The translations under genes were made by a program, and so were the position numbers. From NCBI GenBank assembly GCA_015063785.1, contig SVTM01000019.1, positions 1 through 51,250 of the forward strand: 51,250 bases of DNA. The letters are read 5' to 3'. Positions 1 through 51,250 of the stretch are shown here, piece after piece. Positions within the stretch are counted from its first letter, which is position 1, and every line of letters begins with the position of its first letter. Under the pieces are notes generated by a model that saw nothing but the letters and a program-made list of their open reading frames with translations, was not told the DNA's origin and made no database searches. The stretch comes from Oscillospiraceae bacterium (GTDB lineage: Bacteria > Bacillota > Clostridia > Oscillospirales > CAG-382).

Positions 1-599
1 CCTGCCACAGGGCTGTCAATACCTCCCGACAGTAGAAGCAAACCTTTTCCTGCGCTTCCCTGGGGAAGACCGCCTGCACCCTCGTCGGATCCACAATGAA
101 TATATGCGGCATAGTCGCGTATCTCGACCATAACCACGGTGTCGGGATTTTTGACATCGACCTTCAGATGCTTGTGACGGCGCAGAAGAAGGCCGCCGCA
201 TTCCTTGGAAATGGCAGGCGAATCATAGGGAAACTGCTTGTCCGAGCGCTTTGCTTCGACCTTGAAAGTTTTCACAGAGCTCAGCTTTTCAAAGGTGTAG
301 TCGACGATGTTTTCGAGAATGTCGTTCATGTCTTTTTTCACTGTTGCCGCGCGACAGCACGAAACAATGCCGAAAACCTTGGTACATTCGTTGTAGGTAA
401 GATCAAAGTTTTCTTTCGCCATTTCGTCAACAGGTTCGATATAAACGGTTGATTGAGCGCGTTTTACCTCGTACTCTCCGTATTTTTTTATCCTCTTTTT
501 GATGTCGGTCATAAGAAGACCTTCAAAATACGATTTGTTGAGACCTTTGAGTACGATCTCGCCGTATTTTAAAAGTATTACTTCGTTAAATTCATTCAT
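1..599 (-). CDS. thiI: tRNA 4-thiouridine synthetase ThiI (3' part outside window)
   Basis: ThiI transfers sulfur from a cysteine-desulfurase persulfide to uridine 8 of tRNA and, in many bacteria, also to the ThiS carrier for thiazole synthesis. About 199 codons are visible. They start MNEFNEVILLKYGEIVLKG, the typical N-terminal ferredoxin-like/THUMP opening. The THUMP domain spans roughly residues 60-165. At the window edge the PP-loop ATPase motif SGGIDSPVAG is readable, after the linker GAGGLPQGSAGK. The ATG overlaps the stop of the upstream membrane-protein gene by 8 bases, which suggests translational coupling. The C-terminal half of the PP-loop domain, and any rhodanese domain, lies outside the window. 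Family assignment is firm. Confidence 0.93.
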   Translation of the reverse strand, partial: MNEFNEVILLKYGEIVLKGLNKSYFEGLLMTDIKKRIKKYGEYEVKRAQSTVYIEPVDEMAKENFDLTYNECTKVFGIVSCCRAATVKKDMNDILENIVDYTFEKLSSVKTFKVEAKRSDKQFPYDSPAISKECGGLLLRRHKHLKVDVKNPDTVVMVEIRDYAAYIHCGSDEGAGGLPQGSAGKGLLLLSGGIDSPVA

Positions 600-1122
600 C
601 GTCTTCGTCCTCTTCTTCGAATTTTCTTTGTTTCCACTCTGAAACGAGTGACATCATCTGCTTTTCAAAATATTCGTCGGGCTCAAACAAAATTGCACAT
701 TCCTCGGTCCCGAAATTGCAGACGATATATCTCAATCTTTCGTCGTCGGGGTTCTTTATAAATTTGTAAAGCTTGCGTGCCACGTCTTCTTTTCTGTATT
801 CTTCCTTTGTGCGAAGGTTGCCAGAAATGTCGGAAAGCTCAATGTCGGCAACGCAAACACTCTTTTTTCCGTTGATCTTGTGTACTGTGAAATGTCCGTC
901 CTCGATGGTGTACAGATAATCGGAAAGAACGTATTTTATCAGTATAAAAAGACTGTATGCCGCAACGCACATGGCAAAAAGCTGGACTATTGCGGCGTAT
1001 TTTCCTGCAACAGATGATGCAGGAAAAAGAAGCATTGCGGCAATAAGGAGAAAAAGGGGAGTATATATAAGCTTTTTCCCCTTAAGCTTCGGTCGTGATT
1101 GGATCATGTCTGTCCCTTTCAA
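592..1122 (-). CDS. Small membrane protein of unknown function
   Basis: This 176-residue protein has two predicted membrane helices (about residues 17-35 and 43-65), then a soluble domain of about 100 residues. It ends in a strongly acidic tail (EEEDEDDE). The soluble part alternates short hydrophobic strands and charged turns, as in bacterial PH-like domains that follow a helical hairpin, but I see no diagnostic motif. The start overlaps the stop of the metallo-beta-lactamase-fold gene by four bases (ATGA), and its own end overlaps thiI, so it is the middle gene of a coupled trio. The function is not recognisable from sequence. Confidence 0.8.
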   Translation of the reverse strand: MKGTDMIQSRPKLKGKKLIYTPLFLLIAAMLLFPASSVAGKYAAIVQLFAMCVAAYSLFILIKYVLSDYLYTIEDGHFTVHKINGKKSVCVADIELSDISGNLRTKEEYRKEDVARKLYKFIKNPDDERLRYIVCNFGTEECAILFEPDEYFEKQMMSLVSEWKQRKFEEEDEDDE

Positions 1123-1910
1123 AATTGGTATTTCATGCCGTCATACGAAACGACATAGCCTTTTTTTCCCTCTTTTTCGCAAACTTCCTCGTGGGTGGGG
1201 TGCAGGGTGCGTGCAAGGTGGTGAAGTATCACCTGTGTGTCATCGTCCGCAATCCCGTTGACCTTCATGGTTTTTACCATATAGTCGATCATGGGTATGT
1301 TGTTGTGCGAGAAGTTTCTGAAGTTGTAGGTACATTCAAAATCGTCGCCGCAGGTCGCGTCTGCGATATAAACGTCCACGTGCTTTTTCTGCAAGAAGCT
1401 CCAGGTTTCGGCGATAAGCCATCCGCCGTCGTATCCGATGAACATATTCTTTTCGCCTTCAAAGAAATAGTGCAGGGTCTGCTCTTCGGGGTAGGTGGTT
1501 GCGTGGTTGGATTTAAGAGCTGTCACCTTGTAGCCGCCTACGGTACAACTTTCAAAAAATCTTGCATCAAGGGGCACGAAAGAAAGGTTTTCTTCCTTCG
1601 GCAAAAGCTTTTCGAATATTTTGTCACCGTAAAGGGTTATCTTTTTTTCGCTTTCTCCGCAAAGCCGCGAAACACATTCGGCTCTGAAATGGTCATCGTG
1701 CGAGTGGGTCATAAATACGGTGTCGACGTTTTTGTATATTCCCGAAAGAGAAAATCTGTCTTCGTACAAAAACGCGCCGATTCCGCAGTCGATCATAATG
1801 TGTCCGTCAATAAGTATTCCCGAAAAACCTCTGAAATCCGATCTTTCGTAATCGTTTTTGTAGTCCCAGTCGGCAGCGCCTGTGCCAAGAAAAAGCAATT
1901 CTGTTTTCAT
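1119..1910 (-). CDS. Metallo-beta-lactamase-fold hydrolase
   Basis: This is a 263-residue MBL-fold enzyme. The first strand and turn read LFLGTGAADWD, as in the RNase Z/PhnP branch. The metal-binding HxHxDH motif is at residues 69-74 (HSHDDH), and further histidines and aspartates are downstream (IGYDGG, IADATCGDD, ILHHLARTLHPTHEE). There is no signal peptide, so it should be cytoplasmic. The substrate cannot be read from sequence; phosphodiesters such as cyclic nucleotides or RNA ends are typical of this branch. It sits 27 bases after the MATE exporter and overlaps the following membrane-protein gene. A GGAG about 8 bases before the ATG supports the start. Confidence 0.88.
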   Translation of the reverse strand: MKTELLFLGTGAADWDYKNDYERSDFRGFSGILIDGHIMIDCGIGAFLYEDRFSLSGIYKNVDTVFMTHSHDDHFRAECVSRLCGESEKKITLYGDKIFEKLLPKEENLSFVPLDARFFESCTVGGYKVTALKSNHATTYPEEQTLHYFFEGEKNMFIGYDGGWLIAETWSFLQKKHVDVYIADATCGDDFECTYNFRNFSHNNIPMIDYMVKTMKVNGIADDDTQVILHHLARTLHPTHEEVCEKEGKKGYVVSYDGMKYQF

Positions 1911-1937
1911 TTTTTGTCTCCGTTGAATTTATAAAAT

Positions 1938-3329
1938 TTATATCTTTTTTGTGCTTTCTGTAAGGTTGTTTACCCATATTCCGCTCTTGAGAAGGAATAC
2001 CGAAACCACAACTTTAACGATCTCCACACATTGCACGATGGTGTAAAGCGGAATAATGGCAAGGCTCGTAAAGTTTGTAAGAAGCATTGCCACGGGGTAT
2101 GAAAACGCCCAGATAAATCCGCAGTCGAAGATAAAGGTGATAATGGTCTTTCCGCCCGAACGCAGAGTGAAATATGATGAATGGGTAAAACCGTGTACCG
2201 GCATGAAAAGGGCGCTTATAATAAGCAGCTGTGCCGCAAGGTCTTTTACGTTGTCGCTGGTGTTGTATATCATCGGGAAAAGGGGAGCAACGAGGGCCAT
2301 AAGTCCGCCTACAACGGTACAAATAACCACGCACGCAAACAGAAGACGCTTGTCATCCTGCTTCGCTTTTTCAAGATTGCCCGATCCCAGATGCTGGCCT
2401 ACAATGATGGCAACGGCGTTTCCGAAAGCAAAAAATGCACAGTTGAAAAGGTTGGACACCGTCGAGCTGATGCTTTGTGCGGCAACAACCTCTGCTCCGT
2501 GTTGCGAATAAGCGTTGACAATGGCAGTCATTCCCAACGACCAGAAAGCTTCGTTTAACAAAAGGGGAAAGCCCTTTACCATAACGTCCTTCATAAGAGC
2601 ACCGGGAATCTTGAATCCGCGGTAAACCCCCACCACAAAGGGCGCTTTTTCCTTGTGGGTGTGTGTCCAGATAACTACGATGAAAAATTCCGTAAATCTT
2701 GCCACAACCGTTGCCAGCGCGGCACCCACAACTCCCAGGTGCAAGACGTAGATAAACACGGCGTTAAGACATGCGTTTGTCGATACGGCAACAACGCTTG
2801 CTTTCATGGGAAGCACTGTTTCGGAGGTGGAACGCAGGGTGTCGGAATACGCCTGCATTATAGCAAAGGGAGGAAAGGTTACAAGCATAACCTTAAGATA
2901 ATCTTTCGCATATCGGAAGGTAGCCTCTATGTCGATATCTTCCTTTCCTTCGTGCAAAAACATTCTTATCAGCTCGTCTCCGAAGAAGATAAAGATAAGC
3001 TCGCTGATTATCGCGATAACACCGACGAAAATAAGCTTGATCCTCAGCGTGTCGCGAACACCTTTTACGTCGCCTTTGCCATGAAACTGAGCAGAAAAAA
3101 TACCTGCTCCCGATATAGCACCGAATATGCACAGGTTAAAGACGAACAAAAGTTGGTTTATTATGGCAACGCCTGACATCTGCTCGGTACCGAGCGTTCC
3201 GACCATGATGTTGTCCAAAAGGCTTACAAAATTTGTTATGATGTTTTGTATAAGTATGGGAAGGGTGATAAAAAAGACCCTTTTGTAAAAAGCTTTATCG
3301 CCGATAAGGCTTTTGAAAAATGCTGTCAT
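1938..3329 (-). CDS. MATE family multidrug/cation efflux transporter
   Basis: This 463-residue protein has twelve hydrophobic segments and the typical N-terminal MATE sequence (TLPILIQNIITNFVSLLDNIMVG). The family usually has about 450 residues, so the gene is complete. MATE proteins export cationic drugs or metabolites in exchange for sodium ions or protons across the cytoplasmic membrane. The substrate is not predictable. It follows the DUF6472 gene by 24 bases and precedes the MBL-fold gene, probably in one transcript from the queT promoter. An AAGGAT before the ATG is a modest ribosome binding site. Confidence 0.93.
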   Translation of the reverse strand: MTAFFKSLIGDKAFYKRVFFITLPILIQNIITNFVSLLDNIMVGTLGTEQMSGVAIINQLLFVFNLCIFGAISGAGIFSAQFHGKGDVKGVRDTLRIKLIFVGVIAIISELIFIFFGDELIRMFLHEGKEDIDIEATFRYAKDYLKVMLVTFPPFAIMQAYSDTLRSTSETVLPMKASVVAVSTNACLNAVFIYVLHLGVVGAALATVVARFTEFFIVVIWTHTHKEKAPFVVGVYRGFKIPGALMKDVMVKGFPLLLNEAFWSLGMTAIVNAYSQHGAEVVAAQSISSTVSNLFNCAFFAFGNAVAIIVGQHLGSGNLEKAKQDDKRLLFACVVICTVVGGLMALVAPLFPMIYNTSDNVKDLAAQLLIISALFMPVHGFTHSSYFTLRSGGKTIITFIFDCGFIWAFSYPVAMLLTNFTSLAIIPLYTIVQCVEIVKVVVSVFLLKSGIWVNNLTESTKKI

Positions 3330-3353
3330 TTTGCGATCCTTTCAAAAAAATGC

Positions 3354-3548
3354 TTATTGCTTACGGGCAAGATCGTATTCGTCAAAGAACTGAAAATACG
3401 GACAAGCGCTGTTGGTGCCCGAAAGAAAACGGCTCATCTCGTCTTCGTCCAGGTTGATGTCACAGTAGTAGCAGTCGTCGATGTCGTCATATACGTAAAA
3501 TGCACAGCATTCGCAGTTGGTTGTCTTGTTTTTCTCAGATGTCATCAT
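3354..3548 (-). CDS. DUF6472 family small cysteine-rich protein
   Basis: This 64-residue protein begins MMTSEKNK and carries four cysteines near its start (CECCAFYVYDDIDDCYYC), followed by NLDEDEMSRFL and CPYFQFFDEYDLARKQ. That pattern is typical of DUF6472, a small conserved family in Firmicutes whose cysteines may bind a metal. A longer frame begins at 3680, but its first 44 residues lie entirely inside queT. The start at 3548 (or the adjacent ATG at 3545) gives a short overlap with the queT stop and is preferred. The function is unknown; co-location with queT suggests co-transcription only. Confidence 0.85.
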   Translation of the reverse strand: MMTSEKNKTTNCECCAFYVYDDIDDCYYCDINLDEDEMSRFLSGTNSACPYFQFFDEYDLARKQ

Positions 3549-4032
3549 GTTCTCCGAAAATTCTTTTGTTGTGTTGTAATGCTTTGTAAAGAATAAAACC
3601 GAATATTCCGCACGAAAGCGCCTCTCCGACGAAAACGCCGATGTAGGTAAGGTACATAGCTTGCTCACTGCCGTATACAAAGTATATAACAGGGGGAACT
3701 ATCAGCGTGTTAAAGATCACCGGGGGCAAAAAAGCTGCCGCCGGGAGCTTTCGCAAAAGCCTTGTGCAGATTGCCGCAAGAAGGGTGGCAATACTTCCGA
3801 ATACCACGTCCCATACGGCAGAACCAAGCATCAGGTTTGCCACCGCACAACCCACAAAAAGTCCGGGTATCGCGGCGGGGGTAAAGATCGGAAGAATGGT
3901 CAGAGCTTCGGATATTCTCAGCTGTATTGATCCGCTCGAAAGACCGAACAGAGCCGAAACGTAGGTGAGAATAACGTAAAGTGCGGCGATCATTGCGCCG
4001 TGGATGAGGTGTTTTGTTCTTTTGTTTTTCAT
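3535..4032 (-). CDS. queT: QueT family queuosine-precursor ECF transporter S component
   Basis: This 165-residue integral membrane protein has about five to six helices and the QueT hallmarks AALYVILTYVSALFGLSSGSI and QLRISEALTILP near the start. QueT is the substrate-binding subunit of an energy-coupling-factor transporter that takes up queuosine precursors (preQ0/preQ1, possibly queuine) for tRNA wobble modification. The assignment is supported independently by a preQ1-I riboswitch in its leader (4041-4080) and a perfect sigma-A promoter upstream. The shared ECF ATPase and T subunits are not in this window. The start is set by AAAGGAG seven bases upstream, which is part of the riboswitch expression platform. 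Confidence 0.95.
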   Translation of the reverse strand: MKNKRTKHLIHGAMIAALYVILTYVSALFGLSSGSIQLRISEALTILPIFTPAAIPGLFVGCAVANLMLGSAVWDVVFGSIATLLAAICTRLLRKLPAAAFLPPVIFNTLIVPPVIYFVYGSEQAMYLTYIGVFVGEALSCGIFGFILYKALQHNKRIFGEHDDI

Positions 4033-4040
4033 AATGTCTC

Positions 4041-4080
4041 CTTTAGTTTTGTTTTAAGTGAGGAAGGTCTCGAACTCACT
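4041..4080 (-). promoter_or_regulatory. preQ1-I riboswitch controlling queT
   Basis: On the minus strand the queT leader forms a perfect 6-bp P1 stem (AGTGAG at 4080-4075 with CTCACT at 4062-4057). The loop contains TTCGAGACC. An A-rich tail follows (AAAACAAAACTAA) and runs directly into the ribosome binding site AAAGGAG. This matches the class I preQ1 aptamer: stem, C-containing loop, then an A-rich 3' strand that folds back as a pseudoknot. Ligand binding would stabilise the pseudoknot next to the Shine-Dalgarno and switch translation off. The location before a queuosine-precursor transporter fits. Confidence 0.87.
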
Positions 4081-4118
4081 GATGTTTGCATGCGCACATG
4101 CATACGCATACAAAATAT

Positions 4119-4147
4119 ATTATATCTCCAAATGCTTCCATTGTCAA
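4119..4147 (-). promoter_or_regulatory. Sigma-A promoter of queT operon
   Basis: TTGACA at 4147-4142, a 17-base spacer and TATAAT at 4124-4119: a consensus promoter. Transcription would start near 4112, about 30 bases before the preQ1 aptamer. Confidence 0.88.
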
Positions 4148-4159
4148 TAGAAAAAGCAG

Positions 4160-4188
4160 AAAACGGGCAGTGCAAAACCGCCCGTTTT
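4160..4188. terminator. Terminator after amidase gene
   Basis: A 9-bp stem (AAAACGGGC / GCCCGTTTT) with an 11-base loop. On the minus strand it lies just after the amidase stop and is followed by T-rich sequence. It insulates the amidase gene from the queT promoter. Confidence 0.75.
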
Positions 4189-4214
4189 TGTCTATACTGC
4201 ATTAATTTTTATGT

Positions 4215-4973
4215 TTATCTTGTAATGAGAGTAATGTAGTCTGCGCTGACAAAACCGATGATGCCGTTGTATTCAATAACATACCAGTTTCCGACCTGCT
4301 CGATGACGGTCACCCTTTCTCCGTTGGGTATCTGCGCCAGAACCTGCGCATCAAGCGACGGACGCGAGCGGATGTTCAACCTCGAGCCTTGCGTTGTTAC
4401 CTCGCCGATGCGGTCATAGCTTGGCTCGCCGGGGGAAATGAAGGGTATGCCAAAGTATTCACAAAGTCCTTGAACCAGGTTTTTGGCAATAAGCCCAATG
4501 TTCGTTTTCAGCCATTCGGCATCTGTTCTGTTGTCGTGATATGCAAGCTCTGCAAGCACTGCTGGCGCATTTGTACGCCTCACCTCTGCAAGTATCATCG
4601 TCGGCACCGCGCGAACCAGAGATGGGGTGGGGTAGATACTTTTGTAGTTGTCGGCAAGAACGGTTGCGGCACGTCTGCCTTTTTCGCTTACGGTGTAGTA
4701 ATAAAAATCTGCTCCCATCAATGCTCCGGGCGTTGCCTCGGGAGATGCGTTTGAATGAAGCGCCAGATGCAGATCGTAGCTTCCCAGGTTTGATTCAGCA
4801 ATGGCTTGGGCAAGGGTCTTGTCGGGATCGTTGCGGTTGAACGAGATGCCGGATGCGATAAGATACGGCTCCATGGCATCCGCAACGCGGTTCATGTAGT
4901 ATTCTTCCGAACCCGAGTTATCGTAATAGATGTTGTATTCCTGGGTTGAAGGGGATAAGTAGATCGACGGCAT
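4215..4973 (-). CDS. N-acetylmuramoyl-L-alanine amidase with C-terminal SH3 domain
   Basis: This 252-residue protein has an Amidase_3-like domain (residues 1-175) and a bacterial SH3 domain (about 190-252, with SRLNIRSRPS and NWYVIEYNGIIGFV). Such enzymes cleave the lactam-bearing or stem-peptide amide bond of peptidoglycan. Visible catalytic-site residues are Glu23/24 in SEEYYMNRV, His73 in LALHSNA and Glu142 in LAELAYHDN. The first zinc histidine of classical Amidase_3 (DPGHGG) is replaced by SPSTQ. There is no signal peptide, so release would need lysis, mother-cell expression or a non-classical route. This form is seen in sporulating Firmicutes, but the role here is uncertain. AAAGGAG precedes the ATG. 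Confidence 0.85.
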   Translation of the reverse strand: MPSIYLSPSTQEYNIYYDNSGSEEYYMNRVADAMEPYLIASGISFNRNDPDKTLAQAIAESNLGSYDLHLALHSNASPEATPGALMGADFYYYTVSEKGRRAATVLADNYKSIYPTPSLVRAVPTMILAEVRRTNAPAVLAELAYHDNRTDAEWLKTNIGLIAKNLVQGLCEYFGIPFISPGEPSYDRIGEVTTQGSRLNIRSRPSLDAQVLAQIPNGERVTVIEQVGNWYVIEYNGIIGFVSADYITLITR

Positions 4974-5165
4974 GGTATTCTCCTTTTTCTGTTAATTATT
5001 TGTTTTGCCTTATTGCATAATATGTTTTTACCCTGCATTTGACACAGCAAAAGTTTTGAATTTGCCCGAATATGCCTTTTTTTCATAATTACTCACAAAT
5101 TCTGCATAAAAATTCGGTAAAAATGAATATAAAAAGCACAACTTTACAAAAATTGCAAAAATGTA

Positions 5166-5194
5166 TTGCAATTTTGCACTAAGTGTGGTAATAT
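5166..5194 (+). promoter_or_regulatory. Promoter of amino-acid ABC operon
   Basis: TTGCAA at 5166-5171, 17 bases, TAATAT at 5189-5194. It lies 60 bases before the lipoprotein start. The 280-base gap between the divergent amidase and this operon otherwise shows only AT-rich sequence. Confidence 0.65.
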
Positions 5195-5202
5195 ATATAC
5201 AC

Positions 5203-5223
5203 GCGCCGGCAAAGACACGGCGC
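5203..5223 (+). other. 5' leader hairpin of ABC operon
   Basis: GCGCCG (5203-5208) pairs perfectly with CGGCGC (5218-5223) across a 9-base loop, followed by AAAAATA. It would form at the very 5' end of the mRNA and might stabilise the abundant receptor transcript. It is not a terminator because no T tract follows. Confidence 0.5.
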
Positions 5224-5253
5224 AAAAATACTACATAAAAAGAGGTAAAAGAA

Positions 5254-6144
5254 ATGAAAAAGATTCTTGCTCTCCTCGCAGCAGCTGCTCTTGTAGCAAC
5301 AACATTTGCTTTTGCAGGCTGTGAGAAAAAGGTTGAAGACGCAGACGCTAACGTTGACGGCGAAGCTGTAGAAGGCGAAGGCGAAGACAAGGAAGCTGTA
5401 GAAGGCGAAGAAAACGCTGCTACAGAAGACGAAAAGGAAGAAGAAAAGGAAGAAGAAAAAGAAGTTGCTGAAGATGACGGCAAGCTCGTTATGGCTACAA
5501 ACGCTTACTTCCAGCCCTACGAATACTTCGAAGGCGACAAGATCGTTGGTATCGACGTTGAAATCGCAGAAGCTATCGCTGAAAAGCTCGGTCTTGAACT
5601 CGTTATCGATGATATGGAATTCAACTCCATCATCGCAGCCGTTCAGTCGGGCGCTGCTGATATGGGCGTTGCAGGTATGACAGTAACAGAAGAAAGACTC
5701 GAAAGCGTTGACTTCTCTTACAGCTACGCAAACGGCGTTCAGTCCATCATCGTTGCTGAAGGTTCTGCCATCACAACAGTTGACGACCTTTATGCAGAAG
5801 GTGCTGATTACCAGGTAGGCGTTCAGCTCGCAACAACAGGCGACATCTACTCGACAGACGATTTCGGTGAAGAAAACGTAACCCGTTACTCCAACGGTTC
5901 TGAAGCAGTTCTTGCTCTTCAGGGCGGCGACATTGACTGCGTTATCATCGACAACGAACCTGCAAAGGCTCTCGTTGCTGCAAACGAAGGTCTCGTTATC
6001 CTCGAAACATCCTACGCTGACGAAGACTATGCAATCTGCGTAAAGAAGGGCAACACCGAACTTCTCGACAAGATCAACGTTGCTATCGAAGAACTTACAG
6101 CAGAAGGCAAGATCGAAGAGATCGTTGCAAAGTACATCAAGTAA
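5254..6144 (+). CDS. Amino-acid ABC transporter substrate-binding lipoprotein
   Basis: This 296-residue receptor captures polar amino acids outside the cell for the permease/ATPase pair that follows. A signal peptide ends in the lipobox AFAGC (Cys23). An extremely acidic low-complexity linker, rich in Glu, Lys, Asp and Ala (about residues 24-75), separates the lipid anchor from an SBP_bac_3 domain (from LVMATNAYFQPYEYFEG to the end). Family landmarks include GIDVEIAEAIAEKLG, MGVAGMTVTEERLESVDFS and CVIIDNEPAK. Codon choice is restricted (ctc, gaa, gct, aac), as expected for a highly expressed gene. Specificity is probably glutamine-, histidine- or cystine-like and cannot be fixed further. GAGG precedes the ATG. 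Confidence 0.93.
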   Translation: MKKILALLAAAALVATTFAFAGCEKKVEDADANVDGEAVEGEGEDKEAVEGEENAATEDEKEEEKEEEKEVAEDDGKLVMATNAYFQPYEYFEGDKIVGIDVEIAEAIAEKLGLELVIDDMEFNSIIAAVQSGAADMGVAGMTVTEERLESVDFSYSYANGVQSIIVAEGSAITTVDDLYAEGADYQVGVQLATTGDIYSTDDFGEENVTRYSNGSEAVLALQGGDIDCVIIDNEPAKALVAANEGLVILETSYADEDYAICVKKGNTELLDKINVAIEELTAEGKIEEIVAKYIK

Positions 6145-6174
6145 TTTGAACAACTGAAAGTTCAGAAACGCAAG

Positions 6175-6196
6175 AGGGAATGCAATGACATTCCCT
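6175..6196 (+). terminator. Intercistronic terminator/attenuator
   Basis: An 8-bp perfect stem (AGGGAATG / CATTCCCT) with a 6-base loop, followed by TTTTG between receptor and permease genes. The short T tract suggests partial termination, giving more receptor than permease mRNA. Confidence 0.7.
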
Positions 6197-6231
6197 TTTG
6201 TAGTATGTAAAAACATCTACGGAGAATTTTG

Positions 6232-7677
6232 ATGAGAAATAACATTAGGGCAGAACTTTCAAAGTCTGCTTTGATCAAAAGACAAAAAAGAAATAAAAGA
6301 CTCATCGTTTACGGCTCATTGCTTGCCGCAATACTCTTGGCACTCGTCGTAACCTATTTTGTTCAGAGCGCAAACAACAATTTGTCAAAGGTTCTTACTC
6401 TTGAAGAAGCCCAGGAAATAGTTGATGCACAGCTTTCGGATGTTCCGAACGTCGGTATGAACACGGTTGTCTACGGCGAAAACGGCTCTTATGTAAAGGT
6501 TGACAGCATTGTCGAGTATGGCACCGCACGAAACATTGTGCTTGATTGTTCTTATACAACGCGCGACTATTCGGTGCTTGCCCAAAGCCTTCCGAAATAT
6601 TTCGAGCAGGCATACAAATACTACACCGACAGAGCCAATGACGGAAAAAACACCACGGGTCTCGATATAAAGCTTAAGTGTATTGCCGCAGTCAAGGAAG
6701 ACCTTGCATCTGCAGTGATCAAAACAGGCAAGATCACTATCGAAATCTTTGAAATAACCGACGGCGAATTTGTTATTCACAGATCTGACGAGGTTGTAAA
6801 CACTGTTTTCTCGGGCATTCTTGACGTTGTGGATCTTGTTAATTCCACAAACTCAATCAAGGTCTCGGGCGACGAGATCGATATCACAAACAGCGAAACT
6901 TTGCGCACGGGCGTAAAGTATTGCTTCTCGCTCAAAAACTATGATGACAAAAAGCCCGACACCGCCATTCCGCTTATCAGAAGCTGGAACAACTTCAAAA
7001 CTCAGTTCCACCAGGATTTCATTTTCAAGAACCGTTATATGTACTACGTCAACGGTCTTCTCACAACTCTTGCTCTCACCGCGTGCGCACTTGTGCTCGG
7101 TATCATGATCGGTTTTGTGGTCGCCGTTATCCGCGTTATCAATCAGAAAACGGGCAAGCTTGATATTGCCGCCGATATCTGCAAGGTATACCTTGCCGTA
7201 ATGCGCGGAATGCCCGTTATGGTGCAGATAATGATCATTCACTTCGTTTTCATGGCGCCAAACGGTGTCGGAAAGTTTGTTTCTGCGGTATGTTGCTTCG
7301 GTCTTAATTCGGGCGCATACGTTTCAGAGATCATCCGCGGCGGAATCATGTCTGTTGACGAAGGTCAGACAGAGGCGGGCAGAAGCCTTGGCTTCAATTA
7401 TCCTCAGACCATGGTCAACATCATCATTCCCCAGGCATTCAAAGCAGTGCTTCCTTCTTTGGGCAACGAATTTATTGCTCTTTTGAAGGAAACTTCCATC
7501 GCGTTCTATATCGGTCTTGGCGAGCTCACCCTTGCGGGTATCAGAGTCCGCTCGCAGACTTATCATAGTTTCATGCCGCTTATTGCGGTGGGTATCATCT
7601 ATCTCATCGTGGTACTCGGTCTTTCCTATGGCGTATCCGTTCTCGAAAGGAGGTTGAGTAAGGGTGATAAGCGTTAA
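6232..7677 (+). CDS. Amino-acid ABC transporter permease with N-terminal extracytoplasmic extension
   Basis: This 481-residue protein is about twice the usual size for this permease family. The C-terminal half (about 265-481) is a standard His/Glu/Gln/Cys-type BPD_transp_1 domain. It begins [16 protein letters not shown] and contains the ATPase-docking EAA loop [14 protein letters not shown] and [12 protein letters not shown]. The N-terminal part has one membrane helix (about 24-44) and about 200 residues of alpha/beta sequence without a family motif I recognise. By topology that part lies outside the membrane. ATG at 6232 is chosen over TTG at 6229 because GGAG is then seven bases upstream. 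It is preceded by the partial terminator and overlaps the ATPase gene by 14 bases. Confidence 0.9.
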
Positions 7678-8395
7678 AAATCTTTACAAAAACTTCGGAG
7701 ACAAAGACGAGATAAAGGTTCTTAAAGGTGTGACCGAGGAGATAAGCAAAGGCGAAAAGGTCGTTATCATCGGCCCGTCGGGAAGCGGAAAATCCACCTT
7801 CCTTCGCTGTCTCAACAGACTTGAAGAACCGTCGGCAGGCGAGATTTGGTTTGAAAACGAAGAGATCACCTCTCCCAAGTGCAACATCAACCGTCTTCGT
7901 ATGAAGATGGGTATGGTTTTCCAGCACTTCAACCTTTTCCCGCATCTTTCGATCATGGACAACATCACCATCGGCCCCAGAAAGTTGCTTAAAAAAAGCA
8001 GAGCCCAGGCAGAGGAAGAAGCAATGCAGCTTCTCAAAAGAGTCGGGCTTCCCGACAAAGCATATGCTTTTCCCAACCAGCTTTCGGGCGGACAAAAGCA
8101 GAGAATAGCTATTGCCCGTTCTCTTGCAATGAACCCGTCGGTAATGCTTTTTGACGAGCCAACCAGTGCCCTCGACCCCGAAATGGTAGGCGAGGTGCTT
8201 GACCTTATGAAGGAGCTTGCCGAGGACGGCATGACAATGATCTGTGTTACCCATGAAATGGGCTTTGCCCGCGAGGTTGCAAACCGCGTTATGTTCATGG
8301 ATGAGGGAATTGTCATGGAGCAGGGAACTCCCGAAAAAATCTTTTCCTGCCCCGAAAACAAAAGAACCCAGGACTTTTTATCAAAGGTATTATGA
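7664..8395 (+). CDS. Amino-acid ABC transporter ATP-binding protein
   Basis: This 243-residue ATPase energises the permease above. All motifs are present: Walker [10 protein letters not shown] (37-45), Q-loop Q87, signature LSGGQ (140-144), Walker B MLFDEP (161-166), D-loop SALD and switch His197. It belongs to the GlnQ/HisP group. The start codon is GTG at 7664, supported by AAAGGAGG ten bases upstream and by the family start [12 protein letters not shown]. It overlaps the permease end, so translation is probably coupled. An XRE regulator follows after 15 bases. Confidence 0.95.
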
Positions 8396-8410
8396 TTTTC
8401 CGGTATTACT

Positions 8411-8629
8411 ATGTATTTTGAAAGACTTAAAACTCTGCGCAAGGAAATTAAAATGTCCCAAAGCGACATCGGCGAATTCCTTGGCATAATGCAAACCGTT
8501 TATTCGCGTTACGAGCGCGGTGCAGGAACCATCCCGATCGAGCATCTTTTGAAGCTTGCCGATCTTTACAACGTTTCGACAGACTATATGCTCGGCAGAA
8601 CAAACCTGCGCAACTATGACGAAAAATAA
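8411..8629 (+). CDS. XRE-family helix-turn-helix regulator
   Basis: This 72-residue protein is almost entirely an HTH_3 domain. It starts FERLKTLRKEIKMSQSDIGE, with recognition helix YSRYERGAGTIPIE, and ends NVSTDYMLGRTN, the usual tail of this group. It probably binds DNA as a dimer without a ligand domain. It is 15 bases after the ABC ATPase and ahead of a strong terminator, so it is the last gene of the amino-acid transport operon and may regulate it. The ribosome binding site is weak, suggesting low expression or coupling. Confidence 0.88.
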   Translation: MYFERLKTLRKEIKMSQSDIGEFLGIMQTVYSRYERGAGTIPIEHLLKLADLYNVSTDYMLGRTNLRNYDEK

Positions 8630-8630
8630 C

Positions 8631-8676
8631 AACAAAGAAGACGGCAAAACGTTTTGCCGTCTTCTTTGTTTTTTGC
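8631..8676 (+). terminator. Strong terminator after XRE gene
   Basis: A perfect 20+20 base inverted repeat (AACAAAGAAGACGGCAAAAC and its complement, 8631-8670) followed by TTTT. It ends the amino-acid transport operon. Confidence 0.92.
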
Positions 8677-8705
8677 TTGTATCTCCTGTTTTTGTTCTCT
8701 TTCGG

Positions 8706-8734
8706 TTGACAACGCAGCTCTTGTGTGATATAAT
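8706..8734 (+). promoter_or_regulatory. Sigma-A promoter of GH28-like gene
   Basis: TTGACA (8706-8711), 17 bases, TATAAT (8729-8734). The start site would be near 8741, about 34 bases before the ATG. Confidence 0.88.
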
Positions 8735-8774
8735 ACGTAAAGCTTGTAATTCTTTGTGTTTTCAGGAGACTGAC

Positions 8775-9635
8775 ATGGAAAAACCATATTCTGATCTGTA
8801 CAGAGTGAAGATTGGGGAAAATGAGGTAAAATCAAATTTTGCCTGCGTTTCAAAAATGCCTTTCAACAGATACTTTCCGGGGCATCAGCGTGATCTTTCC
8901 CAAACCGAGGAGGCGGCGTTTGTTTCTTTTGAAAGCGAGAAATATCCTGTCACCATTGTGATTGAAGCAAAAAATAGTTTTTCAAATGTAACCGTCAGAC
9001 CGCTTTCAGAAAAAATCAAAGCAAGAACATGTGGTAAAACAATAAGTTTTGAAATATCCCACCCGGGACAATATGTTGTCGAGCCCTACGGACTTCACAA
9101 TGCTCTGCATATTTTTGCAAACACGAAGAAGAATTTTGACTGTAAGGCCGACGAGCCAAATACCATATATTTCGGTGCAGGCGTATACCACGCAGGTGTC
9201 ATACGACTTAAGGACGATATGACTGTCTATATCGACAAGGATGCTGTGGTCTACGGTGCTTTCGAAGGAGTAGGGGTAAAAAACGTTTCAATCTGTGGCT
9301 ATGGCGTTATCGACGGCGGATTTTTTGAAAGAACGAGCGAAAACTATCTTCTCGCCATCGATTACAGACGTTTCCCCGATGGAAACTGGGAAAAAGAACA
9401 GATGCGTACTGTGCGGAAATTCGACGAATCAAAGTTTCCAGCCGCAAGCCAAAGCACAAATACCCGCGGCTCAAAAATATATGAATCAAAAGATGCCTTC
9501 GAGATCTTGCTCGATGAATTTAAAACCGTAAAAACGGGAATTCACCTGTACAACTGTGAAGACGTCACAGTTGAGGGGGTTATATTCCGCAGGACTTACT
9601 GCCACAAGCGCAGGTTGCCGCAACATTGTTTTTGA
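8775..9635 (+). CDS. GH28-like beta-helix glycosidase, N-terminal fragment of a frameshifted gene
   Basis: This 286-codon frame starts at ATG 8775 (AGGAG six bases upstream; the frame extends further up but would start inside the promoter). It has an N-terminal beta domain (about 1-110) and then the opening coils of a right-handed beta-helix (IYFGAGVYHAGVIRLKDD, VYGAFEGVGVKNVSICGYGVIDGG). This arrangement is typical of polygalacturonase-like GH28 and related families. There is no signal peptide, so it is cytoplasmic. The frame is good through DVTVEGVIFR near 9590, then reads out-of-frame residues to a stop at 9633. The missing half continues in the +1 frame (next entry). The gene is inactivated unless there is recoding or a base error. 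Confidence 0.75.
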   Translation: MEKPYSDLYRVKIGENEVKSNFACVSKMPFNRYFPGHQRDLSQTEEAAFVSFESEKYPVTIVIEAKNSFSNVTVRPLSEKIKARTCGKTISFEISHPGQYVVEPYGLHNALHIFANTKKNFDCKADEPNTIYFGAGVYHAGVIRLKDDMTVYIDKDAVVYGAFEGVGVKNVSICGYGVIDGGFFERTSENYLLAIDYRRFPDGNWEKEQMRTVRKFDESKFPAASQSTNTRGSKIYESKDAFEILLDEFKTVKTGIHLYNCEDVTVEGVIFRRTYCHKRRLPQHCF

Positions 9636-10323
9636 CAATATAAAAATGATTGGCATGTGGCGATATAACAGCGATGGAGTCGATTTTTACAATTGCTCCG
9701 ATTGTGCCGTAAAAAACAGCTTTTTCCGAAACTTTGATGATTGTATATGCGTCAAGGGGCAAATAGGTTGGGACACCGAAAAAAGCAGCAATATAACCGT
9801 AGAAAACTGTGTTGTTTGGGCAGACTGGGGCTGTTCGCTCGAGATTGGCGTTGATACCGTTGCCGACGAAATAGAGGGTATTGTTTTCAGGGATTGTGAC
9901 TGCCTGCACAATTTCAGCAGAGTTCTTTCAATCGGCGAGGGCGACAGGGCAAAGATCCATAATGTTCGATTTGAAAACATCCGCGTCGAATATACAGACG
10001 AGGATAAAAAGGCAATGATACAAAAAAGCGATGACGAATTTTTTGCTCCCGTGCAAGCGTATGCACCTCTCATACACCTTCACATATATTCGGGCGAGTG
10101 GTCAGAAGACACCGAGGGCGGCGAAATATATGACGTTATCTTCAAGGATATCTCGGTGTATACAGAAAGCGAAGAACGTTTTCCCGATATTAAGATCGAG
10201 GGTATGAACAAAAACCATTTGTGTCAAAATATTACATTGGAAAATATCACTCACAACGGCAAAAAGATCAATGATTTTTCTGTCAACAAAAACGAATTTA
10301 CAAAAAACATAAAAGTGAAATAA
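9556..10323 (+). CDS. GH28-like beta-helix glycosidase, C-terminal fragment of a frameshifted gene
   Basis: This frame continues the GH28-like protein from about base 9592 (TATSAGCRNIVFDN) to the stop. It carries the family's catalytic region: NSDGVDFYN (cf. NTDG/D), FDDCICVKG (cf. GDDC) and SIGEGD. Repeated beta-helix coils follow (VRFENIRVEY, VIFKDISVY, ITLENITHN). The first ATG in this frame at 9556 has no ribosome binding site and lies in sequence belonging to the other frame, so independent translation is unlikely. The pair would form one protein of about 515 residues if the frame were restored. FucU follows after 10 bases, in the same transcript. Confidence 0.7.
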   Translation: MKTSQLRGLYSAGLTATSAGCRNIVFDNIKMIGMWRYNSDGVDFYNCSDCAVKNSFFRNFDDCICVKGQIGWDTEKSSNITVENCVVWADWGCSLEIGVDTVADEIEGIVFRDCDCLHNFSRVLSIGEGDRAKIHNVRFENIRVEYTDEDKKAMIQKSDDEFFAPVQAYAPLIHLHIYSGEWSEDTEGGEIYDVIFKDISVYTESEERFPDIKIEGMNKNHLCQNITLENITHNGKKINDFSVNKNEFTKNIKVK

Positions 10324-10333
10324 GGAGAAAAAT

Positions 10334-10774
10334 ATGTTAAAAGGAATACCCGCAATTCTCTCTCCCGAGCTCTTAAAAGTGCTTTGCGAAATGGGACACG
10401 GAGACACGATCGTTATTGCCGACGGAAATTTTCCGTCAGAGACTGTGGGAAAAAACGCAAAGGTTATACGTGCCGACGGCCACGGAGTGCCCGAGCTTTT
10501 GGATGCAATACTTGGCGTGTTACCACTCGATACATATGTCGAAAAACCGGTGTCGCTGATGCAGGTCATGCCGGGAGATGACGTTGAAACCCCCATTTGG
10601 GAGGTGTACAAAAACATCGTTTCAAAAAACGACGAACGGGGCGATTCCGCTTTTGCCGAAGTTGAACGCTTTGAATTTTATGAAAGAGCAAAAAAGGCGT
10701 ATGCTGTTGTTGCCACAGGCGAAACCGCGATTTATGCAAATATAATGCTTCAAAAAGGCGTTGTTATAAACTGA
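10334..10774 (+). CDS. fucU: L-fucose mutarotase (RbsD/FucU family)
   Basis: This 146-residue member of the RbsD/FucU family interconverts alpha and beta anomers of L-fucose (or ribose) in the cytoplasm. The opening MLKGIPAILSPELLKVLCEMGHGD, with His22 and Asp24, and the C-terminal VVATGETAIYANIMLQKGV are diagnostic of the FucU branch. Length matches E. coli FucU (about 140). It is 10 bases after the GH28-like gene with AAGGAG before the ATG, so it shares that promoter. Its presence suggests that a deoxysugar or related aldose is handled, although no fucose isomerase, kinase or aldolase is in the window. Confidence 0.93.
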   Translation: MLKGIPAILSPELLKVLCEMGHGDTIVIADGNFPSETVGKNAKVIRADGHGVPELLDAILGVLPLDTYVEKPVSLMQVMPGDDVETPIWEVYKNIVSKNDERGDSAFAEVERFEFYERAKKAYAVVATGETAIYANIMLQKGVVIN

Positions 10775-10810
10775 AAACAAGTGCACGGCAAAACCGTGCA
10801 CTTGTTTTTT
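10775..10810. terminator. Bidirectional terminator between fucU and Gfo/Idh gene
   Basis: A 14-bp stem (AAACAAGTGCACGG / CCGTGCACTTGTTT) with a CAAAA loop, T tract on the plus strand and A tract upstream. It serves both convergent genes. Confidence 0.92.
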
Positions 10811-10816
10811 TGTATA

Positions 10817-11944
10817 TCAGTCGAGGTCGGGGATGCTGATCTCGATCTCGCGTCCGATCTTGGAGGATTGAACGATACCGTCGATGATAGCCTGGTTGAT
10901 GATGATTTGGCTTGACGGAATGGGGGAAGGTGTGCCGTTGATGATGGCATCAAGGAAGGTGCGTACCTTTCTGTCAACGTTGCTGACACCCTCGGGGTTT
11001 TTAAGAAGGGGCACAACTGTTTCTGTGGGCTTGCCGCAAAGATCGTGATAGAGTGTCATTGCTCCGCCGACCGATCCGTTCCAGCAGTCTGTCGAAGGAA
11101 TTTTCAACGAACCCTTTGTACCCATGATTATGGTGTCGCCGGGAGTGTCAAGATGCATATACCACGCAATTCTGAAGTCGAGGATCACGCCGTTTTCAAG
11201 TCTGATGTAGCCCGATGCAAAATCGTCAACCGCAAAAAGTTTTGCAAATCTCTTCTGTTCTTCGGGATCGTCTGTTCTGGTGGTATAAGCCTCGGGAGTT
11301 TTGCCGAAGAAACCCGAAATTCTGCCCGAAACAGTGACAGGCTTTGGGTAGCCTATGGCGTTAAGGCACATATCCAGCGAATAGCATCCAATGTCGCCGA
11401 TGGCACCGAGAACGCCCTTGTCGCCTTCGATAAAGGTGGTGGACCAGCCAACGGGAATGCCGTGTCTTCTTCCGCCGCCCGTCTGGATGTAATATACTTC
11501 GCCGAGTTCACCGCTCTGAACGATCTTTTTTATCATCTGCATATTGGCGTCAAATCTCGGCTGGAAACCGATCGAAAGCACCTTGCCGCTCTTCTTTTCC
11601 GCACGTCTTACGGCAACTGCTTCGTCAAGAGTAACGGTGAAAGGTTTTTCGAGAAGTACGTTCAGCCCGTGTTCAAGAGCGTAGATGGCACACGGGGCGT
11701 GCTGGCTGTTGTATGTACAAACCGAAACTGCGTCAAGCTCGTTTTCTGCGATCATAAGCTTGTAGTCGGTGTAATCTTTGGCATCTTTCAGCTCGTATTT
11801 GTCAAAGAAAGCGCGTGCTCTGCCTTCAACAAGGTCAGCTCCGCAAACTATCTCTACGTCGGGCTGTTTAAGATATGCTCCCATGTGGGAATTTGCAATT
11901 CCGCCGGTACCGATAAAGCCGATTCTCAATTTTCTGTCTGCCAT
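10817..11944 (-). CDS. Gfo/Idh/MocA-family NAD(P)-dependent oxidoreductase
   Basis: This 375-residue enzyme has an N-terminal Rossmann domain (IGFIGTGGIANSHM, residues 8-21), the EKPF motif (99-102) that ends the nucleotide domain, and a C-terminal GFO_IDH_MocA_C-type sheet. Such enzymes oxidise or reduce a hydroxyl on sugars, inositols or their derivatives. The frame extends to 12073, but ATG 11944 is chosen because AGGAGG is seven bases upstream and the protein then starts MADRKLRIGF. It is transcribed alone from its own promoter, with a dyad overlapping the -10, so it is probably sugar-inducible. Confidence 0.93.
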   Translation of the reverse strand: MADRKLRIGFIGTGGIANSHMGAYLKQPDVEIVCGADLVEGRARAFFDKYELKDAKDYTDYKLMIAENELDAVSVCTYNSQHAPCAIYALEHGLNVLLEKPFTVTLDEAVAVRRAEKKSGKVLSIGFQPRFDANMQMIKKIVQSGELGEVYYIQTGGGRRHGIPVGWSTTFIEGDKGVLGAIGDIGCYSLDMCLNAIGYPKPVTVSGRISGFFGKTPEAYTTRTDDPEEQKRFAKLFAVDDFASGYIRLENGVILDFRIAWYMHLDTPGDTIIMGTKGSLKIPSTDCWNGSVGGAMTLYHDLCGKPTETVVPLLKNPEGVSNVDRKVRTFLDAIINGTPSPIPSSQIIINQAIIDGIVQSSKIGREIEISIPDLD

Positions 11945-11957
11945 AATAGACCTCCTT

Positions 11958-11976
11958 CGGACAGAAGCGCTGTCCG
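11958..11976. repeat. Perfect inverted repeat beside the ribosome binding site
   Basis: CGGACAG-AAGCG-CTGTCCG: 7-bp arms with a 5-base centre, directly upstream of the AGGAGG of the Gfo/Idh gene. It could be an operator or an mRNA hairpin limiting ribosome access. Confidence 0.6.
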
Positions 11977-12004
11977 CTGAATCAATATTTTGTCGGAGCA
12001 AATG

Positions 12005-12028
12005 TGTTATTATGTCCGCACAATAACA
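12005..12028. promoter_or_regulatory. Candidate operator overlapping the Gfo/Idh promoter
   Basis: TGTTATT-N10-AATAACA, perfect 7-bp arms, covering the spacer and -10 of the minus-strand promoter at 12007-12035. This is the position expected for a repressor site. Confidence 0.6.
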
Positions 12029-12035
12029 TTGTAAA
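12007..12035 (-). promoter_or_regulatory. Promoter of Gfo/Idh gene
   Basis: TTTACA (12035-12030), 17 bases, TAATAA (12012-12007) on the minus strand, about 60 bases before the ATG. Confidence 0.65.
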
Positions 12036-12136
12036 GGCTTTTTGTTACATGATATACCAAATGTTGTGAACAAACTATGTGTGTTGTTGTCACGTTGTGC
12101 TTACATTAAGAAAAACAAAAAGTCTTGGTTTTTCCC

Positions 12137-12165
12137 TTGAAAACATCCTTTATCCGGAGTATAAT
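12137..12165 (+). promoter_or_regulatory. Promoter of candidate leader/small RNA
   Basis: TTGAAA (12137-12142), 17 bases, TATAAT (12160-12165). It lies in the 350-base gap between the Gfo/Idh gene and the next plus-strand gene. Confidence 0.75.
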
Positions 12166-12171
12166 ACAATC

Positions 12172-12250
12172 AGAACCCTGCAAATGTTAAAAACCTTTCC
12201 TAAACGGACATTTTGAGCTGAAAGATGTCCGTTTGGTTCATTGTTTTTTT
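12172..12250 (+). ncRNA. Candidate small RNA or attenuated leader
   Basis: An RNA of about 75-80 bases is predicted from the promoter at 12137-12165 to a terminator-like hairpin. The hairpin is AAACGGACAT (12202-12211) with ATGTCCGTTT (12225-12234), extended by further inner and outer pairs, then TTGTTTTTTT. It contains no open frame worth calling. It may be an independent small RNA or an attenuator for the genes from 12295; CTTTC (12195-12199) could pair with GAAAG (12220-12224) as a weak alternative fold. No known riboswitch class is recognised. Confidence 0.5.
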
Positions 12251-12294
12251 ATTTTTTCTGTGATAAAATAATTCTGAAGATTGGTGGTATACTG

Positions 12295-12816
12295 ATGTAT
12301 TCGAAGCGCAAAATATCAAAATTTGACAAACAGATAAAAGAAATATGTGAAAAGTTCGGTCACGAATTGCACGGAAGTCTATCGGATGCGGTAAATGGAG
12401 ACGGTAAATGGTCTTTAGTTGTTAGGAACGGAGATAAAACGGTTTTTGTAAAGCTTGTTGTTCCGTACCGGTTTTCAAATTCGTCGGTGCTGTTTTCTTC
12501 AAATGAACTTGTGCACATGAACGCGTATCTTTTGGGGTTCAAAGGCCCTTTGGGTTCGTGGAGCGGATTTCCGCTTTCAAAGACCTGTGATCTCAAAGTC
12601 CCCGACAGTGCTTTCGGTTATGATTGCCAAAATGCGCAAAAGATTTTTCTTGTTTATCCAAAGTGTCAAAGACTTTGTGTAAGGTCAGAAAAAGGGTACG
12701 AGAATTTCCGACCGGGAATGCAATATTGCGGATTCAGAATACACGACGGTGCTTCCTTCAGATATCTTCTCGAAAACTTTCACGAAAAAAGAAAATTTGC
12801 CGATTTCGGCGAATGA
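12295..12816 (+). CDS. Conserved-looking hypothetical protein
   Basis: This 173-residue soluble protein has no recognisable family. It starts MYSKRKISKFDKQIKEIC at ATG 12295, with GGTGG about eight bases upstream; the longer frame begins in the T-rich terminator and is rejected. It has no signal peptide or membrane helix. Base composition and codon use resemble its neighbours. It is the first gene of a run (12295-16830) with a TIM-barrel protein, an MBL-fold enzyme, an AlkP-like enzyme and a FliB-like protein, spaced 4-13 bases apart, so it probably shares their transcript. Confidence 0.7.
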   Translation: MYSKRKISKFDKQIKEICEKFGHELHGSLSDAVNGDGKWSLVVRNGDKTVFVKLVVPYRFSNSSVLFSSNELVHMNAYLLGFKGPLGSWSGFPLSKTCDLKVPDSAFGYDCQNAQKIFLVYPKCQRLCVRSEKGYENFRPGMQYCGFRIHDGASFRYLLENFHEKRKFADFGE

Positions 12817-12825
12817 GGAGGAACT

Positions 12826-14340
12826 ATGAATAGCACAAAATACGGAGTGCTCAGCAACCACGACGAAGATTTTTACTCAAGATTCGATAAGTTTACTACG
12901 GGAAAGAATCTTACAAAAGATAACGTACACGAACTTCTCGAAGAGTTTTTTATAAACCATCTTTCGCCTCATATTTCGGATTATGTCATAAATGTTGGCG
13001 GTCTTTCTTCTGCTGTTCCGTCAAAGATATGCTCTTTTATGGCTGATATATACAACAGAAAAAGCGAGGATGGCATCCCCGTTGACTGGACAAACATTTC
13101 AAATCTCAAGTTTGCCCACCTGCTTTATTCCGAATGGGGAATTGATCTTATCGATGAGCTTTTTGCTTTTCTTAAAAAGAACAATTGCCGCTCGTGGCTC
13201 TCTTTCCGTATGAACGATTGCCACCAAGGCACAGAGCCTGTTTCGCCTTTGCGCTCCGATTTTTTCTATACCGCAAAGCACAACGGTTGGTTTGTGGGAG
13301 AAAAGTATGGATATTTCAGCTCTTGTCTTGATTTTTCTTTCCCCGAAGTTCGCAATTACGTTCTTTCTTACATCAAAGAGCAGCTTGCCCGTTTTGATGT
13401 GTACGGTGTTGAATGGGATTTCATGCGCGAACCCATCTGCTTTGATTATCTTGAACGTACCGATTGTTGCGACATTATGAATGCCTTTTTCAGGGATCTC
13501 AAAAAAGCTGTGGAGGATGCCGAAAAAATCCATGGACACCCCATAAAGATAAATGCAAGAGTGTGCCGCGATATCGAGCATAACAAGGTTTTCGGTCTCG
13601 ACGTGCGCACCTGGATAAAGGAAGGACTTGTCACGTCGATAACCCCGACGCCCAGATTTACATATACCGATGCCACAATGCCAATCCCCGAATGGAAAAA
13701 GCTGGTTGAAGGCACGGAGGTCGAGCTTTATGCGGGAATCGAGGTTCTTTCTTATACCAGAGTTGCCAACGACGACAAAGTAATAGCAGCCCTTTCGAAC
13801 AAATATCTTTCTGAAGGTGCAGACAAGATATATTTCTTCAACTTTTTTTACAGTCATAACCTCGGCGATATCGGGGCGGATATTGTAAAGGAAAATTCGT
13901 ATGCCGGCGCATCTCTTGAAAATGCAAAAAGCGTCGATGCAAGATATGTCCTTACCGGTCAGGATTTCGGTCCCCTCGAATGCGAGCTTTACAGTCCTTA
14001 TCCCATCAAAGTGTGCGGTAATCTCGCTTACGATATCGCCACTTCATCCTATGATGAAAAACAGAAAATAACCGTCTATGTCACCTGCGACAGGGAAGAC
14101 ATATCTCTTTCGGTAAACGGAGTAAAGGCGGATCGATCAGATCGCGCCGACTATTTGTTGAAATACCCGATTCCATACGAAAGCTGGAGCTCGTGGATCA
14201 GCGAAGAGCTTTGCAACAATGCCAAAATGCTCGCATTTGAGGTCGAGTGCGACGCTTCGGCAAAGACACAAAAACTTGCTTTTTCTGTCGATGCCAAGGC
14301 AGAGATAATTTATATAGAAATGTATTTTCATAAAAATTAA
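12826..14340 (+). CDS. TIM-barrel glycoside-hydrolase-like protein (GHL10/family-10-like)
   Basis: This 504-residue protein has a barrel region (about 50-370). The segments INVGGLSSAVPSK, WLSFRMNDCHQ, RFDVYGVEWDFMREP and IKINARVCRD have the spacing of family-10-like glycosyl hydrolases, with acidic residues at the end of beta strands (Glu and Asp in VEWDF). A beta-sandwich tail follows (about 400-504). It lacks a signal peptide, so substrates would be small imported glycosides. GAGGAGG before the ATG supports the start. The substrate is unknown; the assignment rests on fold-like features, not on a specific family signature. Confidence 0.72.
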   Translation: MNSTKYGVLSNHDEDFYSRFDKFTTGKNLTKDNVHELLEEFFINHLSPHISDYVINVGGLSSAVPSKICSFMADIYNRKSEDGIPVDWTNISNLKFAHLLYSEWGIDLIDELFAFLKKNNCRSWLSFRMNDCHQGTEPVSPLRSDFFYTAKHNGWFVGEKYGYFSSCLDFSFPEVRNYVLSYIKEQLARFDVYGVEWDFMREPICFDYLERTDCCDIMNAFFRDLKKAVEDAEKIHGHPIKINARVCRDIEHNKVFGLDVRTWIKEGLVTSITPTPRFTYTDATMPIPEWKKLVEGTEVELYAGIEVLSYTRVANDDKVIAALSNKYLSEGADKIYFFNFFYSHNLGDIGADIVKENSYAGASLENAKSVDARYVLTGQDFGPLECELYSPYPIKVCGNLAYDIATSSYDEKQKITVYVTCDREDISLSVNGVKADRSDRADYLLKYPIPYESWSSWISEELCNNAKMLAFEVECDASAKTQKLAFSVDAKAEIIYIEMYFHKN

Positions 14341-14352
14341 GGAGCAATAAAA

Positions 14353-15090
14353 ATGAGACTTTGTACCCTTGGAACAAGCCACGGAGCAACAGAACAGGGA
14401 CGTGCCTGCTCGTGCAACCTACTTACGGTAAACGGCGCTCATTATCTTTTTGATTGCGGCGGATACGTTGAAGGAAAACTTTGCGATCTCAACATTTCGT
14501 TTGCAGATCTCAGATGTGCTTTTATCACTCATATGCACGAGGATCACGCAGGAACTCTTTCGGCAATAATAAAGCGATTTAATCACTATATTCCCGAAAG
14601 TGATGCTTTTCTTAAGGTTTTTATGCCTGAGGAAAACGGAATCTGCGCTTTCAAAAATTGGATCGAGGCACTTCATATGGTATCTGTCGAAAAAAGAGCC
14701 TCGTTTACTCTTGTTTCGGAGGGTATGATATATGAGGACGAAAATATAAAAGTCACAGCCATTAGAACACAGCATCTCATGAACGGCGTTTTTCCCAGCT
14801 ATGCCTATATGGTCGAAACAGCAGACAAGAGATTTCTTTATACAGGCGATCTCAACCCCGATTTTCATGACTACCCGGAAATTCTGTATAACAAAGATTT
14901 TGATGCCGTGCTCTGCGAGCTTGTGCACTTCAATGTCGAAAAGAATATGGACTGTTTCCTCAAGACAAAGACAAAACAGCTGATCTTTACCCACATGGGA
15001 CTGCACAATATTCCAAAAATAGAGGCAGCCCTCGACCGTTTCCCGTATCCCGTGCATATTGCTCGCGACAACGCGTTTTATCACATCTGA
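14353..15090 (+). CDS. Metallo-beta-lactamase-fold hydrolase (RNase Z-like branch)
   Basis: This 245-residue MBL-fold enzyme opens MRLCTLGTSHGATEQGRACS, where the family usually has LGTG. HxHxDH is at residues 60-65 (HMHEDH). Later metal-site residues are visible in TQHLM, LYTGDLNPDF and FTHMGLHN. It is cytoplasmic. RNase Z itself is larger and has a different exosite, so this is more likely a small-molecule phosphodiesterase or lactonase. It lies 12 bases after the TIM-barrel gene and 12 before the AlkP-like gene. AAGGAG precedes the ATG. Confidence 0.87.
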   Translation: MRLCTLGTSHGATEQGRACSCNLLTVNGAHYLFDCGGYVEGKLCDLNISFADLRCAFITHMHEDHAGTLSAIIKRFNHYIPESDAFLKVFMPEENGICAFKNWIEALHMVSVEKRASFTLVSEGMIYEDENIKVTAIRTQHLMNGVFPSYAYMVETADKRFLYTGDLNPDFHDYPEILYNKDFDAVLCELVHFNVEKNMDCFLKTKTKQLIFTHMGLHNIPKIEAALDRFPYPVHIARDNAFYHI

Positions 15091-15102
15091 GGAGAAAAGA
15101 AA

Positions 15103-15903
15103 ATGAACGAAAGAAAATCTCTCGACACTCTCTGCGCTGCCCTTTGCTATGCCATGGGCATTGATGCTCCCGAAAAGGCAAATGCCGCACATACACAGCT
15201 TTGCGAATATATCGACAAGGCTTTTGACGGTAAAAAAGCCGATAGGATATTTATGTACAATCCGGATGCCATTGCCGAATGGATATACAAAAAATACCCT
15301 CAGCTTCTCAAAGGCGTTATAGAGAGAAAAGACATAGAAATCGCTTACGAAACGGTTATGCCGTCGGTCACTCCCGTTTGCTTCGGAACGATGTACACGG
15401 GTGCACAGCCCTGCGTTCACGGTATTCAAAAGTATGAAAAGCCCGTTCTTGCCATAGATACCATTTTCGACGCTCTGATAAGATCAGGCAAAAAGCCTGT
15501 CATTCTCGCAGAGAATAACTGCAGTATTGCCAAGATATTTCTTGAACGCGAAATGGAATATTTCATCTACGATTCCATCGATGAGCTCAATGCAAAAGCC
15601 TGCGAGATCATCATGAAAGACGAGTACGATTTCGTGGTGGTATACAACGGAAACTACGATCATATAATGCACAAATCAGGCCCCGAAAGCATTGGGGCTC
15701 TTGCAGAGCTTCGCGCCAATGACTGCGCTTTTTCGTGCTTTGATGTCATGATAAAAGAGCATTGGAAAAACCACAACACCCTTTTGGCTTTTGCTATGGA
15801 TCACGGTTGTCATGAGATCGACGGAAACTGCGGCTCTCACGGGCTCGATTGTGCCGAGGATCTTCACATAACCCATTTTTACAAAGCGTATAAAGCAGAA
15901 TAA
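15103..15903 (+). CDS. Alkaline-phosphatase-superfamily hydrolase (phosphodiesterase/phosphomutase-like)
   Basis: This 266-residue protein contains the nucleophile region of the AlkP superfamily: MPSVTPVCFGTMYTGAQPCVHGI (residues 86-108), with Thr90 in the nucleophile position. Its metal-binding histidines lie near the C-terminus in AMDHGCHEIDG and CGSHGLDCAED. The length is short for the superfamily, and the usual N-terminal metal aspartate is not obvious. A cytoplasmic phospho- or phosphonoester substrate is likely. It sits between an MBL-fold enzyme and a FliB homologue with 3-12 base gaps. GAGGAG precedes the ATG. Confidence 0.78.
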   Translation: MNERKSLDTLCAALCYAMGIDAPEKANAAHTQLCEYIDKAFDGKKADRIFMYNPDAIAEWIYKKYPQLLKGVIERKDIEIAYETVMPSVTPVCFGTMYTGAQPCVHGIQKYEKPVLAIDTIFDALIRSGKKPVILAENNCSIAKIFLEREMEYFIYDSIDELNAKACEIIMKDEYDFVVVYNGNYDHIMHKSGPESIGALAELRANDCAFSCFDVMIKEHWKNHNTLLAFAMDHGCHEIDGNCGSHGLDCAEDLHITHFYKAYKAE

Positions 15904-15906
15904 CCA

Positions 15907-16830
15907 ATGAAAACACTCGTACCGAATTATTATAAAAAATTCAGATGCATTGCCGATAAATGCCGCCACAATTGTTGTATCGGATGGGAAATAGATATAG
16001 ACGAGGATACCCTCGCATATTACACCGACCTTCCCGGGGATTTTGGCGAAAAGGTCAGAAAAAACATTGATCTTCAGTCGGAATGTCCGCATTTTATTCT
16101 CAAAGAACGGGAAAGATGTCCGTTTCTTGAACCCGACGGACTTTGCGAGATAATTAAAAACCTTGGCGAAGATGCTCTTTGCGATATTTGCACCGATCAT
16201 CCGCGCTTTCGCAATTTCTTTTCGGATCACACTGAAATGGGGCTCGGGCTTTGCTGCGAAGAGGCGGCAAGGATTATACTTACCTCCTCAGATCCCTTTG
16301 AACTCGTTTTTGACGGTGAGGCTTTTGAACCAGGTCTTGCCGATGAAGAAAAAGAAATGTTTGATAGAAGAGAAGCGCTTTTTTCTGTTATCCGCACCAG
16401 AAGCCTTTCAGTTATCGAACGAATGGAAAGAATAGCATCGGAATATTCCATCCAATTGTCAGAGCTTTTACCCGAAAAGCTTAAAGAACTGTATCTTTCG
16501 CTCGAGAGGCTTGATAAAAAATGGACAGATCTTTTGCTTTCTATCGCTCGGTTTGATCCAAAAAGCAGCATTCTTTCGGACAAAGAGTATTCGATCTGTT
16601 TCGAACAATTGCTGTGTTATCTTATATTCAGACATTTTGCAGACGGTATGTACGACGAAAGGTATATTGCCCGTATAAAATTTGCACTTTCGGGTGTTTT
16701 TCTTGTGGCAAGCCTTTGTGACGGTATTGATGATGCAAATGCCTTTGATATTGCCGAGATGTCCCGTATGCTTTCGTCCGAAATAGAGTATTCCGAAGAA
16801 AATCTTGATAAGCTTTTTGATAGTTTATAA
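15907..16830 (+). CDS. FliB-like lysine-N-methylase homologue
   Basis: This 307-residue protein has the cysteine pattern of flagellin lysine-N-methylases. It begins FRCIADKCRHNCCIGWEIDI, continues CPFLEPDGLCEII and LCDICTDHPRF, and later has LGLCCEEAARIIL. These cysteines resemble the YkgJ-type metal or Fe-S cluster set. FliB methylates flagellin lysines in Salmonella; no flagellar gene is present here, so the target is unknown. It is three bases after the AlkP-like gene and is the last gene before a strong terminator. The ribosome binding site is poor, which suggests coupling. Confidence 0.86.
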   Translation: MKTLVPNYYKKFRCIADKCRHNCCIGWEIDIDEDTLAYYTDLPGDFGEKVRKNIDLQSECPHFILKERERCPFLEPDGLCEIIKNLGEDALCDICTDHPRFRNFFSDHTEMGLGLCCEEAARIILTSSDPFELVFDGEAFEPGLADEEKEMFDRREALFSVIRTRSLSVIERMERIASEYSIQLSELLPEKLKELYLSLERLDKKWTDLLLSIARFDPKSSILSDKEYSICFEQLLCYLIFRHFADGMYDERYIARIKFALSGVFLVASLCDGIDDANAFDIAEMSRMLSSEIEYSEENLDKLFDSL

Positions 16831-16832
16831 AA

Positions 16833-16863
16833 GAAAAAGTGCCGTAAAAAACGGCACTTTTTC
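16833..16863. terminator. Bidirectional terminator
   Basis: A 13-bp perfect stem (GAAAAAGTGCCGT / ACGGCACTTTTTC) with an AAAAA loop between the convergent FliB-like and GH36 genes. Confidence 0.92.
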
Positions 16864-16870
16864 TTTTGAT

Positions 16871-18598
16871 TTACTTTGTGATGAATACCATACCTGCGCA
16901 GGGCACTGTTATTTCCTCAAGCTTTTCTGCTATCGTGCCGCATGCAATCTTTTCACCCATGCAGTTCACTACTTTGTAGCTTGCGCCGACGGCGTTTTTG
17001 ATTATAATTTCGCATTGCGCCGAAGCGTTGACGATAACTGCACTGTCAAATAGGGCAAGGTCGCAAAGGTTGTTGGTGTAGCAGGAGATAACGGCTTTTT
17101 TGTCCATTTCCGAACAAACGATGCTGTAATCGCTTTCGGGATTTCGCGCCGTCAGCTTTCCGTCAAGAAGTACGTCACGATGCTCGCGCCAGAAAGAAAG
17201 GTAGAAAGCAAGCATCTTTTTGTGATCTTCCGGGAGCTTGTCGAGCTTAACAGATATCTGCGGCACTGCGTAGATCGTGTTTGCCAGTTCAAGAGCCGCC
17301 GATTCCACCGGGTCGTCGGGATGCCACATAAGCATGTCTGAATGCACCGCTGCCTTTCCCGATGTGTAGCGAAGGTTAACAATCTCGGTTCTGTTTACGA
17401 TCGCATCATTCGGGCAGTCGGCAACGCGGAACATATTTCCGTATTTTCTGATAGCGGGACCGACATAGTTCTGTCTGAATTCGATCATGATATCGGGGTT
17501 TATTTTAGACAGCCTTTCTTTCACTCCCGTCATAAGTGCATCTATTCCGTCCTCAAGAGAAACGAAATCGCGTCTTTCGTCGGGCTCCAGCGATTTTCCG
17601 CGCAAAACGAATGCGTCGATGAAATCAAGTTTAAGTCCGTCAAGATCCCAATTTGCCACGGCGTCTGCGTAGGTGTTTATCAGAAAATCGCGTACCTTCT
17701 TGTATCTTGGATCAAGGCTCCAGAAATCGCGGCAGTTGCCAGATTGATCAAGCAGCATATCCTTGTATTCTTCATAGTTTTTGCTTTTTATTCCCATGTT
17801 CGGGACAGAATACCACAGCATCACTTTCATGCCGATCTCGTGTATACGGCGAACAAAATCCTTCATGTCGGGAATCTTTTTTGTGGCAAGCTCCCAGTCA
17901 CCGCAGAAGGCATATCCGCGGTTGTTGTCGTCTGTCTGCCAGCCGTCGTCTATGATTACTGTGTCCATCCCCAAGGGCTTTGAAAGGCGGCATTCTTTGA
18001 TTATGTCCTCAACGTCAAGCATCTGGTGATAACTGTACCAAAGGGAGTTCATAGGAAGCCTTGCGGATTCGGGAACGTTCATGTTTTCGTATCCACAGCT
18101 TCTTTCCCACCATTCCGAAACATCGTATATACTGTCATAATATGGAATATCGCGCATATCAATCCGTACGGTCGCCCTGTATTCGCGAATTGCCGCAACA
18201 GGTACTGTGAAAAAAGTGATGTCACAGTCGAAGCACGCGTCTTCTTCACATATTCCCGTGGAAATACATGTGGGAGTTACAGCATCTGAAAGGGAAATGT
18301 TAAGTCTGTTTCTGCCCGAAAGAGAAACCAGCTGATGTATCGGCATCATACAGGCAAGGCGAGAATTGGTTCGCTGTTTCGACCAGTTGGGCAAGAGCCT
18401 GTGTGAACCGCCGAAATCAGGCGACCAGGTGGAAAAAACGTCAATGGCAGGGAATTTCCATTTCAGCGAAAAGGAAGAGGGGACCTGCTCCTTTTCATAG
18501 TTGAGCTTTATATCAAGAAAAGTGACACCGTCGCATTCTCTTGTGTTTTCGATGACGATACTGCAATTTTCGTCTTTGTTGTTTATAGTATAATTCAT
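16871..18598 (-). CDS. GH36 family alpha-galactosidase
   Basis: This 575-residue enzyme hydrolyses terminal alpha-galactosides (raffinose-type or related). The barrel carries the GH36 signatures IIDDGWQ (215-221), DGLKLDF with the nucleophile Asp325, and FRVADCPNDA, where Asp394 (or 398) would be the acid/base. An N-terminal beta-sandwich (1-160) and a C-terminal beta domain flank the barrel. It is shorter than the 700-residue bacterial GH36 tetramers and has no signal peptide. The start is fixed by AGGAGATATAAAATG, which overlaps the GNAT stop. It is co-transcribed with the GNAT gene. Confidence 0.9.
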   Translation of the reverse strand: MNYTINNKDENCSIVIENTRECDGVTFLDIKLNYEKEQVPSSFSLKWKFPAIDVFSTWSPDFGGSHRLLPNWSKQRTNSRLACMMPIHQLVSLSGRNRLNISLSDAVTPTCISTGICEEDACFDCDITFFTVPVAAIREYRATVRIDMRDIPYYDSIYDVSEWWERSCGYENMNVPESARLPMNSLWYSYHQMLDVEDIIKECRLSKPLGMDTVIIDDGWQTDDNNRGYAFCGDWELATKKIPDMKDFVRRIHEIGMKVMLWYSVPNMGIKSKNYEEYKDMLLDQSGNCRDFWSLDPRYKKVRDFLINTYADAVANWDLDGLKLDFIDAFVLRGKSLEPDERRDFVSLEDGIDALMTGVKERLSKINPDIMIEFRQNYVGPAIRKYGNMFRVADCPNDAIVNRTEIVNLRYTSGKAAVHSDMLMWHPDDPVESAALELANTIYAVPQISVKLDKLPEDHKKMLAFYLSFWREHRDVLLDGKLTARNPESDYSIVCSEMDKKAVISCYTNNLCDLALFDSAVIVNASAQCEIIIKNAVGASYKVVNCMGEKIACGTIAEKLEEITVPCAGMVFITK

Positions 18599-18599
18599 T

Positions 18600-19244
18600 T
18601 TATATCTCCTTACCTTTTGGTTTTCTCAGCATTGCGCGAAGCAAAAGCGGGGATTTCGGTACATTAACTCTTTCACATACCTCAAATCCGTAATGCTCGT
18701 ATAACGGAACGTTTTCTTCCTCGAAAGTTTCAAGATAGCAACTGCATCCCGCACGGTCAAAATAATCAAGCATAGGCCGCAAAAGGGAAGAACAAAGGCC
18801 TTTTCCCTGAAGTTTTGGGCGCGTAACCAGGCAATAGAGGTACCAACAGTTGTCGTCTGAATATTTTTTCTTTATCTTTCCTGCAAAATCCTGAAAGGCG
18901 AGACTTCGTGCGATCATTCCGGGACTGTATTTGAAATTAAGTCCGATACCGCCCGACGCCACGTATCTGAAAAAGCTCGAATCCCGATATCCGGGAGGTC
19001 CAAAAAGTCCCAAAACGTCGGGTTTTTGCTTGTCGCCCACACAAAACATTCTTCCGACAATTGTAGTCAGATCCACTTTCCAAAAATAATCCATCCTGTC
19101 GGCACTGTCCTTGCCGGGCATAAAATACGAAAAAAGGGGATAGCCGTCGAAAGCCCCTGCAAGGCATTCGCCAAAAAACGGAATGTCTGATTTTTTCATT
19201 TCATAGAATTTTGACATTTCAGTTATGTAATCAAAAGTTGCCAT
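18600..19244 (-). CDS. GNAT family N-acetyltransferase
   Basis: This 214-residue protein carries the acetyl-CoA binding motif A in LVTRPKLQGKGLCSSLLRPM (about 138-158, Q-x-x-G-x-G/A form) and the C-terminal LYEHYGFEV typical of GNAT proteins. The acceptor is unknown. It is the promoter-proximal gene of a two-gene unit with the GH36 enzyme, one base apart, so it may modify an amino sugar or act on a by-product; that link is by context only. GAGGAG precedes the ATG. Confidence 0.88.
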   Translation of the reverse strand: MATFDYITEMSKFYEMKKSDIPFFGECLAGAFDGYPLFSYFMPGKDSADRMDYFWKVDLTTIVGRMFCVGDKQKPDVLGLFGPPGYRDSSFFRYVASGGIGLNFKYSPGMIARSLAFQDFAGKIKKKYSDDNCWYLYCLVTRPKLQGKGLCSSLLRPMLDYFDRAGCSCYLETFEEENVPLYEHYGFEVCERVNVPKSPLLLRAMLRKPKGKEI

Positions 19245-19276
19245 TTAAAACTCCTCTTTCTTACAACATTTTTCTA

Positions 19277-19305
19277 ATTTTAGCATAAAAGCCGAATGGT
19301 GTCAA
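19277..19305 (-). promoter_or_regulatory. Sigma-A promoter of GNAT-GH36 unit
   Basis: TTGACA (19305-19300), 17 bases, TAAAAT (19282-19277) on the minus strand. Confidence 0.85.
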
Positions 19306-19342
19306 TAGAGTCACTGTTTTTCCTGCATTTTTGTTTTTTGTC

Positions 19343-19371
19343 TTTACAAATGTGCCTTTGTGTTGTATAAT
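19343..19371 (+). promoter_or_regulatory. Sigma-A promoter of alpha/beta hydrolase gene
   Basis: TTTACA (19343-19348), 17 bases, TATAAT (19366-19371), divergent from the GNAT promoter about 40 bases away. Confidence 0.85.
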
Positions 19372-19401
19372 GGCAAAAAAGAGTTTATACAAGGAGTTTT
19401 T

Positions 19402-20040
19402 ATGAAAAAGATAATGCACGTTGCCGACGGAACGGTTTTTTCATATATCGAATACATTCCCGAAAATTTTGACGAAACAAAAAAATATCCCCTCGTTGTC
19501 CAGCTTCACGGCGCAGGTGAGCGCGGAGACGGAAAAGATGATCTTCATCTAGTGGAAGTTCACGGTTTTTCCAAGCTTTTTGCAAAGCAAGAACACGATT
19601 TCGAATGTATCACGGTTATGCCCCAATGTCCCAAGGACACCTTCTGGGCTGCCCGTGTCGAATCTGTTTGCAAATTCATCGACGAGATAATTGCCCGTCG
19701 TCCTATCGACGAGAAGAAAATATACCTCACAGGTCTTTCCATGGGAGGATACGGCACGTGGTACACCGCCATGGCGTATCCGTGGAAGTTTGCCGCGATC
19801 GCTCCCGTTTGCGGCGGTGGAATGGCATGGAACGCAGGCGTGCTTGACATGCCCATCCGCGTTTTCCACGGAGCAGAGGACAATCTCGTTGACGTTCGTA
19901 ATTCCGATGAAATGGTGGATAAGCTCAAGTTTCTAGGTAAAGATGTGGAATACTCCCGTCTTGACGGTGTTATGCACAATGCCTGGGATCGTACCTACGA
20001 CACCGAGCTTATGGAATGGTTTCTTTCAAAAAGCCTTTGA
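19402..20040 (+). CDS. Alpha/beta hydrolase (esterase/peptidase-like)
   Basis: This 212-residue enzyme has an oxyanion-hole motif LVVQLHGAGERGDG near residue 30 and the nucleophile elbow GLSMGG. The catalytic acid lies in FHGAEDNLVD and the histidine in MHNAWD. The pattern is closest to the dienelactone hydrolase/PHB depolymerase-like group often annotated as predicted peptidases. Some members are carbohydrate esterases, which would suit the glycosidase-rich context. There is no signal peptide. The start at ATG 19402 is set by AAGGAG; the longer frame would begin in the promoter. It precedes the metallophosphoesterase gene by 14 bases. Confidence 0.88.
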   Translation: MKKIMHVADGTVFSYIEYIPENFDETKKYPLVVQLHGAGERGDGKDDLHLVEVHGFSKLFAKQEHDFECITVMPQCPKDTFWAARVESVCKFIDEIIARRPIDEKKIYLTGLSMGGYGTWYTAMAYPWKFAAIAPVCGGGMAWNAGVLDMPIRVFHGAEDNLVDVRNSDEMVDKLKFLGKDVEYSRLDGVMHNAWDRTYDTELMEWFLSKSL

Positions 20041-20054
20041 ACCGGAGAAATACA

Positions 20055-20897
20055 ATGAAAAAAGAATTACAAGTCATAAAGACCGAATTAAATATCGGTG
20101 TCGAAAATCCTTTCAGCATTCTTCACATGACCGATACACACATAACTATCGACGATCCTGGTGCTGACAGCGGAAGACAGGGATGCTTCGATTGCGATTT
20201 TGAAAACAGTTCACAGGATTATTGTCTGCAGGCAATAGAATACGCAAAGCAAAACAATATGACAATCCTCAACACTGGTGACCTGCTCGACTACCTTTCG
20301 GAAGGCAATTTTGAATTTGTAAAAAAGCATTTTGCAAACGTCGATTATATGTACGCCGCAGGCAATCACGATTTTTGTCACAAGGTGGGCGAGGCGACAG
20401 AGGATTATTCGTATAAGTGGGAAATGATAAAGCGTTCCGCCCCTTGCTTCAATTGCAACCTTTATTTTGATTCAAGGGTTATAAACGGCGTAAATTTCGT
20501 AACGCTTGACGACTCGTACTATCTGATCTCCGACGGTCAGATCGAACTTCTGAAAGCCGAAGCGGCACGCGGATATCCCATTGTTTTGTGTATGCACGTT
20601 CCCCTTTACGAAGAAGAACTTGCAAAGATTGAAATAGAAAACAACAAGACCTGTGCCTACCTTACGGGCGCTCCGGCCGAGCTCCTTGCCACCTATCCTG
20701 AGCACAGAAGACTGCAGCAGACTCCCGATGATGCCACTCTTCGCGCACTTGAGTATATCTACGGCGAATCGGCGATAAAGGCGATTGTTGCAGGTCATCT
20801 TCACAGAAATTACGAATGTGTGCTAAAAAACGGCATACCCCAGATCGTAACCCACGGAAGCTATAAAGGTTACGTAAGAGAGATAACTTTTAGATAA
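20055..20897 (+). CDS. Calcineurin-like metallophosphoesterase
   Basis: This 280-residue dinuclear-metal phosphoesterase has the full motif set: MTDTHI (D-x-H), NTGDLLDY (GD), AAGNHDF (GNHD), MHVPLYEEE (second H) and AGHLHR (GHxH). It is cytoplasmic. Substrates in this family range from cyclic nucleotides to phosphodiesters, and the identity cannot be read. ATG 20055 is used because GGAG lies seven bases upstream and the longer frame overlaps the hydrolase gene. It is the second and last gene of the unit before a terminator. Confidence 0.91.
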   Translation: MKKELQVIKTELNIGVENPFSILHMTDTHITIDDPGADSGRQGCFDCDFENSSQDYCLQAIEYAKQNNMTILNTGDLLDYLSEGNFEFVKKHFANVDYMYAAGNHDFCHKVGEATEDYSYKWEMIKRSAPCFNCNLYFDSRVINGVNFVTLDDSYYLISDGQIELLKAEAARGYPIVLCMHVPLYEEELAKIEIENNKTCAYLTGAPAELLATYPEHRRLQQTPDDATLRALEYIYGESAIKAIVAGHLHRNYECVLKNGIPQIVTHGSYKGYVREITFR

Positions 20898-20902
20898 AAA
20901 AC

Positions 20903-20927
20903 AAAGACTCCCACTTTGGGAGTCTTT
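20903..20927. terminator. Bidirectional terminator
   Basis: An 11-bp stem (AAAGACTCCCA / TGGGAGTCTTT) with a CTT loop, between the convergent metallophosphoesterase and AraC genes. Confidence 0.88.
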
Positions 20928-20934
20928 ATGTTTG

Positions 20935-21714
20935 TTATCCGCGAGAAAATTCTGTGGGAGATACGCCCGTCACCTTTTTAAAAGCTTTGCTGAAATGATA
21001 TATGTTTCGGTATCCCACGCATTCTGCCACCTCGCCCACAGAGCCGTAGTCGTTTTTCAAAAGCTCCCGCGCTTTGCCTATGCGTACTGATTCAATGTAT
21101 TTTGCCACGGGCATTTTGTATATCTCGCAAAAAAGCTTTCTGAAATAGGGAATGCTGATACCTGAAAGTCGAGAAAGGAATTCTGTGTCTATATCGGGAT
21201 CTTCAAGATGCTCTTCGATATATCTGATTGACGGTTTTATGATCTCGTATTTCGAACTGTTGACGTATCCGCCATTCCGGTTTACGTTTGAAAGGATATT
21301 GAAGATGTAAGACATGCATTTGTTGCGGTATCCTTGTTTTTTGTAGGTCCAAAAGCGCTCTGCTTTTTCGGCACAGGCAAGAATGTCGGCAGAGTTTCTT
21401 ATGGGAAAAGAGGTTATTTCGTCAAAAGGGATGCAGTCTCCGAAATCAAGCTCAAAAAGTATACAGTCGCCGCTTTCCACCACGGTGTAGAAATAGCTCG
21501 AACCCTTTGGCAAAAAAACCAAATGTGACGGATCGGACAAAACGCTTGCTCTGCCGTCCTGGCGGTAGATTGTTTTGCCTGCGGTTTTGTATGCAAAAGC
21601 GCTGCTGTCGCGGCACTTGTTGGATGCCACAGTACCTTCTTTTATTCTCGTTTTTACCACAGACAGAATATCATATATTCTGATGTCTGATATTTTGTCG
21701 TTCACGTCATACAC
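20935..21714 (-). CDS. AraC-family transcriptional regulator
   Basis: This 259-residue regulator has an N-terminal cupin-like ligand domain (about 30-120, with VFLPKGSSYFYTVVESGDC) and a C-terminal double helix-turn-helix (about 160-259). The latter shows LSRLSGISIPYFRKLF and VGEVAECVGYRNIYHFSKAFKKVTGVSPTEF. It is transcribed divergently from the dehydroquinase-like operon at 21871, its most likely target. Its own promoter faces that of the operon. AAGGGG before the ATG is an adequate ribosome binding site. Confidence 0.94.
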   Translation of the reverse strand: MYDVNDKISDIRIYDILSVVKTRIKEGTVASNKCRDSSAFAYKTAGKTIYRQDGRASVLSDPSHLVFLPKGSSYFYTVVESGDCILFELDFGDCIPFDEITSFPIRNSADILACAEKAERFWTYKKQGYRNKCMSYIFNILSNVNRNGGYVNSSKYEIIKPSIRYIEEHLEDPDIDTEFLSRLSGISIPYFRKLFCEIYKMPVAKYIESVRIGKARELLKNDYGSVGEVAECVGYRNIYHFSKAFKKVTGVSPTEFSRG

Positions 21715-21725
21715 CCCTTTTCCCT

Positions 21726-21754
21726 ATTATACATTCTTATCTGCAATTTATCAA
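21726..21754 (-). promoter_or_regulatory. Promoter of AraC gene
   Basis: TTGATA (21754-21749), 17 bases, TATAAT (21731-21726) on the minus strand. Confidence 0.8.
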
Positions 21755-21806
21755 TGGGTAACCGCAAAAATAATATCGGAATTTATAAATAATATCAAAA
21801 TAAACA

Positions 21807-21834
21807 TTTACAATGCAGTAAAAACCATTATAAT
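21807..21834 (+). promoter_or_regulatory. Promoter of dehydroquinase-like operon
   Basis: TTTACA (21807-21812), 16 bases, TATAAT (21829-21834), divergent from the AraC promoter with about 50 bases of AT-rich sequence between, room for an activator site. Confidence 0.8.
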
Positions 21835-21870
21835 TGAAGTATGTAAAATACAAAACAAAGGAGAATTCTT

Positions 21871-22707
21871 ATGAGACCTTCTTTTGCATACGGACCGTCC
21901 CCCATGATTGTGGGGGTAATAAAGCAACGAACTGTACGAGACGCGATTGCCGAAATAAAAAACGGCGAAACGCGAGGAGCACGCGGGTTCGATCTTCACC
22001 TTGCTACCCTTGACGAAGAGTTTCGCAACGTCGAATCTATAAAGCAGATAGTTGATGCCACCGACAAACCGATTCTTGCCCTTCATTACAACAACGGATA
22101 TTTCGGCGACCTTGGTATGAACGAGGAAGAAAGAACCGCCCTTCTTATGGCGGCGGTCGATGCGGGAGTTTCTGCCGTTGATCTTCAATGCTATACCTTT
22201 GATACAGAGGCGAAGGCGGGCTTTGTAGATTTTGATCACATTCCCGAAGGACTCGAATTTCTCTCGCAAAAAAAGCCGAGAGAAGTGGCTCTTAAACCCG
22301 AAATAATCGAAAAACAAAGAAAATTCATCGACGAGGTACACGCAAAAGGGGCAGAAGTGCTTATTTCAATGCACTTTGGTGTGCATCTTTCTTTTGAAGA
22401 ATTAAAAGCTCTTGCAACCTTCGCCCACGACGTCAAGGGCGCCGACATCGTCAAAATGGTAACACCCTGCGAAAACGAAGAACAACTTGCCGAATGTATT
22501 TCGTCCACCATCCTGCTGAAAAGAGATCTGGCTTTTCCGTTCAGCTATCACGCCAACGGAAAAATGGGCGTCAAATCCAGAAAGATATGCCCGATGCTCG
22601 GCTCGCACATTATGTTTTGCAACGTTGATTACGGCTATTGTTCCGATCCCGAGCAGCTGCATCTTGAATCAATGACAGAAGCTTATCGCCGTATGGGAGA
22701 ACAGTGA
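21871..22707 (+). CDS. Type I 3-dehydroquinate-dehydratase-fold protein, probably not shikimate AroD
   Basis: This 278-residue protein follows the type I dehydroquinase plan along its whole length. The catalytic pair is kept: His168 in VLISMHFG and Lys195 in ADIVKM, the Schiff-base lysine. The GxxSR loop also matches (GVKSR, ending at Arg237). The substrate-binding positions differ: the usual ELRLD reads FDLHLA, and the TxR strand reads LHYN without arginine. Type I enzymes dehydrate a beta-hydroxyketone through an imine; this one should do similar elimination on another keto compound. It is first in an operon with two MDR enzymes and a Gfo/Idh dehydrogenase. AAAGGAG lies six bases before the ATG. 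Confidence 0.82.
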   Translation: MRPSFAYGPSPMIVGVIKQRTVRDAIAEIKNGETRGARGFDLHLATLDEEFRNVESIKQIVDATDKPILALHYNNGYFGDLGMNEEERTALLMAAVDAGVSAVDLQCYTFDTEAKAGFVDFDHIPEGLEFLSQKKPREVALKPEIIEKQRKFIDEVHAKGAEVLISMHFGVHLSFEELKALATFAHDVKGADIVKMVTPCENEEQLAECISSTILLKRDLAFPFSYHANGKMGVKSRKICPMLGSHIMFCNVDYGYCSDPEQLHLESMTEAYRRMGEQ

Positions 22708-22715
22708 GGTACAAA

Positions 22716-23720
22716 ATGAAAAGAAAAGCAATATTGTTTACAAAACCATCCGTCGCAGAGTTTTGCGAAGTTGATCTTCCCGAGGTCGCCGATGATCTCG
22801 TCCTTGTAAAAACCGAGTTTTCCGCCATTAGCGGAGGTACAGAAAAAGCAAATCTTCTGGGACTTCCCAACACCCCCGCGGGATTTCCCCGATGGCTTGG
22901 TTACAGCAGCTGCGGTAGAGTGGTAAAGGTCGGAGAAAAAGTAACAAGGTTCAAAGAAGGGGACAGGGTGCTCGTTTACCACGGACATCACACAAACTAC
23001 AATCTTCATCACGAGCAGGAAATATTTCACGTTCCTTATGATAACATATCGTCGCTTGACTGCTCGTTTGTTCTTATCGCTGCCATGGGACTTGGCGGTT
23101 TGCGCAAAACCCGTATAGAGCTTGGCGAGAGCGGAATGGTTTTCGGTATGGGCATACTTGGTGTATTTGCCCTCAATTTTATGAAACTTTCGGGTGCTCT
23201 TCCGGTTATCGCTGCCGATCTTTCCGAAAAAAGACGTGCACTTGCCCTTGAAAACGGTGCTGATTTTGCTCTTGATCCCACGTCTGCAGATTTTGTCGAT
23301 CAGGTAAAACGTATAACCGATGGCACGGGTGTAAATGCCATAGTCGAAGTGACCGGAAGCTCCAAAGCCATGCGTGATGCCCTTTCTTGCGCCTCAAAGC
23401 AGGCACGCATAGCTCTTCTCGGTTGTACCCGTGTTTCCGATTGCTCGGTTGATTATTATACCCAGGTGCATTGCCCCGGCGTTCAGCTTATCGGTGCGCA
23501 CAATTTTGTAAGGCCAAAAGTCGATTCCTATCCCTATCACTGGACAAATCTCGATGACTGCAACGCCATTATGAAAATGATGAGCACGGGAAGAATAGAT
23601 TGCAAAAAGATAATAACAGAAGTGGCTTCTCCCGTCGATGCCACGAAAGTATATGACAGACTCATAAACGATCCGGATTTTCCCACAGGCATCGCCTTTG
23701 ACTGGAGGAACATCGAATGA
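22716..23720 (+). CDS. MDR-superfamily alcohol dehydrogenase-like oxidoreductase
   Basis: This 334-residue medium-chain reductase opens MKRKAILFTKPSVAEF, has the early motif SAISGGTEKANL, and carries a Rossmann fold with GMGILGVFALNFMKLSG and AADLSEKRRALALENGADF. The GHE motif that binds catalytic zinc is replaced by LGYSSCGRV, so it belongs to the bi-domain/BchC-like group rather than classical zinc ADHs. ATG 22716 is chosen (GAGG six bases upstream) over GTG 22704, which overlaps the previous stop. It follows the dehydroquinase-like gene directly and shares ATGA with the next gene. Confidence 0.88.
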   Translation: MKRKAILFTKPSVAEFCEVDLPEVADDLVLVKTEFSAISGGTEKANLLGLPNTPAGFPRWLGYSSCGRVVKVGEKVTRFKEGDRVLVYHGHHTNYNLHHEQEIFHVPYDNISSLDCSFVLIAAMGLGGLRKTRIELGESGMVFGMGILGVFALNFMKLSGALPVIAADLSEKRRALALENGADFALDPTSADFVDQVKRITDGTGVNAIVEVTGSSKAMRDALSCASKQARIALLGCTRVSDCSVDYYTQVHCPGVQLIGAHNFVRPKVDSYPYHWTNLDDCNAIMKMMSTGRIDCKKIITEVASPVDATKVYDRLINDPDFPTGIAFDWRNIE

Positions 23721-24733
23721 AAAAGCTCCGTATCGCCCAAATCGGCATCGGGCACAACCACGGCGCGGCAAAAATGCTTGCCTGCAGAAAGTTTCCCGAG
23801 ATCTATGACGTTGTCGGATTTGCCGAAAGCGACGAAGCATGGGTGAAAAGACGCGGAAATGACGATGCGTACAAGGGACTTATACGATATTCCGAACAAG
23901 AAATACTGTCAATGTCGGATCTCGATGCCATACTTGTGGAAACCGATGTATGGAATCTTGATAAAACTGCAAAAAAATGCCTTGATCACGGTTTTCATGT
24001 TCACATGGACAAGCCTGCAGGTGAAGATCTCGGCGAATACTCCAATCTTCTTTCTGTTGCAAAAGAAAAAGGACTTGTGGTTCAGCTCGGATATATGTAC
24101 CGTCAGAATCCTGCGGTGAAAAAAGCGCTGGAAATAATAAACAACGGTGCCTTGGGTGACATCATATCGATCGACGCTGTAATGAACACAGACCACCCTA
24201 CGGAATACCGCAAGTGGCTGGAAAATTTTAAGGGCGGCACGATGTATATCTTCGGATGCCATCTTATTGACGTGATCTTTTCTGTCATGGGAAAACCAAA
24301 AAAGGTTACGCCATATCTTAAAAAGACGGGTTTTGACGGTAACAGTTCTTTCGACAACGATCTTGCGGTGCTCGAATATCCTTTCGGTTTTTCTACTGTC
24401 AAAACAAGCTCTGTAGAGGTTAACGGCTACGGCAGAAGACAGATCGTAATAAACGGTACCAAAGGAACCATCGAGATAAAACCCATCGAAAGACCTACAA
24501 GAATGTATCTTTCTCTGCGTGAAAAATGCCAAAGCGCTTATCTTGATTGTCGCGAGGAGATAATCGTACGCGATCTTTGCGGAGAAGAACGCTATGACGA
24601 AATGATGCTTGATTTTGCTGCTTTTATCCGCGGCGAAAAGGAAAATCCGTACACCTATGAATACGAACTGGAACTGCAAAAGCTGGTTCTTGCGGCAAGC
24701 GGCGTAAAATTTGACCCTGATAAGGAGATATAA
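23717..24733 (+). CDS. Gfo/Idh/MocA-family oxidoreductase
   Basis: This 338-residue enzyme has an N-terminal NAD(P)-binding region (IAQIGIGHNHG), the DKPAGEDL motif near 98-105 that closes the nucleotide domain, and a C-terminal sheet domain. The putative catalytic His lies in FGCHLIDVIF. Members oxidise sugar hydroxyls to ketones, often at C3. The GHNHG form of the loop is typical of a subgroup found in carbohydrate operons. ATGA overlap with the MDR gene upstream and a three-base gap to the next MDR gene indicate one operon. Confidence 0.92.
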   Translation: MKKLRIAQIGIGHNHGAAKMLACRKFPEIYDVVGFAESDEAWVKRRGNDDAYKGLIRYSEQEILSMSDLDAILVETDVWNLDKTAKKCLDHGFHVHMDKPAGEDLGEYSNLLSVAKEKGLVVQLGYMYRQNPAVKKALEIINNGALGDIISIDAVMNTDHPTEYRKWLENFKGGTMYIFGCHLIDVIFSVMGKPKKVTPYLKKTGFDGNSSFDNDLAVLEYPFGFSTVKTSSVEVNGYGRRQIVINGTKGTIEIKPIERPTRMYLSLREKCQSAYLDCREEIIVRDLCGEERYDEMMLDFAAFIRGEKENPYTYEYELELQKLVLAASGVKFDPDKEI

Positions 24734-24736
24734 ACT

Positions 24737-25720
24737 ATGAAAGCAATGCTTGTAAAAGAAAACGAAAAGCTCGAATGGTGCGAGGTTGATGACCCCATAA
24801 TTTCCGACGATGAAGCGTTGGTCGAAGTATATGCCGTCGGCGTAAACCGTGCAGACATTCTTCAAAGACAAGGAAAATATCCTTCTCCTGCAGGTTGCCC
24901 TCCTTGGATGGGACTTGAAATTTCGGGTGTGATAAAAGAACTCGGAAAGGTTGCCTGTGAGAAATCGGATCTCAAGGTGGGTGACAGAGTGTGTGCTCTG
25001 CTTGGCGGAGGAGGCTATGCCCAGTACGTTGCGGTGAAATACGATATGATGATAAAGCTTCCCGATAATCTTTCGTTCGAGCACGCCGCCGCCATTCCCG
25101 AAGCTTTTGCCACCTCGTATCTCAACCTTTTCATAGAGGCTCACCTTGAAGAGGGGGACACGGTGTATATTTCGGCAGGTGCCAGCGGTCTTTCCACCGC
25201 CATGATACCGCTTGCAAAAACTTTTGGTGCAACGGTTGTTACTTCGATAATCGACGAGTCAAAAAGAGAACACGTTCGCTCACTCGGCGCGGATATCATC
25301 GTCAATACACAAGAAGATTCCTTGCCCGAGAAGTTCAAAGAGCTTGAAGAAAACGGTACCCCCGTTAAGATTGCGGTCGATTGCCTTTCGGGTAAAACTC
25401 TTGGCGAATGTATGCCCTATATGGCACGTGGCGGATATTGGGTCGTCATTTCTACCCTTGCAGGTATCGAAACGAATATCCTTTTGCGTCCGCTTTTGAC
25501 AAAAGGGCTGCATCTTGTGGGAAGTATGCTTCGCAACCGCACACCTGAAATGAAAGCACAGATTCTTTCCGAGCTTTCGCAAAAGGTGTTTCCAAAGATA
25601 GCCCGAGGCGAGATGGTGCCTTTTGTATGCAAAACTCTGCCCATCGAGCAGGCTCTTTCGGGACACAAACTCCTTGAGGATGGAAAAAGCGTCGGTAAGG
25701 TGGTCCTTACGGTAAAATAA
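24737..25720 (+). CDS. Quinone-oxidoreductase-like MDR enzyme
   Basis: This 327-residue zinc-independent MDR protein of the QOR/PIG3 type shows VGVNRADILQRQGKYPSPAG, MGLEISGVI and the nucleotide-binding segment VYISAGASGLSTAMIPLAK. Such enzymes use NADPH to reduce enones and quinones at the C=C bond. In this operon an enone is what a dehydroquinase-type elimination would generate, so a reducing role on that product is a reasonable inference. AAGGAG before the ATG. No terminator is visible before the GH106 promoter 20 bases on. Confidence 0.9.
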   Translation: MKAMLVKENEKLEWCEVDDPIISDDEALVEVYAVGVNRADILQRQGKYPSPAGCPPWMGLEISGVIKELGKVACEKSDLKVGDRVCALLGGGGYAQYVAVKYDMMIKLPDNLSFEHAAAIPEAFATSYLNLFIEAHLEEGDTVYISAGASGLSTAMIPLAKTFGATVVTSIIDESKREHVRSLGADIIVNTQEDSLPEKFKELEENGTPVKIAVDCLSGKTLGECMPYMARGGYWVVISTLAGIETNILLRPLLTKGLHLVGSMLRNRTPEMKAQILSELSQKVFPKIARGEMVPFVCKTLPIEQALSGHKLLEDGKSVGKVVLTVK

Positions 25721-25742
25721 TACTATTTTTGCCAGTAATTTG

Positions 25743-25771
25743 TTGACAAAGAATGCAATATGTTATATAAT
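25743..25771 (+). promoter_or_regulatory. Sigma-A promoter of GH106-like gene
   Basis: TTGACA (25743-25748), 17 bases, TATAAT (25766-25771), a consensus promoter flanked by an inverted repeat. Confidence 0.9.
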
Positions 25772-25795
25772 TTTTGTTGTATAGCATATTGCATT
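25752..25795. promoter_or_regulatory. Inverted repeat (candidate operator) around the GH106 promoter
   Basis: AATGCAATATG (25752-25762) and its exact complement CATATTGCATT (25785-25795), 22 bases apart. One arm lies in the promoter spacer and the other just past the start site, as expected for a dimeric or paired repressor site. Confidence 0.7.
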
Positions 25796-25819
25796 TTTGC
25801 TGTTTCGGAGGATAATTTT

Positions 25820-28570
25820 ATGGATTTCAAAAACGTACCGAAAAAGTACCGCCCCGTGCCGTTCTGGTCATGGAACGAAAAGCTTGATACTGCAGAGACT
25901 GTTCGTCAGGTCGAAGAAATGGAAAAGGCAGGTATCGGCGGCTTCTTCATGCACGCAAGAGGCGGTCTTCAGACAGAATATATGGGCGAAGAATGGTTTG
26001 AAAACATTGAGGCCTGTGCACAAAAATGTGCCGAAAACGGAATGCACGCATGGGCATATGACGAAAACGGCTGGCCTTCGGGTTTTGGCGGAGGTGTTGT
26101 CAACGGCCTTGGTGTAGAATACCAGCAGAAATATCTTCGCATCGCCAAGGATGACGGCAAGCATCGCGAAAACGCTATTGCAACATTCGACGGATACGTC
26201 TTTTATTACGACATCAACCCTTACTACGTCGACACCCTTGACGGAAAAGTAATAAAAGAGTTTATCGAAAGGATATACGTTCCTTATTACGAAAAGTTTG
26301 CAGGTCGCATCGACGGATTTTTCACCGACGAACCGCAGATATCACGAAACGGCATTCCATGGAGTTTTATTCTTCCCGAAGAATACAAAAAAGCTTACGG
26401 TGAGGAGCTTATTCCACATCTTCCCGAGCTTTTCCTCGACGTTTGCGACTACAAGAAGACACGAGTAAAGTTCTGGAAGCTTATCACAGATCTTTTCTCT
26501 GAAAACTTTATGAAGCAGATATACGACTGGTGTATATCCCACGGCTTTGGCTTTACAGGTCACCTGGTGCTTGAAGAAAACTTCCTTTGTCAGATTGTTT
26601 CCAACGGCGCATGTATGCCCCACTATGAATACATGACCATCCCCGGCATGGACTGGCTGGGGCGTCACAACAACAGAAGCCTCACTCCTTATCAGGTGGG
26701 TTCTGTTGCCCGTCAGCTCGGCATGAAGCAGGTGCTTTCCGAAACCTTTGCTATGTGCGGACACAATGTGGGACACGACGAGCTTAAGTGGATATATGAA
26801 TATCAGATGGTACGCGGCATAAATCTTCTGTGCCAGCACCTCGAAGGCTATTCAAACAGAGGCTTGCGCAAACGCGACTATCCGCCTGCAATGTACATTC
26901 AGCAGCCCTGGTGGAAAGATTACAAAATGTTCAACGATGCCATGAGCCGCATCGGCATGCTTCTCACCAAAGGTGACGACGGTGTTGACGTTCTTGTTAT
27001 CCACCCCATGACCACAGCCTGGACTATGTATAACGACAATGCCCCCAAGCATATGAACGAAGCAAAAAAGGACTGCTTCAACGAGATCAATGCATATTCG
27101 GGGGAATTTCTCGATATGCTTCTTGCTCTCGAGCGCAAGCACGTCAATTTCCATCTCGGTGACGAAACTATGATGGAACGCCACGGCAGGGTAGAGGGTT
27201 CGAGTCTCTTTATAGGCAACAAGAAGTATTCAAAGATAATCATTCCCCGTCACGAGATATTCTTTGACAACACCGAAAAACTCCTCAGCGAATACAAAGC
27301 AAACGGCGGTGTTATCACCACCGTTGAAGATATTGCCGAAAACAACGTCATCGACGTTCCCGAAATAACCTACTGTGCAAGATACTGCGACGATTACGAT
27401 ATGTATTATTTCGTCAACAGTACCGAGGGTTCGTATGATGCCAATATCACTGTGGGAACCAAGATTATGGATCCCGTAACCGGCGAGCTTTGTCCCTTCG
27501 ACGGCAAGCATACCTTCAAAAAGTACGCTTCTCTCGTCGTTATTGACGACCGCACCGAAAGAAGTTGCGCCATTGAAAGAAAGCCTGCATCTCCCATCGA
27601 CCTTTCGGGCAAATGGAAGATCGAAAAGGTTACCGAAAACGTGATAACCCTTGACTATTGCGATTATTATTTTGACGGCAAGCTCGTCGAGAAAAATGGA
27701 TATATTCTCAACGCCATGTACCGCGCCATTGATCTCGGAAAACCCGTCAGCATTACTTGTGAATACGGTTTCGAAACAGAATACATCCCCGATTCGCTCT
27801 ATCTTGTCTGCGAAACTCCCGAAAATCTTGATATCAAAGTAAACGGTGTTTCCATCGACAAGACCGACTGCGGCTTTTTTGCCGACCGCGCGTTCAGAAA
27901 ACTTGATATTGCAAAATACACCAAGCTTGGCAGTAACAGCATTGTTGTAAATGTTGATTTCACCCAGTCCGAGCAAGTTTATCGCAACCTCGAAAAGAGC
28001 AAGCTTTTCGAATCCGAGAAAAATAAGCTCACCTTCGATATCGAGATAGAGCAGATGTACCTTGTGGGAGATTTTTCGGTCAAGACCGAAGGAAAATTCG
28101 AAGATCTCAACAAAAACGCCTGCAGATATAGTGGAAAGTTCGTTATTGCAAAGCCTGTGGGTTCGATCGCGCTTACAAACATCGAAAGACAGGGCTTCCC
28201 GTTCTTTGCAGGTGACATCACCGTGTCCAAAAAGTTTGAAAAGAACGGCAATATGATGCTCGACTTTGTAAAATGCGGCATCAACGTAGTTAAGGCAAAA
28301 ATAAACGGAAAGGAAATTCCGCAGTTCATGTGGGAGCCTTATACTGCAGACGTCAGCGACCTTCTTTGTGACGGAGAAAACGAGATCACTCTCACCCTTG
28401 TCAATAATCTTCGCAACATGCAGGGACCGCTTCATCTAACCGAGGGCGAAAGCTACAGCGTGGGCCCCGGTTCGTTCTATAAGGAAGACTGCCTGTGGGT
28501 GCGCGGTATTACGCCTGACAGATGGAACGACGATTATTGCTTTGTAAACACTACCATTAAGAACAGATGA
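25820..28570 (+). CDS. GH106-like glycoside hydrolase (alpha-L-rhamnosidase type)
   Basis: This 916-residue protein opens MDFKNVPKKYRPVPFWSWNE, then MEKAGIGGFFMHARGGLQTEYMG, the characteristic start of the GH106/rhamnosidase-like group. An alpha/beta barrel (1-450) is followed by beta-sandwich domains, including a carbohydrate-binding-like C-terminus (WEPYTADVSDLLCDGENEITLTLV). GH106 enzymes remove alpha-L-rhamnose from pectic or flavonoid glycosides by inversion. There is no signal peptide, so substrates are imported or the enzyme works on small glycosides. GGAGG lies eight bases before ATG 25820; the upstream ATG would precede transcription. The G1PDH-like gene follows. Confidence 0.86.
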   Translation: MDFKNVPKKYRPVPFWSWNEKLDTAETVRQVEEMEKAGIGGFFMHARGGLQTEYMGEEWFENIEACAQKCAENGMHAWAYDENGWPSGFGGGVVNGLGVEYQQKYLRIAKDDGKHRENAIATFDGYVFYYDINPYYVDTLDGKVIKEFIERIYVPYYEKFAGRIDGFFTDEPQISRNGIPWSFILPEEYKKAYGEELIPHLPELFLDVCDYKKTRVKFWKLITDLFSENFMKQIYDWCISHGFGFTGHLVLEENFLCQIVSNGACMPHYEYMTIPGMDWLGRHNNRSLTPYQVGSVARQLGMKQVLSETFAMCGHNVGHDELKWIYEYQMVRGINLLCQHLEGYSNRGLRKRDYPPAMYIQQPWWKDYKMFNDAMSRIGMLLTKGDDGVDVLVIHPMTTAWTMYNDNAPKHMNEAKKDCFNEINAYSGEFLDMLLALERKHVNFHLGDETMMERHGRVEGSSLFIGNKKYSKIIIPRHEIFFDNTEKLLSEYKANGGVITTVEDIAENNVIDVPEITYCARYCDDYDMYYFVNSTEGSYDANITVGTKIMDPVTGELCPFDGKHTFKKYASLVVIDDRTERSCAIERKPASPIDLSGKWKIEKVTENVITLDYCDYYFDGKLVEKNGYILNAMYRAIDLGKPVSITCEYGFETEYIPDSLYLVCETPENLDIKVNGVSIDKTDCGFFADRAFRKLDIAKYTKLGSNSIVVNVDFTQSEQVYRNLEKSKLFESEKNKLTFDIEIEQMYLVGDFSVKTEGKFEDLNKNACRYSGKFVIAKPVGSIALTNIERQGFPFFAGDITVSKKFEKNGNMMLDFVKCGINVVKAKINGKEIPQFMWEPYTADVSDLLCDGENEITLTLVNNLRNMQGPLHLTEGESYSVGPGSFYKEDCLWVRGITPDRWNDDYCFVNTTIKNR

Positions 28571-28583
28571 TATGGAGTATTCG

Positions 28584-29888
28584 ATGAACACTATAAAAGA
28601 AGGTGTGCTTTGCGAATGTGGCAAAGTCCACCCCGAAAGCCGAGTCGGCTTTTCGATAAAAAGGGGAGCAATATGCGATCTGCCGAAACTGTGCGCGGAT
28701 TTTGAATGTAAAAAAGCCTTTGTCGTTGCAGACGAAAACACTTTTGCCGCCGCAGGCAAAAAGGTGTGCTCGGTTTTTGATGAAAACAGCGTGGCATATA
28801 CAAAGTATATTTTCCCGTCGGAAAAACTCGAACCAAACGAAAACTCAGTCGGATCAGTCATTATGCATTTTGATGACAAGTGTGATATAATTGTTGGCGT
28901 TGGATCGGGGGTTATAAACGACATCTGCAAGATCGTCTCGCGTGTTACGGCAAGAAAATATATAATCGTCGCCACAGCTCCCTCCATGGACGGATATGCC
29001 TCTGCAAGCTCGTCGGTTATCCGTGCAGGACTAAAAATTTCGCTTAACAGCAGGTGCCCCGATTATATTGTCGGCGATCTTGACGTTTTATGCAATGCTC
29101 CGAAAAAAATGCTCGCCGCAGGACTTGGTGATATGCTGGCAAAATACGTCAGCATTTGCGAATGGCGTATTTCAAATCTTATCAACGGCGAATACTATTG
29201 CGAAAAGGTCGCATCTCTTGTGCGAAAAGCAGTGCAGGACTGCGTAGCCGATCCGGTGGGGCTTATGAACCGCGATGAGACTGCCGTCAAGGCGGTGTTC
29301 TACGGACTTGTGGTGGGTGGCATTTCGATGTATTATGCCGGTGCTTCGCGGCCTGCCTCAGGAGTCGAGCACTATTTCTCCCACGTGTGGGATATGCGCG
29401 CCGAAGAATTCGGAACCCCCTGCGAGCTCCACGGAATCCAATGCGCCATTGGCACTCTTATGGCGCTAAAGCTCTATGAAAAAATAAAAAAGATCACTCC
29501 CGACCGCGAAAAAGCAAAAAGATTCGTCGAAGCTTTCAGCTATGACGAATGGAAAAATGTTCTTTCGAGCTATCTCGGAAAAGCCGCCGACGCCATGATT
29601 GCCCTTGAGAAAAAAGAGGGAAAATACGACGTGCAAAAACATTCGGCAAGACTCGATGTAATCATTGAAAACTGGACTAAAATTTTGGATATAATTGATG
29701 AGGAACTTCCCGGTGCAGAGTATATCGAAAAGCTTCTTGACATCATTGACTGTCCAAAGCGTGCTTCCGAAATAGGTATCAACGAAAAAGACAACCCCGT
29801 CACTTTTGCCGCAACAAAAGATATACGCGACAAATACGTTCTTTCGCGTCTTGCGTGGGATCTCGGCGTAATTGATGAAATAATGTAA
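28584..29888 (+). CDS. sn-glycerol-1-phosphate dehydrogenase-like enzyme (EgsA/AraM type)
   Basis: This 434-residue enzyme belongs to the iron-containing-dehydrogenase-fold group that reduces dihydroxyacetone phosphate to glycerol-1-phosphate. Motifs are GVGSGVINDICK (nucleotide), TAPSMDGYAS, and metal ligands Asp183 (GLGDML), His263 (GVEHYFSH) and His283 (ELHGIQ). AraM of B. subtilis lies in an arabinose operon and makes the archaeal-type enantiomer of glycerol phosphate. ATG 28584 is used (GGAG six bases upstream) rather than 28572. The C-terminus is about 40 residues longer than the core. It is coupled to the GH106 gene, and a terminator follows. The real substrate could be another ketose phosphate. 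Confidence 0.87.
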   Translation: MNTIKEGVLCECGKVHPESRVGFSIKRGAICDLPKLCADFECKKAFVVADENTFAAAGKKVCSVFDENSVAYTKYIFPSEKLEPNENSVGSVIMHFDDKCDIIVGVGSGVINDICKIVSRVTARKYIIVATAPSMDGYASASSSVIRAGLKISLNSRCPDYIVGDLDVLCNAPKKMLAAGLGDMLAKYVSICEWRISNLINGEYYCEKVASLVRKAVQDCVADPVGLMNRDETAVKAVFYGLVVGGISMYYAGASRPASGVEHYFSHVWDMRAEEFGTPCELHGIQCAIGTLMALKLYEKIKKITPDREKAKRFVEAFSYDEWKNVLSSYLGKAADAMIALEKKEGKYDVQKHSARLDVIIENWTKILDIIDEELPGAEYIEKLLDIIDCPKRASEIGINEKDNPVTFAATKDIRDKYVLSRLAWDLGVIDEIM

Positions 29889-29891
29889 AAG

Positions 29892-29921
29892 AAAAACTGA
29901 CTTCTCCGGAAGTCAGTTTTT
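29892..29921. terminator. Bidirectional terminator
   Basis: A 13-bp stem (AAAAACTGACTTC / GAAGTCAGTTTTT) with a TCCG loop between the convergent G1PDH-like and FAD oxidoreductase genes. Confidence 0.92.
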
Positions 29922-29927
29922 TGCTTG

Positions 29928-31745
29928 TTAAAATACTTCAAAGTTGAAAATGTGCGCTGTGGAACAGCCGTAATCCTCTGTTTTTCTTTCGCTGTGGTAG
30001 GTCGAGAGGGGGATAAGGCGTATGGCTTTTACCGATTTTTCGATTTTGTGTTTGACAAAGCGTTGGTGGTTGTCAGAAATCTCAAGAACGGTACTCCATT
30101 TACTGTCATCTCCCAACACCTCGATCTTGTATGACTTCACCAGGCATTTCGGAAAACCAAAGGTGGTGTTGTTGTAGCTTTTGGGGAAGAAAAGAGTGGA
30201 TGACGTGTGCAGAGCGTCGGGATTTCCGTCGGTGTATTCACGGTCAAGATCGCTGTCAAAAACAATTCTTACTCCCGAAACGAATTCGGCCTTTTCAAAG
30301 GTATAAGTGATAGCCTTGTTTGTCTTTCCGAAATATCCGTTGTCGTTACCCCAAATACGTCGGTCAATGCCGTTCAGAAGCGCCGAAGGGTCGCCGTAAT
30401 CTGCTGAAAGAACGGCTTTTTTTGTAAGATGTGACGGTTCTCTTCGAAGTCCGGGAAGAAAACAGTCGTCATCAAGCAGCATTTTTTGTATTTCTCGGAT
30501 TTTGATCTTTGCGGCATCACGTGGGGACAACCCGTATTTTACTGCAACTGCCGCCGCGGTTCCTGCCGCCTGCCCGATAACCCCTATGGTTCCCATAACA
30601 CGTGTCGAACTGAAAGCAACGTGAGATGCGCTGATGTTTCGGCCTGCAAACATAAGATTTTTAATGTTTTTGGAATAAAGACAGCGCAACGGGATGGGAT
30701 ATGGTTCCGAAAGTCTTCGCTTTTGAAGATGAGCTCCGCTCTTGGCATCCATATAAAATCCGCCGGGCAGATGATTGTCGATCTGCCATCCGCCGTATGC
30801 AACGGTGTCGTCAAATCTTGTGCAATTTTCTACGTCGTGTTGAGTCAGAACGTAATCGCCTACATATCTTCTGCTTTCACGCTTTCCGGGCAAAAATCCC
30901 ACCCATTCAAGCTCCCAGTTTTCTGCACCATGATCGCCGTGGTTTTTCATGTGGTCCCAGACTCCGAAGGCTATCTTCAAAAGCTCGTCTCGCACCTCTT
31001 CCGTGTCGTCAATGCTGTTCTGCATACCGCCAAGTTCTATCCAGTAAAAATTTGTATTTATGGCATAGATATTGTGGGGTTTGTTTTTCATGGCGTCGTC
31101 ATCGGAAAAATCATACGCCCATGATGGGGGAGTGTAAGACACAGGATGATCTGTTTCGCGGCACTGCAGAAGTATGCTCATGCCCATGGTGTGCTTGTCG
31201 GCACTGTCAAGCCCAAACTCTTCGTTATATTCGCTTTTTGCTTCTCTGCCCACCTTGTATTCGGCACCTGTAAGGGGTGCAAGAATACTGTCCCCCGAGC
31301 TGTCGACAAATATCCCTGCTTCCACTTCGTGCCAGGTGTACGTTGTAAGCTGAAAACCTTTTACTGTTTTTATCTCTCCGTTTTCGGTTTTTGCATCGTT
31401 ACAGGTACAGTTGAGGATCAGATCTATGTTTGGCTCAAAACGCACCATTTCGTAAAGCAGAGCATCCCATATGCTGTAATTTCTTTTGGGATTGCGGTGC
31501 ATGTTTTCGAGCTGAAGCTCCTCCATTATTCCCGTTTCCTGAAGATCGCGTACACGGGTCCCGGCGCCTGATATCCACATTCTGATCTCGCTGCTGGCGT
31601 TGCCGCCAAGCACGGGTCTGTCGTGCATCAGCGCAACTTTTGCCCCGTGTCTTGCGGCAGAAATTGCTGTAAACATTCCGCCTATTCCTCCGCCGATAAC
31701 ACAAATGTCGACTGAATGATGCTTTGTTTTCAAAAGTTCTGTCAT
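29928..31745 (-). CDS. FAD-dependent oxidoreductase with C-terminal discoidin-like region
   Basis: This 605-residue flavoenzyme is of the FAD_oxidored type. The dinucleotide fold is VIGGGIGGMFTAISAARHGA, then LGGNASSEIRMWISGAG; a second flavin segment is FVDSSGDSILAPLTGAEY; LMFAGRNISASHVAFSSTR and GTIGVIGQAAGTAAA come near residue 400. Residues about 460-605 look like a beta-sandwich domain (VSGVRIVFDSDLD, VLEISDNHQRFV, AIRLIPLSTY), as in F5/8-type-C carbohydrate-binding domains. Enzymes of this family occur in glycan operons and may oxidise a sugar hydroxyl. It follows the GDPD gene with ATGA overlap. AGGAGATATGCT precedes the ATG. Confidence 0.88.
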   Translation of the reverse strand: MTELLKTKHHSVDICVIGGGIGGMFTAISAARHGAKVALMHDRPVLGGNASSEIRMWISGAGTRVRDLQETGIMEELQLENMHRNPKRNYSIWDALLYEMVRFEPNIDLILNCTCNDAKTENGEIKTVKGFQLTTYTWHEVEAGIFVDSSGDSILAPLTGAEYKVGREAKSEYNEEFGLDSADKHTMGMSILLQCRETDHPVSYTPPSWAYDFSDDDAMKNKPHNIYAINTNFYWIELGGMQNSIDDTEEVRDELLKIAFGVWDHMKNHGDHGAENWELEWVGFLPGKRESRRYVGDYVLTQHDVENCTRFDDTVAYGGWQIDNHLPGGFYMDAKSGAHLQKRRLSEPYPIPLRCLYSKNIKNLMFAGRNISASHVAFSSTRVMGTIGVIGQAAGTAAAVAVKYGLSPRDAAKIKIREIQKMLLDDDCFLPGLRREPSHLTKKAVLSADYGDPSALLNGIDRRIWGNDNGYFGKTNKAITYTFEKAEFVSGVRIVFDSDLDREYTDGNPDALHTSSTLFFPKSYNNTTFGFPKCLVKSYKIEVLGDDSKWSTVLEISDNHQRFVKHKIEKSVKAIRLIPLSTYHSERKTEDYGCSTAHIFNFEVF

Positions 31746-32482
31746 AGCATATCTCCTGATATTGTTTCGTGCATACAGTTTGTCGGGAAATAGTCAAGTC
31801 CCAACTTTTTCATTTGTTCAAGGTTTTTGACGCTGTCTGCGGCACGCAGACAAACTTTAAGATCCATTCCGTGTGCAAGATCAACAGATACTTTGTCGCA
31901 TTCAAAAGGGTCCGAAACACACCACGAAAGTCCGGCGTTTCCAAGAGCCGAAAGACAAGACAGCCTGCTTTTGTCTGCGAATATCCAATGTATAAACATA
32001 TTTTTCGAAACACGCCTTGTTTCGCCAAGCCGTGAAAGCTCTGTGGAGCTCATAACCACCGCATCGTCATCAAACCCGCATTTGCGAAGGTTGTATATCA
32101 CGTATTCTGCATCGTCGGTTTTCAGCTCGATAAATGGTATACTGCCGTGTTTTTTGCAGATACCAAGGTATTCGGAAAAGATCGGGAGTCTTCTTTCTTC
32201 GGCTGTAAAACAGTTTACTCTGTTTCCGTGTATAATTTCCAGCCCTCTCAGCTCTTTCAATGTCATGTCCGAAATTTTGCCCGTACTGTTGCAGTATTGA
32301 TCTATGCTTTCGTTGTGACAGCAAATGATTCCGCCGTCTTTTGTGATATGTACGTCGGTTTCAATGGCCCATTGGCCCAATATGCCTGCATAAGCAAATG
32401 ACGGAAGAGAGTTTTCCGGAGCCAAAGGCATAAAGCCGCGATGGCTGATAAAGCGAGTTTTCGGAATATCAAAAATTTTCAT
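31742..32482 (-). CDS. Glycerophosphodiester phosphodiesterase (GDPD)
   Basis: This 246-residue protein has the GDPD barrel with its catalytic residues. His14-Arg15 (ISHRG) and Glu24-Asn25 (PENSLPSF) come first. Glu41 and Asp43 (ETDVHITKDG) with His56 (CCHNES) follow, and then the FIELK strand. It cleaves glycerophosphodiesters to glycerol-phosphate and an alcohol, in the cytoplasm because there is no signal peptide. It heads the unit GDPD-FAD oxidoreductase, with the next gene overlapping by four bases. AAGGAGG before the ATG. The AraC gene at 32601 lies divergently next to it and is a likely regulator. Confidence 0.92.
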   Translation of the reverse strand: MKIFDIPKTRFISHRGFMPLAPENSLPSFAYAGILGQWAIETDVHITKDGGIICCHNESIDQYCNSTGKISDMTLKELRGLEIIHGNRVNCFTAEERRLPIFSEYLGICKKHGSIPFIELKTDDAEYVIYNLRKCGFDDDAVVMSSTELSRLGETRRVSKNMFIHWIFADKSRLSCLSALGNAGLSWCVSDPFECDKVSVDLAHGMDLKVCLRAADSVKNLEQMKKLGLDYFPTNCMHETISGDML

Positions 32483-32494
32483 ATCGTTACCTCC

Positions 32495-32522
32495 TTGACA
32501 ATCTTTGTTCTTTTGTTATAAT
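32495..32522 (+). promoter_or_regulatory. Sigma-A promoter of AraC gene
   Basis: TTGACA (32495-32500), 16 bases, TATAAT (32517-32522). The -35 lies next to the GDPD ribosome binding site on the other strand. Confidence 0.72.
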
Positions 32523-32528
32523 AACTAT

Positions 32529-32557
32529 ATATCACGCAAAATGAAAAGTCTATTCAA
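32529..32557 (-). promoter_or_regulatory. Promoter of GDPD-FAD oxidoreductase unit
   Basis: TTGAAT (32557-32552), 17 bases, TGATAT (32534-32529) on the minus strand. The match is weak, as expected for an activator-dependent promoter. Confidence 0.5.
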
Positions 32558-32560
32558 AAT

Positions 32561-32581
32561 ATGCGTCATAATCGTCATTTT
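32561..32581. promoter_or_regulatory. Direct CGTCAT repeats, candidate AraC binding site
   Basis: Two CGTCAT copies 10 bases apart (ATGCGTCATA, ATCGTCATTT) lie just upstream of the minus-strand -35 and before the AraC start. One helical turn between direct repeats is the usual AraC half-site geometry. Confidence 0.5.
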
Positions 32582-32600
32582 GTGACATATAGGAGGAAGA

Positions 32601-33509
32601 ATGAAGCTTTTTTCTCATTACATTGAAAATCAGCCAAAGCAAGGCTTTGAAATACGGAACTGGCAGGATCGCCTCGTTGGTGAATATTTCTGCTATTCCT
32701 ACCGAGACACTTTATACGACCGAAGCACTTTTCCGTGCCGTCTTCATTCTCACGATTACTACGAGTTGGTTGTTTTCGAGGAGGGCGAGGTGCACTATTT
32801 GTGCGATGGAAATGTTTTTTATCCCACGCGTGCGGATATGATGATCGTGCCACCCGGCAAAATCCACGTTACTGTTCCCGACAGCGAAAAAACAAATTAC
32901 AAAAGGCATGTGTTCTATTTTTATCCATCAGCTTTTGATTTTATTAGAAGTGCCTGCCTTTTGTCTTTTGTTTCAGATATAAACGAGGGAAAACTATTGT
33001 CGTTTCAAGATCAGGGGTTGAAGGAAGAACTTTGCGGATTGCTTGAAGACCTAAAGGCTTTAAGCAACAAAAACAACGGCGTTTTTGACGGTGCGTTGTG
33101 CTTGTCGTATGTGATTCAGGCTTTTTGCCTGCTGAACAACAAAAGCTGTAAACCCAACGAAGAAACGGCACATCTTCCGGAAAATCTTCTTAATATCCAG
33201 CGTTATATTGATACAAATATTTCGCGCATAACCTCCGTTTCCGATATTGCGTCGCATTTCTTTTACAGCAGGGAATACGTGTCAAGACTTTTTAAAAAAC
33301 ACTTCGACACTACCATCGCCGATTACATTACAAAAAGACGAGTGGCAGAAAGCAGGGTACTTATATTACAAGGAATGCCGATGATCGAAGTAGCTTACGG
33401 CGTGGGATTCGGTTCGCTTTCCACATTCATACGTGCTTTTCGCGCCGAAACAAATATGACGCCGTCGGAATACCGAAAATTGCGCAGAGCAAACGAAATT
33501 ACAAAATAA
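32601..33509 (+). CDS. AraC-family transcriptional regulator
   Basis: This 302-residue regulator has an N-terminal cupin sensor (about 40-110). Its RLHSHDYYELVVFEEGEVHY and MMIVPPGKIHV segments are typical of sugar-responsive AraC proteins. The C-terminal double HTH (about 205-300) contains ISRITSVSDIASHFFYSREY, VSRLFKKHFDTTIADYI, and MPMIEVAYGVGFGSLSTFIR. It is divergent from the GDPD-FAD oxidoreductase unit. AGGAGGAAG precedes the ATG. It ends the carbohydrate island and is followed by its own terminator. Confidence 0.94.
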   Translation: MKLFSHYIENQPKQGFEIRNWQDRLVGEYFCYSYRDTLYDRSTFPCRLHSHDYYELVVFEEGEVHYLCDGNVFYPTRADMMIVPPGKIHVTVPDSEKTNYKRHVFYFYPSAFDFIRSACLLSFVSDINEGKLLSFQDQGLKEELCGLLEDLKALSNKNNGVFDGALCLSYVIQAFCLLNNKSCKPNEETAHLPENLLNIQRYIDTNISRITSVSDIASHFFYSREYVSRLFKKHFDTTIADYITKRRVAESRVLILQGMPMIEVAYGVGFGSLSTFIRAFRAETNMTPSEYRKLRRANEITK

Positions 33510-33528
33510 TCATGTTGTCATAACGAAT

Positions 33529-33555
33529 AAACCGACAAGTTTTGCTTGTCGGTTT
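33529..33555 (+). terminator. Terminator of AraC gene
   Basis: An 11-bp stem (AAACCGACAAG / CTTGTCGGTTT) with a TTTTG loop, 20 bases after the stop; a second T run follows. Confidence 0.82.
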
Positions 33556-33606
33556 TGTGCTGTTTTTTTGTGCAGAACGGATAAAAAAGAGGGTGAAGAA
33601 AAGAAG

Positions 33607-33634
33607 AAATCGACAGGTAAAAACCTGTCGATTT
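33607..33634 (-). terminator. Terminator of the tRNA-Ser pair
   Basis: A 12-bp perfect stem (AAATCGACAGGT / ACCTGTCGATTT) with a 4-base loop. On the minus strand it lies just after tRNA-Ser(GCU) and is followed by CTTCTTTTCTT. Confidence 0.85.
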
Positions 33635-33635
33635 T

Positions 33636-33728
33636 TGGCGGAGAAGGGGAGATTTGAACTCCCGCGCCGGTAAACCCGACCTACACCCTTAGCAGGGGCG
33701 CCTCTTCGGCCAACTTGAGTACTTCTCC
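33636..33728 (-). tRNA. tRNA-Ser (anticodon GCU)
   Basis: A class II tRNA on the minus strand. The acceptor GGAGAAG pairs with CTTCTCC, discriminator G is followed by encoded CCA, the anticodon loop is CTGCTAA, a long variable arm is present, and the T-arm reads GGGAGTTCAAATCTCCC. It decodes AGC/AGU. Confidence 0.97.
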
Positions 33729-33756
33729 GAATATCTTTTTCTTTATTTAAAATGCC

Positions 33757-33845
33757 TGGCGGAGAGGAAGGGATTCGAACCCTTGTGCCCTCGCGGACAA
33801 ACGGTTTTCAAGACCGCCTCGTTATGACCACTTCGATACCTCTCC
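33757..33845 (-). tRNA. tRNA-Ser (anticodon UGA)
   Basis: A class II tRNA on the minus strand. The acceptor is GGAGAGG/CCTCTCC with encoded CCA, the anticodon loop is CTTGAAA, and a long variable arm and T-arm AAGGGTTCGAATCCCTT are present. It decodes UCN codons and is promoter-proximal to the second tRNA-Ser, 28 bases away. Confidence 0.97.
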
Positions 33846-33876
33846 GTGTGATCCGCAATTTCCCGCGGCAAGTGTT

Positions 33877-33905
33877 ATGATACCACAAATGCGCCCGAAT
33901 GTCAA
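33877..33905 (-). promoter_or_regulatory. Promoter of the tRNA-Ser pair
   Basis: TTGACA (33905-33900), 17 bases, TATCAT (33882-33877) on the minus strand, about 30 bases before the first tRNA. A GC-rich stretch near the start site resembles a stringent discriminator. Confidence 0.82.
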
Positions 33906-33988
33906 GCCTTTTTTATAAAAAAGTTAAAATAAAAGACAAGGAGTAGATAAAAAAGAGGTTTTTGATGGTGTATATTGTGTTTTTTACA

Positions 33989-34017
33989 TTGACTTTTTCA
34001 TAAGAATGTAGTATAAT
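33989..34017 (+). promoter_or_regulatory. Promoter of CorC/HlyC gene
   Basis: TTGACT (33989-33994), 17 bases, TATAAT (34012-34017), about 70 bases before the ATG. Confidence 0.85.
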
Positions 34018-34085
34018 TACTTTGTTATAAAGTGCAATTATTTGCCTTTGTGACAAATACATAACTGAAAAGGAGAACTTTCAAA

Positions 34086-35450
34086 ATGGACCCGTGGCCA
34101 TGTATACTGGTCTTTTTGGCGCTTGTTATAATTGGTGCCCTTATTGAAGTCAGTACTAAGGCAGTATTATCCCAGAACCAGCTTAACTTAAAAAAGCTTT
34201 TCCCGGAAGAGGACAAAGCCTATGAAAAACTTTTGCAGACTATCGAGAATAACAAGCTCGGTCAGATCGCAGAAACGGCGCATCTTTCGTGCATCGTGCT
34301 TGCTTCCTGCGTTGCTTCCTGCTATTTTGTACCAAAGCTTATGGCAGCTCCGCTTTTTGCAGCACTTCCGAACTTTGTGTCTGCCGTTATATCTGTTGCG
34401 GCGGTATTCCTTGCGGCCATGCTTTTGTTGCTGATTTTTGCAAAAAGTTTGCCTGCCAAGATAGGTGTTAAACACTCGGACGGTCTTTGTCTTTCGCTTT
34501 TGCCTGTCTTCAGATTTTTCACTGCTCTGTGCGCTCCGCTTTACTATACCGTCAACGCCGTTTCGGGTGTTTTTGCTCTGCTTGCAGGTGCCAAACCCGA
34601 GGACGTTACCGAGGACGTGACCGAAGGCGAGATCCGTCAGATGATCGACGAGGGCAGGGAACACGGAAACATAGAAGAAAGCGAAACCGATATGATCCAC
34701 GGCATCTTTGAGTTTGACGACAGAATGGTCGGCGAGATTCTCACTCACCGTACCGACGTCACCGCCGTAGAGCTTTCGGCAACCCTTCATGAGATAATCG
34801 AAACTGCTGTCGAAAACGGATATTCCCGAATTCCCGTTTACAAGGAATCTCTTGATAACGTGGTGGGTATACTTTACGTCAAGGATCTTCTCGGGCTTAT
34901 TGACAAGGATCATTCTGACTTCAAGGTCTCCGAGCATATGCGCGAGCCGCTGTGTGTTCCCGAAACCAACAGCCTCAAGGATCTTTTCGAACGCTTCAAG
35001 TCCGAACGTGTCCAGATGGCTATCGTCATTGACGAGTACGGAGGAACCCTTGGCATCGTTACGATGGAAGACCTTATCGAATCCATCATGGGCTCGATCA
35101 GTGATGAATATGACGACGAGGAAGACGAAGAAGCCGAAACCGAGATACAAAGGATATCGGACAATGAATATCTGATCGCCGGCCTTGCCCTTGTGTCAAG
35201 CGTCGAAGAGGAACTTGACATCTCCATCAAAAACGAAGAAGAATGCGACACCATCGGTGGTCTTTTGGTCAGTCTTATCGGAATGATCCCGTCAGAGGGA
35301 GAACAGCCCGAAGCAAGCCTTGACAATCTGCATTTCAAGGTCATTTCGGTTGCCGAGCACCGTGTAGAAAAGCTCCTGCTCACCGTTTTGAACGAAAACG
35401 AGGAAGAAGAAGACTCGGACGACGATAAAGAAGACGAGAATGACGACTGA
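34086..35450 (+). CDS. HlyC/CorC (CNNM-type) membrane protein with CBS domains
   Basis: This 454-residue protein has an N-terminal membrane domain of about four helices (1-165), a tandem CBS pair (about 205-325, including ILTHRTDVTAVEL and VIDEYGGTLGIVTMEDLIESI), and a CorC_HlyC domain (about 350-430, GLALVSSVEEELDI). It ends in a strongly acidic tail. Family members are linked to magnesium or sodium transport and its nucleotide-sensing control. The DEYGG and EDLIE motifs are diagnostic. It is a single-gene unit with its own promoter. AAAGGAG precedes the ATG by eleven bases. No clear terminator follows. Confidence 0.93.
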   Translation: MDPWPCILVFLALVIIGALIEVSTKAVLSQNQLNLKKLFPEEDKAYEKLLQTIENNKLGQIAETAHLSCIVLASCVASCYFVPKLMAAPLFAALPNFVSAVISVAAVFLAAMLLLLIFAKSLPAKIGVKHSDGLCLSLLPVFRFFTALCAPLYYTVNAVSGVFALLAGAKPEDVTEDVTEGEIRQMIDEGREHGNIEESETDMIHGIFEFDDRMVGEILTHRTDVTAVELSATLHEIIETAVENGYSRIPVYKESLDNVVGILYVKDLLGLIDKDHSDFKVSEHMREPLCVPETNSLKDLFERFKSERVQMAIVIDEYGGTLGIVTMEDLIESIMGSISDEYDDEEDEEAETEIQRISDNEYLIAGLALVSSVEEELDISIKNEEECDTIGGLLVSLIGMIPSEGEQPEASLDNLHFKVISVAEHRVEKLLLTVLNENEEEEDSDDDKEDENDD

Positions 35451-35487
35451 GTTTTATGCATTATTACATCAAAACTCGCTTGGGATA

Positions 35488-35502
35488 TGTTCAAATTGAA
35501 CA
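35488..35502. repeat. Perfect palindrome upstream of solute-binding protein promoter
   Basis: TGTTCAA-A-TTGAACA, 7-bp arms with one central base, 16 bases upstream of the -35 at 35519. It is a candidate regulator site. Confidence 0.5.
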
Positions 35503-35518
35503 AAAATATTTTCCACTA

Positions 35519-35547
35519 TTGACATAACAGGATAAATATTGTAAAAT
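35519..35547 (+). promoter_or_regulatory. Sigma-A promoter of solute-binding lipoprotein
   Basis: TTGACA (35519-35524), 17 bases, TAAAAT (35542-35547). Confidence 0.82.
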
Positions 35548-35613
35548 AAATAGGATATAAGAAGTACTGTGTTCAACAGAAAACAAACAATTTTTCACGG
35601 AGGATCTTCGAAA

Positions 35614-38232
35614 ATGAAAATGAAAAGGATTTTAGGTGCATTTCTTGCTCTTGCAATGATGATACCTGTTGTGTTGACAGGATGTAAGAGCGACGATTCT
35701 GAAACCACGGATACATCCAGCATCCGCCAGAATATCGTTCTCAATATGTACATTCTCACAGACGAAAAGACAGACCTCGAGCAGGCTCAGGCTGTTGAAA
35801 TCGCACTTAACGAAATTTTGCTTCCCGATTACAGAACCGTTGTTAAAATCAACTACATCCACGACGACGGCGGAGATAACCTCGAATATTGGAATGCTAT
35901 AAATGAAGCCGAAGATGCGGCTATCGAATATCAGCTTGAGCTTGAAGCAAAGAGAGAAGCTGAAAAGGCAGCAAAGAAAGAAAAGAACAAGGCCGGCGCT
36001 ACAACCACAACCGACGCCGATGCCACAGCAGATACAACCACAGCTACAGGTTCTGAAGCTCTCACAGGCGAAGAACTTGAAGCTGCTGAAGAAAAGAACG
36101 AAAGCGAATACGACAGACTCGCAAAGATGATCTTCGGCTACGAAAGAAACAAGGTTGACGAAAACGGCAACCCTGTTAAGGACGAGGACGGCAACCCCAT
36201 CGTTGAAAAGGTTAAGCCCGAGATCGTTCTCACCGATCCCCAGATCGATATATTCCTTGTAAACAGTGCTTCCAAGTATGTTGAACTTGCTGAAAGCGGA
36301 CGCCTCACAAAGCTCGACGATTACCTTAAGAGCGAGGCAAAGCTCATCACTTCCAACGTTTATCCCACATTCGTAACCGGCGCAACCAGCGTTGCAAACG
36401 GACTTTACGGTATCCCTGTAAATAAGGCTATTGGTGAATACGAATATCTCGTATTCAACAAGGAGCTCCTTGATAAGTACGGCGTAAATGCAGACGACCT
36501 CAAAACCATCGATGCTCTTTCCGGTTATCTTGCAACAATCGCTGCAAACGAGCCCGGTGTTGTTCCGCTTGCACTCAGTGATGGAGGAGTATCTCCCCAG
36601 TTCTATGAGTACTATCAGGAAGAGGGTGGGGCTCTCGGTGCAAAATACAACGTTTACGGCGTATTTGCAAACTCTCCCTTTGGTGAAAACGCAGACGAAG
36701 TTGTAAAGACACACTTTGCAAAGATCCGCGAATATAAGCTTGCAGGTTATATTCCCGATACATATGTAGAAGGTACACCTTTCGCTGTTGACGTACGCAA
36801 AGGTTTTGCCGATGATCCTGCTAAGTGGGCAGAAGAAGACGGAACAGAATACGTATGCCAGATCTATAAGAGACCTGTTGCAACCACCGAAAACACACTC
36901 GACTCTGTTTTCGTTGTAAGCTCTGCTTCCAGAAACCCTGCAAGAGCAGCAGAAATCATTACTCTCTTCAACACAAACTCTGAACTTGCAAATCTGCTTC
37001 AGTTTGGTATCGAAGAAGAACATTACTACAGAGTAACCGAGGATTCCGGAGAAAAGAAGATCAGCGTCAAGTCCAACGGCGGCTACTTCATGAACAACGA
37101 TTACACCGGTCACCATTATATCAAGGACGTTGTTGTTGGCGAAACCGACAGAACAGAAGCTTTCAAACAGCAGAATCTCGATTCTCTGCTCAGTATGTTC
37201 TATGGCTTTGATGCAAACACTCTCATCGAAGAAGAGATCCTTCTCGAAAAGGCAAACAACATCACAAAGCAGTACTACGAAGGTCTTTGCCGCGGTCAGT
37301 ACGATGTTGAAACCGTTTATGCAACAGTAAACGCTCAGCTCGCAGCCCTTACAGTATCCGAAAGCGAGATCGCTGCTTGGGTTGGCGACGATGCAGTTCG
37401 TTCAGAAAGAGCAAAGGGCGAAGGATATTCCAAGCAGGCAGAAAACGCTGCCGAAACTGCTGAAAAGGCAGCAAAAGAAGCTGAAAAGGCAGCAAAAGAA
37501 GCTGAAAAGGCTCTTAAGAGTGCAACAAGAGCAGAGATCAGTAAGATCATCGCAGGCGTTGTAAATGACGATACAAGTGCTGCAACCATCGCAGAAGCAG
37601 ATGCAACTATCAGCAGCTCGCTCGTAGTTATCCAGGCGGCAGCAGCAAAGGCAGAATCTGCAGCGGCAGAAGCAAAGACCGCAGCTGAAACCGCAAAGAA
37701 GGTTGCTGAAGACGCAGAACTCTTTGTTGAAGAATCTCAGTATGCAGATACAGTTGCCGCAAGCGCTGCAACATCTTCCAAGAATGACGCGGACGCAGCA
37801 AACAAGGCACAGGTTACAGCTACAAAGGCTGCAAACGACGCCAAGAGAGCCAACGAAAACGTGCAGATGATCGCCACCGGCAATAGAATCGTAACTGCAG
37901 CGGCTGATGTTTCTGCAAAGAATGCATATGCAGCTCTCAGCTTCGGCGGCTCGACTGTATATGCAACATCTCTTCCTGCAGAATCTCCCGAGGAAGAAGA
38001 AAACGTTGAAGAAGACTTAAGAGCAGACGACGGCGAAGTTCGCACACCTTACGACGAATTCGTATTCGACTTCGACGCTGATCTTTACGAATACACAGAA
38101 GCCAATACAAAGCTTAAGTCTCTCTGGTCTCTCACATATAAGTACTTCAATCCTGCAAACGGCAACGAAGAATATGTGGACGATACAGAAGATCCTCTCA
38201 AGGTTATCATCCGTGACGAGGAAGAAAAGTGA
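35614..38232 (+). CDS. Large extracellular solute-binding-like lipoprotein with alanine-rich helical insert
   Basis: This 872-residue lipoprotein has a signal peptide ending in lipobox VLTGC (Cys24). The SBP_bac-like core includes NIVLNMYILTDEK, GLYGIPVNKAIGEYEYLVFNKELLDKYG and DSVFVVSSASRNPARAAEIITLF. Two features stand out: an E/K/A/T-rich insert (about 105-165) and a long Ala/Glu/Lys helix region (about 605-760) with tandem EAEKAAK units, likely a coiled coil. The end is acidic. Family receptors are usually 430-550 residues. No permease or ATPase gene is nearby, so it is an orphan receptor or a surface protein using the fold. ATG 35614 has GGAGG ten bases upstream. A strong terminator follows. 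Confidence 0.85.
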   Translation: MKMKRILGAFLALAMMIPVVLTGCKSDDSETTDTSSIRQNIVLNMYILTDEKTDLEQAQAVEIALNEILLPDYRTVVKINYIHDDGGDNLEYWNAINEAEDAAIEYQLELEAKREAEKAAKKEKNKAGATTTTDADATADTTTATGSEALTGEELEAAEEKNESEYDRLAKMIFGYERNKVDENGNPVKDEDGNPIVEKVKPEIVLTDPQIDIFLVNSASKYVELAESGRLTKLDDYLKSEAKLITSNVYPTFVTGATSVANGLYGIPVNKAIGEYEYLVFNKELLDKYGVNADDLKTIDALSGYLATIAANEPGVVPLALSDGGVSPQFYEYYQEEGGALGAKYNVYGVFANSPFGENADEVVKTHFAKIREYKLAGYIPDTYVEGTPFAVDVRKGFADDPAKWAEEDGTEYVCQIYKRPVATTENTLDSVFVVSSASRNPARAAEIITLFNTNSELANLLQFGIEEEHYYRVTEDSGEKKISVKSNGGYFMNNDYTGHHYIKDVVVGETDRTEAFKQQNLDSLLSMFYGFDANTLIEEEILLEKANNITKQYYEGLCRGQYDVETVYATVNAQLAALTVSESEIAAWVGDDAVRSERAKGEGYSKQAENAAETAEKAAKEAEKAAKEAEKALKSATRAEISKIIAGVVNDDTSAATIAEADATISSSLVVIQAAAAKAESAAAEAKTAAETAKKVAEDAELFVEESQYADTVAASAATSSKNDADAANKAQVTATKAANDAKRANENVQMIATGNRIVTAAADVSAKNAYAALSFGGSTVYATSLPAESPEEEENVEEDLRADDGEVRTPYDEFVFDFDADLYEYTEANTKLKSLWSLTYKYFNPANGNEEYVDDTEDPLKVIIRDEEEK
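37462..37508 (+). repeat. Tandem repeat encoding EKAAKEA units
   Basis: The 21-base unit GCTGAAAAGGCAGCAAAAGA plus A is repeated twice in tandem with a third, partial copy, inside the lipoprotein gene. It encodes heptad-like helical repeats. Confidence 0.75.
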
Positions 38233-38247
38233 TTTAAAATGTTGACG

Positions 38248-38276
38248 AAAGAGGTGCTTTGGCAGCACCTCTTTCT
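38248..38276 (+). terminator. Terminator of solute-binding lipoprotein gene
   Basis: An 11-bp stem (AAAGAGGTGCT / AGCACCTCTTT) with a 5-base loop, followed by CTTTTA. Confidence 0.88.
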
Positions 38277-38343
38277 TTTATATTTCCTGAAAATTAAGCT
38301 TACTATGTTTTTTACATATTTATGTATAATTTACAAATGAGTG

Positions 38344-38372
38344 TTGCTTTTTTGTGTTATCAATGGTAAAAT
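38344..38372 (+). promoter_or_regulatory. Promoter of proBAC
   Basis: TTGCTT (38344-38349), 17 bases, TAAAAT (38367-38372), 30 bases before the ATG. A second TATAAT occurs at 38325, so the exact promoter is not certain. Confidence 0.6.
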
Positions 38373-38401
38373 GTTAAAATAAACAATTAGAAGGGGAAAT
38401 T

Positions 38402-39172
38402 ATGAGAATTGTAATTAAAGTCGGTACGTCAACCCTTGCGCACAAAACCGGCAGACTTAATATAAGACGAATAGAAGAGCTTTGCAAAGTGCTCAGTGAT
38501 CTGAAAAACGCCGGAAACGAGATCGTTCTCGTATCGTCCGGTGCAATCGGCATGGGTGTTGGAAAACTCAGCCTCGGTTCGCGTCCCGATGATATCCCGA
38601 CCAAACAGGCTGCTGCGGCAGTCGGTCAATGTGAGCTTATGTACACCTATGACAAGCTATTTACCGAATATAATCACAACGTCGCTCAGATACTTATTAC
38701 GGCTCCGGATATCGAGAGCGAAACAAGAAAGATAAATTTTCATAACACACTCGAGCGCCTTATAGAGCTTGATACGCTTCCGATCATCAACGAAAACGAC
38801 ACGGTTTCTGTCGAAGAAATCGAGATTGGCGACAACGATACCCTTTCTGCCATCGTCACTGCAAGTATCGGAGCTGATCTTCTTATCCTTTTGTCGGACA
38901 TTGACGGTCTTTATGACAAGGATCCCCACAAAAATCCTGACGCAAAGCTTATTGACACTGTAAAAGCAATTGATGAGCACATCATTTCGCTTGGCGGTGG
39001 CAAGGGAAGCGCCCTTGGAACAGGCGGAATGGCAACCAAGATCAAAGCTGCACAGATAGCAACAGAAGCGGGCTGTGATATGATAATCGCCAATGGCGAA
39101 AACCCTTCACTTCTTTATGATATTGTAGCAGGAGAAAAAATAGGCACGAGGTTTTTGAAAAAAGTACAGTAA
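38402..39172 (+). CDS. proB: Glutamate 5-kinase
   Basis: ProB phosphorylates glutamate, the first and feedback-controlled step of proline synthesis. The 256-residue protein consists of the amino-acid-kinase domain only: IVIKVGTSTLAHKTG at the start, VSSGAIGMG, IPTKQAAAAVGQCELM, INENDTVSVEE, and LSDIDGLYDKDP. The C-terminal PUA domain of the E. coli enzyme (about 367 residues) is absent, as in many Firmicutes. It overlaps proA by one base. AAGGGG lies before the ATG. Confidence 0.97.
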   Translation: MRIVIKVGTSTLAHKTGRLNIRRIEELCKVLSDLKNAGNEIVLVSSGAIGMGVGKLSLGSRPDDIPTKQAAAAVGQCELMYTYDKLFTEYNHNVAQILITAPDIESETRKINFHNTLERLIELDTLPIINENDTVSVEEIEIGDNDTLSAIVTASIGADLLILLSDIDGLYDKDPHKNPDAKLIDTVKAIDEHIISLGGGKGSALGTGGMATKIKAAQIATEAGCDMIIANGENPSLLYDIVAGEKIGTRFLKKVQ

Positions 39173-40428
39173 TGAAAACTATAGATCTTGTTAAAATAAC
39201 AAAAAAAGCATCAGCTTTCGCGTCGCGTATGTCGTCAGAGCAAAAGGATGCCCTCATCATTTCTATGGCAGAAGCACTTGAAGCCGATATAGATGTAATA
39301 ATACAGAGTAACCGTGCTGACATTGAAAAGGCAAAAGGCACTGTCTCTGACGTTATGCTCGACAGACTTTTTCTTGACGAAAAGCGCATCCGCGCCATGG
39401 CGTCCGGAATGCGCGAGATCGCAAAGCTTAAATCAACGGTGGGCGAGGATATTACTGAAGCTGTGCGCCCCAACGGACTGGTTATTAAAAAGCGTAGAGT
39501 TCCCCTCGGACTTGTGGCGATAATATACGAAAGCCGCCCCAACGTCACGTCGGATGCCGCTTGCCTTGCTATAAAAAGCGGTAATTCTTGTCTGCTTCGT
39601 TGCGGAAAAGAGGCGTATTCTTCCTGCTTTGCCATAGTCAGTGCTCTAAAAAAGGGAATTGCGGCACAGGGAGCAGACGAGAATATTCTTAACCTTGTGT
39701 CAGAGCCCGGCCGCGAAAGCGCAAATGTGCTTATGACGGCGCAGGGTTATGTCGATCTTCTCATTCCCCGCGGTGGCGCAGGGCTTATAAACGCCTGCGT
39801 TGAAAACGCAACTGTTCCGTGTATCCACACAGGTACGGGAATATGCCATATATACGTCGATGAATCCGCCGATCTTGATATGGCTCTTAAAATTGTAAAT
39901 AATGCAAAGACAAGCCGTCCATCGGTGTGTAATGCGCAGGAAGTTTTGCTTGTCAACGAAAAGATAGCTAATGAATTTTTGCCAAAGCTTAAAAACCTTA
40001 TTGTTGACCAAAGAAAGAACGATGGACTTATTCCCGTCGAACTTCGCCTTTGCAAAAAATCACAGAAGATAGTCGATGGAACACCTTGTTCGGACACTGA
40101 TTTCGACACCGAATTTCTCGATTATATCCTTGCCGTCAAGGTGGTTTCGGACGTAAATGAGGCTGTTTCTCACATTCTTTCCCATTCCACAGGTCACAGT
40201 GAGGCAATTGTCACGACAAATAAGAAAAATGCTGATTTCTTCGTTTCCTCAACCGACAGCGCGGCGGTCTACGTCAATGCCTCCACTCGTTTCACCGACG
40301 GCGGCGAGTTTGGGCTTGGCTGTGAAATGGGAATTTCGACACAAAAGCTCCATGCACGCGGACCTATGGGTCTTGAGGAGCTGACTACGTATAAATACGT
40401 AATAGAAGGTAACGGACACATCCGTTAA
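39172..40428 (+). CDS. proA: Glutamate-5-semialdehyde dehydrogenase (gamma-glutamyl phosphate reductase)
   Basis: ProA reduces gamma-glutamyl phosphate to the semialdehyde with NADPH, directly after ProB. The 418-residue protein is full length for the family. It has the signature SRPSVCNAQEVLLV with catalytic Cys253, IYESRPNVTSDAACLAIKSG, and FTDGGEFGLGCEMGIST-type C-terminal sequence. Its ATG overlaps the proB stop by one base, giving translational coupling and possibly an enzyme complex that shields the unstable acyl phosphate. proC follows after 15 bases. Confidence 0.97.
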   Translation: MKTIDLVKITKKASAFASRMSSEQKDALIISMAEALEADIDVIIQSNRADIEKAKGTVSDVMLDRLFLDEKRIRAMASGMREIAKLKSTVGEDITEAVRPNGLVIKKRRVPLGLVAIIYESRPNVTSDAACLAIKSGNSCLLRCGKEAYSSCFAIVSALKKGIAAQGADENILNLVSEPGRESANVLMTAQGYVDLLIPRGGAGLINACVENATVPCIHTGTGICHIYVDESADLDMALKIVNNAKTSRPSVCNAQEVLLVNEKIANEFLPKLKNLIVDQRKNDGLIPVELRLCKKSQKIVDGTPCSDTDFDTEFLDYILAVKVVSDVNEAVSHILSHSTGHSEAIVTTNKKNADFFVSSTDSAAVYVNASTRFTDGGEFGLGCEMGISTQKLHARGPMGLEELTTYKYVIEGNGHIR

Positions 40429-40443
40429 ACGGAGGATTTTTTT

Positions 40444-41250
40444 ATGGGTAAATATCTCGCAGGCTTCATCGGCGCCGGAAACATGGGCGGTATCATTGCG
40501 TCTGCCGTTTCAAAGCGCGTCGGAAAAGATGCTGTTGCGGTATGTTGCAGCAGCAATCAAAGCTCCCAAGATGCCGCTGTACGCATAGGTTGTGATGCCG
40601 CATCTTTTGAAGAAATTTGCGACAGCAGATATATTTTTCTCGGAATAAAACCGCAAATGGCAGATAGCATTCTTCCCAAGGTTGCCGAATGCATAAAAGA
40701 CAGAAAGGACGATTATATTGTCGTTTCCATGCTTGCAGGCACGACTGTCGATACTCTTTGCAAGCTTTGCGGCACGCAAAAGATAGTGCGCATAATGCCA
40801 AACACCCCGTCATCGGTTGGCGAAGGAGTGACCCTTGTGTGTTCATCTTCTGTTGTATCTTGCGATGAAGTCAAAGCTTTTTGCGATCTTATCTCGTTCA
40901 CGGGAAAAACCGATGTTTTGCCCGAAAAACTTTTTGACGCGGCAACAGCCCTTTCGGGTTGCGGTCCTGCATACGTATATATGTTCCTCGAGGCGCTTGC
41001 CGACGGCGCTGTAAAATGTGGTCTTCCGCGTGATCTTGCCAATGAATATGCGGCAAGAACCGTCCTTGGAGCATCAAAGCTTGCTCTTTTGTCAGACGAG
41101 CATACGGGAAAGCTTAAGGATGCCGTCTGCAGTCCCGGAGGAAGCACGATTGAAGGTGTTTCGATGCTTGAAAAAGAAGGTTTTCGCGCGTCTGTAATAG
41201 ATGCCGTTACCGCTGCTTTTGAAAAAAGCAGAGCCCTTGGCAAAAAATAA
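40444..41250 (+). CDS. proC: Pyrroline-5-carboxylate reductase
   Basis: ProC reduces pyrroline-5-carboxylate to L-proline with NAD(P)H. The 268-residue protein opens with the Rossmann loop FIGAGNMGGI (residues 7-16). It carries VRIMPNTPSSVGEGVT and the C-terminal signature SPGGSTIEGVSMLEKEGFR with ALSGCGPAYVYMFLEALADG, all typical. GGAGGA lies ten bases before the ATG. It completes a proBAC operon giving a full route from glutamate to proline. No convincing terminator follows. Confidence 0.97.
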   Translation: MGKYLAGFIGAGNMGGIIASAVSKRVGKDAVAVCCSSNQSSQDAAVRIGCDAASFEEICDSRYIFLGIKPQMADSILPKVAECIKDRKDDYIVVSMLAGTTVDTLCKLCGTQKIVRIMPNTPSSVGEGVTLVCSSSVVSCDEVKAFCDLISFTGKTDVLPEKLFDAATALSGCGPAYVYMFLEALADGAVKCGLPRDLANEYAARTVLGASKLALLSDEHTGKLKDAVCSPGGSTIEGVSMLEKEGFRASVIDAVTAAFEKSRALGKK

Positions 41251-41291
41251 CCACGGTTCAGCTATTTCCCTGAATTTGCATTTTTATATCA

Positions 41292-41320
41292 TTGCGAAGT
41301 TTAAAATATTTTTGTATAAT
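41292..41320 (+). promoter_or_regulatory. Promoter of nucleotide-sugar dehydratase gene
   Basis: TTGCGA (41292-41297), 17 bases, TATAAT (41315-41320). A small dyad ATCGT-N6-ACGAT lies over the -10 and start site. Confidence 0.75.
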
Positions 41321-41360
41321 CGTAATATAACGATCGTGCAAAACAAAACAGGAGATTAAT

Positions 41361-43262
41361 ATGAAGAAAAGACGCCTTTTGATCTTGGCAGTAGACAGTT
41401 GCTGTTACCTTGCGGTGTGCGGAGTATTGTTGCTTGTGCTTTTTGGAGAAGATTTTGCGCAAAAGACAAATTGGATTATAAAGCTGGGGCATGTCGTTAT
41501 AGGATATCTTTTTCTTATTGGCTCAAGACTTGCGTTTAAGGCATACAACAGAGTATGGAGATATGCAGGATTTAATGATTATTTCAGATTGCTGTTTTCT
41601 GACCTTGTGGCAGGTGCTGCATACAGCTTATTAAATCTAGTTTTCCGTTCGCTTAACGCGAAATACGAGATGTTTGCATGGAATCCTTTCCTTGGTTTTA
41701 TCCAGTGTTTCTCTATATATGGTGCAACCTGTCTTTGCTGTCTTGCTGCAAGATTTTTGTATCAGCACTATCGAGAAAAGGGTAAGGATGAAGTGGATAC
41801 TAACAAAATATCTATTGCCATTGTCGGCGCAGGCAGCGTTGGCGTGCTTCTTGCTAAGGATCTTATTTCAAATAAGTATTCAAAATACAGACCTTCCTAT
41901 TTTATTGACGTTGATACATCAAAAATTGGCAAAACCATTCTCGACATTCCTGTTATCAAAGAAGATGAATACGTGGTTGAAAAGATCAAATCTCTTCCTA
42001 TCCAAGAAATAGTTATCGCACTTCCTCGTCTTTCTTCTGCCGAAAAGGCAAAAAAATATCAGTTTTATCAGCAGACCGGTCTAAATGTTAAGACCTATGA
42101 CTATCCTCTCGATGCTGAATCCGGCGAAAAGAGAACCCTGCGCGACGTGCGCATCGAAGATCTTCTTTTCAGAGATTCTATAGATTTTTCCGAAAGCAAG
42201 GCAAAAAACTACTATTGTGGCAAAACCGTACTTATCACGGGTGGCGGCGGATCGATCGGCAGCGAGCTTTGCCGTCAGATAGCAAAAATATCTCCCAAAA
42301 AACTCATAATCCTTGATATTTATGAAAACAATGCCTATGATATCCAACAGGCACTTACAAGAACGTATGGAAAAAGACTTGAACTTTCTGTCGAGATTGC
42401 TTCTGTCAGAGATGTCAAAAAGCTCGATGAAATCTTCGAAAAGTATAAGCCTCAGATTGTTCTCCACGCCGCTGCTCACAAGCACGTTCCTTTGATGGAA
42501 AATTGTCCCAGCGAGGCTATAAAGAACAATGTTTTCGGCACTTTGAATGTTGCAAACCTTGCCGAAAAGCACGGAGTTGAAAGGTTTATTCTCATATCTA
42601 CCGATAAGGCGGTAAATCCCACCAACATCATGGGTGCCACAAAGAGAATGTGCGAAATGATTATCCAGTCGAAAAAAGACAGCGCAACAGATTTTGTTGC
42701 CGTTCGTTTCGGAAACGTTCTCGGTTCCAACGGTTCTGTCATTCCGCTTTTCAGAAAACAGATAGAGCAGGGCGGACCCGTTACCATCACCGACAAGCGT
42801 ATTATCAGATATTTTATGACTATTCCCGAGGCCGCACACCTCGTTCTCGAAGCAGGGTCTATGGCAGCTAAATCCGAAATTTACGTGCTTGACATGGGCA
42901 AGCCCGTCAAGATCCTTGACCTTGCCGAAAATATGATAAAGCTTTCGGGCCTTACCCCGTACGTTGATATCGATATCGACGTGATCGGCCTTCGTCCCGG
43001 CGAAAAGCTTTACGAAGAGCTTCTTATCAAGACTGAAGAACTAGACAAAACCGACAATTCGCTCATCTTCATCGAGCGCGATATATGCCCCACAAGAGCA
43101 GAGCTTAATGAAAAGCTTGCTGTTCTCTCGTCGGCTCTTGAAAGTTGCGACAACGACAAAATGCGGGATGCCCTGATGCAGGTGGTTCCCACCTTCCACA
43201 GCGCCGAAGAGGTCAATCGCAACGCCGAAATTTCAAACGAAATGCAAATGGCGCATGCATAA
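41361..43262 (+). CDS. Membrane nucleotide-sugar 4,6-dehydratase (PglF/FlaA1/CapD type)
   Basis: This 633-residue protein has about four N-terminal membrane helices (1-135), a first Rossmann-like domain (IVGAGSVGVLLAKDL), and a catalytic short-chain-dehydrogenase domain (VLITGGGGSIGSELCRQ). The active site reads LISTDKAVNPTNIMGATKRM, with Met replacing the usual Tyr as in PglF-type UDP-GlcNAc 4,6-dehydratases. It likely makes a UDP-4-keto-6-deoxy sugar for glycans or surface polysaccharide. It is alone here, without the aminotransferase and acetyltransferase of a full pathway. AGGAG before the ATG; a terminator follows. Confidence 0.92.
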   Translation: MKKRRLLILAVDSCCYLAVCGVLLLVLFGEDFAQKTNWIIKLGHVVIGYLFLIGSRLAFKAYNRVWRYAGFNDYFRLLFSDLVAGAAYSLLNLVFRSLNAKYEMFAWNPFLGFIQCFSIYGATCLCCLAARFLYQHYREKGKDEVDTNKISIAIVGAGSVGVLLAKDLISNKYSKYRPSYFIDVDTSKIGKTILDIPVIKEDEYVVEKIKSLPIQEIVIALPRLSSAEKAKKYQFYQQTGLNVKTYDYPLDAESGEKRTLRDVRIEDLLFRDSIDFSESKAKNYYCGKTVLITGGGGSIGSELCRQIAKISPKKLIILDIYENNAYDIQQALTRTYGKRLELSVEIASVRDVKKLDEIFEKYKPQIVLHAAAHKHVPLMENCPSEAIKNNVFGTLNVANLAEKHGVERFILISTDKAVNPTNIMGATKRMCEMIIQSKKDSATDFVAVRFGNVLGSNGSVIPLFRKQIEQGGPVTITDKRIIRYFMTIPEAAHLVLEAGSMAAKSEIYVLDMGKPVKILDLAENMIKLSGLTPYVDIDIDVIGLRPGEKLYEELLIKTEELDKTDNSLIFIERDICPTRAELNEKLAVLSSALESCDNDKMRDALMQVVPTFHSAEEVNRNAEISNEMQMAHA

Positions 43263-43285
43263 TAGTTTAATATATGTTTTTTTGC

Positions 43286-43320
43286 GAAAAGACAACCTTC
43301 TGTGTTGTCTTTTCTGTTTT
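43286..43320 (+). terminator. Terminator of nucleotide-sugar dehydratase gene
   Basis: An 11-bp stem (GAAAAGACAAC / GTTGTCTTTTC) with a 7-base loop, followed by TG and TTTTTTT. Confidence 0.9.
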
Positions 43321-43333
43321 TTTGTGATATAAT
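43305..43333 (+). promoter_or_regulatory. Promoter of RDD gene embedded in the preceding terminator
   Basis: TTGTCT (43305-43310) lies in the descending stem of the terminator, then 17 bases, then TATAAT (43328-43333). The leader to the ATG is about 80 bases. Confidence 0.62.
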
Positions 43334-43420
43334 GAGTTTGACAATGAGCGATTGTCTCAGCAATATAAATTTTTGCAGAATTTCTGATATGCCATTTGTA
43401 GGCAAGATAAGGAGAAAGCT

Positions 43421-43783
43421 ATGGCAAATAGAATAGTGGCTTTTTTGATCGACCATATGATCATTTGCTTTGCTTTGGCATTTTTGGGATTTGCTCAAAT
43501 GTTAATTAAGACGGATTTGTTATGGCTTTGGAGAATGTACTACATAATATTTTTGGCATTTTTGTTTGCTTACTTTTTCAAAGATGTTGTCAACGGTCAA
43601 AGCGTAGGCAAAAGAATAATGAAAATCAAAGTTGTGGATATGGATGGAAATAAACCGTCAATTTTCAATCTCATAATCAGAAACATAACTATATTTATTT
43701 GGCCTGTAGAGGCGATTTTGGTATTGCTTAATAAACAAAGATTGGGCGATATATTGGCAAAAACTAAAGTGGTTGACAAATGA
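43421..43783 (+). CDS. RDD family membrane protein
   Basis: This 120-residue protein has three hydrophobic segments and the RDD pattern: Arg-4 and Asp-11 in RIVAFLIDHMI, the GQSVGKRIMKIKVVD loop, and RLGDILAKTKVVD at the end. RDD proteins are poorly characterised; some relate to ion or solute transport. AAGGAGA lies seven bases before the ATG. It is a single gene; about 260 bases of AT-rich sequence with no gene follow. Confidence 0.88.
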   Translation: MANRIVAFLIDHMIICFALAFLGFAQMLIKTDLLWLWRMYYIIFLAFLFAYFFKDVVNGQSVGKRIMKIKVVDMDGNKPSIFNLIIRNITIFIWPVEAILVLLNKQRLGDILAKTKVVDK

Positions 43784-44044
43784 TGTTGTTTTTGGACACT
43801 GGGACTTGAACTGTGTTATCAAAAGAGTTTTATGCTTCTGCATGTAAAAAAATATATAAGTATAACCGCATGGCTTAAAAAAAGTTGGTTCCATCATAGG
43901 ATTACAGAAGATGGTGTAGTGCATCAATTTTGTCTCTTATGTCTGTACGCGCAGAAGATTGTTGACAAACGGTGCAAAATTGCGTGGACAAATCCACAGT
44001 TTTAACGAAAACGAATATGAATTTTATGATATTCGGAGGTTTAA

Positions 44045-44776
44045 ATGGCTGTAAAAGCAATAATTTTTGACAAAGACGGAACTTTGATTGATTTCGATTC
44101 CTTTTGGATATCCGTTTCGATCGAAGTGATAAACGATATAATAGACAGATTTCAAATGACTGATATTCCCTCCGCCGATTTTCTTGAAGCAATAGGAGTG
44201 AAAGACGGAGTTACTGATATTGACGGCATCCTTTGCAAGGGTACCTACGAGGAAACAGCCGAATCATTTTTGAAAGTGGCAAAAAAATACGGTTACCACG
44301 TTGAACTCTCGGAGATATCTCCGTTTGTTACCCAAAGCTACAACAAAAATTCTCGCCACGGGACTGTCCGCGGTACTTGCGACAATCTGCGAGGAGTTCT
44401 TAAATCGCTGAAAGAGCAGGGGATTAAGCTTTTTGTCGTCACGACAGACAATCCCGAAATAACAAGCCTTTGCCTTGAAAAGCTCGGTGTTTCGGATCTT
44501 TTCGAAAAGGTGTTTACCGACGACGATATAACTCCTCCAAAGCCCGATCCATCCTGCGCTTTTAAGATTTCAGAAGAATATTCGATCGATCTTTCAGATA
44601 TCATCATGGTGGGCGATACCATGACCGATGTGCGTTTTGCAAAGAATGCCGGCATACGCGTTATCTCTGTCGGTGCCAACGAAGAAAACAGAAAAAGGCT
44701 TGTCCCTTATGCTGATATCGTCCTACGCGACGTTTCGTGCATCCCCGAACAAATTGGGGAGGGCATTTTGTGTTAA
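44045..44776 (+). CDS. HAD-superfamily phosphatase
   Basis: This 243-residue hydrolase has motif I DKDGTL (Asp9 nucleophile, Asp11), motif II VVTTDN, Lys in motif III (PPKPDPSC) and motif IV GDTMTD. The alpha-helical cap inserted after motif I is typical of phosphoglycolate-phosphatase-like enzymes. It removes phosphate from small metabolites; the substrate is not predictable. GGAGG lies four bases before the start. Its end overlaps the EamA gene by seven bases. Confidence 0.93.
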   Translation: MAVKAIIFDKDGTLIDFDSFWISVSIEVINDIIDRFQMTDIPSADFLEAIGVKDGVTDIDGILCKGTYEETAESFLKVAKKYGYHVELSEISPFVTQSYNKNSRHGTVRGTCDNLRGVLKSLKEQGIKLFVVTTDNPEITSLCLEKLGVSDLFEKVFTDDDITPPKPDPSCAFKISEEYSIDLSDIIMVGDTMTDVRFAKNAGIRVISVGANEENRKRLVPYADIVLRDVSCIPEQIGEGILC

Positions 44777-45714
44777 CCGGAATACTTGCAGGCATCACCT
44801 GGGCTTTAGAAACCGTCATTCTGGGCTTTGCGCTGTCATTAAGCCCCTTTATATCAAACGAAGTTGCAGTTGCACTTGCGCCCTTTGTAAGTACTTTTTT
44901 ACATGATGCGGCGTCTGCAGTTATTATGTGGCTGACCTGTGCCGTAAGGGGTAAGGGTAAAGAGTTGTTTTCGGCCTTTCGCTCAAAAGAGATGAAATGG
45001 TTGGTTCTTGCATCAGCCATCGGTGGTCCTTGCGGTATGACAGGTTATGTTCTTGCCGTAAATTACATGGGTGCATCTGTCGGCGCCATTGCAAGTGCCA
45101 TATATCCTGCCATAGGTAGCGTCCTTGCCTTTCTTTTTCTTAAAGAAAAGGTCAGATGGTATCAGTGGATTTTTCTGTGTTTAACGATTGCGGGCGTTTT
45201 TGGCATCAGCTTTTCGCCAGATATTGATATTTCAAACTTCTGGCTTGGATTGCTCGGTGCGTTTATGTGTGCATTCGGCTGGGGAATAGAGGGAGTTATC
45301 CTTTCAAAATGTATGAAAGATAACAGCATAAAGAGCGAATATGCCCTCACTGTGCGCCAAAGCGTTTCTGCCCTCATCTACGGCATCATTATTTTACCCG
45401 TTCTCGGCGGTTGGAATTTTGCCGCAAAGCTTTTTGTCGGCAAAAACTCAAAAGCATTGCTTTTTGTTTTTCTTGCCGCTTTTTTCGCAACTGTTTCGTA
45501 TCTTCTTTATTACAAAACGATTGCAAATCTCGGTGTTGCAAAGGCAATGGGACTAAATATAACGTATACCGCTTGGGCACTCGTTTTCTCTGTGGCGATT
45601 TTTAGCGATTTTTCGCTTCTCAATCCCATAACAGTCGGATGCGGAATTGGCGTTGTTGTTTGTGGATTTCTTTCTGCCACAGATCTTAAAGAATTATTTG
45701 ATAAGAAAAAATAA
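44770..45714 (+). CDS. EamA/DMT-type transporter
   Basis: This 314-residue protein has ten hydrophobic segments in two EamA repeats (first ending LAFLFLKEKVRWYQWIFLCL; second ending NPITVGCGIGVVVCGFLSA). These proteins move metabolites, often amino acids or sugars, across the membrane. The start is taken at GTG 44770 because GGGGAGG lies seven bases upstream and the helix begins at once; the frame could also begin at 44737. It overlaps the HAD phosphatase gene and precedes the pyrophosphatase gene by 27 bases. Confidence 0.87.
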   Translation: MLTGILAGITWALETVILGFALSLSPFISNEVAVALAPFVSTFLHDAASAVIMWLTCAVRGKGKELFSAFRSKEMKWLVLASAIGGPCGMTGYVLAVNYMGASVGAIASAIYPAIGSVLAFLFLKEKVRWYQWIFLCLTIAGVFGISFSPDIDISNFWLGLLGAFMCAFGWGIEGVILSKCMKDNSIKSEYALTVRQSVSALIYGIIILPVLGGWNFAAKLFVGKNSKALLFVFLAAFFATVSYLLYYKTIANLGVAKAMGLNITYTAWALVFSVAIFSDFSLLNPITVGCGIGVVVCGFLSATDLKELFDKKK

Positions 45715-45741
45715 CATGTAAATAAAAAGGAGTTCTTGTAC

Positions 45742-46275
45742 ATGTCTAATATCTGGCACGATATTTCACCCAAAAGAATTAACTCACAGGATTTTATCTG
45801 TGTTATTGAGATAACAAAAGGAAGCAAGAAAAAGTATGAGCTCGATAAAGAAACCGGGTATCTTATGCTTGACAGAATTCTTTATACTTCCACCCATTAT
45901 CCTGCAAACTACGGCTTTATTCCCCGTACCTACGGTGACGACAACGACCCACTCGACGTTCTCGTGATCTGTTCTGAACAGATCGAACCAATGACCCTTG
46001 TCAGAGCCTATCCAATCGGCGTTATCACCATGATCGACAATGGAAGAAACGACGAAAAGATCATCGCCATTCCGTTCAACGATCCCACCTACAATATGTA
46101 TAAGGATATCAGCGAGCTTCCGGCCCACGTTTTTGAAGAAATGAAGCATTTCTTCACGGTATATAAAAATCTCGAACGCAAGGATACCGCGGTTGATGAA
46201 GTCAGTGGCAGAGAAGCGGCTGTCAAAATAATCGACAGCGCCCTTGATAACTACGTAGAAAAATTTTGCAAATAA
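45742..46275 (+). CDS. ppa: Inorganic pyrophosphatase (family I)
   Basis: This 177-residue soluble enzyme hydrolyses pyrophosphate and drives biosynthetic reactions forward. The family I active site is fully present: KKYELDKETGYLMLDR, then PANYGFIPRTYGDDNDPLDVLV with the metal-binding aspartates, and later KDISELPAHVFEEMKHFF. ATG 45742 is preferred (AAAGGAG nine bases upstream) over TTG 45736. Length is standard. It is probably co-transcribed with the EamA and isomerase genes on either side (gaps 27 and 22 bases). Confidence 0.96.
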   Translation: MSNIWHDISPKRINSQDFICVIEITKGSKKKYELDKETGYLMLDRILYTSTHYPANYGFIPRTYGDDNDPLDVLVICSEQIEPMTLVRAYPIGVITMIDNGRNDEKIIAIPFNDPTYNMYKDISELPAHVFEEMKHFFTVYKNLERKDTAVDEVSGREAAVKIIDSALDNYVEKFCK

Positions 46276-46297
46276 AGTTTTTGGCAAAGGAGATATA

Positions 46298-47161
46298 ATG
46301 AAAACTTCAACAGAAATCGATTCTGCTGCAAAGCTTGTCGGAGAGGAAAAAGCAATCGAACTTATAGCCAAAGCAGGCTTTGACGGCTGGGATTTTTCCA
46401 TGTTTACTATGTGCCGCTACGATTGGGCAAACGGCACTGTATGCACAACAAACCATCCGCTTTCGGGAAAAGACTATCTTTCGTTTGCAAGAAAACTCAA
46501 ACAGATCGGCCTTGACAATGGGATAGTCTGCAATCAGTCGCACGCACCTTTTCCTACATCAAACGCCGACATACGCTCGTATCTTAAAAGAGCGATCGAA
46601 TGTACCGCAGAAGCCGGTGGCGAGATATGTATCATCCACCCCGACAACAATAAGAGCCCCGAAGAAAACGCGCAGATGTACAACGATCTTTTGCCCTTCG
46701 CCAAGACCTGCGGCGTAAAGATCGCCACAGAAAACATGTGGAACTGGGACGGCGAAAAGGATGAATCCTCCTTTGCCGCCTGCGCATCATCAAAGAGCTT
46801 TTGTGATCATGTTGATATTGTTAACGATCCTTTTCTCGTGGCGTGCCTAGATATCGGTCATGCCGAAATGCGAGGATCGGGGGATGGTGTTGTAAACATG
46901 ATCCGCGCTCTCGGAAACCGCCTGGAAGCTCTTCATATCCATGACAACGACAGATGGCACGACAGCCATCAAATACCTTTTTCGATGGATATTGATTTTT
47001 CAGCAGCGGTCAATGCTCTTCGTGATATCGGATACACTGGCTGGTTCACGCTTGAGGCCAGCACATTCCTCTCTGCATATACATCCGAAAATGCTTTTGA
47101 AGGTGTTAAAAGGCTGGCTGAATCAGCTCGCCGCCTTGCTGATATGTTTGAGAAAAAATAA
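46298..47161 (+). CDS. Sugar phosphate isomerase/epimerase (AP_endonuc_2 TIM barrel)
   Basis: This 287-residue barrel shows the metal-binding pattern of the xylose-isomerase-like superfamily: Glu in IATENMW, His in LDIGHAEM, LHIHDNDRWHD and the final Glu in WFTLEAS. Such enzymes isomerise or epimerise free or phosphorylated sugars, and some act as lyases on keto-sugars. The exact substrate is unknown. AAAGGAG before the ATG and tight spacing show it is part of the pyrophosphatase-CotH run. Whether it supports the carbohydrate island is open. Confidence 0.9.
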   Translation: MKTSTEIDSAAKLVGEEKAIELIAKAGFDGWDFSMFTMCRYDWANGTVCTTNHPLSGKDYLSFARKLKQIGLDNGIVCNQSHAPFPTSNADIRSYLKRAIECTAEAGGEICIIHPDNNKSPEENAQMYNDLLPFAKTCGVKIATENMWNWDGEKDESSFAACASSKSFCDHVDIVNDPFLVACLDIGHAEMRGSGDGVVNMIRALGNRLEALHIHDNDRWHDSHQIPFSMDIDFSAAVNALRDIGYTGWFTLEASTFLSAYTSENAFEGVKRLAESARRLADMFEKK

Positions 47162-47181
47162 TTATTTAGGAGATATTCCCC

Positions 47182-48657
47182 GTGAATAACGATTATAATT
47201 CAGATTATACCAACCGCATGCCGAGGGAAAAACTTATCGCGATGATCGCAATCCCTTTGGTGTCGGTTATAGTCCTTGCCCTGATTTTTTATAATTTTAT
47301 CCATATATATCGCGAGTACGATATTGTTCCCGGATGTACCACTTCCGGTGGTCATTACAAACAGTGCCGCATTTGCGGTGACATAGTTCAGTTGTCAGAG
47401 CAGGATCCCACAGGTCACAAGCCCGCCACAAAGGTGGTGAAAGAGCCTACGGCTGCAACCAATGGAGAAAAAGAAACCCGTTGTACCGTTTGTCAGCAGC
47501 TTATAAGCCTCGAAAAAACTCCTGCCAAGCTTTCTCCCATTCCATCGTTAAGGCTTATCGGCAGAGGCGCAGGTATGACCGACAAGAATTCGATCTCTGC
47601 CACCTTCACTTACACCGATGGTGCCGAGGATGAACTTGTAGAAGCTGCAAAAACAGGCGGCGATCTAAAGGTTCGGCTTATGAACAGCGGCGAAAGGGTG
47701 GATGCAAAGCACAGTTACGTGCTCACCGATTTTCACATTTCCGAGGGAGATGAGCTTTTGTTCGGTGATTTCGGTGACAGCAAGGAGATCGACCTTTATG
47801 CCAACAACGACGACCCGACCTTTGCAAGACGTATTATAACCTACCGTCAGTGGAAAGACCTCGTTTCGGAACTATATCCTGAATACGGAAAGTATATCAA
47901 GGTGTCGGAAGATACCGAATACGCAGGCTACAACATGCTTCTTTATATTAAGAGTACAAAGCCCGATTATAGCTTTGCAGGTATTTATACCTTGTCTATT
48001 CCTTATTCCATCCTTGCTGAAAAAAATCAGTCTGCCGATACAAAATACGTTGTCAGACAGAAGATGACAAAGAACGACGAAACAGAAGAGTTTTCTTCTC
48101 GTTTCGAATTCCTTTTCGGAAATGAAGCGGAAACGGATGTGGCTCTTTCTTCTCTTTCTTCCTTCCTTGATGTTGAAAACGGATATCTTGCTTCGGACGA
48201 AAAGAACGCTATTCTCACCGATTATTTTGTTTTCTCTCTCATGACTGGCAATATCGACGCTTTTGCCGATCTCTACTGGGTAACTTCCGATGGAAATATG
48301 TGGTACCCCGTTCCTGCCAACACTGAACACAGCTACGGTTGTTCGTGGTATACAACACAGCTTTCCGAAACCTCGAGCTTTATGTCCGATTTCGGCGATT
48401 TTTGGGACGCTTTCTTCGAAAAGAATTATTCAGATATCAAATCCCGCTATCGCGAGCTCAAAGAAACAAGACTTTCTCCCTCCAACATCGAAACAGAATT
48501 CCACAGAGCCATAACCAAGCTTGATATCGAGGTATACAAGGAGGATGCGGCAACCTACGGCGCCCCGTATAACAATCCTCTTGAGGAAGCTCAAAAGCTT
48601 TATTCGTGGTACCGCGAAAGGATTACTGTTCTTGACGCCTATTTTTCAAATAAATAA
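47182..48657 (+). CDS. CotH-like membrane-anchored protein with N-terminal Cys/His module
   Basis: This 491-residue protein has one N-terminal membrane helix (about 18-40) and then two C-x-x-C ribbons with GHK, as in the Cys/His modules of clostridial surface proteins (QCRICGD, GHKPATK, RCTVCQQ). The C-terminal half resembles CotH: YWVTSDGNMWYPVPANTEHSYG at the place of the ATP-binding Asp loop, then FFEKNYSDIKSRYRELKETRLSP. CotH is an atypical spore-coat protein kinase. Catalytic residues look degenerate here. The start codon is GTG, with GGAG nine bases upstream. It is a paralogue of the next gene. Confidence 0.75.
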   Translation: MNNDYNSDYTNRMPREKLIAMIAIPLVSVIVLALIFYNFIHIYREYDIVPGCTTSGGHYKQCRICGDIVQLSEQDPTGHKPATKVVKEPTAATNGEKETRCTVCQQLISLEKTPAKLSPIPSLRLIGRGAGMTDKNSISATFTYTDGAEDELVEAAKTGGDLKVRLMNSGERVDAKHSYVLTDFHISEGDELLFGDFGDSKEIDLYANNDDPTFARRIITYRQWKDLVSELYPEYGKYIKVSEDTEYAGYNMLLYIKSTKPDYSFAGIYTLSIPYSILAEKNQSADTKYVVRQKMTKNDETEEFSSRFEFLFGNEAETDVALSSLSSFLDVENGYLASDEKNAILTDYFVFSLMTGNIDAFADLYWVTSDGNMWYPVPANTEHSYGCSWYTTQLSETSSFMSDFGDFWDAFFEKNYSDIKSRYRELKETRLSPSNIETEFHRAITKLDIEVYKEDAATYGAPYNNPLEEAQKLYSWYRERITVLDAYFSNK

Positions 48658-48671
48658 AACGGGAAGTTAAA

Positions 48672-50123
48672 ATGAAAAGACTGTTATTGTGCTTATTTCT
48701 TGGTTTTACTCTCCTTTTTTCCGCTTGTGCACACAAGCATTCTTTCGGTGATATAAAGACTACTGAACCAAACTGCTCTCTCAACGGATATAAATACAGA
48801 ATATGCAGTTCGTGCAAAGAGGTTGAATATATCGAAAGCATTTCAGCGCTCGGACATAAAGTTGATGAGTATTTCAATGACATCAGATTTCAGACAAGCT
48901 ACGCTTATTGCACAGAATGCGGCCTGAGGCTTTCTGACGGCGAATATGAGCCGCCGGCGGAGATTGATCGTCTGTATATCTACGGCGTTCCCGAGGGCTC
49001 TATGATCCCTGTGGACGTCACCTATTTTGACGGAGAAACGGAATATAAGATATACGGCAGCATCTCAAAGGATGGCAACGAGTCGAATGCCTATGCAAAG
49101 AAGGATTACGACATCTATCTTTTTGCTGACTCCGGCAGAACCGAACCTTTTCTCATGAATCCAGATGCCGCGCTTTCGACGTATGATAAATTTGCTCTCA
49201 AATCCGAATATGCCGATAAAAGCGCATCCCGCAATCTCACAGCTTCCGCGCTTTGGTCTGCGGTCATCGCAACGAGGGACGAAATAGACAAAAACCTTGC
49301 CATTCTTCCGGGATACGGTGCAGACGCTGGATTTCCCGTGCTGTTTTATACAAACAATAACTACAAGGGTATATATAATCTTTGCAAGCCCAACGATGAA
49401 ACTCTCTTTGGTATCGATGATCCCGAAACACAGGCGATAATATATACTTTCCCGTTTTTCGGCACTTTTGATTTCCGCTATCAGAAGAGTTCCGACAGAT
49501 ATGTTCCTTGTCAGATCATTTTTCCTGAAAATGAAGATGCGGCCGAAATTGCAAAACAGCGGTTTCTCGATTTTTGCAATTTTGTGTTGACATCTGATGA
49601 TTCCACATTCAAGGCGCAGATAGGCGATATGCTTGACGTAGATGCGGCAATAGATTATCTTATTTGTATCTACGCCTTTGGTGCCGATTCAAATATTGAT
49701 CTGTTTTGCAATTGGGTGACCTATGACGGCAAAAAATGGATCCCTTCCATGTATAATCTCACCCATACATTCGGGATAAATGAGTCGGGCGAATATTTGC
49801 CTGCCAAGGATGTCGTAAGCCCTGCTGTTTCCGAAGGAAAACTCTTGTCGGGAACAGACAACGCTTTGTGGGAAAAACTGTGCAGAAACTTTTCGGATGA
49901 CATATATGAAAGATACAGAGATCTTCGTAAGTCTGTTTTGAATGCAGAAAATATAAAAGCCGTTTTTGAAGGCAATGCGTCAAAGATTTCAGACGAGATA
50001 TATTTGTCAGAATTTGATGAATATCCCGAAAAACATTATTTTTCGGGAAAATACGATGCACAGAGTGTTTACGAATGGTCGCAGGAAAGGTTTGCAATTC
50101 TTGATGCGGTGCTTTTGAAATAA
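48672..50123 (+). CDS. CotH-like lipoprotein with N-terminal Cys/His module
   Basis: This 483-residue lipoprotein has a signal peptide ending in lipobox FSAC (Cys19). A module of three cysteine pairs follows, alternating with His (HKHSF, CSSCKEVEYIE, GHKVDEYF, CTECGLRLSDG). The CotH-like core includes ALWSAVIATRDEIDKNL, FPVLFYTNNNYKGIYNLCKPND, DSNIDLFCNWVTYDGKKWIPSMYNLTHTFGI and FSDDIYERYRDLRKSVLNAEN. It shares architecture and C-terminal motifs with the preceding gene, 14 bases away, which suggests tandem duplication. Surface location is expected. Kinase activity is uncertain because the metal-binding residues are only partly recognisable. Confidence 0.78.
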   Translation: MKRLLLCLFLGFTLLFSACAHKHSFGDIKTTEPNCSLNGYKYRICSSCKEVEYIESISALGHKVDEYFNDIRFQTSYAYCTECGLRLSDGEYEPPAEIDRLYIYGVPEGSMIPVDVTYFDGETEYKIYGSISKDGNESNAYAKKDYDIYLFADSGRTEPFLMNPDAALSTYDKFALKSEYADKSASRNLTASALWSAVIATRDEIDKNLAILPGYGADAGFPVLFYTNNNYKGIYNLCKPNDETLFGIDDPETQAIIYTFPFFGTFDFRYQKSSDRYVPCQIIFPENEDAAEIAKQRFLDFCNFVLTSDDSTFKAQIGDMLDVDAAIDYLICIYAFGADSNIDLFCNWVTYDGKKWIPSMYNLTHTFGINESGEYLPAKDVVSPAVSEGKLLSGTDNALWEKLCRNFSDDIYERYRDLRKSVLNAENIKAVFEGNASKISDEIYLSEFDEYPEKHYFSGKYDAQSVYEWSQERFAILDAVLLK

Positions 50124-50201
50124 CTTTTCTGTATAATAAAAATCATTTCTGCAATAATAGTTTCAGGACATATCATTCCCAAAAAAGAAAGGAAGAATAA
50201 A

Positions 50202-50534
50202 ATGCCTGAAATTACTTGCAGTGCACAAAAATGTGCATATAACACAAAAGGATATTGCGAAAGAGAAAACATCAGAATCGACGTGGACGACTGCAGCGAT
50301 TATAACGGATGTACCTGTTGCGATAGCTTTGTCGATCGCGAAAGATGCTCCGACAAAAGCGGATGCTCTTGCACCAACTGTGCCGGAGATCAGGCGGAGG
50401 TAGAATGCTTTGCTACCGATTGCATTTATAACGAGAATATGGAATGCAGCGCCGATTATATCAGCGTCGAAGGCTCTGGCGCAGGCTGTACCACCGATAC
50501 TTTTTGCGATACCTTCAGAACAAAACACGGTTAA
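50202..50534 (+). CDS. DUF1540 protein with two cysteine-rich repeats
   Basis: This 110-residue protein has two copies of the DUF1540 pattern: ITCSAQKCAYNTKGYCERENIRID with CTCCDSF, and VECFATDCIYNENMECSADYISVEG with TDTFCDTF. A cysteine-rich bridge (CSDKSGCSCTNCAG) joins them. Cysteine spacing suggests metal binding. DUF1540 proteins are small and widespread in Firmicutes; the function is unknown. AAAGGAAGAA precedes the ATG. The IS-derived hairpin 22 bases after the stop may terminate it. Confidence 0.92.
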   Translation: MPEITCSAQKCAYNTKGYCERENIRIDVDDCSDYNGCTCCDSFVDRERCSDKSGCSCTNCAGDQAEVECFATDCIYNENMECSADYISVEGSGAGCTTDTFCDTFRTKHG

Positions 50535-50555
50535 ATAAAACTAAAAACAAATATG

Positions 50556-50608
50556 AACCGACCCCCAAAAGTTAGACCAAAAATCTAACGATTGGGAGGT
50601 CGGTTTTT
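50556..50608 (+). terminator. Hairpin from the IS end, likely acting as terminator
   Basis: AACCGACC (50556-50563) pairs with GGTCGGTT (50598-50605), with inner pairing of AGTTAGA and TCTAAC, followed by TTT. Positioned after the DUF1540 gene it could end that transcript. Confidence 0.6.
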
Positions 50609-50609
50609 C

Positions 50610-50657
50610 ATGTCAAAATATAGTTGTGAGATTAAGATGAAAGCTGTTCAAGCATAG
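50610..50657 (+). pseudogene. Truncated IS3-type orfA
   Basis: Fifteen codons beginning MSKYSCEIKM, then an early TAG. Only the extreme N-terminus of the helix-turn-helix transposase protein is left. Confidence 0.65.
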
Positions 50658-50787
50658 CCCATGAAGCATTTATGACTAATATATAACAGTAACAATCGTT
50701 CATAAATGGCATAGATTGGGAACAAATTAGTATTTTTTACGTCTAATATTATGAGTAGAACTCAAACAGAAAGGTAAGGTGAACGTA

Positions 50788-51250
50788 ATGAAAAAAATAA
50801 TGCAATCAACTTCTATACTATTGCTTTTGTGTGTACTTGTGCTGACGGTTTTTGTCGGATGTGACGTTTTTGATTCGAAGCGCCACAGCATCGAAATGAA
50901 AAACGAAAGATGGCTGTATGAGAAATTACCTTCATCTGCCAACGCAGGTGATGCAATCATCGTAAAGATAAGATTTGCTACCGACCTTGGCTACATCTTC
51001 ATGGTAAACGGTGAACGGATAGAACCGGATGATATTGAAAGTAATAATTATTGGCAATTCTCGTTTATAATGCCCGACGAGGACGTAGTTATAGACTTTA
51101 AGACCTATGACGGATTTTTACCCGATCCTGCATATGGGACTTTAATTGAAACCTATTGGATGCAAAATCTTGATGCGGAACATGTAAGCGTCCGTGAATA
51201 CTATGGCGAATATGAAAACGGTGTATTGGTCGCTATGATCGACGCCGGAG
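50788..51250 (+). CDS. Lipoprotein of unknown function (3' end outside window)
   Basis: About 154 codons are visible. They start MKKIMQSTSILLLLCVLVLT with a lipobox FVGC (Cys25), so the product is an exported lipoprotein. The mature part has a beta-rich pattern (AIIVKIRFATDLGYIFMVNG, FSFIMPDEDVVIDFK) followed by EYYGEYENGVLVAMIDAG, which recalls small Firmicutes lipoproteins of unknown role. AAGGTAAGGTG before the ATG is a possible ribosome binding site. The gene lies 130 bases after the IS remnant; the gap between them holds no further gene. The C-terminus is not in the window. Confidence 0.75.
   Translation, partial: MKKIMQSTSILLLLCVLVLTVFVGCDVFDSKRHSIEMKNERWLYEKLPSSANAGDAIIVKIRFATDLGYIFMVNGERIEPDDIESNNYWQFSFIMPDEDVVIDFKTYDGFLPDPAYGTLIETYWMQNLDAEHVSVREYYGEYENGVLVAMIDAG

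Follow-up and report, generated by a model that had tools for sequence, protein, structure and literature searches.

What does a relative of a shikimate-pathway lyase do in an operon of oxidoreductases? The question is raised by a stretch of 51,250 nucleotides (the window; contig SVTM01000019.1 of assembly GCA_015063785.1, positions 1 to 51,250, forward strand) in which a gene encoding a type I dehydroquinase-fold protein is followed by three genes for oxidoreductases. An earlier note on this DNA had proposed that ketone formation, elimination and enone reduction could form one pathway acting on a glycoside or inositol, in which the dehydroquinase member would be a lyase for a new substrate.

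Gene order of the locus

All four ORFs of the earlier note are present in the window (table 1), and its tight run of MDR, Gfo/Idh and QOR genes is borne out by the coordinates: the Gfo/Idh gene overlaps the MDR1 gene by 4 bases and the QOR gene starts after a 3-base gap. The MDR1 ORF is open from 22704, and the ATG at 22716, preceded by GGAG, is the likelier start. The co-directional run probably extends through a GH106-like gene (ORF open from 25760, with an ATG at 25820 preceded by GGAGG) and a gene for a glycerol-1-phosphate-dehydrogenase-like protein (181.6 bits to NF002022, below the cut-off of 413) to position 29888; both genes have the same order and place in G003, a genome of the same genus.

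Table 1. Genes at the lyase locus, with coordinates in the window
Feature	Position	Strand	Profile match and remarks
AraC-family regulator	20935..21714	-	PF12833 60.1 bits; divergent, 156 bases upstream of lyase gene
Type I dehydroquinase-fold protein, predicted Schiff-base lyase	21871..22707	+	PF01487 55.7 bits
MDR oxidoreductase (MDR1), without the usual zinc-ligand motif	22716..23720	+	PF00107 72.8 bits
Gfo/Idh/MocA oxidoreductase	23717..24733	+	PF22725 56.8 bits, PF01408 29 bits
PIG3-type NAD(P)H quinone oxidoreductase-like MDR (QOR), predicted enone reductase	24737..25720	+	TIGR02824 322.6 bits
GH106-like protein, probable further operon member	25820..28570	+	PF17132 35 bits, cut-off 29
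Iron-ADH/glycerol-1-phosphate-dehydrogenase-like protein, probable last operon gene	28572..29888	+	PF13685 100.8 bits

Family membership and pocket residues of the lyase

The window lyase matches the Pfam model PF01487 with 55.7 bits, as against 163.8–275.6 bits for canonical type I dehydroquinases, and misses the NCBIfam aroD cut-off (31.1 vs. 139.3 bits). By this profile match and a predicted (β/α)8 fold it is a member of the PF01487 superfamily. Alignment to Escherichia coli AroD confirmed the earlier reading that the catalytic His168 and Schiff-base Lys195 are present (AroD H143 and K170) and showed E46 replaced by D41 and R48 by H43. What that reading had missed is the retention of AroD R213, Q236, D114, and E116 as R237, Q262, D104, and E138. 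R82 is replaced by N74, or by Y73 in the profile alignment, the position of a one-residue gap being ambiguous there, and E86 has no counterpart in one alignment.

In an alignment of 176 relatives (171 distinct sequences, near-copies included; rows of at most 235 residues from the loci and at most 240 residues from a set of 71 family proteins were left out), the equivalents of His143, Lys170, Asp114, and Arg213 are invariant and that of Gln236 is retained in 164, whereas Glu46 and Arg48 are retained in none, as against both in 29 of 29 canonical enzymes. The R82 position is an arginine in 62 of these sequences, chiefly those of clades B and C, and a single substrate for the whole family is therefore unlikely; in the window's clade this arginine is mostly lost, and an insert lies between the D114 and E116 positions. 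Where all 29 canonical enzymes have Glu86, which presumably sits near the catalytic histidine, the relatives have a glutamate in only 15 cases and a gap in 41, the alignment being loose there. Because Glu86 is so rarely present, the catalytic machinery of the divergent family may be incompletely retained; the residue is also mutated in several listed crystal structures of dehydroquinase. In dehydroquinase, according to one article (PMC9902378), R213 and Q236 bind the carboxylate of the ligand, and E46 and R48 hold its C4/C5 hydroxyls. With the contacts to the C4/C5 diol altered, dehydroquinate itself is probably not the substrate of the window lyase. The conserved arginine could grip a group other than a carboxylate.

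In a tree with 23 canonical rows, the window lyase falls into a sister clade to the type I dehydroquinases, across a branch with 100% SH-aLRT support. Its genome has two divergent dehydroquinase genes, one of them coding for a clade B protein (L005:1331-2104, - strand), and in addition carries a type II dehydroquinase (aroQ) adjoining a shikimate dehydrogenase-like (aroE-like) gene, to which the shikimate step would most simply be assigned. The window gene is thus neither placed among the AroD enzymes nor the sole candidate for this step, and an identity as an ordinary aroD was rejected on the missed cut-off, the replaced diol residues, and the branch outside AroD. The own clade, the altered diol site, and the separate aroQ together favour the suggested dehydroquinase-fold lyase with a new substrate. 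It differs from AroD not only in its pocket, its branch, and the clade insert but also in its operon with oxidoreductases. An ordinary dehydroquinase recruited to quinate catabolism, acting on 3-dehydroquinate, would account for the retained His/Lys pair and carboxylate-binding residues, and dehydroshikimate, an enone, could be reduced by the QOR; the family-wide loss of E46 and R48, however, makes this rather improbable. Named members are few; three of the 71 family proteins carry the name dehydroquinate dehydratase, and the family, where named, passes as a shikimate enzyme.

Partner enzymes and their recurrence

The operon QOR passes the cut-off of TIGR02824 (322.6 vs. 296.8 bits) and in this respect resembles other PIG3-type quinone oxidoreductases. 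The best NCBIfam matches of MDR1 are IolM, Tdh, and BchC, all far below cut-off (for IolM, the scyllo-inosose 3-dehydrogenase model NF041097, 90.6 bits against 450). Among its relatives S43xGTE and G66-Y67 are conserved, motifs which we take to occupy the positions of the usual catalytic-zinc cysteine and histidine, and with these missing both an oxidising and a reducing role are possible. The Gfo/Idh protein has K99-P100 and H182/D185, presumably its catalytic motifs, conserved in 52 relatives, and misses the cut-offs of NF058561 (glycoside 3-dehydrogenase; 41.3 bits, cut-off 750), NF052479 (levoglucosan dehydrogenase; 35.2 bits, cut-off 650), and TIGR04380 (inositol dehydrogenase; 44 bits, cut-off 355).

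In a sample spanning the class, a PIG3/QOR-type reductase gene adjoins 14 of 19 divergent lyase genes and none of 20 true aroD genes (one-sided Fisher p 8e-7). For this comparison, as for the partner counts below, the partner profiles came from genes next to these very loci, bit thresholds were chosen by us after a first look, and neighbour genes were called by our own script. The 19 loci are all above-cut-off matches in the low-scoring group, including the two of the window genome and two from L155 that have partners in common within 8 kb; a match in G160, below cut-off, was left out, and the controls are 20 of 37 high-scoring matches. No QOR gene lies beside the remaining five loci, one of which is at a contig end, and at L149, L152, and L178 the enzyme partners found are of the SDR type only. 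Trees of the partner genes track the lyase clades. Hence the lyase family forms a clade of its own that is linked to these partners, Gfo/Idh and MDR genes included, and the cluster is not confined to the window but recurs in distantly related bacteria. The window genome has only two strong QOR matches, and each adjoins a divergent dehydroquinase gene; this tie to lyase genes sets the enzyme apart from PIG3-type oxidoreductases in general and is in keeping with a lyase–QOR pathway.

Across 80 related database loci (L007–L086), an AraC-type gene lies within 8 kb on either strand in 49 and an amidohydrolase gene in 24, and 63 are from Clostridia; goat, sheep, cattle, roe deer, water deer, or water buffalo are named in 34 of the record titles. 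These counts exclude a further group of loci, some of which (L155, L147, L138, and L179) by gene order apparently come from the same genomes as L020, L008, L010, and L023, respectively; from the trees only identical or close rows were dropped. In the window's genome the amidohydrolase has no match, a null that is weak by itself. The extended SDR has two homologues there (59% and 48% identity), neither adjoining a partner gene in the regions inspected, one of which is a contig of 4.3 kb, and a second MDR1 homologue near the end of contig C17 is adjoined only by an AraC-type gene.

Candidate pathway and substrate

We infer lyase activity, redox direction, and substrate from retained residues and gene neighbourhoods, and at a probability of about 0.5 we propose that the window lyase catalyses a Schiff-base β-elimination of water from a carboxylated β-hydroxyketone, followed by C=C reduction by the QOR-type enzyme. 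In the first step MDR1, the Gfo/Idh protein, or both would oxidise a ring hydroxyl β to the leaving group, a role that an SDR may take in relatives. K195 would then form an imine with the resulting ketone, H168 would take the α proton and assist departure of the hydroxyl, and R237 and Q262 would grip the carboxylate on the carbon losing it. Finally, the PIG3-type enzyme would reduce the enone, giving back the hydrogen taken in the first step, so that the ring would be reductively dehydroxylated overall. As a first choice, the substrate may perhaps be a hydroaromatic acid that resembles quinate but differs in stereochemistry or hydroxylation; a derivative of an ulosonic or uronic acid comes second. 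In the operons, genes dedicated to quinate use did not come to notice on inspection. Lactobacilli reduce quinate and shikimate to dihydroshikimate, and the route proposed here would resemble theirs in dehydration to an enone acid and subsequent C=C reduction.

The enzyme set and its recurrence are in keeping with the oxidation, elimination, and enone reduction of the earlier note, but its neutral substrate is not upheld. A neutral sugar or cyclitol offers no group for the retained R213/Q236 clamp, which leaves a glycoside or inositol unsupported, and no frequent glycosidase family was found around the operon in the loci and neighbours scanned. Among 96 neighbours that we chose from 208 unlabelled same-strand genes, EamA is the commonest family (five), and GH39 and GH28 have two each, among the commonest 25 of 134 families. 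GH20 genes lie beside three of the 80 loci (L025, L032, and L084), and none of 53 GH20 matches in 20 draft genomes, where contig ends limit the reach, lies 10 kb or less from a lyase gene; we dropped this link on these counts. We therefore regard as unlikely a route in which a sugar is first oxidised to its 3-keto form by Gfo/Idh and then loses its aglycone or a hydroxyl through the lyase before the reductases finish, even with the Gfo/Idh motifs conserved, those GH20 genes, and a GH106-like gene beside the lyase gene in both the probable operon and L086, which may mark a sugar link. Reported precedents for it are the levoglucosan pathway (PMC7676230) and an O-glycoside β-eliminase (PMC10628242), which likewise place Gfo/Idh-type oxidation before β-elimination; the title of the former, however, names hydration and no enone C=C reduction. 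The operon differs from both in pairing a lyase of the dehydroquinase fold with an enzyme of the enone-reductase type, and its substrate is likely an acid.

An acidic sugar would meet the carboxylate clamp. In a 4-keto ulosonate (Kdo, sialic acid) or a 3-keto uronoside the carboxylate would sit on the oxygen-losing carbon, as in dehydroquinate, and by our reasoning 4-keto ulosonates place carboxylate, CH2, and ketone as dehydroquinate does. The Gfo/Idh protein has weak PDB matches to YjhC (6o15) and to 6z3b, which we take to be the R. gnavus enzyme, and the amidohydrolase of the 24 loci could take off an acyl group. Anhydro- and dehydro-sialate are the reported substrates of YjhC, and conversion of 2,7-anhydro-Neu5Ac is reported for R. 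gnavus (PMC7315737, PMC7535918). Those structural matches are, however, at the superfamily level, the amidohydrolase is unmatched in the window genome, and no ulosonate aldolase was found by eye in the 30 largest neighbour clusters or among the 25 commonest families; we hold such an oxidoreductive lyase to be similarly unlikely. Less probable than any of these is a Schiff-base aldolase cleaving a C–C bond of a β-hydroxyketone with no dehydration. Lys/His TIM-barrel chemistry permits either reaction, and at L013 and L037 genes resembling class II aldolases were noted by eye close to the lyase gene, but the family, fold, and His/Lys pair are those of dehydroquinase, and the recurring enone-reductase-type gene would be left without a role.

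On the preferred reading of a carboxylated β-hydroxyketone, the operon would belong to an apparently undescribed breakdown pathway. Among the matches listed in a literature search with most subscription journals outside its coverage, no paper appeared to deal with these operons, and the word dihydroshikimate was not found among the literature matches listed. Type I dehydroquinase is, to our knowledge, a one-reaction enzyme, and a sister clade with its imine pair and carboxylate grip, an altered pocket, and apparently catabolic operons would exemplify a biosynthetic lyase retooled for breakdown. More tentatively, it is possible that a whole undescribed catabolic module exists in Clostridia, Lentisphaerota, Planctomycetota, and Verrucomicrobiota. 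In it, dehydroquinase-derived imine lyases would fall into three or more clades by substrate, every clade having co-inherited dehydrogenases and an enone reductase, and would reductively strip hydroxyls from carboxylated rings that stay non-aromatic. Given the predominance of Clostridia and the ruminant-naming titles, a widespread plant compound with an as yet undescribed fate in the gut may be the substrate. As a further observation on the neighbourhoods, DUF4838 genes lie near L047 and, by likeness, L019.

A divergent dehydroquinase clade and its active site

The dehydroquinase model PF01487 matched proteins in 52 of the 293 genomes searched from the window organism's class, and the scores were bimodal, lying either at 163.8–275.6 bits or at 59.8 bits or less with none in between. 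A tree of 137 representatives of the family (the divergent relatives of the window's predicted Schiff-base lyase) and 23 canonical AroD enzymes, built by a quick search with SH-aLRT support only, separated the two sets by a fully supported branch. We defined three clades by the residues at positions 46 and 48 (E. coli AroD numbering). Among 106 locus sequences, 54 belong to clade A (mostly D-H), which holds the window lyase, 33 to clade B (G-Q), which holds the second copy of the window genome, and 14, chiefly from Lentisphaerota and kin, to clade C (D or E at 48); the other five were left unassigned.

Profile alignment of the window protein to 31 canonical sequences gave a probability of 99.3%. 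Aligned jointly, 176 family members (171 distinct) and 29 canonical enzymes share H143, K170, D114, and R213 without exception; within the family the E116 position is E in 171 members and the Q236 position Q in 164. Neither E46 nor R48 is present in any of the 176, the respective positions being D in 115 and G in 35, and H in 123 and Q in 36. The R82 position is N in 84 members and R in 62, and E86 is lost in most (E in 15, gap in 41). Crystal structures of the Salmonella and Staphylococcus enzymes have the ligand carboxylate bound by R213 and Q236, and the C4/C5 hydroxyls bound by E46, R48, and R82, together with D114 via water (PMC9902378). Read against these contacts, residue conservation indicates that the family has retained both catalytic residues together with the carboxylate clamp (R213/Q236) and rebuilt the diol side. 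The retained clamp, the main point that lay beyond the sight of the earlier note, speaks for an acid substrate.

The gene unit and its recurrence in relatives

The four genes described earlier as an operon lie where they were placed, all on one strand; neighboring genes overlap by 4 bases or stand a few bases apart, and sequences resembling ribosome-binding sites precede them. An AraC-type regulator is encoded divergently 156 bases upstream of the lyase gene, and the PIG3-type quinone oxidoreductase-like gene (QOR) is followed on the same strand by GH106-like and glycerol-1-phosphate dehydrogenase (G1PDH)-like genes. Genome G003, of the same genus, keeps the order AraC, lyase, MDR, Gfo/Idh, QOR, GH106-like, G1PDH-like, and the spacing there matches the window too, the GH106-like ORF being preceded by a gap of 39 bases and the G1PDH-like ORF by one of 1 base; therefore, the unit probably comprises six genes.

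Among the best 80 of 155 database loci, we counted enzyme genes that share the lyase gene's strand and lie no more than 8 kb from it: QOR was found near 50 loci, SDR near 48, Gfo/Idh near 43, MDR1 (the first MDR gene) near 34, extended SDR near 29, and amidohydrolase near 24, the last two being absent from the window operon. At least one of the six occurs at 71 of these loci, and an AraC-type regulator, on either strand, near 49. Where at least 6 kb was available on both sides (36 of the 80), 34 loci have at least one enzyme and 28 have QOR; L029 and L086 have none of the six despite such flanks. Three clade B loci (L149, L152, and L178) lack a QOR within reach, their enzyme partners being of the SDR type. 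Immediately behind the lyase gene, L149 and L152 carry a second SDR, which might be an SDR-type enone reductase.

For a sample selected without the family's own profile, we took every low-scoring PF01487 gene above the cut-off among the 293 genomes, including both from the window genome. QOR lies beside 14 of these 19 divergent loci and at least one partner beside all 19, whereas QOR, MDR1, and Gfo/Idh lie beside none of 20 canonical aroD loci and SDR beside two (same strand, within 8 kb, E 1e-6; Fisher p 8e-7 for QOR). The partner profiles were built from such loci, which biases the comparison toward the divergent set.

When partner trees were labeled by the clade of the adjoining lyase, MDR1 (36 rows) required 2 label changes, Gfo/Idh (49) 3, and QOR (65) 4, the minimum for three states being 2; means over 200 shuffles were 9.6, 16.4, and 27.2. 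Part of this agreement could come from common descent of the genomes. Genome G187 carries complete paralogous clade B and clade A operons in tandem (L155, contig 15, 5908 to about 19500), both of which include a separate MDR1, Gfo/Idh, extended SDR, and QOR, an arrangement that genome descent by itself does not account for. In the window genome, QOR gave just two strong matches (725 and 314.5 bits; next 38.6), and these adjoin its two lyase genes.

Proposed pathway and substrate

The PIG3-type QOR is the commonest partner, and the QOR protein of the window scores above the family cut-off. Enzymes of this family reduce enones or quinones. A ketone would be supplied upstream by a dehydrogenase, either Gfo/Idh (Lys-Pro and His motifs conserved), MDR1, or the SDR found near 48 of the best 80 of 155 loci; dehydroquinase-type, imine-mediated dehydration would convert it to an enone, which the QOR would then reduce. 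This proposed order follows from the chemistry, since elimination yields an enone, QOR-type enzymes reduce enones, and a dehydrogenase would make the ketone. The clamp would place a carboxylate on or near the carbon losing its hydroxyl. On these sequence grounds we infer that quinate-like acids fit best; 4-keto ulosonates would present the same layout, 3-keto uronosides would fit less well, and neutral glycosides and inositols worst. Sequence and context thus lend good support to the idea, as first proposed, of a lyase of this fold acting on a new substrate, whereas the neutral sugar suggested with it (a glycoside or inositol) is unsupported, since the clamp is retained. The lyase is a variation on a known type of enzyme, within an apparently undescribed pathway.

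The genome's shikimate step and further features of the window

Both PF01487 matches in the window genome (97.5% complete) are divergent. It also encodes a type II dehydroquinase (196.6 bits), whose gene shares 4 bases with a 414-residue gene resembling, by eye, a shikimate dehydrogenase; this makes the type II enzyme the simplest candidate for the shikimate step. The second divergent copy lies at L005:1331-3862 together with SDR and QOR-type genes, next to an AraC-type regulator encoded divergently; it retains Arg82 and has Gly/Gln at the Glu46/Arg48 positions.

Elsewhere in the window, the polygalacturonase-like ORF pair points to a disrupted gene or to a misassembly. The block of about 3.5 kb beyond the operon seems to vary within the genus because in G003 (L136) a 454-residue gene lies 653 bases past the operon.

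Features of the window and their coordinates
Feature	Position	Strand	Remarks
Lyase gene	21871-22707	+	PF01487
Four-gene unit	21871-25720	+	lyase, MDR1, Gfo/Idh, QOR
Probable six-gene unit	21871-29888	+	with GH106-like and G1PDH-like genes
Polygalacturonase-like gene	8556-10323	+	GH28-like (judged by eye from relatives); ORFs 8556-9635 and 9556-10323 overlap in different frames
FAD-oxidoreductase (PF12831), phosphodiesterase-like, and AraC-like genes	29928-33509		between operon end and 454-residue gene
Two adjacent tRNA-Ser genes (GCT, TGA)	33636-33845	-	
887-residue lipoprotein-like protein, possibly solute-binding	35569-38232	+	long Ala/Glu/Lys-rich, coiled-coil-like stretch within the C-terminal half (by eye)
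Two adjoining proteins (491 and 483 residues)	47182-50123	+	look related, common Cys-rich N-terminal motif (by eye)
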